Assembly (NCBI GenBank): GCA_003008705.1 | Contig: PDUO01000114.1 | Coordinates: 6,040 to 70,039, forward strand | Source of the DNA: Pezicula radicicola | Lineage: Eukaryota; Ascomycota; Leotiomycetes; Helotiales; Dermateaceae | Length of the DNA stretch: 64,000 nucleotides | Direction: 5' to 3' | Shown here: in pieces, positions 1 through 64,000 of the stretch | Layout: the number at the start of each line of letters is the position of its first letter | How positions within the stretch are numbered: position 1 is the stretch's first letter | The notes under the pieces: generated by a model | Seen by the model: only the letters and a program-made list of their open reading frames with translations | What the model was told of the DNA's origin: nothing | Databases searched by the model: none | Program-made: the position numbers and the translations under genes

Positions 1-295
1 ATTTATTATAATAAAATTACTTAGAATTTAAAAATATATAAATAAAATAATATATTATTAATAATTATCTTTAAAAATAAAAGAATTTAAAAGACTAAAT
101 ATAATATAATACTAAGTTAGAGTTATATAATTAGATTCTAACCTACTCTAACTTATTAATTATATACAGCCCTAGATATTCTTATAATACGATTGAACTA
201 TATCTCTTTACTAGTTTCGTAGGTAGAGCTTGTTATATTGCCTCCCTTAAGATTACATCAGCACACCTCCACCTAACAAACGTCAAAGAAATTGC
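1..295. other. AT-rich island, no gene
   Basis: The stretch is strongly A+T biased, with short runs of TA and AATA and no coding pattern I can recognise. It resembles the other AT islands of this window (around 2.5, 11.1, 18.3, 31.0, 35.4, 51.9 and 58.9 kb) and probably represents old repeat sequence eroded by RIP. That origin is inferred, not shown. Confidence 0.6.
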
Positions 296-1380
296 TCATT
301 CCTCATGCGCCTTCTTCTCCTTCGCTTTATCGCTTGCGCTTTTAATTAGAGTGCTCAAGTCACCAACCGGCAGATTAATTGGCATGTCTACCGACGCGAG
401 CAACAAGACCAATAAGAGATACCAACCCAGCACACTTGTGGAGAAGAAGGCTGCTCCTGTACCAACCAATAATCTTCTGCCAACAACCAAGTTACCTTCT
501 GCCAAAGTCCAGAATGCTCTTTGGATATGAATTAGTATAAAGTTCTATTGAGAAAACGTAGGTATGGAAGGGAACCATACCCAGTGACGAGCAAAAAGGC
601 CATCATTGCAGAGAAGAAGATTAGGACGAAAACTACGTTGGTTCGAATGCTGCAGATGAGGAATATAGCACACACGATTGCCATTGATACTGTGTAGAAA
701 CCGAAGGCAGTGTCGAATGGTGGCATCTGTGTCTGCGAGCCGTCGGTTGTGTATGACGAAATGGCTGCGTACCGAGGACTAGTATTATTAGTTCCTTTAA
801 CTCCAGAGGATATATATAGGGATAGAGACATACTCGAATGTGGCTGCGAAAGTCAGGAAATGGGCTCCGAAACCAAAGAAGACGACGGAGGGGAAGGTGT
901 TGCCGAGCAGGAATTCGAGGAGTCCTGTTATTATTAGGAGCATGCCGCCGAAGAAGTAGTACACTCCGCTGGGGATGTTGTTAGTTGCATCCCTTCCAAG
1001 TGGCCGCTGGGACAGCTCACATTGTAGCAGTGAAACCAGCTGCTCCTCTCCAGCCCATCAGTTCAGCCGACAAGGCAGTCAGTGCTACAGAGACGCCAAG
1101 GATACCTCTGAAGACGCAAAGTTAGTTTGTTCTTCAATCGGAAGTACAGACAGATCTATCCTTACATAGGAGTTGGATTTCCGAATGTCTTTCTCAGATC
1201 GCCGGAGACTCTGGTTTGGGGAGATAGATAGAGCTTCTCGAACATCTCGGGCGTAAGAGTGAGGCTCGTCGGCATTGGCTTCAGATCCTCCATGTGAGCC
1301 ATGGTGGATCCATTGCTTCCGTTCCTCTGTGAACGATCCATAGTCTCCTTCGTATAAAACTCTTGTGTGTTCCGAGACAT
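296..1380 (-). CDS. GPR1/FUN34/YaaH family acetate transporter
   Basis: Predicted plasma-membrane carrier for acetate or other small monocarboxylates. Five exons (1380-1166, 1107-1021, 968-834, 778-581, 518-296) join in frame to 285 aa, the usual length for the family. The N-terminal tail ends in the family signature RVSGDLRKTFGNPTP. Membrane segments follow, including GVYYFFGGMLLIITGLLEF and LLGNTFPSVVFFGFGAHFL, then AFWTLAEGN and a final helix near GWYLLLVLLLASVD. I chose the ATG at 1380 because an upstream in-frame ATG (1542) would add about 54 residues unlike any family member. All introns have GT..AG ends. Nothing looks broken. It sits beside the AT island at the window start and shows no link with its neighbours. 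Confidence 0.9.
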
Positions 1381-1700
1381 ATTAAAGGGTTGTTGTTGGC
1401 AAATTGTCAAGAAGCTGGCATATAAAAATTGGTGACAAGTCAAGAATGTCTGTTCAAATATGGCATACAGATGAAAACTGGGGAGAGGACCAGTCTTTGA
1501 AGGATTGCAACTCTTCGTTTCAATGGTTTCAAAGCTCAGCAAAATGTAACATAACGTAATATGGTCGATTTTTTATATAATGATAATATAATAGGGCTGC
1601 TATTACTCTTAGCACTTCTTGACAATCCAATAGACTCACCCGTCTCGCCCGTCTCGCTCGTCCATTCAAGCCCAGGACAGTAGTAGTTCGATCAGCATAC

Positions 1701-1810
1701 AGTACGATACCTAAGACCCAAGAAACAATGACACCATTAATTAATTCTGTTAGTAGTCGATACCTAAGACCCAAGAAACGATGACACCATCAATCAATTC
1801 TGTTAGTAGT
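1701..1810. repeat. Tandem duplication, two units of about 57 nt
   Basis: The phrase CGATACCTAAGACCCAAGAA occurs at about 1708 and again at about 1758. Each copy is followed by ATGACACCAT and TCTGTTAGTAGT. The copies differ mainly by A/G and C/T transitions, the substitution type RIP produces. Confidence 0.75.
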
Positions 1811-2162
1811 ATGTCTAGTAGAGGGAAAACCTTAAATGGAGGGGAGGGAGCGTATTCCACTCCCCCACACGGCTTTCTGATACCATGCGCATCATTCTGT
1901 GGGGTAGATATTTCCCTCCTCTTGGGTTGCAGGGCGGTGTGAGGTAAGAAGTAAGCAGCACGCCATGCTCAGACACCTCCAAAAGCTGATCAGAAGATGA
2001 AGAAAACGGCACTGTTCCCTTGGAGCGAATAGTAGTGTTAGTTTAAGTATTGTTATTCCGGATTGTTCCGGATTGCTCCGCATTGCTTTCCCCCACTTGT
2101 CCCTAGATCTCGCTTGTAAAGCTTAATTCTTTTTTTGCGGCAAATACCTAAAATACCCCGGC

Positions 2163-2479
2163 CATCGCATTCGGGCTCTGACTTTACCTATTCAGGGGCT
2201 AGTCTATCTGGTTTATATGGGGTCAACAGGGGGGTAAAATGTAACTATTTCCACCCTGCCAACGAATTCAAATAACACTCCAAATATAAGATTCAATAAC
2301 CAAATATACATAGAAATCAACCAACTAACACCCCTAATTCAACGCCTGCTCCTCGTCGATAGATATGAGGCTATTCAGAGAGTAGTAGGTAGGACTCTAT
2401 CTAGTTTGCTAACAAATTTGGTGGGGCAGCGATAGCCGAGCGAAACCCCATTAGGTAAAGTTAGAGCCCGAATGCGATG
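2163..2479. mobile_element. MITE-like inverted-repeat element (about 317 bp)
   Basis: The 27-nt left end (2163-2189) is repeated as its reverse complement at 2453-2479 with one mismatch. The sequence between the arms is about 260 nt, non-coding and not self-similar. Terminal arms of this length around a short non-coding core are the hallmark of a non-autonomous DNA transposon. No transposase is visible in the window. I could not confirm a target-site duplication. Confidence 0.65.
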
Positions 2480-3447
2480 TGTAACGCCGCATTCGCTAAT
2501 ATTCGAATTAGCTAATTCGAGGTCTCTAATTAACTAAATTAACATCGAATTAACTAATTCGATAATAATAGTAAAATTAATATAATATATAATATTAATA
2601 AAATCTACTTAATAGATATAAGAAAGAAAATATTATAATAGAACTTATATCTAATTATTACTAAAATAATTATATAATCTAAGATAAGAGAGGAATTTAT
2701 AATATTATATATATCTACTTAGTTTATTTATAAGTAAAAATAAAAGCAATAGGGAAACTAAAGATTACTAAGATAATAAGGATTTCGAGGATGTTAATTA
2801 TAAAAGTAAAGCAGCGGAGGCATCTTAATGTGCGTTCTGTGATCGTATTAGGACCACATAGGATTATTAAGGGAATGATATTAACGTACTTGCAGGGTAT
2901 AGAGGAGGCTGTTCCTCAATGGTCTCCCTCTGTCGAGTGTCGCCGCTTCCTTATAAACGTAGGAAGGAATAACCGTGTTTTTGCCTTGTTTCTTTTGTTG
3001 ATAAGAATCGTGTTGTAAGGCAACGTAGGGTTTCGGAGAAATATGAGGGAAAGCCTGACCTTTTGTCACCAGTGACTTACTTTAGTGTGATATCACCTGT
3101 ACCAAGAATCGCCCAATTTGGTCTCGAGTATCACTAGAACCTTTTGTGGATACTAACACGTCCTTAGAAATCAGGATTTTGGTCGTACTCTGGAAGCTTA
3201 ATGCCAACCACCCTTTTGGCTGATCATTCCAAAATATCGTCATCAATTGTCAGGTAGTCACGCTGGGTACTTCGCGAAAACGAATATCGGGATGTCAAGC
3301 TGCAGCACTTGAGGCAGTTGCTCGCCTGTTTCGTTGTCATTCAGTTTTGAAGCCTTTACCATGGAGGGGAAACTTAAGACTTCGGGAATACTTCCATTGC
3401 AGAGACAGTTGGTTTCACACCTTCTCTACCATTCATTCCTCTGACTG

Positions 3448-5766
3448 TTAGATAAGCTCGTACATGCCTTCCTTGCCTTGATCACTTAAGTTTTTGACAT
3501 GTACAACATCGCCCCTATTTACAGCAGCTTCTAGATCCTTCTTTGAGATATTACACTTCGCAGTGTACTTGCAAGCAGTCTTCTCCCCAAAGAAGTTTTC
3601 CTTGGGACAGCTGGCCCCCCACAATTCAAGAAGCAGTACCCAGACAATGAGCCCGGTGACGACAGAGATAAGTTGTAGAGAGTTTAGACCATGAGCGAGC
3701 GGCAGACAGAGAAGAATTATGCAGACACCTAGGCGGTTGACTAAGCGATAGTGTTTGTTTAACCGAGTACCACCTACTTCTTTGTGTACGTGGCTTACTG
3801 AGATCATGCCTGCAATTATATTAGGAGAATCGTCATAAGATGGAGAGAGGAAGTGTACCCATGCAAATCAACGCAATGCCGAAGCCTCCGCAATAGAACC
3901 AGCGAAGCGCAATAGGAATTTCATGCTCCGACTTTTCCGCATAGAATTCTGTGAGATCATCTACGAGGGCATTGGGACAATCGGCTGCCACCACCATTTT
4001 AGATAGCGCTGCTGCTCCAAGCACGAATGCCATTACAAAGGGGATGTGAACCGAGCTCCAGATTAATGCTAGTTGGCGATTAGAATCTTGCTTATCTCGG
4101 GAGAGAAAATGAGTGGAGTTGAAAAATAGAAGGCATACCGGAGCTACTATTGCGTCGAATTGCATGGGCAAACAGATCTGCACCATCTATCTCAAAATAA
4201 ATCCAGTTAAAGCAGAAGCTTTGGATTAGACCTAGGACTGCTTTGCCGTAGAATGCATTTATCCCAAAAGATGCAGTACTTTGATAGATGATTGCAACCA
4301 CGGCGTATCCGAAGACAAGCGTTACGAACGCATTCGTACGTTCCACCCTATGCTCAATATTTATCGCAGGATAGAACTCAAATACTCGATCTACCCATTC
4401 TTGAGCACCTTTGGAAAAGAGTTTTGCTCCACGAATGACAAAGACAATAAACATCGAGGCACAAAGATCCAAGAAGATCGCTACCCAGATTAGTACTAGT
4501 CTTTGAGGCATTTCGACGTAAATGCTTGCTATCCAAAGAATACTAGGAATAAAAATAATAATGGCTTGCCAGATCATCATTCCTCGTACCATAGGTACGA
4601 CCCCAGCAAGAATTAAGAAGTATACGCCCATGAAAAGACGAGCCGCAAGGTAGAAGGCTACAAGTTGCCGATAAGTTTCACTAAAAGCTTCGAGCATGTT
4701 GGTTGTAAGGCTACGAACCAGGTTAGACTAGTCCAATTTTCTTCGGAAGGATGCTGTACTCGCCCAAGAAGACATGCCATGACAAACAAAATAGAAATAC
4801 GCTGGAGAATATCATCTGTTTCAAACCATGAAATGATGAGTACAAGGTCGCTCCATATCTTCCAAGACATAATCTAAATGATCGGGGAGTCAGTATTTTC
4901 CTGATCAGGGATCATTTGGGGGTAAAGAGAGTAGTAGAATTCGCTGTCTCGGGAAGGATTAGGAGTAAAGGGAGTACATAAGAGGTAACATTATTGAGAT
5001 CAGGGGTGAGAGTACAAAGAACCGGTTTCTTTACAAAAGTTATACAAAATCGAAGAAGTTCGTATCCTGTGGTATCATCGGAAGCGCGATCTCCATTGAT
5101 GGCTAGGATTCCTACATATAGTAGATCCACAAACAACTCAAAAGAGGCCACTTCAGCCAAACCAGAGCCCCTCCACAAAAGACCCTGGTGAAAGTACTGG
5201 CGTACTACGGGCTTCTTGTAAAGCTTCATAATTCTGCCATTTCGTCGTTCAGCTTCCCAGTCCTTCTTCCCATGATCTTGGTCATGAAAGCCACCGCTGA
5301 TGGACGGCCGAGACGAGTCTGGTGTAGAGGTATCGTCGTATGTGCGTAGGTGTGCACTGTATCCATACTTTGAGAAGTTGGCGTCTAAAGCTACCGGATG
5401 ATCCGTCATCATATGAAGCTCATCCCCCAGAGCATCAAGTTCAGCTCGAACGTTTTCAAACTCATCATAAGTTTGCCCATAAGTCTGTCGTAGAGCCTCA
5501 CGCCTCATCTCATGATGGCTATGAGCTTGGCGAAGTGCATCAAGATGTTGGGGCGACCCGCTAATGACAAGGTCAAAGGGTTCATCCTTTGAGATCACGT
5601 TCAGTCTTTGGCGGAGAGATTCAGCTTCCTCGGGGGATATTGCAATATGGACTTTCTTGCCGTCAGGTAACAGAAAATGATTTAATCTGTGTCCACGATG
5701 ATGGTGGCTATGGCCGGGAGGTGTAGAGTTACCGCCCGTTGCAGGCGTTGCAGGCGTTGAAGACAT
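3448..5766 (-). CDS. Low temperature requirement protein A (LtrA)-like membrane protein
   Basis: Fungal member of the LtrA family of multi-pass membrane proteins, whose function is poorly known. Five exons (5766-5035, 4873-4764, 4710-4139, 4068-3859, 3809-3448) join in frame to 661 aa. The hydrophilic N-terminus has a His-rich stretch (HSHHHRGHR). It leads into the family core beginning RGSGLAEVASFELFVDLLYV (about residues 220-240), and several hydrophobic helices follow, such as LVAFYLAARLFMGVYFLILAG. The start at 5766 (MSSTPATPATGG) was chosen because the longer frame upstream is unlike the family. Intron 2 (4711-4763) appears to use a GC donor (GCGAGT) with a good CTAAC branch point; the alternative GT donor gives a wrong frame or a 32-nt intron. 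The gene appears intact. Confidence 0.85.
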
Positions 5767-6626
5767 GGCGTAATGATGTTCAGGGCCGATTACCTTCCAT
5801 GAGCATTCGACTTTGGGAAGACCTGTTTTAATAGCGACTTTCCAAAGAATGCGAAACAGTTCAAAAAGGGGCAACAGTCTTTGACTCGCCAAGATGTAGG
5901 AGATGCAGGGGGCTCCTAGCTCGGCTGTGGTAGAAAAAATCTCCGATAGGGTACACAATGCGCCCAGACGTGAGGTTATTAGGAGGATGAATTCGGGCTC
6001 GCGTGTTCAGTCGGGTTCTCTCGGTTCTGTTTAATCACAAGGGTTTCGCGGTGAAGTTCAAAATCCTAAATTTGCGAGGTGAGTAGATTCTAAGAGAACT
6101 GGTTTAATTATAGTACGCCATTTTCTAGCATGAATATTATTTTTGTTCTAGAGCATCCTTCCTTCGCCTATTAGGGAGGTTGCATTGCCACTAAGAGCCG
6201 AAGGGATTCAAATCCAAACACTCCTTGCTGAGACGATTCGGCGGAGATCATTAACATTTCGGCCGACTTTGTCAACTTTTCGGCTGTAATAGATACCGCC
6301 GAGCTTTCTGGCACTTTCTTCGCTAACGAGCCTACCGACATGAGTCTGAGTTTTGGGGCTACTTTAATACTATTAACTAACCACAAATTTTCGTTGCAGC
6401 ACATGTTCTGAATTTGCTTTTGAAAAAAGGGTAAGTCTATCTTGAGGGGTACCTCAGGAAGATTACAGGAGTGATAGAATTAATGCTAATATATCTGTGC
6501 AAAAGGCATTCAGTTGTAACCCTAGCCCGTGTTCTTTCGACCATCGCCCAATATTATCCCATTACTCCTAATTCCCTTGCTATCCACGCTATACAGATCT
6601 GATATAGGGACAAAGGGTCGCCGCGT
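5767..6626. promoter_or_regulatory. Intergenic region between LtrA gene and bZIP relic
   Basis: About 860 nt upstream of the LtrA-like gene, and it must contain that gene's promoter. I see no convincing coding frame, repeat or known regulatory motif in it. Confidence 0.4.
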
Positions 6627-7991
6627 TTGATGACACACGGCTCTGCCGATGGAGTCACCCAGGGACCCCTCCAGTCACCAAGCTCACGAACCATAAAAGA
6701 CGCATCGCAGCAGGCTCGGAAGCGAGCTATGGACCGTTCAGCACAGCGAACCCTTCGAGAGAAGACTAAACGATACATCGCGCATCTCGAAGCGACCGTT
6801 GAGGCCTGCAAACAGCAGAATTAGAATAATGCGGTCGAGCGGCTCTTTTCTCAAAGTCGTGAGCTGCACTCAGAGATCGAAATATGGAGAGACTATGCCT
6901 CTTGTAGAGCCTAACTCACAGATTGATACCGCAGATACCGCAGATACCGCAGCCTTATCGATGTCCACGACATCATCGTCACCGAGGCTGATTCGACAAC
7001 CTGGCGCACTTTGGATAACGACTAATATTGTGCTGAGAAGAGTCCTTGATATTGACGCAGCTGAAGCTGTTCGCGAGGAGGACGTTGACCCTGGTTGCAT
7101 ATTCCAGGGTGTCAGTCAAGGCTGGAATACGCTGGAGGTAGAGCAATAAAGAAATCCAGAGATACGCATTCTTCAAGAATATGACGATGTTTTAATGCAA
7201 GGATGCGATCCCATCAACAGGGTGGCGATTGCATACAAAAACCACCGACTTATAAAGGTTATTTATTAGCCCAAGGTTTCGCAAATTCTGCTTGAGCTGA
7301 TTAATAGCTAGTACTACCTAAATCCAACGACACAAGAGCTGGAGCAAATACCAACGTGGCTACGTCCCCTGTAAGATCCCTGCATTGTATGCTAATTGCC
7401 ATGTATGACGGTATGCTCATAACTGCTGCAGACCTAATCACAGAAATAAAAAAACATCCAGTTGGAGTCGAATTCTTTGCCTGGTAGGCAGCTTTTTCTC
7501 TTCTCTCGTCACCGACGTGCGAAGTCACTAACGAGCCTGTCAGGCCTGCACTCTGTGAGCAGTTTATTCTGGGACAGAACGAGATATATCCAACTATCCA
7601 GTTCTGTTTGTCTTATCGGCGTAATTTCCGTTTCGTATGGCCCTTCCCCTTCGAACACACACATAAGAAGGATCCAGTAACCTGAAAGCATTCACCGACC
7701 CCGTTGTTCAAGCGATATCATGCGGATTTGCGAAACTGGACGATGGATGAGGTCTTCTTCACGGAATTTCCTGACCTGGCACAGAATATGATATTTCCCT
7801 CTTGCGCCGAGGTCACGGACATCACAGCATCAGAGCTGCAAGCGACCCAAACTGCCAATAAGTCAACCAATGAGCAAGGCATCCAGGACTATAGCTCAGA
7901 GATGTTGACAGGCCTACCCGAAAACACCAGTTTTAACACGCATGATTATTGGCTGCTGGAGCTGTTGCCAGACATGCCTAATATCGGCTGA
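6627..7991 (+). pseudogene. bZIP transcription factor with DUF3425-type C-terminus, degraded
   Basis: The start (6627) encodes a basic region and zipper of the fungal bZIP/DUF3425 type: KRAMDRSAQRTLREKTKRYI followed by AHLEATVEACK. The frame then hits TAG at 6822-6824, but reading through it gives plausible zipper continuation (NNAVERLFSQSRELHSEIEI). Family-like fragments reappear later, EQIPTWLRP near 7345 and DLRNWTMDEVFFTEFPDL (7725-7780), the last in the frame that ends at 7991. These pieces lie in the expected order but are broken by stops and frame changes. I read this as a decayed gene, possibly by RIP. A set of unusual introns is a less likely alternative. Confidence 0.65.
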
Positions 7992-8255
7992 ATGAGGATA
8001 TTAGCAAATTACCATGAGTGACTAAGCGGCTGTTCCACATAGTATCCCATTCCGTGCCGTCATCTCAATGATTGATATGTATCACGCTATATCAAAGTGT
8101 ATTAGGGGTTTTAACTTTGAAGGTGCACTCCGGAGTAAATGTTGCGATTAATTATCAACTTGTATGTAAGTAGACGGCCAATGCTATAATCGTATGAAGA
8201 TAATATATCTAGTCTAGGATGCAGATAATATAAAATATCGATTATCATTGTTTAT

Positions 8256-8925
8256 TCAGATCTTACCTCTAAGTAAGAAGCGTGTGGGAATAGGCTCCCA
8301 TCTCGCCCTCAAAAACTCGGCAAGATTCTTTCCTAAAATATCGGACGTACTAGATGAGTTGATGCTGCGATCCAGATGTTCACGGCACAGAAATTGCAGT
8401 GCCCATATACTTGGCAGCTCAAACCGGTCGATCTTCTTACCCGTATACTCGTCTCCGAGCAGCTCCAAATCCATCTTCGTAACGATGCCATAATTGCTCT
8501 GGCTGAACATTCCATCCGAATATGGACAGTAGGCAGGTTGAAATGACTCCCACACAGGATTGCCTACACCAGCCTTCCTAGGCAGAACACCCATTCCAGT
8601 GCGCAAAAGCTCATCGGTTGGTAAAGCAATCTCCATGCCGCAATGATCAGAAAAGTGGTCTCGATATGGAGTGTAGCTGGAGTCAAATTAGTCATTTATA
8701 TGAGAGGAAGATATACAAGTGAGGCACAAACCCGACTCCACGATCTAGCGCGTTTCCTAGAACACTTCCACCACCAAGATCTGGGCAGTCGATCCACAGA
8801 GGCAAGCCTGTCTTCTGAATTTCGTCGTATAGTTTGTAGTACAAGCAAAACGCGAACATCTCAAATCTACCTTTTTTTCTTTCTTCATTGCTTTGTGATT
8901 GACTGCATGCTGTTTTAACCAGCAT
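8256..8925 (-). pseudogene. Vanillyl-alcohol oxidase / 4-cresol dehydrogenase-type FAD oxidase, internal fragment
   Basis: Two pieces on the minus strand match the FAD-binding domain of VAO-type flavoproteins, which oxidise para-substituted phenols. The upstream piece (about 8820-8710) reads LWIDCPDLGGGSVLGNALDR, the downstream piece (8636-8256) reads TGMGVLPRKAG..NPVWESF and then SDGMFSQSNYGIVTKM. A roughly 60-nt gap between them may be an intron. The N-terminal part of the FAD domain and most of the C-terminal substrate cap are missing, and the fragment stops close to the start of the next gene relic (8962). I therefore call it a truncated remnant. Confidence 0.7.
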
Positions 8926-8961
8926 TCTATTGACCGCTTAATCTATGTCCTTTAATCCAGC

Positions 8962-11049
8962 ATGCCCACGATGGTGAGCTGCATAGCTTCTCCGGCCTCT
9001 TCTACTTCACCGGTTGAGACTTCGTCCAATGTGAAGCCGAGTAAAAGACAAAAATTAAAGAAAGCCCACATCTACAAAACATGTCAGAAAAGCTTCTCGC
9101 AGCAGGAACATTGCGTACGACACGAGCGGGTCGTATGCACATCCCCCCTTCCATCATTACCAGTTCCCCCGCTGAAAACCTCTGTCGTAGATACACATGA
9201 GTGGCCTTTCCCATGTAGATATTGCTCAAATCGGTATGCTCGAAAGGATCTTGTTGCTCGCCACAAGAAAACTCTTCATGTGGATGTCTATACAGCACCA
9301 GTGCACTGGACCGAATCAGCATCGATGTTTGAAGCATCATCAGACAAATTTCCATCGCAAGAGATTCTTGAAGCAGATTCCAGCCTCGATGAGCTCATGA
9401 ATGCTCGTTCCGGTACAGTCCAATTTCCTCCATCTCCTAGATCCTCAGGTGCCCAGAATGATGTCGAATTCAATAGCCTGGATGGCTTCCACAACGACAT
9501 GGAAATAGACTTTAACCTATCACTCACCCTTACGGAAATGAGGCTTTCAGATCTGCCCGCAGACATTGCATATAGTCACTCGGAAAGCCACCCTTCCTCA
9601 GCTAGTAAGCTCCCACATGGTAACCACTTGGTTCAGACTCACCTAACAGGCAACGAGGAAGTTTGAAATCAAGATATCCATGGAAATGGATTCGCAGCAT
9701 CGCATGGTCAATTGCCTCCAGATATCCTAGACCCAATGTTCGATGACCTTAATTTCTTCGGAATGATGCCTCATCCAGAGTCCAACGAATTTATCGACTT
9801 AACTTCTACGCATGAACTATTCGTTGACGAGAGTCGTTATCCAACTAACAGTATAGTCTCTCAAGAAAGCGAGCGCAGCGAGCCGGAGAGGAACAGCCCA
9901 AAATCCAGAAGGGATAATTTACAGATAGCTACACTCCTATCTCAGGTCAACGGCCCAGAGCTTCAAGGGTCGGCCTACGCGACTAATAATTTCTCGCCTC
10001 CGGGGAATACAGGGAAACAAAGGCCACAGTCGATGGTAATTGACGATCATATCCGGCAAATACTGTTAGAAGATCTTGGTAGGCGTCTGAGTTAGGACCA
10101 GTGTAAAACTTTGAAGTTGCCGACCTCGAGTCTTCTTCAAAGATTCCTGTCGAGCTATCACTTCGAGTCATTGATGCTGTAAATCATATGCTATTTGGGA
10201 AACCCAACGGGTCTCAAGATGCGCCATTGGCCTGGTCAACCTTTTCCACAACCATCGTGATGCACGCTGTCAACGTGAATATATATCACTTGATCCAATG
10301 CATACAGGCTTTCGCTGTGTTTAGTCTTGGTAGTTCTTCGCAGAGTGTGCAAGCAACAGCCGTGCACTAGGCTGAGTCCGCGCTTGAAAGATGTGAGACT
10401 CTGTTCGCTAATCGGCATTCAGAACAAGGGCAAACTCTCGATGGCCCTGGGGGATCCCGCCGATTAAATGGTCATGCTCTATTATGAGTAGCATACGTTA
10501 GAACTTGTACTGGAATAGAATCCTTGAACCGTTTGATTCTTCTGAGCACCACTTCCGAAGAAACTGCAAGAGATATTCACACATATGTTTGCAGGGGTTA
10601 GAAGCGGACATCACTGGCGACGAGCACTGCTCGTAAAGCGCTTGATGGACTTTTTACTTCCGTGAAAGCTGGGACCTTGCTAGCAATGAAAACCGGGGCC
10701 TTCAAGTGGAGTATCGACCATGCGATAGCTGATTGGAACTGCGGTAAGGCTCTCTGTCACCCACCAGCTCGCCTCAAATACTGAAAAACACCATTCTCTA
10801 GCACTTTTTGTGACACGATGGATACACACGTTAGAATGCCAACAGCACACGCACCCTCTCGATCTCGAAGAGCACCAACTTCTCGAAGATGTTATTGAGC
10901 TACTTTCCGATGTAGATATCAACTATAAGGGCGGCACTTGGTTGGCGGCTGAAGTTGTCAAGCTATGGGCCGCTATCCCAATTTCACACAACGGTTCTGT
11001 TTCCCGGCTATGGGGACTCTATTCCGAACCTAATAAGTCTAAGCTCTAA
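8962..11049 (+). pseudogene. C2H2 zinc-finger regulator with fungal TF domain, inactivated by several stops
   Basis: Two C2H2 fingers open the gene: YKTCQKSFSQQEHCVRHE and FPCRYCSNRYARKDLVARHK. The C-terminal half matches the fungal-specific TF domain found with such fingers, for example PLAWSTFSTTIVMHAVNV and KTGAFKWSIDHAIADWNC, then TRWIHTLECQQH and LAAEVVKLWA. The reading is broken by TGA at 9664-9666 with the frame continuing beyond, TAG at 10093-10095, TAG near 10368, TGA at 10485-10487 and TAG at 10599-10601. At least two frame changes add to this. The TGA at 10485 stands where the family has Arg in a LLRVAYVR-like motif (CGA to TGA), a classic RIP change. Introns may explain some frame changes but not the stops inside conserved motifs. 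Confidence 0.8.
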
Positions 11050-11357
11050 GGTAATTTAGTCTTTAAATTACCTCTAGCTATACGTAATTATTAGTAGTAA
11101 TACTTATTTACTTTTCTAATAATAACTTTAAATATATAATCTTATAATTTTATACTCTTAAAATTTATAACATTATTTATTTAAATTTAGAAAATAAAGC
11201 ATTTAAAGGGAAATTCTTAAATTTAGAAAGTAAACTTTATAGTAATTTATATAAAGAATTATAATTAATTAGTAAGTAAACTATGGTAGTACCTAGGAAG
11301 CATTAACCTAAGATCGTTTAATAATTGGTCCTAGGATCTTATATAGTAGACCCACCT
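11050..11357. other. AT-rich island, no gene
   Basis: A+T-biased tract with TAATTATTAG-like words directly downstream of the C2H2 pseudogene. No coding signal is seen. It probably marks a RIP-affected segment between the pseudogene block and the intact aldo-keto reductase gene. Confidence 0.6.
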
Positions 11358-12479
11358 TTATAGCGGAGGTGTGTGTGCAAACAGCGAAAAGGGATCCGTA
11401 TAGGGGCCGTATCTCAAACCATGAACTTCTGCAGCGTCGACTAACTTGCGAATTTCGGCATCTTCGGAAGCAGTCAATTCAACCTGTAGCGCCTCCATGT
11501 TCTCCTCTAGATACTTTATCGTCTTCGTTCCCCTAGCACGGTTTCTTAGTAGAGCCCTCTGATCGTTTAGGATACTAACGGAATTGGTATGATATCCTGC
11601 CCTTGTGCAAGCAACCAAGCCAGAGTCAGTTGGCCAGAAGTCCAACCCTTCTTCTCAGCTATCTCCTCAAACTTCTTTACCAGCTCCAGATTCTTCGGGA
11701 AATTCTCCAGGCTGAAACGTGGCAAGTGTCTACGGGCATCTCCAGGTTCAAAGTCATCTGGTGATTTGTACTTGCCTGTCAAAAGTCCCCGACCCAATGG
11801 GCTATAGCAAACGACTGCGATACCCAGCTCTCGACATGTCTTCAACAATCCAATGGAATCCTTTTCAATATCCACATCAAACGGGCTATACTCGATTTGA
11901 ACCGCGGCAATTTGATGCACTTTACATGCGCGACGCAACGTTTCCGAGGACACCTCGCTAAGTCCAAGATAGTCGATTTTCCCCTCCTTCTTCAATTGCA
12001 CCATGGCTTCGATCGTCTTCTCTATAGGAGTTTTTCCATCGGTGCGGTGCATGTAGTACAGGTCGATTTTTGTGCATCCCAACCGCTCGAGGCTTTGCTG
12101 GCACGCCTGGAGCACGTACTCTGGGTCGCTCCGTACAACAAGCTTCCCATCAACCATCATGCCTCCAAACTTGGTGGCTAGAAATATCTGGTCTCGAGCT
12201 CCAGTGCGTTTGATCCATTTTCCGATAAGATCTTCATTGTCGCTATCTGTAGTAGGTCAGGGAGCTGGTTTCTTTCATACAATGTTACAGGCTCGTACAA
12301 ACGTCGGCGCTATCCCAAAATGTTGCTCCAATTTCGAGAGCACGGTCCAAAAGCTGGAAGCGCACCTCGTCTGATTCTCGTTTACCATAGAAAGCGCTGA
12401 GGCCCATGCAGCCCAGACCTAAAGCTGCGACTTCAGGACCGTTCTTCCCGAGTTGGCGAGTTGGCGGTTTGGCAGACAT
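11358..12479 (-). CDS. Aldo-keto reductase (AKR13-like)
   Basis: NADPH-dependent cytosolic carbonyl reductase. Three exons (12479-12299, 12246-11580, 11532-11358) join in frame to 340 aa, the normal length for fungal AKRs. Visible family features are the N-terminal strand GPEVAALGLGCMGLS, the catalytic segment FWDSADVYSDNEDLIGKWIK, the strand KIDLYYMHRTDG, CYSPLGRGLLTGK, and the cofactor loop IIPIPGTKTIKYLEENM. The catalytic Tyr codon is split by intron 1 (12247-12298) and exists only after splicing. The gene is divergent from the carotenoid oxygenase gene, with about 500 nt between the starts. A shared promoter and a joint pathway (cleavage to an aldehyde, then reduction) are plausible but inferred. 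Its substrate cannot be told from sequence. Confidence 0.9.
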
Positions 12480-12984
12480 TACAGGTCAAATACAAACAGC
12501 AGCAGAATAGTGATTTTGTTGGTGGGACAAAAGCTTCTATGATCTTAAACACAAGAGAGTCAAGAGAGGATGCAGAAACTGTAGCTGGACTTAAAACTTC
12601 GTAAACCCCGCAAAACGGTTTTGGCGCTAAAACACAACCTAGGTACTCAGCGACCCTAAGCTACTCGATTAATCAACAGTATTGTTCTTGAAACCACGGG
12701 CCTCGGAATACAAATCGTGCAGCAAATGCCGAGCCCTGGTATGGGCTTCCTCGGTCACGGCCCGAGGCCCGAGGGTGAGCACAACCAAGAAAGCTAGTGT
12801 CTTCAACACCAAGGAATTGAATGCTAACCAAATGTTTGCAAGTGCTGCTCTCTTTTGTTTTGTTCAAGTTATACATCCCCCATGGGCCGCCTATCACAAA
12901 CTCCCTACCTTATTTGCACACTCCGCACACTCCACGCATTCCATCATTGTTTTCTCGAGATCCAGGAAACCAAAATTACAAAGA
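12480..12984. promoter_or_regulatory. Divergent promoter, AKR / carotenoid oxygenase
   Basis: The 505 nt between the AKR start (12479, minus) and the preferred oxygenase start (12985, plus) must drive both genes. The oxygenase frame stays open upstream to 12682, so part of this region could be coding if an earlier start is used. It is rich in short CACTCC repeats near 12920. I recognise no specific operator. Confidence 0.5.
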
Positions 12985-14550
12985 ATGGCGCCAGCATTCG
13001 ACGAGAGGGATAGCGCTATCGACAAGGAGCTGGATGTCGAAAACTTCAATAAGAAAAGCCCGTATAACGTCCCGGGTTACAAGCCGGTACGCACTGAGTT
13101 GCAGCACGCACCTGTTCGAGTCACCGGCAAACTCCCAGCAGGTCTCGATGGTGTGTACCTTCGTAATGGGACAAATGTGCAGTTCGATCAAACCCATGTT
13201 CGTTCACATGCTTTTGTCGGCGCAGGAATGATTCATCAGATCCAGATTAAGGATGGAACTGCGACGTACTCGAACTTTTACGTCCGTACTCCCCGTTTTG
13301 AAATTGAAAGGAAGGCCGGACGTGAGATTTTTATTGACTTTACCGACCTCGCAGGGGCTGGAAAGACATGCTGGAGGAAGAGGATGCTTATTGAAGACAA
13401 AAGACGCACTGGTATTATTCCTAATCTTTCAGCATACGAGCTCACTACCGCCTCAACCTCTATTAGGTATCATAGTGGCCGCCTCTACTGCCTGCAAGAG
13501 AAAGGCTATGCATTTGTTCTCAACACTCATTCTGAAGATGGGAGGCTTGTCATGGATGGAAATGGAAGGCTGGAGACTTGGGAGGGAGAGTGGGAAGGGC
13601 CATTTTCAGCACATCCCCGCTTCGACGCTAGAACTGGTGACATGTACAACCTCAGCGTCGACAATGAGTCCAAAGTTGTTGCTGGGTTGATCACGAACGG
13701 ATTGCGTCACAGCCAAGCTACAGTGCACAAATATGATAAGGGCAATGCGCTTGCCTGGCTCCACGATTTCTTCCTTACTGAGAACTATCTGGTCTACCCT
13801 GACATCTCTGTGAGAGCCTCGATGGAAGGTCTCAAGACCAAGGACGGCAGCGTGTTCAATTTCGACCCCAATCATAGGATGCGCTGGGGTGTTATACCCC
13901 GCAACTTCAAGGAAGGCGACTCGGTGCAATTTTTCACAACCAAGAATGCTAGCTCCATATGGCACGTCATTAATGCTTGGGAATATACGGCCTCTGATGG
14001 GTCGACTGAGATTGTCCTCTACTCACCCTGCTTCACCTCATACCCTTCGAGCGTTCCAATTCACACTCCCGAGGAACCATCACCACGCGTCCAAAAATGG
14101 ATTCTTAATTTGGGGAGCGGCGAGGTCGTCGAAGAGAAACTGCTGGTTGACGGCTACGAGCGACCGAGCTTAAATCTGGACTACGTCGGAACACCAAGCC
14201 GATACTGCTACCTGTTGGACGAGAGTGCGAAGCAGGGAGATGGCTATATGGGAAAGGGGGTTCTCAAGTACGATTTGCACGAAGAGCGTGAGGTTGCTTA
14301 CTTGGACTATGGTGGAATGTATGGTGGCGAGGCGTTGTATGTTCCCAAACCCGACTCCACCAGTGAAGATGACGGGTACCTTCTCGACCTGCTCATGGCT
14401 GATGACTACGCCGATCTTCTTGTGATGGATGCGAAGACCATGACTGAGCTCGCGCGACTTCACCTGCCTCAACGTGTTCCTTTTGGTGTTCACGCCACCT
14501 GGCTGGACCCTAAAGACCTCCAACGGATTGAGAAGTCGGGACCAAAGTAG
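12985..14550 (+). CDS. Carotenoid cleavage oxygenase family protein
   Basis: Non-haem iron dioxygenase that splits a carotenoid, apocarotenoid or stilbene double bond. The single exon gives 521 aa, typical of the family. The four iron-binding His are visible in order: GPFSAHPRFDARTGDMY, WLHDFFLTENYLVYPD, SIWHVINAWEY and FGVHATWLDP. The N-terminal signature GLDGVYLRNGTNVQFD is also present. I prefer the ATG at 12985 (MAPAFDERD); the frame is open back to 12682, but that extension of about 100 residues is Ser/Arg-rich and not family-like. No transmembrane segment is seen, so it is probably cytosolic or peripheral. The partner gene is the divergent AKR and the next gene is a Zn2Cys6 regulator. 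Whether the substrate is a carotenoid or a stilbene is open. Confidence 0.92.
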   Translation: MAPAFDERDSAIDKELDVENFNKKSPYNVPGYKPVRTELQHAPVRVTGKLPAGLDGVYLRNGTNVQFDQTHVRSHAFVGAGMIHQIQIKDGTATYSNFYVRTPRFEIERKAGREIFIDFTDLAGAGKTCWRKRMLIEDKRRTGIIPNLSAYELTTASTSIRYHSGRLYCLQEKGYAFVLNTHSEDGRLVMDGNGRLETWEGEWEGPFSAHPRFDARTGDMYNLSVDNESKVVAGLITNGLRHSQATVHKYDKGNALAWLHDFFLTENYLVYPDISVRASMEGLKTKDGSVFNFDPNHRMRWGVIPRNFKEGDSVQFFTTKNASSIWHVINAWEYTASDGSTEIVLYSPCFTSYPSSVPIHTPEEPSPRVQKWILNLGSGEVVEEKLLVDGYERPSLNLDYVGTPSRYCYLLDESAKQGDGYMGKGVLKYDLHEEREVAYLDYGGMYGGEALYVPKPDSTSEDDGYLLDLLMADDYADLLVMDAKTMTELARLHLPQRVPFGVHATWLDPKDLQRIEKSGPK

Positions 14551-15133
14551 CCTGGGCTCGCGTTGATTGGACTGTCAGCACCGCGCGGTATTATGTGTCT
14601 CTTGTCTACTCTGTACTATACATGTTTTAAAACCACATTGAACTGTAACTTGTTCTAGGGTGATATCTGCTAAACATGGTTGGTGATTCTCTTCTCTACA
14701 AAACATGTTCAGAAGTGATTGAAATTATTCAACTGCCCGTTCGTTCGTTCTATACGATGATCAATAGAACAAGACGTTTCTCTCTTAAAGGAGAATCATG
14801 CCAGCTGGTGACCAATTCAATAATACAACCTATAGAAGTTATATATACGTACGTTCCTTTAGTCTTCAAACAATCTTGCCGTGAGTCCTGGCCAAGCATT
14901 CGGCGTTAGAGTATCGTAAAGTCCGTTGCGCGGGGTGAGTGCGGGGTACAGTATGTATCGGGAGTTCACTCCATACTCTCTCTCTCATATACACACACAC
15001 TCACACACACACACACACACACTCTCTCTCTCTCTCTCTCCCCTAAACACCGGTATCTTGAGGTGCATCTTCTACCACTAAATACAGATGCACTCATTCA
15101 TCAGCTAACAGAAGCCAGGCCGAACAGGGAGCT
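14551..15133. other. Intergenic region with microsatellite
   Basis: The stretch lies between the oxygenase stop and the Zn2Cys6 start. It contains a compound (CA)n(CT)n microsatellite at about 14980-15043, close to the start of the regulator gene. No gene is visible in the first 400 nt. Confidence 0.6.
14975..15045 (+). repeat. Compound (CT)n-(CA)n-(CT)n microsatellite
   Basis: Alternating CTCTCT, CACACA and CTCTCT runs occur about 90 nt upstream of the regulator ATG at 15134. It is a pyrimidine-rich 5' region of the sort seen near fungal transcription starts. It should vary in length between isolates. Confidence 0.85.
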
Positions 15134-18027
15134 ATGGAACGCTCTATTTCACGGCTCAGCCGGAAGCGTGCGCCCACAGCCTGCTTTTCGTGTCGCACTC
15201 GCAAGGTTCGATGTGATGTGTCCCAACGCCGCGGTAAACAGTGCACAAACTGCCAGCTTGACCAAGAAGAGTGTATTGTTCAAGAACCAAGACGGCTGTA
15301 AGTTGAATACCTCGGTGAACATACCCTCCTCTCATTAATTGCTGCGGTGGTGTTGCGCTTATATTCACCTATGTCGCCATGGTGTTACAGAATCTTCGGT
15401 GACGGGGCTAATTTTCTTTTCATAGGCCTTCTACGATAACAAGAGGAACAATTTCAGCTACGAAACATAGAGACAATCGGTTATCATCGGCGAAAAGACT
15501 TCCAGTGGAGGACACCCTCGTTGAATCATTCGCACCGTCACGGTCTCCTCTGGAACGAATGTCTCCCGTTATAAATTTGGAAAGTGAGCACGAGACATCG
15601 TTTTCTCTTGCTACTACTCGTTGGGACGGGAATTTTGAAGCGGTTAGTTTCAATTCGAAGAGCGAAAGATTTGAAAGTGCAAAATCAGCATCGATGAATA
15701 AAGAATCTCAGGCAACGGCCGATTCCAGATTGAAGACGTATCAAGGTGTGAACACTGTGGCCTGGCCATTTTCGGGTACGTCTTATAAGCCTTTGCAGGG
15801 TATTTGTCTAGAAACTAACAAGTGGCCCTTCGTCCCAGATACGACTAATGGTTTTCCAGACCTTGACTTCAATGCTGTGGATTTTGATGCCGTCCCCAAA
15901 ATATGCCAGGAGTTTAATTCACCCTTGAATTTAAGTGTACCATACACTGATTATCCGTTCATTGCGCTCGAGAGCATGTCGCACCTGTCATCGCAAGATA
16001 TCGGCTTCTTAAAGAGCCAAGGGTGTTTCGATATTCCTTCAAAGCCAATATTAGATCATTTCATTCATCAATATTTCCTTCATGTCCATCCGAATTTACC
16101 ATTGATGGACGAAAAAATCTTTTGGGACACATATATGGGCAGCAATCAGGATGATCCAGAACCTGCCCTGATATCTCTATTTCTCTTCCAAGCCATGCTC
16201 TTCGCAGCTTCAGGCGTATGAGTGCAACCATATGGGATTCACAAGGCATTCCGGAAGCTGACATATTGCGTAGTTCATCCCTGTGAGTGTCGTCAATATA
16301 CTAAACCTATCAGATCCTGGCCGAGTGGGAACAACATTTTATCGCCGTGCAAAAGTAAGTAACGTACTCATTACTTTCCAAGAAGTCTCAACCTTCTCAT
16401 GACTTCTCCTGCAGCTCCTCTTTGATTTTGAGTGCGAGATCAATCCTATGTCCGTCGCCCAAGGATCGTTACTGTTATCCCACCAGCAACAAGGTGGCCG
16501 AGTTCGAAAGACAAATATATTTTGGCTTGGAATATCTATTCAGAATGCAAAGATTGCCAGGGCTCACCAATATCGCACTGATGCTGTTTCTCAGCTGGCT
16601 CAGCGAAACCCCTGCAAGCGCCTGTGGTGGTGCTGTATTGTACGCGATAGAGCCTTAGCACTTGGATTGCGGGTACCATTACAAATAACCCCGGATTGCT
16701 TCGATATTAGTGTCGATTTGTTGACTTCCCTTGATCTCCAGAGCGACATCGAGCATTCAAAAGTTTATAGCAGTACCACGAAACGACTCCTCGTGGATTT
16801 ATTTGTTGGTCAGTGTGAGCTTGCCGTCAAGCTCACTGATGTCATTCTGATTACCTATCCCATCAATGAACATTTGCCTTCTATGAGCGAGGATAGACTC
16901 AATGGAGCCTTTGCTACGGTGGAAAAGTGTAGATCTGGCCTTTCAGAATGGTTTGAGAGCGCGACGATACGTTTTCCAACACCAGCAGGTCTCGGAGACA
17001 CACATTCATCAGTTATTTTGTATACCAATCTTTTATACATACTGTTTTAGTGAGTCTTATTCGGCGATATTAGAGGATAATTGCTCACCCTCCTTGATTT
17101 TAAAGCTCGGGTCGACTGGCATTATGTCACTATGAAATTCTCTTGTCCCAAAGGACCACAGTCCAGGACGATGGTCACAAGAAACTCTTAAAAAATAGCA
17201 GTTGTGAGATTCAAGATTCAATTTCTTGCGTCACGGAACACACGAAAGAGCTTATACAGCTCAAATTGACTCGATACATACCTTTTAATGCGTGAGTTAT
17301 ACCCAAGCCAAAAAAATGTGAGTGGTTAAACGGCCCAAATCTAATAATACTGCGAAGGATGGCCCATATCACACTGCCATTAGTTTTACATGCACTTGAC
17401 GTGGCCCTCGCATCTAACGCTTCTTTGACAGCGTTGAAACAGCATCGTTTAGATATCTTCCTAGAAGCGATGAAAATCGATGAGCCTCAATACGAAGGAA
17501 TATCACTGATTAGAGATATCATTAGCAAGATGATGGCCTGCGTCAAGTTTGAGAATCCGCTGGCTAATTCTTGGCCATTTATTTCTCAGAATGCGCGACG
17601 CCATCAACAGCCGTCTTCCTCATTTTCAAAGGCTTCTAACAATTCCCAAGTATCAGTTAGTGGTTGGAGTGAGATGATTTTACTTCAGCCCAGCTGTTAT
17701 CTTCGACTCGTACTGACGATTAACCTCTCATTTTCCAGAGGCGAATTCCCAGACAACACCAACTTCCCGGCAAGTCTGCAAGGAGGAAGCAGTGTTGAGG
17801 ACATATTCTGTATTCCTCAACAACCTATCCACGATACGTCTATGCAAACAAACCTTCCCCAAGAAACTGAGGATTACAATATAAGCAAGCAAATTCCGCA
17901 CGACATCCAGAGTCCATCGTCATTCAGCGCAGAGCGCTTCAACCAGACTGACCCCGCTCTGACCATTGATATGTATTCCAGCTTGGAGGATATGCTGGCG
18001 ATGAATGTCTTTGATTTTGGCGGCTAG
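15134..18027 (+). CDS. Zn2Cys6 fungal transcription factor with Fungal_trans domain
   Basis: Six exons (15134-15297, 15426-16215, 16274-16354, 16415-17049, 17106-17291, 17358-18027) join in frame to 841 aa, all with GT..AG introns. Residues about 15-45 form the binuclear zinc cluster, ACFSCRTRKVRCDVSQRRGK followed by QCTNCQLDQEEC. The fungal TF domain is intact, with landmarks DPGRVGTTFYRRAKLLFDFE, IFWLGISIQNAKIARAHQY and CKRLWWCCIVRDRALALGLR. It acts in the nucleus as a DNA-binding regulator. It lies between the oxygenase/AKR pair and the RiPP cluster, and could regulate either. The 1.8-kb AT-rich gap toward the RiPP cluster makes the former somewhat more likely. No breaks were found despite the degraded neighbourhood. 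Confidence 0.9.
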
Positions 18028-19816
18028 TTGCTACATTACGACTATAGATCTGGGCTTGATACACTGGATAACGGAAAGCGAGATGATTTTAATTGTGACA
18101 CGCCAAGGCAGTGTAGCTAACAGTACTACCTATAACATATTGTCGCGATAATTACAGTACGATACGATTTAATACTTTACAGTGACCTATTAATGTATTA
18201 TTTCTATTTATACTATTTACAAAAAATAAAATTATACCAAAGTATACTATTAGTATATAGTACTAATAAGTAAGGTAGAAAAGAGCTTTAATTTAAGCTC
18301 TAACTTATATACTATATAATTTTATATAACTTTCTTTTTAAATAACTTTTAATATATTTATATTATTATAAGTTTATATAATAAAATACCTCCTATTGAG
18401 AATTTATTAGAATTAAATATTATATAATATAACCTACTTATATACTATAGTAATACTTTAATATAAATATAATACTATATAAGTACAACTATAAATCCTA
18501 TGTAGTATTTAACCTATAAAATATAAGAAGTATTATTATTATTAGTTATATTATACTGAGGTTTTAATTATTAAAAGCAAAACCTATAAATAAAATTTAA
18601 ATTAGACTGTGGTTACCTTTCTAGGGGTGATATATCTACAGTAATACTCATTAGGGGTGTGTTTTATTCCCTGTCATGTTTCTCGCACTAGACAAGGGTA
18701 ATTTTCTAGAGGTCTGTGGAAGAACTCTCTATATTCTAGAATAATTAGTAGAAAAGATATATAACTCGTGTCTAGTACCGTAGTATGTACGAAGGGGGAA
18801 AACATGGTTATGCTTTAGTGGACAAATATCTTTAAACAATCGTAGACTTTGTTAATGGAGTGATGGTACGAGTCTGGCATTAACGAGAGAACAGGTATAG
18901 TAGTAGAAAAGCTAACTGTGATCTGGCAGCGCTGCTTGACCACTACTATAACAAAGGATGGAACGTTACCTATGTAGGTCAACACTAGAATATGAAAAGT
19001 CCCTTGCTTAGGGAGAATAGAAGGTTTCCGGTGCCGTCTGAAGAACGTATAGGTACGATAGGCTGGAACATGGAGCAAATATCTTAAATCCCTGCTAGAA
19101 TTTGACCGGTGACTAGCGCTCCTGCTAACAGTGAATGAGCTCGGAAGCCCCGGAATTGTCAGTGATGCAATTATAAGGTTTGAAACAAGCCTTCCGGCCC
19201 GCCCCATTTTCCTTCATTATACAGCTGTCACTGGCTATAGCGGAGTGAGTAATTGAGGCATTTAACCCTGGCGTAGCTAGAGTTCTAGTAATCTCTATAT
19301 AAATTTAGGTGCGTAGCTCCCATTAATCTGGTATAAAGAGAGTTCCGGTATGTTTAGTTCCGGTATAACCGGTGACAACTGTACCAAACATTCTAAGCAA
19401 CCAACGCTAGACATTCTATAAGTAAGGAATACTAAATTTTTTATAAATCAAGTTCCTATTATAATAGCTATCCGAGGACAAGGGGTTATGTGCGCGGTTG
19501 CTCGGGTTCGTAAACAAGAGATCAGAATAGAAGGGTTGTCTGTTAAGATTTCGCATATGCATGAGTGCAAAGGTCGAAGCTGCACAGGTGCAAAGGATGA
19601 AGCTGCATGACTCTACGAATACGAAGCAATTTGTCATGGAGCAAGGATCGAACGAATTTGGGGTTAATTCGCAATCATAGTGCAATGATTGGTTCTTTAT
19701 GATAGTGCGTGCAAATGGGGTTGATTTGTTCGAATTCCCTGAGTTAGATATGTCTCTAAAAGACCTATTGATACGCGATTTAACATTATTCCCTCTGAAG
19801 GTTGTACGTGTATATC
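18028..19816. other. AT-rich island and dispersed repeat, no gene
   Basis: An A+T-rich tract (about 18130-18600) is followed by a dispersed repeat (18651-18793) and about 1 kb of mixed composition. Open frames at 18815-19207 and 19416-19685 on the minus strand lack motifs, and I do not support them as genes. The last few hundred nt should contain the promoter of the first UstYa gene. Confidence 0.5.
18651..18793 (+). repeat. Dispersed repeat, copy 1
   Basis: The segment with TTTTATTCCCTGTCATGTTT, an ACTAGACAAGGG word and TTCTAGAATAATTAGTAGA recurs, diverged but in the same order and orientation, at about 25086-25250. The two copies bracket the UstYa-1, precursor and tyrosinase-1 genes. The differences look transition-rich. 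Identity of the element is unknown. Confidence 0.65.
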
Positions 19817-20783
19817 ATGGCTCCTATCTTCTCGAAATCCATTTCTCCAACTCTAGAAAGAATGAACTATCAACGTTGCAGCCTCGAGTCCACTGCCTTG
19901 CCGCCAAATTCAGAAGAGCGTCTTCTCAGTGAATATGAACGAGACCTCAAATCAACAAGTCAGCCGGCCCGTGGAGGCAGATTACGCCTCTATATCGGGT
20001 TCTTCCTAGGCCTTCTTGGTGGCACGAGCCTTGTCGGACTGCCATGGCTTTATACAAATTTTTGTATTAACTACGGGCGCTCGTATCAGGTTACTGGGGA
20101 GTTAAATGGCCTGGTTCCCAATTGTGAGTAGATAGTGATTCCAAAACCACTTCTCTAATGCCCATCACCATTATCACAGTTCCTATTCAAAAAGTCAAAT
20201 TCGACGCGGATCATCTTGCCACTATCGACCATAAGACGGAAGAGTCGCAAAACGCAACTAGGGAGAATTGGTTATCATATATGCCTGGTACGCTATTGAA
20301 CCAATTCCAAGAAACAACGAACGAATTACTTAAGCTTTATGAAAGTCGGAAACGGCTTCATGAATATTGACGATATTACCGGCTATGAGCTACCCCCGCC
20401 TATGAAAAATCACGATGCGGATATCTACTCGTTCGCTTTTACGCATCAGCTGCATTGCCTGGTAATTTGCTTCTAAATGACACCTTAATCTTAGTGCAAT
20501 TTCTCAACGCTGACCCGGATCACAGTACAGTATAATGACCATGTACAATGGCCTCTTGGATGGGTCTGCAGATCGACCGACAACCTTCCAGCACATCGAC
20601 CATTGTTTCCGTTATCTTCGCCAGTCGATCCTCTGCTGTGGCGATACTGCTCTAGAGGGACAGAACCCGCGTAAGTCAAGCTTTGGCACGGACGGCACTG
20701 GCGCTATTCATCTGTGTAAGAACTGGGATCAGCTCTATAGTTGGGTCGAGGGAAGGAGGATAAATGATAACAAGGTCATATAA
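19817..20783 (+). CDS. UstYa/DUF3328 family oxidative cyclisation protein (UstYa-1)
   Basis: Members of this family take part in oxidative cyclisation of ustiloxin-type RiPPs. Four exons (19817-20123, 20180-20287, 20346-20461, 20526-20783) join in frame to 262 aa, the usual size. Layout: a short cytosolic tail, one transmembrane segment (LYIGFFLGLLGGTSLVGLPW, about residues 55-75), then a lumenal domain. That domain carries the two HxxHC signatures, THQLHC at the end of exon 3 and QHIDHCFRYLRQSILCCGDT in exon 4. It is the left-hand gene of the RiPP cluster, about 1 kb from the convergent precursor gene. All introns have GT..AG ends and nothing is broken. Confidence 0.92.
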
Positions 20784-21798
20784 ATGCGGCAACTTAAGTT
20801 TGTCGAGATTCTAGTGAAATCAGATTTAACATGATCTTATTTTGCCTAATTTAAAGGACCTGTTTTACCATCGTGTTTGTGTTTCTCTTGTGCACGAGAA
20901 GTTCTACCTTATATCATTTTATAGTTCAGCCGGTTAAAAGTTCTTATCTAGGGGAGGTTGTGTCCTAAGGGTGGAATATGAAGTGATAGCGTAAGCCTTC
21001 TCTTGTTTTCATTGTACTATCGACTAAGTATTTTGGGCGTGAGTTAGCACAAAAGCATATTAAGTAGTAGCCTACTAATTAAATAGAAGTGGAAAAGGCG
21101 TAAATTTCCTACATACTAAACTATGTGCGTATGTGACCATCATATGTAGTACACCGTAGCGGATGGACCCTTTCTCTAGTTAGTAACCTATGAGCCCTTA
21201 TTAGCCCTATTTAACAACTTTCTTACTCCAGGTAAATATACTTGTTTTGGTTGAAAATAGCCATACCTTCGTTACAAGTTCAGCAGGTTTTGCATATCAT
21301 GAAATACGAGCACAGAAAGCAATTATAACCAGCTTTTAGTGTGACCCCAAGACATCTTAGTGGCAATGCACGAAAAACACAAGCACATGAACCAATAGGT
21401 ATTAGTTTCCCTGGAGAAGACTTTTGTAATTGACCAGATGTGTTGTATCTAGTATATTGTATTGTATAAGGAATGTAGGTAGCAGTGCCGTGCTTACATA
21501 ACAAGATGATATAAAGAAACCGAGTATGTGAAAAACATTTCAGTTAAGCGAATGATGAGAATCAGATACAACCACGTTATCCCCCGCTTTCTGCTCTCCG
21601 TTCCCAAAACCTCCAAAGTAGTTCTAAATAAAAGAATGTCAGCCTCTTCACTCACAGTCACGAGGAAACAGAGGTTCTTCTAAAGGTGTGTTAAATCAAC
21701 AAGCAGCTAGGCAAGGCTGTGGTCTCTATCAGTAGCTATGATTCTCCAGATAACTTACTTCTTTTATTCGATTAGACAAAGAGTCTATAATCAAAGGT
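20784..21798. other. Intergenic region between convergent UstYa-1 and precursor
   Basis: About 1 kb between two convergent stop codons, presumably the 3' ends of both transcripts. One frame on the minus strand (21280-21504) has no motif and no splice context, and I do not support it. No repeat element is evident. Confidence 0.5.
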
Positions 21799-22265
21799 TC
21801 AATGACCAGCGTGACGTTTGTCAACATCAATGCCGCCAACATAGTCCTAGAAAAGAAACTATATAAGTATACATAAGATAAGACAACTATTCTTAAAGCA
21901 ACTTACTTCAACGGTTTGCCCGGCAGTGCCACGCTTATCAACGTCGATGCCACCAACGTAGTCCTAGAAAAGAAAGAATATAAGTATATACAGCTAATAC
22001 AACTATTCTTAAAACAACTTACTTCAACGGTTTGCCCGGCAGTGCCACGCTTATCGACATCAATGCCACCAACGTAATCCTAAGAGAGTAAGTTATAGGC
22101 AACGTAAGAGTTATCTAATAGCCAACTTACCTCGACGGTTTGCCCCGCAGTACCACGCTTGTCAACATCAATGCCACCAACGTAATCCTAAGAGAGTGAG
22201 TTATAGGCAGCGTAAGAGTTATCTAATAGCCAACTCACCTCAACGGTTTGCCCGGTGGTAGTACG
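21799..22265 (-). repeat. Tandem exon-intron repeat array of the precursor
   Basis: The array consists of 57-nt coding units separated by 51-60-nt introns. The introns fall into two kinds. Introns 2 and 3 (22188-22238 and 22080-22130) are both 51 nt and almost identical. Introns 4 and 5 (21964-22022 and 21847-21906) are 59 and 60 nt, Tyr-tract rich near TTTCTTTTCTAG, and similar to each other. This shows duplication of whole exon plus intron blocks. Most differences between coding units are synonymous (for example GTTGAG/GTCGAG/GTTGAA). Confidence 0.9.
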
Positions 22266-22386
22266 CTTGTCACAGTTACTTCCATAAATGCAAAAGGGCT
22301 AGGCACCTCCATACCTTGGAAAACACTGGTTTGGCCGTAACAGCGCCGCATAGCGCAACAACAAGCAGACACTTCCAGAACAACAT
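21799..22386 (-). CDS. Dikaritin-type RiPP precursor, secreted, repeat-per-exon
   Basis: Six exons (22386-22315, 22265-22239, 22187-22131, 22079-22023, 21963-21907, 21846-21799) join in frame to 105 aa. Exon 1 is a signal peptide (MLFWKCLLVVALCGAVTA, then KPVFSK). Exon 2 supplies an Arg that completes a Lys-Arg Kex2 site across the splice junction. Exons 3, 4 and 5 are each exactly 57 nt and each encode DYVGGIDVDKRGTAGQTVE. Exon 6 gives DYVGGIDVDKR plus a HAGH tail. All introns are phase 0 (49-60 nt) with GT..AG ends. Cutting at Lys-Arg would release four 17-residue peptides, each with one Tyr. A signal peptide with Kex2-bounded repeats beside UstYa and tyrosinase genes defines the dikaritin class. 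The mature core is inferred to lie in DYVGGIDVD. The product is unknown. Confidence 0.9.
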
Positions 22387-23448
22387 TGTAAGATGTAGGG
22401 TAGAGGCAAGAATAAGTTGTTGTAGTGTGTGATGATTAGGTGAATGATGATTTCACATATCAGGTTGGCCTCGATCAAACCTGAGGTCTCGAGTTGTATT
22501 TATACTAGCTGTTGCCCTGTATGTAGGGTGCTTTATTCGTTAGTTACAACCGTTATTTCCGTTGTGCGTCTTTCGCCGTAGTTTCTATCTAATTACTTGA
22601 CTCCGAGGATAAAATGTGACAGGTACTAGGGAACCAATGATTGAATAGATAAGTTGGTTTTGGCTGCACTCTAGAAAGTTAAATAGCACGGGAGTACATT
22701 GTACATGCCTATATGATTCGGCCCCACATCTGTGCTGTTGTAGGGGACGGTATCTACAACGTTACAATCTGTATATTCTTCATCTACTATTCGGTGTAAG
22801 GCCCTGGTAGATGGAATATTCGAGACAACGCACTGACACAAAAGCTAGATTATTTGGGCCTGTACGAAGTAGAATGAGTCCAGACCCATTTACCGCCCAA
22901 ATAGGTTGTGTGCATACGATCCTAGTCAACGCCGACTTACTTCCCAATGCATCTATGTTACTTTCCGACGCATTTGTATTTGCTGCAGGCGCTCCTCTAG
23001 ACAAGTAGGCCACGTCATAGCGGTTTAGAATAAGACATTTGCGAATGAAACAAAACTACAGAAAATACGGCAATCACAAATCACGCATTTGCCGGTGTGG
23101 AATGTACAAACGATACTTGACTATAGCCAAAACGGTCAGAAATCAGCTGAAAATTGACTCTGATATCAAAATTACCTGCTTCTTGTTAATCAAACCCACA
23201 CCTAAAAACCTCAAGGATACGTTCAAAGTCAATTTACACCAAATTAGCTAGTTTTTGTATTTAGCGTTGAAGGGAATAGATCCCGATATGGCGAAGCCTG
23301 GAAAGAAGAAAAAATGGTTAGGCATGAAGCACATACTGGATGTGTAGCACGGTATTTGCAGGCTGACCGGCGAAGAATCAAGATATGGAATTCGGAGTAT
23401 TCGAGCAAATTTGTAAACGATAGCAAGTTGTTGAGTTTGTCATGTGAC
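22387..23448. promoter_or_regulatory. Upstream region of the RiPP precursor
   Basis: About 1.06 kb between the precursor start and the 3' end of tyrosinase 1, both on the minus strand. A TATAAATA box lies at about 22498-22505, roughly 110 nt upstream of the precursor ATG, preceded by a palindromic CTCGAGACCTCAGGTTTGA region. Frames at 22780-23013 and 23039-23251 show no family features. Confidence 0.55.
22498..22505 (-). promoter_or_regulatory. TATA box of the precursor gene
   Basis: On the minus strand the sequence AGTATAAATACAACTC lies about 110 nt before the precursor ATG. Spacing and sequence suit a core promoter of a strongly expressed fungal gene. Assignment is by position only. Confidence 0.5.
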
Positions 23449-24852
23449 CTAACTATACCGGTAGCACAGCAAGCCATTCTCCGTATCCAAGAGCTTGGAG
23501 ACAGTGATATCAGGTATGAAACCGCCAAACATCACATAATCATGAATACTCCCTTCTCTGGTGGAGTTATACATGTGTTTTCCATTATACTCATAGAGCC
23601 GCTCCGCCCTCTGTTCCTGCTCCATTTCCACCAAAGACGGTCCATCTGGGCGTGATGAAGGAAGAAAATAGGATCTTTATCAAGAACTGTCAGTCAGCTT
23701 CCCATTACAAAGTGGACCCAGGTGAATGAATCGACTTGCCATTAGCAGCCGTCAGTGCCCGAAAGTCACCACTGATAGCTTGATGCATCTCGTTGTGCAA
23801 GAGAAATTCAATATGTCGGACAAGCCCGGCGTAGGTGTCGTTTCTCAACATTTTCCCTATCGACTCGGGATCGAATGGCTCGGTAGGAAACGTCCCCATA
23901 GTGCCATGGTTGTTGAAGCCTCGAGAGAGGCAGTGCTCCTCGTACGTGTGGTTATAGACTAACAAACGATGAGCCATCGCCTTAATATCTACTAGCTTCT
24001 TTTGAAGGGACTTACATATGGGTCGGAGGCCTGTGAAGGGCCCGTTAGTCACACAATGTCCCATCCCAACTGCCTCAGGGCCATTCGGATCTCCATCACC
24101 CCCAAATCCAATCTCTGGGTCCCAGATAGAAGAGTTGGCGAGATTCATCCAGTCTAGAGACCAGTCCCAGTATCTAGAACCAAAGATTAGCGCTTTATTA
24201 TACAGGTTATGAGGAGAAGTATCATAAATTGGCGTACGGCACTTCTCCACTGTAGTTGCAATGTTCCCTCAGATGGTTTCGCCACGCGTGCAGCGCATAT
24301 CTATGCCACGGCAAGAAAGCTGAGGAACGGTGAGCTAGTAACCGGGCTACTGTGTTATTTTCACTACTTCGCGACGAGTAACCATTGAGCACTTACACCA
24401 AGATCCAATAGTCCCGTGCAAGTATGCGTAGTCATCGTATAACGTGCCGTTAGGTCTCCAACGTGAAGGCACTCTGGCTAAACAATTGAAGGCGCCCACA
24501 AACTCAGCTTTTTCGTCAGGAGTCAAGGAGCGCCATTCACGCCTTATGGAAGGCTTTATACAGCCGGTTTTTGGTGGGTGATTTGAATAAAAGCCAACAA
24601 GAATGGCGATTACGGCTGCACCGATACCTACCATTGCAACACATGCCACAATTGCAACATGATGTTTCCGGCCATTCGTCCTAGAGAGTGTGGTATTCGT
24701 CAGAGATTATATTTCTCGTGGCCTAGGACTGTACCGCAGGTTATCACTCACGTCGTATTGTCTCTCTGTCTTTCTGTATCTGAATCGGTGGCCAGCGGCT
24801 TATAGCCTTGCTTCAGCAACGTTTGATACTTCTCCCATAGATTTTGGGCCAT
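23449..24852 (-). CDS. UstQ-like tyrosinase 1, frameshifted near the C-terminus
   Basis: Type-3 copper oxidase of the UstQ kind, with an N-terminal membrane anchor (VGIGAAVIAILVGF). Exons: 24852-24752, 24680-24397, 24334-24238, 24173-24016, 23958 to about 23716, then from about 23650. Copper A is seen as YLHGTIGSWSHRSSAFLPWH with RYALHAW after it; copper B as LLHNEMHQAI and DPIFFLHHAQMDRLWW. The intron before DPIFF seems to use a GC donor (GCAAGT). Just after the RLWWKW segment (near 23613) the frame is off by one base. The in-frame reading ends at a TGA (23532-23534) in unrelated sequence. The family C-terminus (RLYEYNGKHMY..., ending LCYRYS) continues in another frame to 23449. This is either a real inactivating deletion, a shortened but active enzyme, or a sequencing error. 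Confidence 0.8.
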
Positions 24853-25085
24853 TGTTCCTGTCTTGTTACTGTTAATTATTGTTGTTGGATATTTTGAAAG
24901 ACCAAAAAATCATACACCCCCACTGCATCAGACTGTGAGCAAGTTGGATTCAAGCATGCGACAGGGTTTCGAGGTATCCATAGGCAATTGCTCGGGATAC
25001 TGATGCTCCCCCGTTCGCTCTCGTATCTATTAAACTTTTATTCCACAAAATCTAGGGTTAGAATCCTTCGAAATACTACGCTTCA

Positions 25086-25250
25086 GGGGGGGTATTTTAT
25101 TCCCTGTTATGTTTTTCGGACTATACAAGGGCAGTTTCGCAGATGTATATGTAGGGGAAATCACGCAATTCTAGAATAACGGTAGAGAAGATACAAGGCA
25201 TGGGTATGAAACTTGTGCCTAATAACCGCAGTATAATAAAACTTTAAGCC
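25086..25250 (+). repeat. Dispersed repeat, copy 2
   Basis: Shares TTTTATTCCCTGTTATGTTT, an ACTATACAAGGGCAG word and TTCTAGAATAACGGTAGAGA with the copy at 18651-18793, in the same order and orientation. Substitutions are common, so the copies are old. Confidence 0.65.
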
Positions 25251-25335
25251 CTTTTTAGCCTCACACTACATCTCTTAATATACACACCCTTTTAACGACC
25301 CCTTCGTTCGGCAGCAGGTACCTACGCGTACTAAG

Positions 25336-25396
25336 GATGAATAAACATTAAATTTAACGTTGTTCGTCACCTAATAATTAATGTTTATTCATCCCT
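25336..25396. repeat. Palindromic hairpin, GGATGAATAAACATTAA arms
   Basis: The arm GGATGAATAAACATTAA (from about 25337) and its exact reverse complement TTAATGTTTATTCATCC (to about 25396) are separated by about 26 nt. It could be a tiny MITE or an intergenic hairpin. Confidence 0.7.
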
Positions 25397-26021
25397 AGTA
25401 TAAATATGTACTTATAAGGGTAAGCGAACATCCTTTTGAAAAATCCCAGAAACCAAATTAAGCGAGGACCAATAATAGTGATTACAGACCCTAAATTTAC
25501 GCTAGGTATACCTTCTTGCTTATCTTAGCTTATAATAGCGTACGGGAAGCTCGGCATTCTACTTCGAAAACCGCCTACCAACCGGAAGCTACGCTCCAGC
25601 GGGGGCTAGAAAACCATCGAGCCCCTTCAGAGACCGAAACTGCCAGCCGCAAACAAGAAAGCGATCTACTAATGGAGCAATAAACCTATCGAAGGAGACG
25701 GGGACTGTTTGTTGCACGTACACGTGTGATCCACTGGTGAGAGACATGGGAATTAGTAAAATGCTGGACATGTAACTTATTAGCCTGAGCGCTGAATACA
25801 CGGAGGTCCGCGAGGCTGGTTGAACAAACCCCTCATATTACGGTGATAAATAGAGCGATAATAGCAATGGCAACAGAAAAACTTCCGACAACTTGGTGCT
25901 AGGTATCTAATGTCATCAATCTGGTCTGATCAAAAGGGAACAGCCATGATATTGTAGGCGAATAGTACAGGCTATGACCAGTTTATGTGTTCTAACTATA
26001 ACACAGCCATCTCTGAATAGC

Positions 26022-27004
26022 CTAATGAATGCCACTGCCATTGGCCCATCTATGTTCCACAGCCCAGTCGTAAAGAGCATCCCAATCTAGACACTTATGC
26101 TGATAGCCCCATCCCTTGCTGACATGTTGTGTCGGGTTAGGCATCCATTCTAAAGTTGTGTCAGGATTACACATGATTGTCTGCCTCAAATAGTCCCAAC
26201 AATGGGACATATGAAGGATATCATCATCTGTGGACGTGCCGTTTAATGCCTTGAAGAAGCTGTCTTTCGATGCCCACTGCGTCTAGTTGTTAGATATATT
26301 TGACCAGATATCTTTGCCCAGGACTGCCAGTTCCATAGATAACCACTTACAACGCAATGCATCTGGTGGAATGCAGATACCATAGCATGTTGCTCAGGCA
26401 GGTCCTGGTGCAGCGATGGCATCTCCGGCAATACTGTTTCGTTTTTGACTATGACAAATCCGCGTCCCCCTGTGGCAGGCAAGTTAATTTACAATATTCT
26501 GAAGGGTTTACTTTCTACCCTATTCACTTGGATCGAAGACTCACTAGGCATCATAGTATCCCAAGCCTTCCGATTTTCCTCGTCCGGGGGCCGTCCATAC
26601 ATCCTGTTGAAGTAGAGGGTCTTCTTCACATGTACTAGTGTAAAGACTTAGTATTTCCCCGTAGATACAAAAACTAGATCTCACTTACTTTCTGGTGGAA
26701 GCCAAGATGGATGCGGGCTATGAACTTGATGGTCATGCTGCTTAGGTAAATGCGTACAAGTGTACGGGACGGATTCTTTGCCATTGAGAACAAAAAGAAT
26801 AACAACTATGATAATCAGAATCACGTTCAAGAGTGATGATAGTACAATAGCATCCTTCAAGCGGCTTTTCCGTGTTGCCCCTTCCTCGACGCAAGACCGT
26901 ACCCCGAGAAGCTGTTCTTTCTCAGTATCTGATACAGAGGAAATTGAAGATACGATCGTCGAGCCTTCCTCGTGAGAGTCACGCCGCTCTTGAGATGTTT
27001 CCAT
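26022..27004 (-). CDS. UstYa/DUF3328 family oxidative cyclisation protein (UstYa-2)
   Basis: Second UstYa-type protein. Four exons (27004-26689, 26634-26545, 26469-26351, 26282-26022) join in frame to 261 aa. The N-terminus is charged (METSQERRDSHEEGS), followed by one membrane segment (VILIIIVVILFVLNG, about residues 58-75) and the lumenal domain. The two signatures are AFHQMHC at the end of exon 3 and HMSHCWDYLRQTIMCNPDTT in exon 4. The positions of introns 2 and 3 correspond to those in UstYa-1, which supports common descent. In ustiloxin biosynthesis two such proteins act with a tyrosinase; the same gene content is seen here. No break found. Confidence 0.92.
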
Positions 27005-28400
27005 AGTGATAAATTGTTAGCTGAGTAGAGAGGTGAAGTCGATTTTGGCAAACAAAAGGATGAATTATAACGGCGCGCCAGGGAGACGTGGGTAGTCATG
27101 TACACCAAACAAACTAGAAGGTAGGGTATCTGCCTTCCGATTCCAACTACCGAGGCCATAATAGTGGGAACCTTGTTTACCACCGAAGTGGATGGAGATC
27201 AGATAACCGTAACCCAAGAGCTTCCTAAGTAAGGGCAACGCGCTACTTGGTAATCTACGGCAATACACCATTTTTAAGAATATTTCACAGTACACACATT
27301 TTTTTTTTAAAAAAAATATCTAAAGAATTCAAATTGGTTATAATATCTTATTCACCTTGGTACGATTTTCTAGATTTTATTATTTTGTTGCGTTGTTAAG
27401 TTATAATTAGTATGATGTTTTTTTTGTATAGGTGGTGTATTGCTGTAGAAATGGCGTGTTAGTGTAGCGCACGGTTATACAGTAAAGTCGTCGTGCCTCT
27501 GAGCGTCATTTACCGAATTTCTAACCTATGCCGCATGCCCTTGAAAACTATATAGTTAAAGAATTATAAATTCGATAATAACTTTCTAATACCTTATTCT
27601 ATTATAATTTGTTTGTTAGATAAATACTTTGTATTATAGAAGGATGATATATATAAACTTTTAGCTAATTATTATTTACTATATACTATATTATAATTAA
27701 ATTATAAAGAAGAGGTAGAAATATATTTTTCGGCTAAGGTATACTCGGGGTGTATTAGTACAACTCGGTAGCCTTTTTCCCGACTAAAGTTTATACGGCA
27801 CAGGTTAGAAATTCAGCAAATGGCGCTGAGAGGCACAACGACTTTAGTATGAGGGGTCAGCATTGACACAAGCTAGAGAAATCCCACTTTTGTCTAGACT
27901 TTGCGTCTCTCTATGCTGTAGTGCAGCCCTCATCACAATACAATAGTCCGTAATTAATGCTGTCACATTGAATGCTGTCTGTCACATTGAATAAACTTCC
28001 TCGCGAAGTCTAATGCAATATTCCCAGTCATCCCTTCCTCATTGCCAGGATTCAGTCCGGGGTCCTCGACGAGTTGCGGAAGAGTCCTCTGCAGAAGCCG
28101 CTTTGAATTTTTCATAGGTCGCGATCTGAGAAGACTTTGCTAACCCTCTCCAAGTCCCCACTGCTAACTTATTCACTATCACACCGGGTCTTCCGTCCAT
28201 GCTCTTCAAGACATTGAGACTAGTGTAGCGCTCCCAGCATGCCTTGTTTGTCAGCCAATCTGCAGCTATAGGGCAAATCTATTACTCAAAGGTCCACGAC
28301 TTTAGTAAAGGCACTTTATCAGGTGTGAGAACATTCGATATCTCATTCTTGGTTCTATTTGACCACGACTATCAAGTTCAACTCAAGCTATCGTGCCATA
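27005..28400. other. Divergent intergenic region with inverted-repeat element
   Basis: Between the starts of UstYa-2 (minus) and tyrosinase 2 (plus). It holds an AT-rich stretch (27300-27760) inside an inverted-repeat element (27482-27848) and about 550 nt next to the tyrosinase start that probably act as its promoter. The frames at 27065-27295 and 28244-28456 are not supported; the latter overlaps the tyrosinase start in another frame. Confidence 0.5.
27482..27848. mobile_element. MITE-like element with arms of about 54 nt
   Basis: The left arm (27482-27537) contains GTGCCTCTGAGCGTCATTTA and GAATTTCTAACCTATGCCG. Its reverse complement, with a few transition differences, lies at 27795-27848. 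The roughly 260-nt core is AT-rich and non-coding. It sits between UstYa-2 and tyrosinase 2. Confidence 0.75.
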
Positions 28401-29734
28401 ATGCATCTATTCAAGAAGTCATGGAGGTACCAGCCTCTGCTCAACAGCGAGAATAAGGATTCAGAACACGATGTACCTAAGCCATTTCTTGCGAAGAGGT
28501 CAGTGTGTGTCCTTGATCACTGAATGTTCCAAGCAGCCCTACATCAATGCATCGAAGGGGCCTTACTAACCCGTCACAAATAGGAGATGCTCCTCGAACA
28601 CAGTGGTGATAGTCCTTTCTCTCGCGCTCTCGCTTTCACTCCTCCTCGGCGGACTCTTCGAATGGGCCACAACAGGCCCGAAATGCCTGTATCCTCTATA
28701 TCGCAAAGAGTGGCGCTCACTCAACACTTCTGAGCAGCAAGACTATGTCAAGGCCGTGCAATGCTTGGCACACCATCCCTCAAGATTCTTCGACAACACC
28801 TCTCTTTACGACGATTTGACTTGGGCCCACGGGCATATAGGCAGCTACACCCACTACGCAGCTGCTTTTCTCCCCTGGCATCGCATGTTTGTCCATGTTT
28901 ACGAACAATTTCTGCGAGACATATGCGAGTACCAGGGGGCGCACCCGTAAGCTCAATTACTTTTCCACGATTGCGCGGGAACCTAACACAGGGAAATATA
29001 GCTACTGGGACTGGACGCTCGACTGGGAAGATATATCCAAGTCGCCCATCTGGGACTCAGTCCACGGCTTTGGGGGCAACGGCGACCTCGAAAGTCCGGA
29101 GATTCTGAACGGAGGGCACTGTGTTATTGATGGGCCCTTCGCGAACGTAAAGCGAGCGTGGCGGGTGGACCCTGCCGGTGAGTCTCACGTGGTCAAGTAC
29201 GAACCGCATTGCATTTCTCGCGGTTTTCTCGATCAGGACGACAACATTACGGATTTAGAGAGGAAAAGGATCCCCAAAATCCATAACCGGATCTCGCCTG
29301 AATATGTCAATATGACCCTGGCTCAGCCCGACTACGAATCATTCTTCCAAAAGTTTGAGGACGGGGCGCATAACGCTATTCCCTTGTTCATCCGTGGTGA
29401 CTGGATCACCTTCTCATCGCCCAATGGTTAGTATATGTATTCGTGCCTACCTTGGTAGGCCAGTTAGCTGATATTTGTTCCTATTTCAATTTGCTTAGAT
29501 CCTGTCTTTTTCCTCCACCACACCCAGGTGGACAGACTATGGTGGATTTGGCAGCAGCGAGATCCAGCCCATCGCCTCACGCAATTTCATGGCGCAACAG
29601 AAAATTTCCTACATCACATGGACAGTACTGGCGCTGCCATCTCGGACGTATTACCGATGGGCGGGTTGGTGCCTGACGGGACAGTAGCGGACTACATGGA
29701 TACTACAGGAAGAGGTCTGTGTTATGAGTACTGA
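28401..29734 (+). CDS. UstQ-like tyrosinase 2
   Basis: Type-3 copper oxidase. Four exons (28401-28498, 28584-28946, 29002-29426, 29499-29734) join in frame to 373 aa, matching the UstQ type. An N-terminal anchor (VVIVLSLALSLSLLLGGLF, about residues 38-57) places the enzyme facing the secretory lumen. Copper A: WAHGHIGSYTHYAAAFLPWH followed by RMFVHVYEQF. Copper B: FEDGAHNAIP and DPVFFLHHTQVDRLWWIWQ. The YWDWTLDW motif joins across intron 2. The C-terminus ends DTTGRGLCYEY, equivalent to the out-of-frame end of tyrosinase 1. The start at 28401 was chosen because exon 1 joins to exon 2 in frame at an AG|G codon with an ACTAAC branch point. It is likely the functional phenol-oxidising partner of the UstYa proteins. 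Confidence 0.93.
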
Positions 29735-30310
29735 GAAGAGACCTGATGTGCTACTGATATTCAAGTTGGTCTCATGTATTTCCTATCGAATGTCTCCGAC
29801 TAAGGTGGCGCAAGGAGCTAACATACGGACATATTGGTTAAGGTAGTGACGCGGTGTGGAAACCAGCACATGTTACGGCGGCAAATAAACAGTTATGTCT
29901 TATTATACTATGTCGTATAACAGAAGAGTAGAAATTCCCATTGTTAAAAAACGCATAAGGTTAATACACCATCAGTATCACAATGAATTAGTACATACAT
30001 GAAGTCGGGATATCAGTCAATTAAGCTAAATCGTTTTCATTTGCATTCTCTTAAAGGATTTTCCATACACAAAGTCATAAAATGGTCCTAAAATCTATCG
30101 ACCCTTAGACTAAAATGAAATAAATTGCATTAGGCGAAGTACTGAAGATGTCCAGAAATCATTATCACGTGGGATTATTTATGTACTACGGTGACATTTT
30201 TGTGACTCGTTAAAACAGTCGTGGATTATTAACGCGGTGTTGATTTGGGACGTTGCAGCCAAAGTCCGAATGCGAGCTCTTATTGTTCCCTGTAACGACC
30301 TCCCTGTATA

Positions 30311-30573
30311 CTCTCCCCCCCTCCCCCCTAAATAAAGGTTATTCGGTGGGCAGGTAGAACCAGCTGTCAGGGGGGTCTAACAAATAGAAAATACTACTTT
30401 CGTAGCCTGACAGGAGGCAGACCACTCGAACCTTCTTACAACAGACTAGATTTTGGCCTGTGCAACAAAGGCAGGCAAGGGCTTCTCAAGGGCTTCAACC
30501 ACTTAATGTATACCCTCTATCGCTCCGACCCGCTAGCCCACCGAATAAACCTTTATTTAGTGGGGTGGGGGGA
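30311..30573 (+). mobile_element. MITE family B, copy 1
   Basis: Ends are inverted repeats: CCCCCTAAATAAAGGTTATT then CGGTGGGC on the left, and GCCCACCGAATAAACCTTTA then TTTAGTGGGG on the right. The whole segment recurs in reverse orientation at 32965-33250 with clear similarity along its length. That makes this a family of at least two copies. No coding capacity. Confidence 0.8.
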
Positions 30574-30745
30574 GTCCCGAATATCCCTGTACAGCAAAAA
30601 CACTACCATTTTATTATTATAGGTGCCCAATAAATATAACAGTGTTACCGACAATGTCAATTATTTTAGCATACCGATTACCAGGTTGGAAATATTTATT
30701 GACACCCTCTCAATATAAGCTTCCGCGCCTTCCGAACTATATACA

Positions 30746-31248
30746 GTAGGTGGACATATGGGTGGATATAAGTCTATCCGGTACCCCTCTTTTACACTAA
30801 AACTTATACCTAACACTTTAAAGGTTTATAGTAAAGAAGAGACGAGCGTCGGCCCCCGGCTAAATCTTATAGTAAAGAAGAGATAATAAATTTAATTCTT
30901 TATACTAGACTTATTTATTTAATAGTTACTTATATTTTTATATTTTCGGATTAAAATTATAGGCTACTAGGATTAATCTAAAAAGATTGGAAATAAGAGA
31001 AGCTTATAATTTAATAGTTCTATACTAAAATTTACTTAAAAATTTACTATCTTAAATTACTTTAATTTTCTATAGTAATTATTAGATATAATTAAAATCC
31101 AATTTAGAAAAGTCTACTTTAAATACTAAAACGATTTACTAGTTAGATTTTTAGATATAGTTATAGCCTAAGTTTAAGTTATATACATAGATGTAGTAGG
31201 TAAGTTTTAGTGTAAAATCGGCTACCTGACAGACTTATGTCCACCAAT
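30746..31248. mobile_element. MITE-like element with AT-rich core
   Basis: The left arm (about 30750-30812) carries GGTGGACATA, TAAGTCTATCCGG and TTTACACTAAAACTTA. The right arm (about 31195-31246) is its reverse complement with transitions (TAAGTTTTAGTGTAAAATCG ... ACTTATGTCCACC). The core (30850-31190) is very A+T-rich and non-coding. Confidence 0.65.
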
Positions 31249-31567
31249 TGTAGTACAAGTTCCGACCTTTATTCGGTAGTAGCATTTACGACGCAAACGG
31301 AACTTCCCGTCGTGACTTAAGCTATTATTCTCGGTAGTTGTAGATAGTACGATTTCGAGAAACATCTCAACTTACTTGCCATGTCCTGCTGGGGGTTACA
31401 TAGTAGCGTAGTTCCTAGCGCCACTTAATTACCTGAGACCCCATCATCAAGACCTCTACATAATCATTCTATCAGCCCTCGGCCGCGGTTTCTACTTTGT
31501 TTCGGGTAATCGTACAAATCGAGGGTTTCCATACTTTCTCAGCTCAGCTTAACGCGAGGTTTGCATC

Positions 31568-32338
31568 ATGAAAGCAATCATCAAAGCAATCATGGCTCGA
31601 CGTTCAGGAGCATACGTCGGTTTAGACACTACGGAACGCCAGACACAGTCAAGGGGCTCGTCTGAGGACGAGTCTATAACGACGGAGGTGTGCTTAGAAG
31701 CGACACATAACAGCCAAGAACCCTCTTGGGAGTTAAAGGGTCAGCACAATAAGGCATGGTGGCAGACGGCCGCCTTAGTCGTGTTCCTCCTTCTTGCTCT
31801 CGCTGCTGGCCTGATATCATCCGCGGTAACGATGGGTTCCTTTGCGCATACCAGCACTACATCTGCTAGCACTACACCTGGCCAGATCTCTTTGGGCACT
31901 TGTGGACACTCAGCACAAGAAGCACATGAGAAGGGCTGCGTCTTCGACCTTTTCATGGGCGGGTTTTCCCACCGGCAGTGCTTCCATCAGGATCTCAATG
32001 ACCGATACGTAGACAAGTACGACTTGAGGTTCTATAGTGACATTGAGGGAATCGATGAGATAAGCAGAGAGGAGGTTATGACTGGGGACTGGGTTGAGCT
32101 CTGGCTCAACGGGACGTTTCACTACGCACATTGTGCTTACATGTGGGAGAAGCACCTTAGGGCGTTGAGATCTGGGAATAGTGTATTGGCGATGGATTCA
32201 CGCACTCGAGATGCTGAACATGTCATCCATTGCACCGACTTCATTGGACGGCCGAACGCGACGTACATTACTGGACAAGCCACTTCACACATCAAACAGA
32301 GTTGGCTTATAGAATGTATAGTCGGTCCTATTATTTAG
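31568..32338 (+). CDS. Single-pass membrane protein with CG..GC and HxxHC motifs, RiPP-cluster associated
   Basis: Single exon, 256 aa from 31568; a second ATG at 31592 (MARRSGAYVGLD) may be the true start. One membrane segment (TAALVVFLLLALAAGLISSA, about residues 68-88) precedes a lumenal domain. That domain opens with CGHSAQEAHEKGCVFD, then SHRQCFHQDL, and carries HYAHCAYMWEKHLRALRSG and HVIHCTDFIG. Two HxxHC motifs after one membrane helix recall UstYa proteins, but the rest differs. I believe proteins of this CG..GC type recur in fungal secondary-metabolite clusters, though no function is known to me. It is flanked by two oppositely oriented copies of MITE family B, and may be a third oxidative partner or a membrane scaffold. 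Confidence 0.8.
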   Translation: MKAIIKAIMARRSGAYVGLDTTERQTQSRGSSEDESITTEVCLEATHNSQEPSWELKGQHNKAWWQTAALVVFLLLALAAGLISSAVTMGSFAHTSTTSASTTPGQISLGTCGHSAQEAHEKGCVFDLFMGGFSHRQCFHQDLNDRYVDKYDLRFYSDIEGIDEISREEVMTGDWVELWLNGTFHYAHCAYMWEKHLRALRSGNSVLAMDSRTRDAEHVIHCTDFIGRPNATYITGQATSHIKQSWLIECIVGPII

Positions 32339-32964
32339 ATTAGGTTGCTAGTTGCAAATGGGTTTAGTTACAAATGAGTGTCTAAGCGGTTAGGGTACAA
32401 CGTAAGGGACTAGGTACTGATAAGGATCTTAGAATTGAGGTCTCTGAATAGATTTGGAACGCCTGGAGTCCAATCGTGTAGTACAGTGATACGTAAAATC
32501 TACAGCGCTATAACCCTTCTAAATTTATAAAGGGTAATAAATCTTTTAAATAAATCTATTAACTTAGATATATTTGATTAATACTTATTAATCTATAGTA
32601 AATTAATAACTAGAAATAATTATTATGTTATTATGTTATTACAGAATATCGAAATAATTTTATATAGTAAAAAAAAGTTAATGTATTGCTAGGAAGTGTC
32701 TGTGCCTTACTAACGTAGCGCGGTGCCTTTACTTTAGTAAGGCTAGGGTGGGCTTACGGTCAGACACAGTGAGCTAAGATAAGATTCCGTCCATACTATG
32801 AACAGTATAGTAGCCAATTTTATTCAGTTCAATGTAGTGGTAAAGTCAATTTCGACAGGTTGGCTATGCTTCGACGATTGGGGTGAACCGAGGTCGTTGG
32901 TCTCTAGACCCCGGTGAGCTTCGAATGTGGGGACAAATAGTTTTGAAACAGTGAAAGCCCTACT

Positions 32965-33250
32965 ATCCCCCCTCCCTCCTAAATAAACTTTATTCGGTGG
33001 GCTCTATGGGTCGGAACTATGGAGGGTATACTCTGAGTGGTTGAAGCCCCTAAGAAGCCCTTGCCTGCCTTGTTGCATAGGCTAAAATCTAGTCTACTGT
33101 AAAAACTAAGGCGTATATAGAAGGTTCGAGTAGCCTGTCTACCTGCTGACAGGCTACCAAATTACCGGTAGTATCTTCTATTTGTTAAGACTCCCCTGAC
33201 AGCTGGTTCTACCCGCCCACCGAATAACGTTTATTTAAGGGGGTGGATAG
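32965..33250 (-). mobile_element. MITE family B, copy 2
   Basis: Reverse-oriented relative of 30311-30573. Shared words include GTGGTTGAAGCCC, AAGCCCTTGCCTGCC, AAAATCTAGTCT, GAAGGTTCGAGT and TGACAGCTGGTTCTACC. Terminal arms again carry TAAATAAACTTTATTCGGTG and its complement. Copy 2 has a short extra segment near 33108. Confidence 0.8.
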
Positions 33251-33372
33251 TAAAGCTTACTTACTGTATTGAAAAGCTTCTACGGGTGCTTCGGAAGCTT
33301 ATTCGTCGTTCTAGTTTCCCGAGTACGAAGTACGACTGTGAATCCTTCGTCTCTCTGATGTTTTTTAAACTT

Positions 33373-33447
33373 CTATCCCGCCCCCTGAATGAAGCTTATT
33401 TTTTTGGCTTTTGCCACACATAAGCTTCGTTCAGGAGTGGGGGATAG
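33373..33447. repeat. Palindromic hairpin element
   Basis: The arms CCCCTGAATGAAGCTTA and TAAGCTTCGTTCAGGAG (plus flanking CTATCCCG / GGGGGATAG) form a stem of about 25 bp with a T-rich loop of about 23 nt. The arms resemble the ends of MITE family B, so this may be a minimal internally deleted copy. Confidence 0.7.
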
Positions 33448-33683
33448 TACTGTAGTTATCGCTGTCGCAGATGAAGCAATCTATAGTAGTGCAAAAAGAA
33501 TGTACACCCCTCCCCCTGCTAGCCCTCAGACCAACTACGTATTCTAGCCACTGTTTTGATGCTGATTTTTTATCCTAAATCTATCCTCTTTTATATTACA
33601 ACACCAGTTCAATAGCCAAATCACTATACTCACGAAAAGTCTTTTGAGATCTGACCTGTAATCGTTAAACCCCCGGATCCGCG

Positions 33684-34885
33684 ATGATGGCTATTAACGA
33701 TAAAGATCATCTTCACGACGAAGAATGGGATACACTTCTCAACGAGGCGCGTGGTCTAGGAAGAGCCCGAAAGAGCAGACTTCTGCTCTTCTGGCAATAC
33801 GCCGTAATTGGGTTGCTCCTTTCATCGTACCTCCTTCTGCTCTATTCCTACATACGAGACGTGCGCACCGCCCCCGGATTTTGCGTGAATGAATCGGAAG
33901 GCAAGTCTACGGAGTCTGGCAACATCATCGTATACTTACCGGAGGATGCAATGCAGTAAACTACTCGGATGCCTACGAGGCTGCAACACCAATAGCTCTG
34001 GCGGAATTAAAGTCTCTGCTTACGGTAGGAGTCTACGTGTTGATGGTAGACACCTGGCTACCATGGGATAAACACGAGCCTATCGATTATGGCAAGGCAA
34101 TCCAGCAGACCTTCTTCGAAGGGAAGGAGTATCGCGAAAAAATTCGCCCTACAATTTACCCTATTCTGAAAGCAATTAGCGAGCTGGGCCTTGATAATGT
34201 ACCTGATATGATGACATTCTTGCCCGACCCCGAAGACCCCGAGTTCCCGCTCCAGGCCTTTGGTCTACAGCTCCTACTTGATCAGGCACCTCGTTCCCTG
34301 TTGAAAGGTATTAACGTCCGCTGGACCTACGCCTACTTTGGTGAAATTTCGATCAGATACGTGCAGCAGTTGCAAGCACTCCCACCTCATCTGGACCCGC
34401 GTTCTTGGGAGCGCTGGAACGTCTCCGTTGACTATTGGGTCTGGACACGTCTGTACTGGGCGGCGCGAATCGTGCACAACGACAGATGGGCCGAGAAAGC
34501 CATAGCCTTTACAGAAGCTACGCGCGAGTTTGTGGAGCAGAAGTATCAGACACGAGATCCCTATCGTGACCATCCTGAGAAGCGATGGGATCTATATGGA
34601 TTCCCCAAGATGCTGTCCGAAGGTGCACCAAAAAAACCTGGTGTCGCCGAGGGCTTGTTCTGGTTGGCCTGCTTGATGGACGTTCACTACCCTCTTCTGA
34701 AGCGCTATGGTCGTTATCCCTATCAAAATGGTGCCTTCGGAAGGACCCCTACAGCTGATGAGGAAGAATGGTGCAATACGACAGGTTGGAACAAAATGTG
34801 TTGGCCAGAAAGCGCGGAACGCATCAGGGAGGATGTTGAAGCCGGGCGCTGGACCCCTTTAGGAACAGGAGAGCAAATGGGTTAG
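33684..34885 (+). CDS. DUF924-like protein with N-terminal membrane anchor
   Basis: Two exons (33684-33900, 33957-34885) join in frame to 381 aa. The 56-nt intron appears to use a GC donor (GCAAGT..CAG); the only GT alternative nearby gives a 27-nt intron. Residues about 35-58 form a membrane helix (FWQYAVIGLLLSSYLLLLYS). The lumenal part contains the DUF924-type core FGLQLLLDQAPRSLLKG, later YPLLKRYGRYPYQNGAFGR, which matches the family pattern DQxPR..G and RYP..N..LGR. DUF924 proteins are usually small soluble proteins of unknown biochemistry, so a membrane anchor pointing to the secretory lumen is unusual. Its place at the right end of the RiPP cluster, with the same anchor-plus-lumenal-domain layout as its neighbours, suggests a role in the same pathway. 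Confidence 0.8.
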
Positions 34886-36545
34886 AGAAGGTATATCTTA
34901 TGCGCTATGGTAATGTTTTGGTAATTCGAACAGTGACCGCATTGGGCTATCGATCTCGTCACTTGAATCATGAGTGCTACTTTTTAGTATATTATAGCAA
35001 AGGAAAGTTTGTTGCCGAAGTCTACCTTTATTAAGTCCTACATGCGAGAACACGAATATAGAAGTGATTGCCTATTAAAGCTCGGCACTACTTGACTTGC
35101 CTATACTATAGGGGTCTACCTAGAAGTACTACAAGCTATCGATAGCGGCTTACTTTCTGTATAATAGATCTTTTGGTAGCTATTATTATACTAGTCTATA
35201 CCTTTCTTAGTTGTTATTCCCTTAGTTAAGTAATAGAATAGTATATAGTAGAGAATTATTAGTAGGGTTCTTTATTTACTTTAATTTCTATTTACTTTAT
35301 TATTCTAAGTTCCTTTTAATATACTCTTATACTCTTATAGTATTTAAAATAATTAATTATAATATTATAAATTAAGTATTAAAGATAAAGGACCCTTATA
35401 ACTCTATATAGAATAAATTATTTTTATTATAGAGTATATTAATTTTATATTATTAATATATTTAATACTATAAGGTCTAAAACATAGTCTAAAACAATTA
35501 TATAAGGGTTACCTAATTGTTAGACTAACGTTAGAATTAATAATTTAAAGGTTTACTTAGGTAAGACCTACTTATTAACAAGGAATAATCCGGCCGGGGG
35601 GGCTCTATACTAGTTCCCTCTAGTACAAGCGTATGTCCTATTAGGAACGTTTAGGCCGCTTGTGTAGAGCGGTTGGCGAAAAGGCGCCACGAGCGAAGTC
35701 CCCGAGATTCTTAAGCTGAAGCATCGGGTGGGGAGCTTTGTAGGAAGAGATAATGAAATTACAACGTCGACTTGCCTGGAGACAGTCGATTAACTTCACA
35801 CAGTCTTTCTCGATCTAGGGACGATGACTATCAAATGTTCTTCGCTAGTAATTCTATTCACGTGGCCCACTGCCATGGGTCCATCATTCTTCTCCCTACT
35901 CACTGTTAATCATCTGGTGGCTCTTGTCATTCTCGGACATTTTGCTGCTTTGTTTTATAATGAGCGCAACACATGGTGGTTGACTCGTTGTTACGAGCGG
36001 ATCATTAAGTCACTTGAGGTTATTCTCCCTCCTGAATACTTGGATTGGCTGTTGTGACCTAAACAGATATGTAACATGGTTGATTGTGGGTAACTGTAAG
36101 GAATACACAAGATAGAGCTCTGTTATTGGTGTCAAATGGAGCGACGGTGCAGGGAGGAAGGGGTGTATATGTATTGAACTACGACTTTGTGGAAATTGTA
36201 TATGCATATAATGAGTGAATTGTGAGTACTTGGCCTCTGAATACGAGGTTAAGTAGTAGGCTATATATACTAAATAAGTGGCATCGAATTCATCCCGAAT
36301 ATTATATAAAATAGGTGATTTGTAATGTATAAGGGTTATGTAGCCTTAGTTACAGATTAGGGCTAATTAATGCAGATCTTATAAATTAGAAAGGATCGAA
36401 AATAAAGCTAATATAAGGATATACCCTATGCGATAGCACGTAATTTATGGGCAACAATATGGTATCGTTGGTATTGTTTTAGATACGTTCTTCAAATTTC
36501 CGGCGGACTTTCCAAATTTGGACATGTAGTTTCTGTTATTACACC
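34886..36545. other. AT-rich island at right border of the RiPP cluster
   Basis: An A+T-rich tract (about 35160-35580) follows the DUF924-like gene. A short open frame (35824-36057, plus) reads as a hydrophobic segment followed by YERIIKSLEVILPPEYLDWL; I do not recognise it and give it little weight. The region between 36060 and 36545 shows no gene. Confidence 0.5.
35824..36057 (+). CDS. Hypothetical small hydrophobic protein, doubtful
   Basis: Frame of 77 aa with a plausible membrane segment (LTVNHLVALVILGHFAALFY) and a charged tail ending LPPEYLDWLL. I recognise no family. It could be a real short protein, a remnant, or chance; an ATG close to an AT-island border is the only context. Confidence 0.2.
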   Translation: MTIKCSSLVILFTWPTAMGPSFFSLLTVNHLVALVILGHFAALFYNERNTWWLTRCYERIIKSLEVILPPEYLDWLL

Positions 36546-39344
36546 CTATTTCTTCCTTTCAAATCCATCGATGACAATTTTCACGAATTCAGGATCCCAG
36601 CCTCCCTTCTGGCTGTTCGAATTTTGCTCCCGCTGACGTGCCATATACGAACCATAAACCTGCCTTGCGAGCATAATATTCTTCTGCGCAGGCGAAAGTG
36701 AAGCAGTATTCATCGATTTGTACATTCCCAGCGCAGGATATGCCAGAAGACCGAACATGGCTGTGGTAAAGATCAGTCTAGACCTGACTAGGAAAGAAAA
36801 TAAAGGGCTGGTTGAGGCCGAGAAAGATTTACTAACCAGCGCCGGGCTTCGCAAACAGACCTACACTACCTTTGGCAAAGCCTTTTGAAAATCCCCACAA
36901 GCCCTCTTCTTTGGCCCCCTTATATGGCTGCGTAACAACTCCAGAAATGCCATCCATAAAGCCGTGTCCAAAGTTCTATACAAGAATAAACTGATTAGAA
37001 CGAATCCCTAAAACTTGACGAACTCAAATTAACGTACCTTCCCAGCAACAACACTACCGCTTTTAATATCTTCCACAGGACCATAATCTTTGACCTTCTC
37101 CCCGTACAATTTTGGCAAGTTGTGCAAACCCTCTGTCATGGCTAATGGGACATCCACAAGAGTGGCTTTTATAACATTCCCGCTCATCTTTCCGAACCCT
37201 TTTCCGGCGGCGATTCCTGCGGCGCTGTTCTTGTTACCGTTGCTGCTGCGATAGGCACTGACCGGACCTGTGAAGACTTCGCCAAGTCCCATTGTGAAAT
37301 CTACCATTGTACCGAGGAGGGTGGACGAGGTGGCTGTGAGGGGATCCCATCGCTCATTGTTAATTTGAATTGGCTTGGATTGATACCTGGACATCGTAGC
37401 TCGTTAGCGATGGAAAATCTCAAAACTCTCGCCTTCGACGACTCACAAACTAAGATATTTGACATCAAGTTTCTTCTGCTCTATCAGAATAAATGCCGCT
37501 TTATCTGATATCTTAAGATATTTCTTGGACTTCTTGTAGATCCAAACTGCTGCTTCGTCGGGTACCAAGTCGCAAGTCATAGCTTCTACCGGTAAGTTAT
37601 TTTCGAAAGACTGCACTGTAGTTTTCACACCGCTTTCCATTTGCATCTTTCGAGATATCTCTGCTGCAGAATTCAGAGCTTGTGGTGTTAGACAAAACTG
37701 TATGGCTTTTGTGAGGTTGTCTGTGTTTAGTGACTTGTTGTGAATAGGCTGTGGACCCGCGCCGGCTGCTGCTATCATTTGGCCCCAGAATGGTTGACTT
37801 TCGAAGTTAGCTACTTGCTTGAAAAGGTTTCGAATACGTACTCGCCAAAGAAAGGAACGATTGTAGTAGGTCGACCATTAAAGAGACCACAAGCCGTTGT
37901 GCCAGCCCCACCATGATGGACGACGCATGATACATGCTTGAAAAGCCATTCTAGTGGTAAAATTAGCTAATATTCTTCAGAGGCTCAACAGCGAGGAGCA
38001 TATGTACCATGTGGGAAGTCATTTAAGAACAACACATTTGGATCACTCTGACCAATACCAAGTTTACTCCATCCCCGCGAGATGATGGCCCTTACTCCGC
38101 ATGCACGAACAGCGTCGAGTAAGATATTCGTCATCTTTGCTGCATCATCCATGACGATACTTCCAAAGCCAATGTACACTGGTGGTGGACCCCCTTTCAA
38201 GAACGCATCGAGCTCTGGGTAAGGTGCGTAATTTGGCTCCTCACAGAAGAAGAAACCGCACACGTCTGATGGGAATTAGTACCGCCATGCGAAGTTGATT
38301 AGATGACTTTGAGAGACGTTTGCATACCAATATAGGAAGGCTAATCCGATGGTTTGGCAACAAATGCTGGAGACCAGCAGTAAGTGAATGGCACTTTCAG
38401 ATACTCAGCAACCCCAGCCCCTATCATGGCAGGCATCGCTTGGAGACTTAGCGACTTCTTTCGCAAGAAGTTTATGATATCGGACAAGCTATTCTTGGTC
38501 AGCCAATATGTTATACTCTTGCCTCTCTCTCTCAGGGTGCCTTACCCTTGCCAAGTCATTAGTTCAACTAATCCATACGATAAGTAATTCATGGTATGCG
38601 GGTCCGCATCTGATTGTTCAATGTTTGCAAGAGGATGAGGAAATGCTCTTGTAGGACTCCATGGCATAGTAAACATGAGATGGAGCGGTACTCCTAAGGC
38701 TTGCGCGCAATGTACATGGGCAAAGCTCGGTGGATTGGCAATAATGGCCTCCGCAACGAACGGGGTATTTGTCTCCGGATCAGGCTCTATACACGACCTC
38801 CAACAGCCCTCAAGCATTTCGAGTATCATTTTGCGCTTCCGGGAAATTTCGCCTGCTAGGACAGTTTCAAATTTTGGGATAATTCCCGGATTTTTAACCA
38901 TGTACTAAATCCCAACCATAATTTAGATTCAAAGTACTGTACCAGATCCGGAACAACAGCACACTTACTGCCATGAGTGAAGATGGATCGCCACCAATAG
39001 GGAAAAACTCCAGCTCTGATTCTCTAACAAAGTCTTTGAAAACATCGTGCGTCGCGATTCGAATTCGATGTCCTTTTGACCGCAGCTCGCTTCCCAGAGC
39101 CAAGAAGGGCTGAACATCGCCTGAGTGGCTTAGCTATGTAGCATGAATGCTTTTAACGGGATCACCAACCTCTGCTTCCAACGATTTGAATAACAATGTT
39201 CAAACGCGGAGACTTTGAAGTAATTGGGCTGATTGAATGAACTTCCTGCAGCGGAATCGGAGGCAGAGAATTTGATACCGTTGCGGAGGCGTGGATCTCG
39301 ATTGCAAGTCTTCTATCATCTAAGGATCTCAATTGACTGTGCTT
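36546..39344 (-). pseudogene. Family 28 (sterol 3-beta-glucosyltransferase-like) glycosyltransferase with a nonsense codon
   Basis: UDP-glucose-dependent transferase of the fungal sterol glucosyltransferase type. In order on the minus strand: [20 protein letters not shown] (split by an intron near 39130), [20 protein letters not shown] (38690), YIGFGSIVMDD (38170), the donor-sugar motif VVHHGGAGTTACGLFNGRPT (37900), then a long C-terminal extension ending KIVIDGFERKK (36546). The exon that reads AFVAKPSD..PSYI contains TAG at 38341-38343 where the family has Trp in a DWP motif (TGG to TAG). No alternative splice removes it. I also find no in-frame ATG upstream of the first recognisable exon, which runs into the start of the GH78 gene. 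Both features suggest decay. Confidence 0.75.
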
Positions 39345-39427
39345 ATAGTAACTCAGTCTTGGGATTGTAAAAGCTTACCTTGGGCAATTACAGATGTATG
39401 AACCTGTTGACCGGTCCCTTTTAGCTC

Positions 39428-42085
39428 ATGGCAAGGTCAATTAGCACTAATGTGGCTGACATTAATATGCGACAGCTTGGCAAAAGAGATACGTCTACGG
39501 GAGTAGTTGGAAGTTTTTGTGGAGAAATAATCACTTTGCAATCAGATGGCAGGGAGCCTGGCATTGTCATCATTGACCATGGTGTGGATGTAGGAGGTCT
39601 GCCTACTTTTCAGATTGCTTCCTGCTCTGGAGATACGTCCATCTTTGAGGTGACATATAGCGAGACTCGTGCACTATTAGACAACTACATGGTACGTTCA
39701 CCATTATATCTGTGGCTCTACTTGTAGAAAAGAATACTCTCTATTTCTGGTGTTTTCAACGCATACCGCTAACATAAAAAATTTAGGGTGACGGTCCTCT
39801 GCCCTTAGCAGCATCGTTAGACACCTACAGAGTAAATCGGTATAATATTACCGAAAATTCTACACATACCAATCGTCTGATTCAGGGAGGAGAACGCTAC
39901 CAGAAGCTCAATATTTCTACAGCCGGAGAGTTGGTTCTAAAAAATGTCGGCGTAATCTTGACGACATCCTCAACCTCGATAAATCAGCTGCCTGGATCTT
40001 TCCAATGCTCAAACGACCAGCTCAATCAGATCTGGAAGACTGGGGCGCGAACAATCCAACAAACGGAAATAGCAGCAAGAACCATACCGAATTTTTATCA
40101 GGTCTCGGACCATGGTCTCTTTGCGGAGAGTCAAGCGCCACAGCCATATTCAAGTGATATTGCTTTCAGCTTGATGCAGTATCAGCTCAACTTCTCTGTA
40201 ATGCCAATTGTGGGAGGGTTTGGCTATACAGTGCTCAGTGACACACTTGTCTCGGGCATCTACATCTTCGTCAACGGGGCAAACTCTTCAATTTCGGCCA
40301 ATGTTGGGAGTACAGAGAGGGACTCCGCGGCTTTGGCGTCTGCTACCTTGGACCCACCTCTCACCCTCAGCGAGTGGCATGAAGTCTCCACGATAGTCAA
40401 TACCACGGAAATTCATATCAGCATTGACGGAAAATCCGTTATGGACTTGACGCAGACTTCAGTCTTCACCGGATCCTTCGGACTTGGAGCATCTTTCGGG
40501 CAATCAGCATACTTTCAAAATGTCAGCTTAAAGAGCCTAGACGGGCAGCCGATCTACACATCAAGTCTGACTCAACAGTTAGTACTGGCTGACTTTCTTG
40601 CGGGTACAAATGATGATCCCGTAAGTGTCGATGGCGCTAGAAGGGACGAATTGTGTACGGAGGTAAAACTTTTGATCTAGACAAATTCCTCGACACTGAC
40701 AGTACCCAGGTGACCTTGACATTACCATTGGGCCTACATTCGCATCCACTTTCGGCAGTGAATACATGAACGGGAGCTTGAATTTGTTGGGTGCTTCTCA
40801 GCTTCTTCCTGGTTTTTTTGTTCCTAACGCAAAGATTCAGCAAGCCCCTCGCACCTCAGTGATTCAGGCAAATCAAACTGGCCTCATTGGCTACTCTTTT
40901 AATCTGCTCACAGCTATGGCTGACTTCTATCTCATGACAGGCGACGTCAAATTCGCTAACCGCTGGACGCCAGCAATTGTTGAAATGCTAAATTGGGCAG
41001 ATTCACAGATCAACTCGTTAGGCCTTTTCAACATCTCTGACGTGAGTCTTGGTGGTGACTGGGACTTTTATGATCCAGCACAATCTGGCGCAGTTGCAAA
41101 ATTCAATGTGCTGTATGCATTTGCCCTTCAGCAGGTCCAACCTATTCTCGATGCTTCAAATGTCAGCACTCAGGTATATACCAAACGGCTTACGGCACTC
41201 AAGGCGGCAATTAACACCAATCTCTGGAGTCCTGTGCTGAATGCGTACCAGCTGTCGGACTCGGTCAATGATATGCTTGCTCAGGACGCAAACGCGGTTG
41301 CGATATTAGCAAATTTGCCGCAAGGCAACTTCACCGCTTCCACTATCCTATCGACAATGGCGAAGGAACTCTTTGTGCCTACTGGCGCCCTACCCTTCTC
41401 CAATGCCAGCACCACGCATGGTTTTGCTAAGAATATTAGTCCTTATTCTTCTGGGTATCATTTGCGAGCTGCCTTTGCGGCTCGTGATGGTGAGAGTGTA
41501 AAGTATCTACTTTCCACTATGTGGGCTTCGATGGCCAACCCCTCGAATGCCAACTACTCCGGCTGCTTCTGGGAGACACTGTCTATAACAGGGGAGCCTG
41601 GCCTAGGGGACTCTACATCATTGTGCCATGCTTGGGCATCCGCTCCTACCGGCGAACTAAGTAGGAATGTCCTTGGCATCCAAGCTGTCACGCCTGGATT
41701 TGCACAATGGACAATTGTACCCCAGACACTGGGGCTGGATTGGGCAAACGGTACGCACCTAACCCCTTATGGAGATTTGGTTGTCTCGTGGGCGTTTGAT
41801 GGCGTAGGAAGGCTTGGTATGAATGTTACTAGTCCGGACGGGACGAACGGAACGGTAAACCTCCCTTCGCCGATGCGCCTAAGCTCTGGAAATACAACAT
41901 TGGTAATGAATCGGAAGGTGATCTCCGGCTCGAGCTTCGCTGTGGTGGGCGGCGAAGCATTCAACTTGGTTCAACTTGATTCAAAATCTGATTATAGCAA
42001 TGACGCTGCTAGGGTTTCATCTCTCTTTTGTTCTTGCCTTCGGTCTTCTTTCTTTTGGTATTGTAACAAGGGGCTTGGATTCTAG
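39428..42085 (+). pseudogene. GH78 alpha-L-rhamnosidase-like gene with a frameshift at the active-site motif
   Basis: Long secreted-type glycoside hydrolase that would release rhamnose from plant glycosides. Segments run from 39428 (GDTSIFEVTYSETRALLDNY), through an intron (about 39692-39786), to YQVSDHGLF and a laminin-G-like insert (SISANVGSTERDSAA). The catalytic (alpha/alpha)6 barrel follows (GSLNLLGASQLLPGFFVPNA ... YSGCFWETLSITGEPGLGD ... LCHAWASAPTGELS). Directly in the conserved GARRDR motif (about 40640-40655) one base is missing. The upstream frame ends at 40678-40680, while the correct continuation RIVYGGDLDI is in another frame and crosses an intron (40663-40709). No signal peptide is visible at the 39428 start, so the N-terminus may also be lost. 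A sequencing error is the main alternative. Confidence 0.8.
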
Positions 42086-43812
42086 AGGCTTTGGATATCT
42101 GCGAACAGAGCAGGGAGGCTTGTATACTTCTCTGCATCTGCTCATGATGTTTTTTGTTTTGGCTGTAGGATTCTACGAGTACTTGTTGTTTCTTTATCAA
42201 GGACTGTTTGTAAGGCATCCCAGAGTCCCTATCTACTCACATTACAAGATGTTGACTCGAACAATGTGGATACATCCGATGCTTCAGCCTTATTAAGGGT
42301 CGTGTATTTGGAGACGGTATGTACTTGAAGTGCAGTTCCATTCCTCGATGCTCACTCGTAGGGCTATAACTTTCTGGGCCTTTTCTATGCCCGTATCGAT
42401 GATATTTTCCTCTGTTGCGAAAGCTATTAAACCAATCGACGCACAATATAGCTTGCGCGCGATTGAACTGAAATATCAGAGTGTTGCACTGCTGCTTCAA
42501 GCGGTGAACTCCATCTTCTAATGCGACGACGCAGCCTTCCATGCCATCGACCGACCTTAATTCCTCGATGGTCCATTCAAGTGGTTAGATCTCCATCTCT
42601 AAACATATTTCTCGCATGTGATCCTTCAGCAGGCTTCGGCCTAGAATTTCTGATATTGTAGGGCTGGTCCGAACCACCCTTTGGTAAAAGCAGTAAAGTC
42701 AATGTTAGAAGACCTTTATTGTTACTAGGTGTTTAATGACGATGATCGCACTATTATAAAATTTGCTAATTATACAAAGAACGGATACATAAAAGTTGGA
42801 CAGTACGTTGCAAAGAGATGAGATAAGGTAGAGCTAAAAATATCGCAATGGCAGGCTAACACCTCAGGAAGAAGATGTGGAGCCAAATTCCTAAGGTTAT
42901 CCCACCCGGGCCTTCGGCTCAAGGATTCCAATGCCCTTATACTGCTATTCGTAGCATATTTTTAGATTACAACCTTGTAATAGTATCACTAACTATCCTC
43001 CTTAGAAGCACAGAGAAATCTTCCGGCTAGTCCGCTTTATTGCGGGCATCAACGAAGAACTAGGAGTCAAAAATTCATCCCTATCTTCTAGATTAAATTT
43101 AACTCTGCTAAGCCTAGATTACAGGTGGAACAAGATGTGCGACTCAGAATACTCCAGCGGTAGTGAAGACAGGCAACTCTCAACACGTGATGGAATCTTC
43201 TATTCCGTCTTAATTTCACCTTTTCAGCCTTTGGCCTTTCCTTTCCGATCTTCTTACCGCAACCTACATTATCCTACACCGTCAAGCCCATCAAGATGGC
43301 GCCAGATTACGTGTACTACTATGACTTACACTAGGAGAAGATAGCGAGCGAACTGAATAAACGAAGTCCAGGATATCAAGCCAACTTCCAAAGGCCGAAG
43401 AAGGAAATGGTCCGAATGATACGGGTCGAGTACCCGCGTAAAACGAATGCGTGGCAGCGATAGATGCTTCAAAAGGAGCTTTGGAACTGGCTTTGTTAGT
43501 TATAAGTTTCTCTTATCGGTCGTATTTAGGGCCTTGCTTACTGTGAGAAATAAAGTTGCTCCTGAACCATACTGTTGATTAAAAGGAGTGATATTGGCTA
43601 ATTGGTTGTATGCTGATTGCCTATTTTCCTGGGGAATATAAAACCTATATATACATCAATTCAGTGCTATAGAAAGCACTAGAATTGCAGCAAAAATGAG
43701 TGTAATTACAATATAAAGAGGCTGATTTAATAATGAAAAGAGAGAGCCTGGAGGAATAAGGTTAATAGATCCTAAAGCAATAGAACAATAAGGAGCTTAA
43801 TTGTCCCTACAC
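42086..43812. other. Intergenic region, no supported gene
   Basis: About 1.7 kb of average composition. A frame at 43135-43344 (plus, 69 aa) is Ser/Arg-rich with no motif. I see no repeat, transposon or RNA gene. Confidence 0.45.
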
Positions 43813-44427
43813 TTACATTTCCTGTGCTTTTAAAAAAGCTGCTTTAACTAGATTCGCCGGCGCAAGCACAATATCTGTCTGTATCCCTGGATGCCCATCA
43901 CGTCTATATTCAACCTTCGGATACTGCTGCAAAATCCTCATAATTGTATACGCCATCTCCATCACCGCGTACTGCCAGGTCTTGGGGGTCCAATGCTCCC
44001 ACCTTTCTTAACCAGACATTAACATCGGGTTTGTCTTATACGATCTAGCAAGTCATTGTGATAGTAATATAGTATTATAGCAATTTGAATTTCGTTCTGA
44101 TATGACTTTAATAAAGTACATGCTTCAAGCGCTCTATCTCCTTCCAAAAAGGACTCTCTGGATCTCCAGCCTGGACACTGAGATCCAATGAAAATTATCC
44201 CGAGCACGATAACAGGAGTCTCGTGAACTTATCTTTCTTTCTCTGTTGTACCTCTGGATTTTCAATCTTTCTACCCTCGTTAGGAGCGGCAATCCAAATA
44301 ACACTCGCAGGTCTTGCCACAAAGCCAGCAGCAGCAGCAGAGAGTGGTCAAACTGGGAAGTTTTAGTGTTAGTTATGCATTTATGGATGAAGGACGAATT
44401 GGGGAGAAATACCAAGTGGTTAAGCAC
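43813..44427 (-). pseudogene. Cytochrome P450 remnant, probable
   Basis: The C-terminal piece on the minus strand (about 43995-43813) reads WQYAVMEMAYTIMRILQQY, then VLAPANLVKAAFLKAQEM. It fits the end of a fungal P450 after the haem loop (usual pattern: Q.AL.E..Y...R.LQ.Y, then L..AP..GV). The haem Cys motif itself is not recognisable. A second piece (44427-44330) reads SSFIHKCITNTK and LLLLLALWQDLRVLFG, resembling the FLHE..K.T..P / LLAGRDTTA region of the I-helix. The pieces are in the right order but the intervening ExxR segment is missing or unreadable. I call it a relic with moderate doubt. Confidence 0.45.
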
Positions 44428-45333
44428 CTACCGTCTCTCTTTTCTTCGACAATTACCTGCTGAGGCGGCCATTGTTGTATCTGTAGTTTTGCTAAACGTT
44501 GTTCCGACCCCTATTCCTCTGCTTGTACTTTAATAAAAAAGGCGATTTCCTTACTGTAGGAAGGGTGGCTGGAGCTACTGATGAAGGATGAGGCCTACTA
44601 CATACCAGTACACTAATCAAATGAGAAGGTGGGCACAGCTTCCTCAAACGCACCAAGATCGGGGTCAACGTTATATACAACCTTAAGTCTAGACTCCCGG
44701 CTGCCTTATTCTTAGGGAGGGCCAAATCTTTTTTAACAAGATGATAATAGGCTAAACAACGATGTAGCGTCAAATTTACGCTTTAGGATGGCCTTTTAAA
44801 TGTAGGATCAACTAACCCTTACATATATACTAAGGAATACATTTAGCTCTTCTAAGGAAGAGTTCCTCGATAGTATTAAGTTAGAACGAGCATTAGATTT
44901 CAAATCACTTCTTCTAGAAATTATTTTAAGATGTCGGTAAGCCACCTTACTAACTTACTTGAATGGCTGTAACATTATCATAGATTAAATTCCGGTAGGG
45001 GAGAGCAAGCCTTACCCAATGTGGACAACGCAAGTCTTGGCACAGTATGATACCAACTGCTAAATCTAATACAGCCATGAGAATTGATCAGCATTCGATC
45101 AATTTGTCAACTTTCACTGCAATAGAATGTTCTTTTACTTTCTCAGTTTCCGGCATTACCGGACCCTTTTCAGTCTATCGAAATCCAGCTGGTTAACTTT
45201 TTTAATATAAGTATACCTCCCACTTACCCTCTGAAGTTCACTCGTTACCAAAAACTTTCAAATCATTTATTCAACTTCTACACCAGATTTTCTAGAAGCA
45301 AAACCCATCTTCAAGCTTCCTGCCGCCCCAATC
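44428..45333. promoter_or_regulatory. Upstream region of the extended SDR gene
   Basis: About 900 nt between the P450 remnant and the SDR start. Frame 44492-44773 (minus) has no motif. The last 100 nt contain pyrimidine-rich CTTCAAGCTTCCTGCCGCCC-type sequence before the ATG, typical of a fungal 5' leader. Confidence 0.4.
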
Positions 45334-46445
45334 ATGTCGATACTTACAACCACCATCCCGAAGGGCTCATGGGTTCTTGTGACAGGAATCACGGGGTTTA
45401 TTGCATCGCACACGGCCCTCGAATTCCTGAAGCTCGGCTACAACGTCAGGGGCACAGTTCGTGATGCCTCGAAAGCAAAGTGGTTGACAGAGGAACTGTT
45501 TCCCTCTTTCATAGCCAAGGGTGAATTAGAGATTATTACCGTTCCGGATATGTCTCTCAACGGCGCTTTCGATGAAGCTGTCAAGGGTGTTTCGGCTGTT
45601 GTTCATATTGCCACGATTGCCACATGGGACGCCAATCCAAACAACGTCATTCCACAAACGGTGGCTGGGGTCCTGAACGTTCTTAAAGCAGTTGGCAATG
45701 CGCCATCGGTGAAACGGTTTGTGTATACCTCGTCAGCCGCTGCTGCTATTATGGTAACACCCAACACCAATTTCCACTGTGATGAGACAAGCTGGAACAC
45801 CACTGCCGTGGAGCTCGCCTGGGCACCTCCACCATATGAGCCAAGTCGCGGCATGGTGACATACATGGCAAGTAAAGTCGAAGCAGAGAAGGCTTTATGG
45901 AAATTCGTCGATGAGGAAAAGCCAAACTTCACAGTCAATACTGTACTCCCATTCACGACCATGGGAAAGATTCTCAACAAGAATCAACCTGGATCGACAG
46001 CCGGATGGGTTCAGCAGTTGTATCACGGAGACGTTAGTCAAATTCTGGGTCTCCCAGCTTGTAAGGCACCCTTTTGTTTCTATTTCTTGCTATCCGTTTG
46101 TCGTGCGCCACCAATTATCACTGCTTATTTGTTATTCTTCCTCTAGCGAGATATATCCACGTTCGAGACGTTGCTGTAATGCACGTAGCTGCGGTACTCG
46201 ATCCAGACGTGTCGCATAAACGAATTCATGCATGGGCACAGCCATTCAACTGGAATGACCTTCTCGTTATTATGCGCGAGCTATATCCGCACAAACAATT
46301 CGTCGATGACCTGCCGAACCTGGGGCAATTGATAGGAACCGTGGACGATAGCTTAGGGCTTCAACTCATGAAAAAGTGGGCTGGACAAGAGGGATGGACA
46401 CCTCTCAAGGAAGGCGTAAAGCAGAACTTGGAAGGCTTGGATTAG
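45334..46445 (+). CDS. Extended SDR NADPH-dependent carbonyl reductase (GRE2/ketoreductase-like)
   Basis: Two exons (45334-46060, 46147-46445) join in frame to 341 aa, the usual size for this group. The Rossmann motif VLVTGITGFIASHTALEFL (TGxxGFxA) opens the protein, and the catalytic pair is in VTYMASKVEAEKALW (YxxxK), preceded by VYTSSAAA (Ser). This group reduces aldehydes or ketones, often in secondary metabolism. The intron is GT..AG with TCTAG end. The downstream neighbour is a fungal-specific regulator on the same strand, and an MDR gene lies beyond. Joint function is possible but unproven. It looks intact. Confidence 0.92.
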
Positions 46446-46839
46446 CAGAGGAAACTCCCGATTGATTCGCATCAGGATCTGGCGGTTAGTTTAGGCTGGG
46501 AATCTTCTTACTGATGTTCAAATGACATTTAAATGATATATACCGGACCAGAATTTCTCACTCCGGACTTACGTGAGAAGATGGTGACAAAGAGGTTGTG
46601 AAGCCTGAGGCAAATAATAACCAACAGGTACTGTACAGTAGTAGTGTTTATGTCAGACATAGTGCTTACAAATAGGTATTTAGTCTTATATGGTGTGGCA
46701 ACCCCCACATCTGAATAGCTTCAATTCAGTCACTTCTTCATCTATTTCTGATAGTTTAGATTGTAATAATTTGTCCGACTGCCTTCAAACAGCTAAAACA
46801 TAGATACATTTGCGTCCGGTCTTACAACCCCAAATTTAT
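46446..46839. promoter_or_regulatory. Intergenic region upstream of the fungal-specific regulator
   Basis: About 390 nt containing the 3' end of the SDR gene and the promoter of the next gene. No distinct motif recognised. Confidence 0.4.
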
Positions 46840-48739
46840 ATGTATATTGGGGAAGCAATGGAACGAATGGTGCAAAATGCGATGGGAAAGGACCAGCGCC
46901 AAATCCACTTTCTCACTATCCTAGATCCATTAGCGGCCAAATCTATGGCCTCCAAAAAGGCTGTCCGCTCCTATGTGGCGCGAGCCACTCACCAGAAAAC
47001 CCGGCGAGATCGAGTTCTGGAGTACCAACGATCCAAGAATGCGCAAATTCAGGATCCTTCTCAGGGCGATAGACCGTCGAAACTGGATCAGTCACGAACG
47101 GGAGGGCGAGAACTTGTACTGACAACATCTTCCCCACGTTATGAAACTGCTCCAGATATACCTATGCCTCGAACGTTCAACCTTGCCTGGGGAACGTGCG
47201 GCCCGATTGATATATTAAGTAGTGGTCGCACAGATCCTTTTCAATCCAGCGCTGTCCAAATTACCTCTTTCGAGCAATATCTCATAGACCATTGTGGGTA
47301 ATGTTTCTCTTTAGTTATCATTTGCTGTTTCAATGTCCATAACATAACCACTCATCCCATCCTTGACACAGTCTTCTAACGTGCCCTTCTGAATAATTTT
47401 TGTGCTGACTTGCGACTTAGTCGTCCAATTTGTCATTCCACAGTCGGCGGCATACTACCCACGTTCCAAAAGCGAACCTGGGTATCAGGAAGGCATGATC
47501 AAACACTGGGTGCCATTCGCGATCACGGACCCAGGCATAATGAATGGGCTATTCTTTATGGCATGTCGGAATCTAGCACTTCTCTACGAGAAGAACTCTT
47601 ATGCTCGGGAAGCCATCACATATAATGGGAAATGCATTCGATCCATTAATGAAGCCATATCTAAAGACGGGAAGGCAGTGAGTGATTCGACCATAGCCAA
47701 GGTGTTGTTGTTGGCATCAGCAGAGGTGTGTACAAGTACCATACCGATTTAGTGTCTCCTAAAACTTCATGTGATTAATTTAATGGTATTCTAGTTTCAT
47801 GCTGGGAACATTGGCGGAACTCGAAATCATACTGACGCCATTGGTGAAATGGTAAGACTGAAAGGTGGTCTGCAGAACCTAGGACTTGAAGGTTTTCTGA
47901 AACAGCTTGTACTATGGTACGCCTATCATTCCACGCCAGGAATCTTTTCTCATCCGATTGGTGTTTCATATAGGCACGATAGAACCTCGACATCTTACAT
48001 TGGCACATCCCCAAAGTTCATGCATGCGGCATTTTTTGAAGAAAATGCGTCGATTGAATCTCTTTCACCTGGCTTTCTAGATTGGCTCGATCTAAATCTG
48101 CTAAGTATAGAGATGATCAATATTCTAAGTGACACATGCGTCATCACCAAGTCTGCGAATGGGATTTCCCTTCCTTGGAACGACTCCGATTATCGAACCA
48201 TCCGGCTAAGTGCGAATGAGTTCGAGGTCCGATTACTAGTGCTGAGCTCCAACTACCAGTGCCCATCATCTTCGCGAGTATACTCTCAAATAGAAGAATG
48301 CCTCTGTCTTTCATTGAGGGTATTCGTAAGTCTCATGCCCCATGAATCCAGCTTTCCGCCTCTAGGCTGCAAACATCTGGCGGCTCGGATTCAATCGTTA
48401 CTTTATAAGATCATGTTGGTCCCTTCATGGTACCAGTCTGCTGATCTGCTTCTTTGGATGACTTTTATGGGAGCAATTGTGGCACGAGCAGGAGCGGTAA
48501 AAGGGCAGGAACTGGCTGAATTCTTTGCGAGACTGCGCAAACAGGTTGACCTTCCGCCTCAAACTGCAGGAGGAATCACAGATGAAGCAGACTTCTGGGA
48601 TTTGAAGTTTGCGGAAATATCTTCTGTGTTAAATGTTTCCTCGAAGGAGGACATCAAATCTCACCTGCGACGATTCCTATGGATCGAGAATCTTTGCGAG
48701 AGATATTCTGGGGAAATATGGGATAGTTTAGCAATATAG
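46840..48739 (+). CDS. Fungal-specific transcription factor (Fungal_trans_2/DUF3468 type, no zinc cluster)
   Basis: Three exons (46840-47293, 47421-47725, 47795-48739) join in frame to about 567 aa. An alternative ATG at 46858 gives 561. The N-terminus has a basic segment after FLTILDPLAAKSMASKKAVR, namely SYVARATHQKTRRDRVLEYQ, typical of regulators that lack the Zn2Cys6 cluster. The body shows the DUF3468-type repeat helices: DHFVQFVIPQSAAYYPR, MNGLFFMACRNLALLYEKNS, MVRLKGGLQNLGLEGFLKQL. The first intron uses GTGGGT as donor, which restores the frame exactly. It may regulate the flanking reductase genes, by position only. No disruption seen. Confidence 0.85.
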
Positions 48740-49724
48740 CAACGATTTATTTCTGCTCATTGCAGATTTCAACAAGGTCCGCATTGTAAAAGAATATGGC
48801 GCGAAGCACAGTGGGGATTCTTGTAGTATTCTAGTCATTGTCTTCCATATTTGATCCATCCCTGGAGATCTTCATTAGCCAAGATATTCTCCATCAAGTT
48901 TTACCCAACAAACGAGAACAAGCTAGAAGTGGCGATACGGGGACTGACCAGGTCGAAGTTGACTAAATATAAGCCACCAAAATCACACTCTCGGACTTAT
49001 TCCTCTGTTATCCTCTGTCAATTACACCGCTCTAGAAGCTCTATTGGTGTCTCCGAAGAGACCTATAAACAATGCCCCAAAATCTTGGTCATCCTGCCAA
49101 GACTTGCATTATCCAAATATGGCATAGTTGTTGGCTAGATAAAGCGTCATTGGCAGTGCCCCCGCCCCCCTGACAATGCATTACGAGACTACAAGCTCAA
49201 ATATTACAGTATGTCTTTCCCCGGCCGAATTGGACCAGCAGCATGATGACAAAATGAAATACAAAAGTCTATGCCGCTTTCTAGGTATCCACGCACCAAG
49301 ATTACTGATCTAAAAGTTGGCTGGCTATGCCTAATAAGCAGCATTTACCAATCGACTTCTAATCTCCAATCCTGAAAGTAGGAGCAATCAGGCATACTTC
49401 AGTCTCACCCGACGCAAACAAGCCGCAACTACTGTAGCGACAACCCCTATTCATCCCTACCCGAATATAAATAAGGGCAAGGGCTGTCTTGACTCTGACA
49501 TGATATACCACGAGCTGTTATCATCGCTCAGCCACAATGTTCTAGTAATCTGGTATGCCCAAACGTGTGCGCCGCCCATATTTATCTAGGAAAGCCAAAT
49601 GCATAAAGTCTTGTTCTAGTCCGGACAGAATGAATGTGTCCCATTTTGCATGTCAGAAAGGTCACGAATCTGAAACTTTTCATCTACGAATATCTTGACC
49701 TCTAAATCAAGGCCTTTCGACGAG
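48740..49724. promoter_or_regulatory. Intergenic region upstream of MDR gene
   Basis: About 985 nt. Frame 48851-49138 (plus) lacks motifs and a convincing context. The rest shows no repeats, and the last few hundred nt probably carry the promoter of the dehydrogenase gene at 49725. Confidence 0.4.
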
Positions 49725-50943
49725 ATGGCCTCAACCTCGCTTCCCACTACCATGCGGGCTTGGACCTTCAGCAACAGCGGAGACCCTGAACGTATCCTCA
49801 AATTGAGCAAAACGCATCCTGTACCCGCGCCGCCCATCGGCACTCACCTACTTATTCGCGTCTCCTTCGTAGGTCTCAGCTCCGCCGGTATCAATCTCAT
49901 GCACGACATTCCATCCATACTGCGGAAAAATGCGATCCCAGAAATCGACTTCTCAGGTTCTGTTGTGCTCACTGGTCCCTCTGCACCCTCTTCATTCAAA
50001 GTTGGGACGCTTGTATTCGGGACCTTACCCCCATCCGCGACTATCTTGTCTGGTGCGGGCGCTATGGCCGAGTTTGTGCTCGTGCCGGCAGACAACGTCG
50101 CCATAAAACCTGGAGGTGTTCGCTTGATAGAATCAGCAGGGCTGGGCGGCCTAGGCCAAACAGCACTCAGAATGCTAGAGAAGGCAGCTGTTCGTAGTGG
50201 AGATCGGGTACTGATACACGGGGGTAGTGGTGGAGTAGGGATCATTGCGATCCAGGCTGCGAAGACTATGGGCGCCGTAGTTGTGGTGACTTATTCGGGA
50301 GCAGCTACTAATCTAGTACAGGAAGCTGGTGTTGATGAGGCAAGTTCAGTTATCTTTGGTAGCTTCATGTGGCATCCAATGCACATGACCAAAGGAGAGA
50401 TTGTGGCTAATACTCGATCAGATCATCGATTATACTACCAACCAACCACTGCATCGCTATTTTGAGAACCATTACAGCAGTCGTCCTTTCGACCACATCC
50501 TCGATACTGTCGGGTCACAAACCATGTATTCAAATTCTCCAAGATATCTGAAGCCAAACGGAATATATGTAAATGTAGGCACAATCGAAGACAGCGGTCA
50601 GCTGCAGACATTTCGGCGATGGGCAAAGAATTCTCTCCAGCCAACCTTCTTAGGTGGCATCCCAAGGAAATTCGTCATGTTTGGTGCCGCCGTCAGTAAA
50701 GATGGAGTCCAACAACTAGCCAAGCTGGCTGAAGATGGTCACCTGAAGGTTACTATTGACTCGGTATTCAAGATGGAGGACGCCTTGGAGGTACGTATAC
50801 TCGAGTTAGCCATTGAGATGCTCTGTAGGTGGAACACAAGGCTAACGTTCAAGTAGGCGTATGAGCGCATTAAGAGTAGGATGGCTAAAGGAAAGGTTAT
50901 AGTTGAGATAAACGGGGTTGATGGAGGTTCATTAACTGAATAG
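49725..50943 (+). CDS. Medium-chain dehydrogenase/reductase, quinone-oxidoreductase-like
   Basis: Zinc-free NADPH-dependent oxidoreductase. Three exons (49725-50339, 50422-50790, 50857-50943) join in frame to 356 aa. Visible features are the GroES-like N-terminus (PIGTHLLIRVSFVGLSSAGI, EIDFSGSVVL), a Rossmann motif (GDRVLIHGGSGGVGIIAIQA), then IIDYTTN and HILDTVGS after the first intron. The structural-zinc Cys residues of alcohol dehydrogenases are absent. The first intron appears to be GC-AG (GAG|GCAAGT..CAG|ATC), restoring the standard VDEIIDYT junction. The start at 49725 was preferred over a non-ATG extension. It could reduce enones or quinones; the substrate is unknown. Confidence 0.88.
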
Positions 50944-51020
50944 TCTTAGGACTTGATTTTTGAATGTAGATTTAAAATTAGATGGATTTCTTTTTTAGAT
51001 CATTAACGAAGATACCATCT

Positions 51021-51751
51021 TCAGATATCAAGCTCAAAGCCTCGCCTCGCGCCCTCTGCAATCTCAACGTTAAATAAGACAAGGAATCCCAGCATTGCCA
51101 TTCCTTTAGCGCATTTGATCGCAGCTGCATGCGCTTCATCTGTGCTTGCTGCAGCTTCAAATAATGGATGGTGGATATTAACGTGTAATGGGTTTGGGAT
51201 GCCGAAAGCGCCGTGGAACGTTGGCCCTGTATAGGAGACGTTTTGTTGATGCTGTTAGTGATTTGAATGGGGTTTGGAAATATGTCGAATAATTACCCAT
51301 GTCAGTGGACCGTCATCTCGGAGTATGATTGTTTCTCCAAGGGCTGCCATCTCTTCAACGTAATATTGCAGAGGGCGTTGTTTCTCCTTAGGTCCATGTA
51401 TGTGGGAGCACTAGCAGGTTATACATATGAGGCAAACACCTAATAGCCATGAATACTTACTAGATATAATGGACCTTACAGCCAGAGGATAGAGCAGCTG
51501 CCTCAAAACAAGCCTTTACCCGCGCCAGTAGCTTATCAGCTCGCTTAATAGTTAGACTTCGAATATAAAAGTTCATACGAGTATACTCTGTAATAACATT
51601 GGGCACAGTACCGCCATCTTCGATAACGCCGTGAATTCGATCATCGGGTCGAATTTGCTGTCGCAGCATTGAGATGTTGTTGTAGGCTGCGATCGCTGCG
51701 TCTAATGCATTAGCTCTATTCCATGGTTCTGCACCTGCGTCTGCAGTGTAG
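51021..51751 (-). pseudogene. M20 family amidohydrolase/peptidase, N-terminally truncated
   Basis: Only the dimerisation domain and C-terminal catalytic part of an M20D-type amidohydrolase remain. The pieces read YTADAGAEPWNRANALDAAI, AAYNNISMLRQQIRPDDRIH, GTVPNVITEYTRMNFYIRS, then SYTGPTFHGAFGIPNPLHV and STDEAHAAAIKCAKGMAMLG. The metal-binding N-terminal half is not found upstream, where an AT-rich tract (51850-52030) begins. The usual SAHA motif at the dimerisation region reads TADA, so its His is lost. The stop is TGA at 51021-51023. It would hydrolyse small amides or dipeptides if whole. As it stands it is almost certainly inactive. Confidence 0.7.
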
Positions 51752-52773
51752 CTAACAATACAAACAATACGATATTAGGCACTTTGATGTCATATTGCAA
51801 CAACCCTCAAACCTGCATATTCTCACAGAAGCCACTGTTGGCTAAAGCCTCTATTTTTTTTATATTAAAGACATGATCCTTATTTATTATTAATATATAC
51901 GTTTATTTTTAAGCCCTTCTTCCCTCTTTCCTTATACTTATTCTCTTCTTTAAATTCTAGTACCTTTTAAATATAAATAAAATCCCTTTAATTTAAGCTT
52001 AGATTAGAATAAAGTAATAGTATTATTGTCGGTATAAACCGATATAGTGCCCAATCTAGTAACAACCGGCAAACTAGTGAATATCACATAGTGTGCTGTG
52101 TTGTAGTAAGATTAGTTCGATTCTCTAACTACTAAGTGGAATCGTAGTCTAATTATACAAATCCACAAACAGTGACTAGTCCCGTTTAGGCTAGTGGTGC
52201 GGCGCGGCCCGGCTGAGCGCGGCTTCCCATTGGCCCAGCATGAAGCTAGCGCGCTTACATAATACACACGTGATATCAGAAATGAACGTTCCAACAATTA
52301 TCTCAGTATATAATAAGTATAATAGTAAATAGTCTAGTAGAGACGGTAATTTAAGAGAAGGCTTTCTTGGTATTCGCATAGGCTGGGCTGAAGGAGAATG
52401 AATCAAACGGCAGCGGCATGCAATTAATATCATAATATGTTTGACAGCATTAGGACAATCGAGAATCGTGATTTGAGAGCGGGTCAACTAAAAAGTAAAA
52501 GAATGACTGTAATACTAGCTACTAAGGAAAGGAATAAATTCAACACGGTAACATTTCTTATCCCTACGCGTCGTTCGTTGAAAGCAAATAGGCAAATGAA
52601 AGCAGGTCCAAGGAAACTGGAAAGCAAAGCAACGCAACTATAACTTATACCCCATTCGACTCCCAACCAACCACCTTCTTTTTTCGCCTAAATTTTTTCT
52701 ACCAATTCGCCAACTTACGCAACCTCTACCTTAAACTTCACGTCCTCCATGTCTCCACTGGTTCCTTCCGCCC
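51752..52773. other. AT-rich tract and unassigned intergenic DNA
   Basis: An AT-rich island (about 51850-52030) adjoins the truncated M20 gene. Further on is a GC-rich patch with GCGCGGCCCGG (52200-52220). Frames at 52112-52487 and 52437-52643 show no recognisable domain. No repeat arms found. Confidence 0.45.
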
Positions 52774-53750
52774 TCAATTGACATTCTCGTGTCTCTTCCG
52801 CTGGTGGTCACGGAGCTTGTCAGCGCGGTAAAACCCCTTAGAACCACGACGGTTGCACCCATGAACGAGGCAGGGGTACTGAGGAACTCCATGCATTTTT
52901 ATGTGGCGCTCGAGGTCACCCCGGCGGGCAATCATTTTTCCGCATTCAGGACAGCGATGCGGGTTGGTATTGACGTTGGAACGTCGAGATGCCGCACTTC
53001 CGGCAATGGGACCAGACACTACAGGAGTAGTGGACATGTTCGTAGCATGGGTAGGCAATACTTGGGCGGCGGACATGCTGGTAGTAGTGGGAAGAGGCAG
53101 TTGATTGAAGTTTGCCATAGTCGCTTGAGGATTGATGGCTGTTGAATCATCCCACTGAGTAAGTGAATTGAAGTTGGCGAAGCCATTAGACACGACGCCG
53201 AAGTCATCGTAGCCACCAAAGCCAGGAAGCTGGAGGTTTGGATCAGGCTGACCGTTTGCGACGGTATTAGGATGCGCGGGAGAATACTCATAGTCGACCA
53301 AACTCAAAGTGGGGGTAAAGGATTGATCGAAGCCTGCTATCATAGGACTCAAGGTTTGACAAGCTACACCCCAAGCAGGAAGCGTGTTAGAGACATCGGG
53401 ACTCCATCCATTCCATCCATTATTGGCAGTGTTCACGGCTTGCTGCTGAAATCCATCATTGCTCGGTGGCAAGTTCGGTGACCAGACAGAGATATGCTGG
53501 TCTGGAGTTGCGGTCGCATCCAGAATCCCCCCAAGCGCCTGATTGGGGGAGGCATTGTAGCTAGGAGATGTGACGAAAGAGACGGCATCGCAATGATTTC
53601 CATTGGCGTTAGTGAAATCGGAGCTTGGAGCTGCAAGGTCCCATTGGTTCCAAGAGAGGCTTGAAGCCGAGTCGATTTGATCGCTGTTTGCAACAATTCC
53701 ATGCTGATTGTGCCCGGAGCTACTATCACAGCCATCGAGCAGGACACTGG
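52774..53750 (-). CDS. C2H2 zinc-finger protein
   Basis: Open frame on the minus strand from about 53750 to the TGA at 52774-52776, about 320 aa. The N-terminal two thirds are low-complexity and rich in Asn, Ser, Pro and Gln (for example WNGWSPDVSN), typical of an activation region. The C-terminus has two fingers: HRCPECGKMIARRGDLERHI (then KMH) and a longer one, YPCLVHGCNRRGSKGFYRAD (then KLRDHQRKRH). The exact start is uncertain. A short upstream exon beginning at an ATG near 53842 with a GTAAGA donor is likely, but I could not join it cleanly to this frame. It is a presumed nuclear DNA-binding regulator. It is oriented divergently from the C2H2-ankyrin gene. Confidence 0.75.
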
Positions 53751-54350
53751 AGGCATACTCACATTAGCGTCAAAAAAAAAAAATCTTACCTAGCGTAACA
53801 ATTGCTGCAAAGGGTACGAGTAGCTGGTTGGCCGAAGGCATGGATGCGACCGTCTGTTGACATAGTGTCTGAGGGCGAGAATTATGAGTGGTTGTGTGCG
53901 AAATGGGGCGAAAATAGGGCGACGAATAAGAGCGGAAGAGGGCTGAAGAGGGCGGAAGAGGGCGAAAACGGGGCGAAAACGGGCGACCAATCAACAAAAG
54001 TTTGAGTGTATTTCAGGGTGCTGTCGAGGTTGCTAGGCTCCGCAGATTTTGGTGGAAGATTAGGAGCGGGAGTCAATGTTTAATAGCTGTGAGAGGCTTG
54101 GTCCAAATGCATTAGCTCAGCCCCATTGCGCAGGGCTACGTGTACGAGTGACATTGTAACAGCACTTTCGTATAGCATCGTGAAAGGGCTGAGTTAACTT
54201 TATTGTAGAAGCAGGCGGCGATAACACCTGCTTTTTCAAACTTTGGTGTCTTCAATCAGTCTACTATTTGTCTCGCTCGCAGTCAACACAATCAAAACTA
54301 GCATCGCTATATCCATATCCTTTGATACAAATTTTATTCCAACAGACATC
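53751..54350. promoter_or_regulatory. Divergent region with purine-rich low-complexity repeat
   Basis: Between the two C2H2 genes. It includes a run of (A) near 53770 and a degenerate GGGCGAAAA/GAGGGCGGAA repeat at about 53905-53990. The rest should contain both promoters and possibly the first exon of the minus-strand gene. Confidence 0.55.
53905..53990 (+). repeat. Degenerate purine-rich minisatellite
   Basis: Repeated words GGGGCGAAAA, GAGCGGAAGAGGGC and GGCGAAAACGGGGCG follow each other with little intervening sequence. Units are about 10-14 nt and imperfect. It lies in the putative divergent promoter between two zinc-finger genes. Confidence 0.7.
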
Positions 54351-56229
54351 ATGTCAAGTCCACAGAGAGACGATCGAATCAAAGGATTGATCAGATGCGA
54401 ATCGTGCCCTAAATCATTTGCTGTACGCGGACAGTATAAGTATTGCCCCGGTCCATTTTGAACCTGTCGGCTAGGCTTACAGCTCCTTTTTTAGTCGCCA
54501 TCGTAAAATCCACACGAAACCATACCGTTGTGATCACTGCTCGGTAGGATTTGCTCTCAGAAACGACCTCGATCGGCACAAGGCCAAACACGGCGGACGG
54601 GTCGATACGAAATTCTACTGTCAATGGCCCGACTGTCATTTCAAAGGCGCCTCGCGGAGGGACAATCTTTTGAGGCATATACACAACACGCATGAGGGGA
54701 AGAACGCCACAGAACAACATGATATGCAGTGTGAGGTTCAGGCGGTCTACGAGAAGTGCCTGAAGGAGCAGAAGGCCTCGACAGAACGTCTGAGTTTCAT
54801 GAAGGCTGTACAGAGTCGTAATATCTCAATGGTGAACTTATTGCTCCGGAATGGGGCAGACATTGCAGAGAGAAATGACACAGGACAGACATCATTGCAT
54901 ATCGCTACGCTAAACGGGGACTTAGAGATGATGCAAATGCTATTCGATGCGGGCATTGATATCGAGGCTAAGGATAACAACGACATGACAGCCCTTTACT
55001 ATGCAGCAAGGACCAGGAATGAAGATGTCTTGCAGATTCTTTTGCAACATGGTGCTGGTGCTAGCATCATCGAGAGAAATAAGAATGGTAGCACATTGCT
55101 ACATAACATCTCCAGTTCCGGCCATGAAGGAATTGTACGCCTACTTGTGGACCGACTAGTGGAGCTTCATACAGACGTTGATACACTAGACAATGACCAA
55201 AGAACTGCACTATACCTGGCTGCTGAGAACGGGCACAGCGCAGTCGTGGCAAAACTGCTAGCTACGGGCGCTAATAGTGTTGGGAAACCAATGCCATCGT
55301 CTACTTCCATAGACAGCCGGAATTATTACAAGACAGCACTACGAGCAGCTATAAAGCAGGGTCACGAAGCAGTAGTCGATATGCTCCTAGCTGCTGACTG
55401 TGAACCAACGGGATTGGACCTACAAGCAGCTGTAGAAGAGGGCCATAGAGCGATTGTGGAGAAGCTCGTGGATGCTGGTGCCGATGTTAATGCTTGTCCT
55501 CATCATAGTGGTCGGACTGCCTTACAAGTAGCTGCAAAGGGGGGCCATGGGGCGACTGTGGAGAAGCTCATGGCTGCTGGTGCCAATGTTAATGCTCCTC
55601 CTGGTTCTTATTGTCAGACTGCCTTACAAGCAGCTGCAGAGGGAGGCCATAAAGCGATTGTAGAGAAGCTTATAGCTGTTGGTGCCGATGTCAATGCTGC
55701 TGCTTCTACTAGATATAGTGGCCGGACGGCACTACAAGCGGCTGCAGAAAGGGGGTATATAGCAGTAGTAGAAGCTCTCTTAGCTGCTGGTGCCGATGTC
55801 AATGCTGCTGCTCCTACTGGATATAATAACTCGACGGCACTACAAGCGGCTGCAGGAAGGGGGCATATAGCAGTAGTAGAAGCTCTCTTAGCTGCTGGTG
55901 CCGATGTCAATGCTGCTGCTCCTACTGGATATAATAACTCGACGGCACTACAAATGGCTGCAGGAAGGGGGTATATAGCAGTAGTAGAAGCTCTCTTAGC
56001 TACTGGTGCCGATGTCAATGCTGCTGCTTCTACTAGATATAGTGGCTGGACGGCACTACGAGCGGCTGCAGGAGGGGGGCATATAGCAGTAGTAGAAGCT
56101 CTCTTAGCTGCTGGTGCCGATGTCAATGCTACTAGTGCCGGTAGTGGCCGGACAGCACTACAAGTAACTGCAGGACGGGGCCATCAATTGATTGTAGATA
56201 TTCTACTAGGTGCTGGAGCAGTTAAATAG
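54351..56229 (+). CDS. C2H2 zinc-finger and ankyrin-repeat protein
   Basis: Two exons (54351-54433, 54495-56229) join in frame to 605 aa. Residues about 15-95 hold three C2H2-like fingers (RCESCPKSFAVRGHRHRKIH; YRCDHCSVGFALRNDLDRHK; FYCQWPDCHFKGASRRDNLL then RHIHNTH). A helical linker follows, then about a dozen ankyrin repeats to the end, each with the pattern G.TALQ.AA..GH.A.VE.LL.AGADVNA. The last five or six repeats (55690-56140) are almost identical at the nucleotide level, including the insert AAPTGYNNSTALQAAAGRG. The protein could bind DNA and proteins at once; such fusions occur in fungi without assigned function. The start at 54351 follows an ATCATG context. Confidence 0.9.
55680..56145 (+). 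repeat. Near-identical ankyrin repeat units (about 108 nt)
   Basis: Units starting with GCTGGTGCCGATGTCAATGC recur at about 55680, 55788, 55896, 56004 and 56112 with few differences. These 108-nt units (36 residues) are much more alike than the upstream ankyrin repeats, indicating recent tandem duplication or gene conversion. Copy number is likely to vary between isolates. Confidence 0.85.
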
Positions 56230-59200
56230 GTGCAAAGGCTTATTCGGGGCTGATGAGTCTCAACCTCGTTATCGAGAAGTATAGGCAATAGTTGACCGAT
56301 TTTGATGCAACGCCAGGGCAGCCAGTAGCTAGGAGATGAGAAAAGCTAAGAAATTTAGATATTGCCCATTGACGGCTCTAAGAGAATGCCTCCCCAAAAG
56401 ACCTCTTATAAGATGAAGCAAGCAGGGAAATGGTTCAGACGATGATAAAGAGATTTGGGATGTATCGCCGGGAATGGCTCCGTGGTCCTCTTCGTCTCAA
56501 AGACGTGGAGTTTTGGGGGCGCAAGAAAATAGAACTTGACCCGGATATATTGGATTCGTAGTTTCTAGATGTTATAGCTGGTAAAGAAACAGATATTCAG
56601 ACTATCCATGACTGGATTGTCAAGCGTGGAGAGGCAATCGGTAGTCTCTGTCGAACTCACAAATATATTACTATGAAGTGAAGAAGAAGACCGAAGTGAA
56701 TCGCATTAAGATCGAGGCCAGGGAACATAGCCGAAGCCTCACGAGGCTCAGGAGAAAGAATTGGATGAACAGGCTTATTATGGTACTAACAAGCTGTAGG
56801 TAAAAAGAATTAGGAAGCAGCAGCGTTAGCGAGACATGCTTCGGAAACAACCGCTGCCTGAAACCTATGTGAAGCATCAAATCTTGAAATTGTCCAAATC
56901 ATAAACAAGTCCTTCATAGAGATTTTTTGGAATAGACATAATGCTATCATCCAACTGGAAATGCGTCAAAATTGGCGTGCAATCATCCCCTAACGCGAGA
57001 AGGACATTGAAATACACCTTCTCGGACGATGTGGTGTAAGGAATAGGTTGGTTCAACAATTCTAGGAAGCAGACATAGACCGCCCTGCAACCATCTTCTT
57101 CCCTACTCTAGAGCTAACCCGTCGAGACCCGCGAATTTACCACCAGAGTTGAACTCCTTGAGGGAGGGAATCGGTTAGCTATTCGTGAAGTTGTCGTAAA
57201 TTAGCCAACAGTGTTTGAATAGCTTAAGTAATTACTGAGTATCATAATAGGCTAGCATTTAGTACTGAGGCCACCTGTCCGCACACATCACCTTATTCTA
57301 ATAAATTGAATATATTACACTCATCGTGGCCTACTACGCCTACCGTAGCTTATAATCTCAATAAACAGGTTGCCGTAGAAGCTAGTCTAAACTTGGTAAC
57401 CTATCTTTTAGGCTTGAGCTTATTTAAATATTTCTCCCCCTGCAATCGAACAATCACTGCTTTGTTCGATTACGTTGTACCGAACAAGATCTTCTTCCTG
57501 TTGCTATTCTAGGCCTTCAAGACTGTATGAAGGTATAATGTAAATGTCCTGACCTGCATCTCTAGGCGTTGTCGACACCTATAACGAGGCCGGTTTTCCA
57601 ACTTGGTCGGTCTCCTAATTTGGTTAAGTATGGTGGCCGTCGACGCAAGACCACCTGCCTGCCTTGAAAACCAACCGATGTCTACCTTAGTACATATAAA
57701 GTATTCCTTAAGACTGCTTTTCAGAGGACTCTTCGCACCTTGGGGGTTCTTTGAGGACCAGTGTCTCCCTTTGCTTGAATTATTTACTCTGTATTGTGGA
57801 CCTCAACAGTAAGATTATACTACCAGCGAGGCTGCCAGCCTGATTCACAAGATACCGCCAACATGAAGGATAGCTGATAATAGCAACACTGCCAATGAAA
57901 CCTATCGGAGTCGGTAAGTTACACGCTAGGGGAAGTTATTACGGTACTGATTTTGTTAGATTTGAACGATCTACTAACACTTTGCATATATAATGAACTC
58001 CTCCTCTTCCGAGCAGATGCTTCTGCCACAGAAGTCTCGTTTAAAAATCCATACTAGTTGAAGCAAAAGACTTTGCACTCTGTTGCTAATGCACTTGAAC
58101 TAGACTATGAGTACTGGAAGAGCTTGAGGCAGGTTAGGATTAGTAAGCCTGAATCAGGACCAGAACAAGCTGAACCAATTCCGGTTGAAACACCAAACCC
58201 GGGCGTCTAGACGGCTTGGGCAACGCGCCAGATATCAGCATTGATCCACAGCTCCATGATTTGTTGAGTCCTCTGGATTTTCCAAGCTGGTCTTATGGAG
58301 ATGGAATTCAGACATCAGATATCGCTCTATCCCCACGAGACGATCTACTAAGCTTCGACGAGAATGAGATGTCGCCCATCTTCAACAACAATCTACACTT
58401 GTTCTAAAGTGCTAATCCTACGAGTTTAAAGTGCTTTATAATCGCTCTAGCTAATCCTAATTATACTTTATATAATCTTTGCTCTTAAATCCCCTTAGTA
58501 GCTAGTCTAAAAGGGCTACCGGGCCATGGTGAGTCTCCCAGGCTACATGACTGCGCGCACAACACAGCTAATGTTTGGCCCCGAATAGTATCATGTAACT
58601 TGCTGTCGGTTGCAGTGTTGATTGGAGAGCGGGGCGCCGCAAAGATTGCTAAGTATCTAGGAATTGACGAAGCATTGCTGCTCTAAGCGTGAACTCCGGT
58701 ATAGTTGATTATTATTAGGGATGTTGCAAGTTGTGTCGGCGAGTTTATAAATTGCTTAATTTATAAATTAGTTATCTCCTATGCTGTACTTATCTATATT
58801 CAACATGGACATAATATAAGCTTCTATTTAAACATTAAGTATATACACCCTCTATATCTTTATGTGTGTGTGTACAATAAAATTCGAGCTTCTATAAGCT
58901 ATAAAGTAATAAAACTATATAAAAAAGTAAAGGTATATAGCTATATAGAAAGACTCCTATATAAATTATATATACTATTATACTCTAGATATAGATAAGT
59001 ACTATATAGGAGATAGATTTAGTAAAATATAGATTAGTCTTATTAAATCAAATAGATAACTTATAAGTATAAGGCTTATAGAGGCTTATTATATAGTTTA
59101 TTAGAGCGCTAAGACTTTATAATTTAAATAGTTAATTATTAAATTTAATAAATATATAAGAATAATCACATAATTACTACCAACAAGATAGTTGTCTATT

Positions 59201-59276
59201 TGATTTGGCATTTCCGTTTAATTTAGCATTAACTATCATCTTTAAAAGACAAGTGTTCTACAACAAAGAGAACTAT
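56230..59276. other. Gene-poor stretch with possible relics and AT-rich tail
   Basis: No intact gene. Around 56430-56690 (plus) a broken frame reads MYRREWLRGPLRLKDVEFWG, then DPDILDS, a TAG, and DIQTIHDWIVKRGEAIGSLC. It looks like a remnant of a protein I do not recognise. At 58090-58410 short acidic, Pro-rich pieces (ALELDYEYWKSLRQVRIS; DPQLHDLLSPLDFPSWS) may be the tail of a lost regulator. From about 58700 to 59200 the DNA is A+T-rich. Confidence 0.4.
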
Positions 59277-60197
59277 CTACCAGATACAATATCCCCCATC
59301 AACTATAATATCTGCACCCGTAGTAAAGGTGCTAGCATCGCTTGCAAGGTAGAGATATATGCCTTTCAACTCTTTCGCATCTGCCTCCCGTCTCATTGGC
59401 GTCAAGCTGAACCATGTATCCTTCATCTCTTTCGAACAACCGGCAGAGATTGGAGTCTTGATATATCCAGGAGAAACGGAATTGACTCGAGCAAAGCCTG
59501 CCCACTCAAGCGCAAGTGACTTGGCTAGATGGATCATTGCTGCTTTGGATGAATTATAGCAAGCCTGGTTTTGTGGGACATTGGCAATATGGCCCGAGAT
59601 TGAAGCTGTGAAAATGAGGCTTCCGGAACCTTGTTTCCGGAATATCTTGCCGGCTTCTTTGGCGCAGTAGTATGCGCTACTGAGATTGACGCCCATGAGC
59701 GTATCCAAATTCTCCACTGGGTCATCAATGCCACCTACATTTTGTCAGCGAAGGGTCTCTGAGATTGTTGGAACTAAAACTACCCGCTGGGATAGACATT
59801 CCCGCATTCGCGATCATAACATCTAGTCTTCCAAAGTCCATCAAAACCGCGGCAACCTGGTCCCGATCCTCTTCGTAGTTTTGAACAGCGCATTGGTATG
59901 CCTTTGCTTTCACCCCGAAGTCCTTTCCAATGGTGGCCACAAGCTTTTCAGTATGTGTGGCCTTGCCGAACCAGAGTGCAATCTAATGCTTTGTCAGTCT
60001 TGCCATTATCTCATTTCGTGTAGGGAACTTCCGTTGCAACCTGCTTCAGCAAGTGCTCGAGCAACTTCATATCCGATCCCTCCTGAAGCACCCGTGATAA
60101 TCGCAACTCTGCCTTTCATATTAAACATCTCCATGACGCTGTCTGATAGCTTCGGCATTGGCGCCCATTCTTGACTGGAGGCTTCGGTTGAACCCAT
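59277..60197 (-). CDS. Short-chain dehydrogenase (sorbose reductase-like), with an abnormal splice donor
   Basis: Classical SDR, about 280 aa if spliced. Exon 1 from 60197 carries the cofactor motif RVAIITGASGGIGYEVARAL. The middle exon carries FGRLDVMIANAGMS, the last exon the catalytic segment FTASISGHIANVPQNQACYN then SSKAA (Ser...YxxxK) and ends TTGADIIVDGGYCIW. The second intron is GT..AG (GTAGTT..TGTAG). The first intron should begin directly after AGCN, but the sequence there is GGAAGT instead of GTAAGT (60030-60036). No GT donor nearby restores the frame to IALWFGKATHTEK. It is therefore either a mutated donor (inactive gene), a rare non-canonical splice, or an error. Its closest relative in the window is the SDR at 62377-63379, and both flank a polyol-type dehydrogenase. 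Confidence 0.8.
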
Positions 60198-60540
60198 TGT
60201 GTGGCAAATGTTCGATCTTTCAATGAATGCAACAGCAGTTCAGTCAGCCCGTCGGCTTGCCACTCCTGGTGTGGTAGACCGTTTCCCAACGCCACACGCA
60301 TCCCTTGCGGGGGCGAAGAAAGCGGGGGGAAATTCTGATGGCTTAAACCTAAGATCTGGAGAACCATAGATATACGTCCAGTATTCAAAGCATTTGTTTC
60401 TTGAACCTTTCACTACTGCCAAAATCAAATCAATCCTTGTATCCAAGAGAACAATTTTCACTAAATCTCCCTTCAAAATGACAAAGCTAGCCGTAAGACT
60501 CTTGCTGCCACTATAAATCCTGCTATTTCTTTGTACTGAG
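60198..60540. promoter_or_regulatory. Divergent promoter, SDR / zinc alcohol dehydrogenase
   Basis: 343 nt between the minus-strand SDR start (60197) and the plus-strand dehydrogenase start (60541). The short distance suggests joint regulation. No specific binding motif is recognised. Confidence 0.5.
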
Positions 60541-61843
60541 ATGTTACAGGGTGAGAATCCAGCATTTGTACTGCGTTCCATTGGCCAAGCAGATTTTGAA
60601 GATCGAGAGATTCCCAAACTCAGAGATCCTTGGGATGTCCGAGTTCACATTGCGCAGACTGGAATATGTGGCTCAGACTTGAATTATTACGACACTGGGC
60701 GAATCGGAGGTCAGTAATGAGCCGTGTTCAGCGATAAAACCTGTGGCAACCACTAACGCTTGATTGACACTTAATAAATGCAGACTTCGTCCTCACCACG
60801 CCAATCATACTTGGTCATGAAAGCTCCGGCACAGTAGTAGAAATTGGGCCCTCTGTGAAGAATCTCAAAGTTGGTGACCGAGTCGCTATTGAGCCAGGTG
60901 TTCCTTGCAGGCAGTACGCCATCATTCCAGTTACTTAAATTTCCTGCTAATATACTGAAGCTGCGACTATTGCCGCTCTGGATCCTACAATCTCTGCCCT
61001 GATACGGTGTTTGCAGCCACTCCACCATGGGATGGCACACTGGCCAAATATTACATAGTCGCTGCTGACTACTGCGTTCCTCTCCCAGAGCACATGGATA
61101 TGGAACAAGGTGCAATGGTGGAGCCTGTCGCCTGTGCCGTGCAGATGACAAAAGTTGGAAACGTGAAAGCGAACCAGACCATTGTTGTGTTTGGTTGCGG
61201 ACCCATCGGCCTTCTCTGTCAGAAAATCTCGAAGATATATGGCGCGAAGAAGGTAATTGGAGTAGATATTAGCAAAGGACGACTGGATTTTGCAAAGACC
61301 TATGGCGCTGATGATACTTTCATGCCTCCTACAAAGCCGGCAGATGTGAAAACGGACATGGAGTGGAATGAAAAGGTGGCTACTATGATCAAGGAAAAAT
61401 TCGATCTTGGCGATGGACCAGAGGTTGTGATAGAAGCCACTGGATCAGCTGCTTGTATTGCAACAGGAATATATGTGGTTAAGAAAGGCGGTACCTACGT
61501 CCAAGCAGGCATGGGCAAAGAGGTAAGCCTTTAACCCTATCCTCGCAAATCCCAAACACCTTGAGACTATTACTAATTCGAAGTTTAGATTGTGGACTTT
61601 CCAATTACTATTGCATGCATTCGGGATCTCACAATCCGAGGATCTATTCGATACACTACAGGCTGTTATAAAGCCGCTGTAGATCTAGTCGCCAGCGGAA
61701 AGATTGATGTGAAACCGTTGGTCACCAACAGGTTTAAGTTTGAGGATACCAAGGAGGCGTTTCAATTAGTCCGAAAGAAGAAGGAGGATGTAATCAAGGT
61801 CTTGATCCAGGGTATTCAAAACTCGCGTGGCTGTACAGAGTGA
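60541..61843 (+). CDS. Zinc-dependent sorbitol/xylitol dehydrogenase-like alcohol dehydrogenase
   Basis: NAD-dependent polyol dehydrogenase of the medium-chain family. Four exons (60541-60709, 60784-60913, 60961-61522, 61589-61843) join in frame to 371 aa. The catalytic-zinc segment [18 protein letters not shown] and [14 protein letters not shown] are in exons 1 and 2. The structural-zinc Cys cluster is re-formed across intron 2 ([18 protein letters not shown]). The Rossmann motif is [15 protein letters not shown] with [17 protein letters not shown]. The second intron (60914-60960, 47 nt) uses GTACGC. It is divergent from one SDR and convergent with another, as in fungal polyol gene groups. 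Whether the substrate is sorbitol, xylitol or another polyol is open. Confidence 0.92.
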
Positions 61844-62376
61844 AGACGTAGGGATTTGTGGTGTGGGTGAGCAATAGGCGAATGGAGGTGCAGATATACT
61901 GTGTTGGAATTTCTTTAACAATCAAATTTACATTAGCCCTGTGGTTCAGTCTGCCTCATGATTCTCTCATGAATTTAGTGGTTGAGAATTCCCTTCGTAA
62001 ATAGAAAACTGTCTGCTACAAGCCTCCCAGACACCTCCTCGAATTTTGATAGATATTCTTGTTTCTGGCACCCTCGAACTACATAGTTGATTGTATTTAT
62101 GGGTAGTACTCCATATGTTGGTTTAATTTCTGCATTGATAGTTTGCCATATATTACGGTATTTATTTGCAAAGCCGTTCGAAAAGGCACCTGCGAGATGA
62201 GTTGAGTGATAGGGTTGAGTAAAGAAAATATAGCTAGTTCTGATACTCCTGGAATGGAAATTCACTGAAGAGTAGTTAAAGGCTGTTCAAAATTGGGTTT
62301 AACATGTAGCCATTGATATCGACAAGAAATATAGCAGAAGTCTTAAATACTTTTCTACATCGATTCTTCAGAAATC
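61844..62376. other. Convergent intergenic region
   Basis: About 530 nt between the stops of the zinc dehydrogenase and the second SDR. The frame at 61975-62265 (minus) has no motif. Probably 3' untranslated sequence only. Confidence 0.45.
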
Positions 62377-63379
<1,003 letters not shown>

Positions 63380-64000
63380 AATGATCTCTGTCTGCTTCCT
63401 CGGCTCTAAACTTTGTCTTTATATTGCTTCGATTGCTGTCCTCGCCGATTATCGAACATGGGTCTTACACTCCGAATTGTGAAATCCAATATCGGGCAAC
63501 AGGCACCCGCCGGAGAAGGAAGTCTCAAAAACCCCTGCGTCTCAGGAGCCACCAATACGCTCGGCTCATCTCCGATAAATTGTGATTTATGAGCGCATTT
63601 CGGTCATAATTCTGACTTGGCATTGTAGATACTGTTCTGAGCTGCGATTTGAGATGTTGAATAGAGCTGTCGTTGCAGGTGAGTTCCAAGCCATGCATGT
63701 AGCCCTTCCGGGCACTCAGTGTCATCCTTCGTACTATAACTCTTAGCGACCTTCAAGAAAGGAATATCAAAGCAGCTAACTTAAAGCCCCCTTCCTGTGT
63801 CTTGTCTTAGCTTGCTTCTTAGACCGTTACTTTGCCTAATATTGCTCTACAGAAAAGGATAATCGCTCCCGTTAAATTGGGAGTTAGACGCCAAGGCGGA
63901 CACAGTTGCCCGCCTAGCGAGAAAGGAGCTGAGAAGTTTTCCACCAATAGTACTAATCGTTATAGCTAAATGAGACGTAGTCAAGTTGACTCAGCTGATC
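63380..64000. promoter_or_regulatory. Upstream region of the terminal SDR, no further gene
   Basis: The first few hundred nt should contain the SDR promoter. The frame at 63525-63725 (minus) lacks motifs. No repeat or RNA gene recognised up to the window end. Confidence 0.4.

What the first reader, a model, noticed from the sequence alone, without database searches (positions are those of the whole stretch)
19817..34885. Undescribed dikaritin-type RiPP cluster
Seen directly: a secreted Kex2-repeat precursor, two DUF3328/UstYa proteins with paired HxxHC motifs, two UstQ-like tyrosinases, an HxxHC single-pass protein and an anchored DUF924-like protein within 15 kb. Known: UstYa proteins with a tyrosinase perform oxidative cyclisation in ustiloxin-type pathways. 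Inference: this cluster makes a new cyclic peptide. It lacks any visible P450, methyltransferase, flavin monooxygenase, peptidase or transporter, so the product may be only lightly decorated, and export and trimming may rely on general secretory enzymes.
Basis: partly seen in the sequence, partly recalled or inferred. Interest (0 to 1): 0.93.

Follow-up and report, generated by a model that had tools for sequence, protein, structure and literature searches.

The report
Dikaritin cluster with glycine-recoded core
This fungal gene cluster encodes a precursor with a secretion-signal-like start and four identical copies of the peptide DYVGGID beside five relatives of copper enzymes, and it would likely make a new ring-shaped peptide, although the residue that closes the ring in ustiloxins and phomopsins is glycine here and one enzyme gene is broken in this assembly.

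Summary
The seven genes reported are present at the stated coordinates. The precursor (105 aa, six exons by my model) carries four TVEDYVGGIDVDKR units. All 8 variable sites among the four core repeats are synonymous third positions, so the peptide itself looks selected. Two Colletotrichum proteins share VEDYVGGFDVD. Ustiloxin and phomopsin precursors carry EDYXI, whose Ile is the partner of the Tyr cross-link. Here that Ile is Gly in 8 of 8 copies (4 in the window, 4 in Colletotrichum), so the classical Tyr-Ile3 ether cannot form. I predict closure on residue 5 (Ile or Phe), or a different oxidation. The 'HxxHC single-pass' protein carries two HxxHC motifs and is a distant UstYa relative. The DUF924 domain has an N-terminal anchor that 77 of 78 homologues lack by hydropathy. 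A Zn2Cys6 regulator was missed just upstream. Two results count against an intact pathway: tyrosinase 1 loses its reading frame after the copper domain, and tyrosinase 2 lacks one copper ligand (His to Pro). Verdict: a real dikaritin-type (broad definition) RiPP cluster, outside the ustiloxin/phomopsin core motif, possibly decaying. New variant of a known kind.

The parts
15182..18027 (+).
   Evidence: CFSCRTRKVRCDVSQRRGKQCTNCQLDQEEC at 15182; Fungal_trans matches below cut-off (23) in ORFs 15412-16221 (12.8 bits) and 16403-17050 (20.9 bits), none in 17296-18027. UstR of the ustiloxin cluster is also a C6 factor (PMC4740483, passages).
19817..20783 (+). UstYa1, 262 aa, 4 exons (19817-20123, 20180-20287, 20346-20461, 20526-20783); HQLHC and HIDHC; marginal hydrophobic segment 58-78
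   Evidence: PF11807 E 2e-21; model; motifs; hydropathy 1.64 against threshold 1.6
21799..22386 (-). Precursor, 105 aa, 6 exons; signal-peptide-like N-terminus, four TVEDYVGGIDVDKR units, C-terminal HAGH; phase-0 introns between E and D of each repeat
   Evidence: synonymous-only variation; Colletotrichum homologues. The first intron (49 nt, no clear branch site) is the least certain; the KR at the exon 1/2 joint depends on it.
23532..24852 (-). Tyrosinase 1 (UstQ-like), hydrophobic segment 39-67, six of six copper His by motif; frame lost after the DRLWWKW motif, homologous tail in another frame
   Evidence: PF00264 E 1.3e-33 on residues 1-304
26022..27004 (-). UstYa2, 259 aa, 4 exons; HQMHC and HMSHC; hydrophobic segment 48-81
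   Evidence: PF11807 E 1.2e-26
28401..29734 (+). Tyrosinase 2 (UstQ-like), 373 aa, 4 exons, hydrophobic segment 35-61; five of six copper His (CuB HxxxH reads HNAIP)
   Evidence: PF00264 E 3.7e-41; among solved chains the top scores are multi-domain hemocyanins, then catechol oxidase 4j3q/4j3p, E 2e-34
31568..32338 (+). HXC: third HxxHC(x)nHxxHC membrane-type protein, 256 aa, one open frame, no Pfam match; remote UstYa relative
   Evidence: profile comparison with UstYa set: probability 82, E 1e-5, 65 columns across both motifs; model pLDDT 72.7, helices 183-201 and 216-226 each hold one motif
33684..34885 (+). Anchored DUF924 protein, 381 aa, 2 exons joined by a GC-AG intron; exon 1 encodes the anchor (hydrophobic 33-57), exon 2 the DUF924 domain
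   Evidence: PF06041 E 5e-8; model of the exon 2 part pLDDT 92.7, nearest solved fold 2i6h, probability 1.00 but E 0.02

Best explanation
The locus encodes a Kex2-repeat precursor with four identical EDYVGGID units beside three HxxHC(x)nHxxHC (UstYa-type) proteins, two tyrosinase-family proteins and a DUF924 protein with a hydrophobic N-terminal segment, and it is likely a dikaritin-type RiPP cluster whose enzymes would oxidatively cross-link the Tyr of YVGGID to a residue other than the usual position 3, most likely Ile5, because position 3 is glycine. Steps. Shown by sequence: precursor repeats, synonymous-only variation, HxxHC pairs, tyrosinase copper motifs, one hydrophobic N-terminal segment in each of the six other proteins (marginal in UstYa1). 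Known from relatives: Kex2/KexB processing in the Golgi, copper- and O2-dependent DUF3328 chemistry in organelle lumens, tyrosinase plus UstYa/Yb forming the ustiloxin ring. Inferred: the precursor enters the secretory pathway, is cut at KR into 19-residue units, and the anchored copper enzymes act on these units in the lumen. Tyrosinase would oxidise Tyr, and a UstYa pair would activate the beta-carbon of residue 5 (Ile here, Phe in Colletotrichum) to form a ring of about 19-20 atoms instead of the 13 known for phomopsin. The DUF924 domain, fused to its own anchor, would be a lumen partner of unknown chemistry.
For: Genes and domains. Selection: 8 of 8 variable core sites synonymous. Conservation beyond this genome: P0001 (C. 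tofieldiae, E 1e-8) and P0002 (C. higginsianum, E 4.9e-3) carry VEDYVGGFDVD, two copies each. EDYXI is the shared core motif of ustiloxins and phomopsins (PMC6339444, passage), and Tyr and Ile are the cyclised pair (PMC7329392, passages), so EDYVG is a recoded form of that motif. DUF3328 proteins are binuclear copper enzymes with one anchor and a lumenal catalytic part (PMC12435403, abstract and passages). HXC is UstYa-related, and 7 of 14 HXC-like loci outside the window's contig lie within 5 kb of a UstYa match (P about 2e-12 against uniform placement). DUF924 exon 1 anchor: 1 of 78 homologues has a comparable N-terminal hydrophobic stretch, and no ATG stands at the homologous start (ORF).
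Against: Tyrosinase 1 is frame-broken in this assembly. Tyrosinase 2 lacks one CuB His that TYR1 and 6 of 6 other own-genome tyrosinases inspected keep. Genome-wide, tyrosinases are not tightly tied to UstYa: 0 of 30 other loci within 5 kb, 3 of 30 within 11 kb. No methyltransferase, transporter or peptidase was found in the ORFs scanned. Closure on residue 5 is deduced only from what remains in the core; no relative with that link was found. In Colletotrichum only 1 of 4 core copies is followed by KR, and the genomic setting there was not seen. No expression or mass data.
Confidence: 0.55

Rival explanations
1. A decaying dikaritin cluster: ancestrally functional, now non-producing in this strain because both tyrosinases are compromised.
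For: TYR1 frame break with a conserved tail in another frame; TYR2 CuB His to Pro; two inverted transposon-like elements around the HXC gene.
Against: Core codons differ only synonymously; in my models the UstYa1, UstYa2, HXC, DUF924 and TYR2 frames are open; a one-position frame break can be an assembly error; the asperipin-2a cluster lists no tyrosinase (PMC6514808, passages).
Confidence: 0.3
2. The same enzymes act, but the product is not a ring: hydroxylated, dehydrogenated or DOPA-containing linear peptide.
For: DUF3328 members also hydroxylate and halogenate (PMC12435403); the Ile acceptor is missing in 8 of 8 copies.
Against: Tyrosinase plus two UstYa is the set needed for the first cyclic ustiloxin intermediate (PMC6514808; PMC12048977); Tyr is kept in 8 of 8 copies.
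Confidence: 0.2
3. The repeat gene is an unmodified Kex2 peptide (signal or pheromone type) that only happens to sit among UstYa genes.
For: Most Kex2-repeat genes (6120 of 7878) have no DUF3328 neighbour (PMC7329392); this genome has 38 UstYa loci.
Against: The precursor has the EDY flank of ustiloxin/phomopsin precursors, Tyr in every core, and two UstYa and two tyrosinase genes within 7.5 kb.
Confidence: 0.08

Closest known systems
Phomopsin cluster (Phomopsis leptostromiformis)
   Same: Kex2-repeat precursor, several DUF3328 proteins, tyrosinase; hexapeptide frame Y-V-x-x-I-D (antiSMASH query YVIPID, PMC7099791 passage)
   Different: Core YVGGID lacks Ile3 and Pro4; no methyltransferase or transporter in the ORFs scanned; HXC and DUF924 present (whether phomopsin has these was not tested)
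Ustiloxin cluster (Aspergillus flavus, Ustilaginoidea virens)
   Same: UstA-like Kex2 precursor, UstYa/UstYb pair, UstQ tyrosinase, C6 regulator nearby
   Different: YAIG/YVIG cores have Ile3; no FMO, P450, methyltransferase or PLP enzyme in the ORFs scanned here; four cores on four exons
Asperipin-2a cluster
   Same: Small DUF3328-based ring-forming cluster, Tyr-O to beta-carbon links, no tyrosinase listed
   Different: Core FYYTGY; one DUF3328 protein, a transporter and a reductase there (PMC6514808)
Hypothetical proteins of Colletotrichum tofieldiae (P0001) and C. higginsianum (P0002)
   Same: VEDYVGGxDVD block with Gly3-Gly4
   Different: Phe in place of Ile5, two cores each, only one KR among four copies; cluster context unknown
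CctR (cyclochlorotine hydroxylase)
   Same: One anchor plus HxxHC(x)nHxxHC, helices carrying the motifs, as in UstYa1/2 and HXC
   Different: Acts on a non-ribosomal peptide

Membership tests
Dikaritin RiPPs (DUF3328 as class-defining enzyme, two HxxHC motifs) | DUF3328/UstYa protein(s) with paired HxxHC | tested here: met
   PF11807 77.3 and 94.3 bits, paired motifs; definition from PMC12048977 passage
Dikaritin RiPPs | Precursor with signal peptide and Kex2-delimited repeats | tested here: met
   signal peptide judged by hydropathy only
Dikaritin RiPPs (older five-gene definition) | Tyrosinase | tested here: inconclusive
   Two PF00264 genes, but TYR1 frame-broken and TYR2 lacks a CuB His
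Dikaritin RiPPs (older five-gene definition) | Methyltransferase | tested here: not met
   None over cut-off in the 39 sequences scanned; one below-cut-off Methyltransf_25 hit (19.1 of 27 bits) lies inside a dehydrogenase ORF at 61 kb. PMC12048977 notes functional clusters that lack members of this list
Dikaritin RiPPs (older five-gene definition) | Transporter or peptidase | tested here: not met
   None in the 39 sequences scanned
Ustiloxin/phomopsin type | EDYXI core motif | tested here: not met
   EDYVG in 4 of 4 copies here and 4 of 4 in P0001/P0002; motif from PMC6339444
Ustiloxin/phomopsin type | Tyr-Ile(3) ether ring | not testable with these tools
   Position 3 is Gly, which has no side chain; product unknown
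UstYa (PF11807), for the HXC protein | Pfam match over cut-off | tested here: not met
   No Pfam family up to E 0.1
UstYa superfamily, for the HXC protein | Single anchor plus HxxHC(x)nHxxHC and profile similarity | tested here: met
   hhalign probability 82, E 1e-5
DUF924 (PF06041) | Pfam match and fold | tested here: met
   33.7 bits over 27; best solved fold 2i6h, probability 1.00, E 0.02

The most novel reading that the evidence does not exclude
A lineage of dikaritins, shared by this fungus and Colletotrichum, has given up the Ile3 acceptor and closes its ring on residue 5 (Ile or Phe) across a Gly-Gly hinge, using three DUF3328-type copper enzymes and a DUF924 domain that was captured into the Golgi lumen by fusion to a new membrane anchor.
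Probability: 0.25. Interest if true: 0.75.

Novelty: new variant of a known kind. Interest (0 to 1): 0.5.

Why it matters
The partner residue of Tyr is Ile3 in ustiloxins and phomopsins, and Tyr and Ile are kept in all but 3 of 441 repeats of the related POI2-type precursors (PMC7329392). A conserved precursor with Gly there gives a direct test of whether DUF3328 enzymes dictate the site of closure or read it from the core. It also points to an HxxHC family without a Pfam match that sits near UstYa genes in this genome, and to DUF924, a family named in no paper of the library searched, as a possible RiPP partner.

Tried and rejected
Second precursor in this genome: the DYVGG codon pattern has 22 hits, 4 of them the window repeats, against 19 control hits. 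DYxIx(I/F/L)D has 22 scattered hits against 94 control hits, the closest two 6.1 kb apart. So no repeated canonical ustiloxin/phomopsin core was seen. A search with the Colletotrichum precursor found nothing, but it also missed the window's own repeats, so it shows nothing.

The 145-bp tandem repeat on C91 (L036:7256-7576), between two HXC-like genes, looked like a second intron-split precursor, but by eye no signal-like start or Kex2-spaced open frame was seen: rejected.

DUF924 next to UstYa: 3 of 3 DUF924 loci lie within 15 kb of a UstYa match (2 of 2 outside the window, P 4e-4), but the distance was chosen after seeing the data, one partner is a weak 25-bit stretch, at 11 kb it is 1 of 2 and at 5 kb 1 of 2 outside the window. 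Kept as a lead only.

The precursor's Pfam matches include YopE at 26.2 bits, just over its cut-off of 25, and three families below theirs; all four have zero stretches that pass on their own. I treat them as artefacts of a short repetitive sequence.

The HXC model found no solved fold (0 of 6 matches at E 0.001 or better). Rfam gave nothing in 15-40 kb, NCBIfam nothing for four ORFs. The DUF924 exon 1 found only itself in the genome. Paper searches gave listings that I did not follow up; two were too broad to tell whether intron-split repeats are known, so I make no novelty claim for that.

In one search L014, L015 and L018 were dropped because no ORF passed my filter; 5 ORFs plus TYR1/TYR2 were aligned. 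One search added one more.
Full report
What is there. The window lies in a 61-Mb fungal assembly of 152 contigs. The nearest named DUF924 relatives are Xylariales, so a xylarialean ascomycete is likely (inference). I built gene models by hand with standard fungal splice sites. Seven genes occupy 19817-34885: UstYa1 (+), precursor (-), tyrosinase 1 (-), UstYa2 (-), tyrosinase 2 (+), an HxxHC protein here called HXC (+), and an anchored DUF924 protein (+). Pfam supports five of them over their cut-offs. HXC has no Pfam family. The precursor has four Pfam matches without any stretch passing on its own, one of them (YopE, 26.2 bits) just over its cut-off; I treat these as artefacts of repetition. 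A Zn2Cys6 domain at 15182, followed by below-cut-off Fungal_trans matches, marks a regulator that ends about 1.8 kb upstream. Ustiloxin production depends on such a C6 factor, UstR, in PMC4740483 (abstract and passages).

The precursor. The 105-residue product starts with a hydrophobic signal-like segment and carries four TVEDYVGGIDVDKR units. Each core begins exactly at an exon start, and the three internal repeat exons are 57 nt in phase 0, so the array can grow or shrink by whole exon-plus-intron units without a frame change. Introns 2 and 3 are 94% alike, 4 and 5 are 87% alike, and the two kinds 58-63%, so the array probably grew in at least two steps. Among the four copies of the 33-nt segment DYVGGIDVDKR, 8 sites vary, all in third positions and all synonymous. 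If changes fell evenly, the chance is about 6e-6; with transitions only, 1.5e-4. Copies share ancestry, so these are rough. In the spacer, 8 sites vary too and the first copy differs in protein (TTT for GTA). The first intron (49 nt) has weak signals and is the least secure part.

Relatives. The protein search found two hits with E up to 1 among 5826 candidates: a C. tofieldiae protein (E 1e-8) and a C. higginsianum protein (E 4.9e-3; weak alone, but it shares its N-terminus with the first). Both carry VEDYVGGFDVD twice, preceded by T in 3 of 4 copies. KR follows one of these four copies. Their neighbours could not be seen with the tools here.

Why the core is odd. PMC6339444 (passages) states that ustiloxins and phomopsins share an EDYXI core. 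PMC7329392 (abstract and passages) states that Tyr and Ile are the cyclised pair in both, and that in the related POI2-type (G-10) precursors they are kept in all but 3 of 441 repeats. The present core keeps EDY and the later I/F-D but has Gly at the Ile position, in 4 of 4 copies here and 4 of 4 in Colletotrichum. Glycine has no side chain, so the known Tyr to Ile3 link cannot form. Residues with a beta-carbon left in YVGGID besides Tyr are V2, I5 and D6. Ile or Phe at position 5 alternates between the genera, and asperipin-2a shows Tyr-O to beta-carbon links in another core (PMC6514808, passages). I therefore predict closure on residue 5, a ring of about 19-20 atoms (my own count) against 13 in phomopsin (same passages). 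This is inference.

The enzymes. PMC12435403 (abstract and passages) reports for CctR two coppers per monomer at HxxHC(x)nHxxHC, need of O2, and a single anchor with the catalytic part in the organelle lumen; AprY and ApnU are likewise copper- and O2-dependent. UstYa1 and UstYa2 have both motifs, and so does HXC. A profile of 9 HXC-like proteins aligns with 6 UstYa proteins across both motifs (hhalign probability 82, E 1e-5). The predicted HXC structure (mean pLDDT 72.7) has an anchor helix and two helices that each hold one motif; it matches no solved fold. In this genome HXC-like matches form 15 loci; outside the window's contig 7 of 14 lie within 5 kb of a UstYa match, against 0.7% expected under uniform placement (from the six-frame matches). 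Tyrosinases show no such tie: 0 of 30 other loci within 5 kb, 3 of 30 within 11 kb.

Doubts about the tyrosinases. Tyrosinase 1 has all six copper His by motif, but its frame is lost after DRLWWKW; a tail like that of tyrosinase 2 lies in another frame. This may be an assembly error or a real break. Tyrosinase 2 is open over its full length in my model but reads HNAIP where tyrosinase 1 and 6 of 6 other tyrosinases inspected from the same genome read HxxxH (31 tyrosinase loci in all). Either the pair works together in an unusual way, or the pathway is decaying. The asperipin-2a cluster lists no tyrosinase, so a broken tyrosinase need not mean no product.

The DUF924 protein. The 14 homologues aligned all begin at the DUF924 domain, and query coverage is 55-81% in 78 of 78. 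The window gene has 72 extra residues from exon 1 with a hydrophobic stretch at 33-57. Only 1 of 78 homologues (P0032) has a comparable stretch in its first 120 residues, and no Met stands at the homologous start, so the two-exon fusion is the natural way to start the protein. Exon 1 found only itself in the genome. The domain model (pLDDT 92.7) is closest to 2i6h, a DUF924-type protein of unknown function (probability 1.00, E 0.02; no match reached 0.001). No paper in the library searched contains the word DUF924. Its role here is unknown; a lumen partner is a guess.

Hydropathy (19-residue window) finds an N-terminal hydrophobic segment in each of the six proteins beside the precursor, marginal in UstYa1; in the DUF924 protein a second stretch at 85-103 lies inside the domain. 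This is not a topology prediction.

Verdict. The cluster is a dikaritin in the broad, DUF3328-based sense but fails the EDYXI motif of the ustiloxin/phomopsin type, and no methyltransferase or transporter/peptidase of the older definition was found (PMC12048977, abstract and passages, which also notes functional clusters lacking some of these). All papers were seen as abstracts or passages only. YVGGID, YVGGFD and VEDYVGG occur in no paper of the library; it lacks most subscription papers, so 'not described' is limited to it.

Noticed in passing
30313-30574 and 32967-33246: Two copies, in opposite orientation, of an about 270-bp element with terminal inverted repeats (CCCCCCTCCCCCCTAAATAAA...) flank the HXC gene; the element matched 79 places in the genome (many only the terminal repeat), so it is a MITE-like family.
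   Followed up: partly
G000 contig C91:224-237 kb (L036, L037): A second UstYa locus with two HXC-like genes, a DUF924 gene (39% identical over 295 residues, no anchor in its ORF) and a tyrosinase fragment; no Kex2 precursor seen.
   Followed up: partly
G000 contig C86:289952-296964: Four HXC-like matches side by side 2.6 kb from a UstYa match: an expanded group of HxxHC proteins.
   Followed up: no
23675-23739 and 33901-33956: GC-AG introns in the models of tyrosinase 1 and of the DUF924 gene.
   Followed up: no
12673-14550: Long ORF matching RPE65 (carotenoid oxygenase family, 324.7 bits) upstream of the regulator.
   Followed up: no
40700-42085: Right flank ORF matching an alpha-L-rhamnosidase C-terminal domain (47.5 bits); a below-cut-off Glyco_transf_28 match lies at 38545-38904.
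   Followed up: no
54475-56229: Large ankyrin array (C2H2-like N-terminus by eye) whose 108-bp DNA repeats at 55673-56130 match at 92%, suggesting recent expansion.
   Followed up: no
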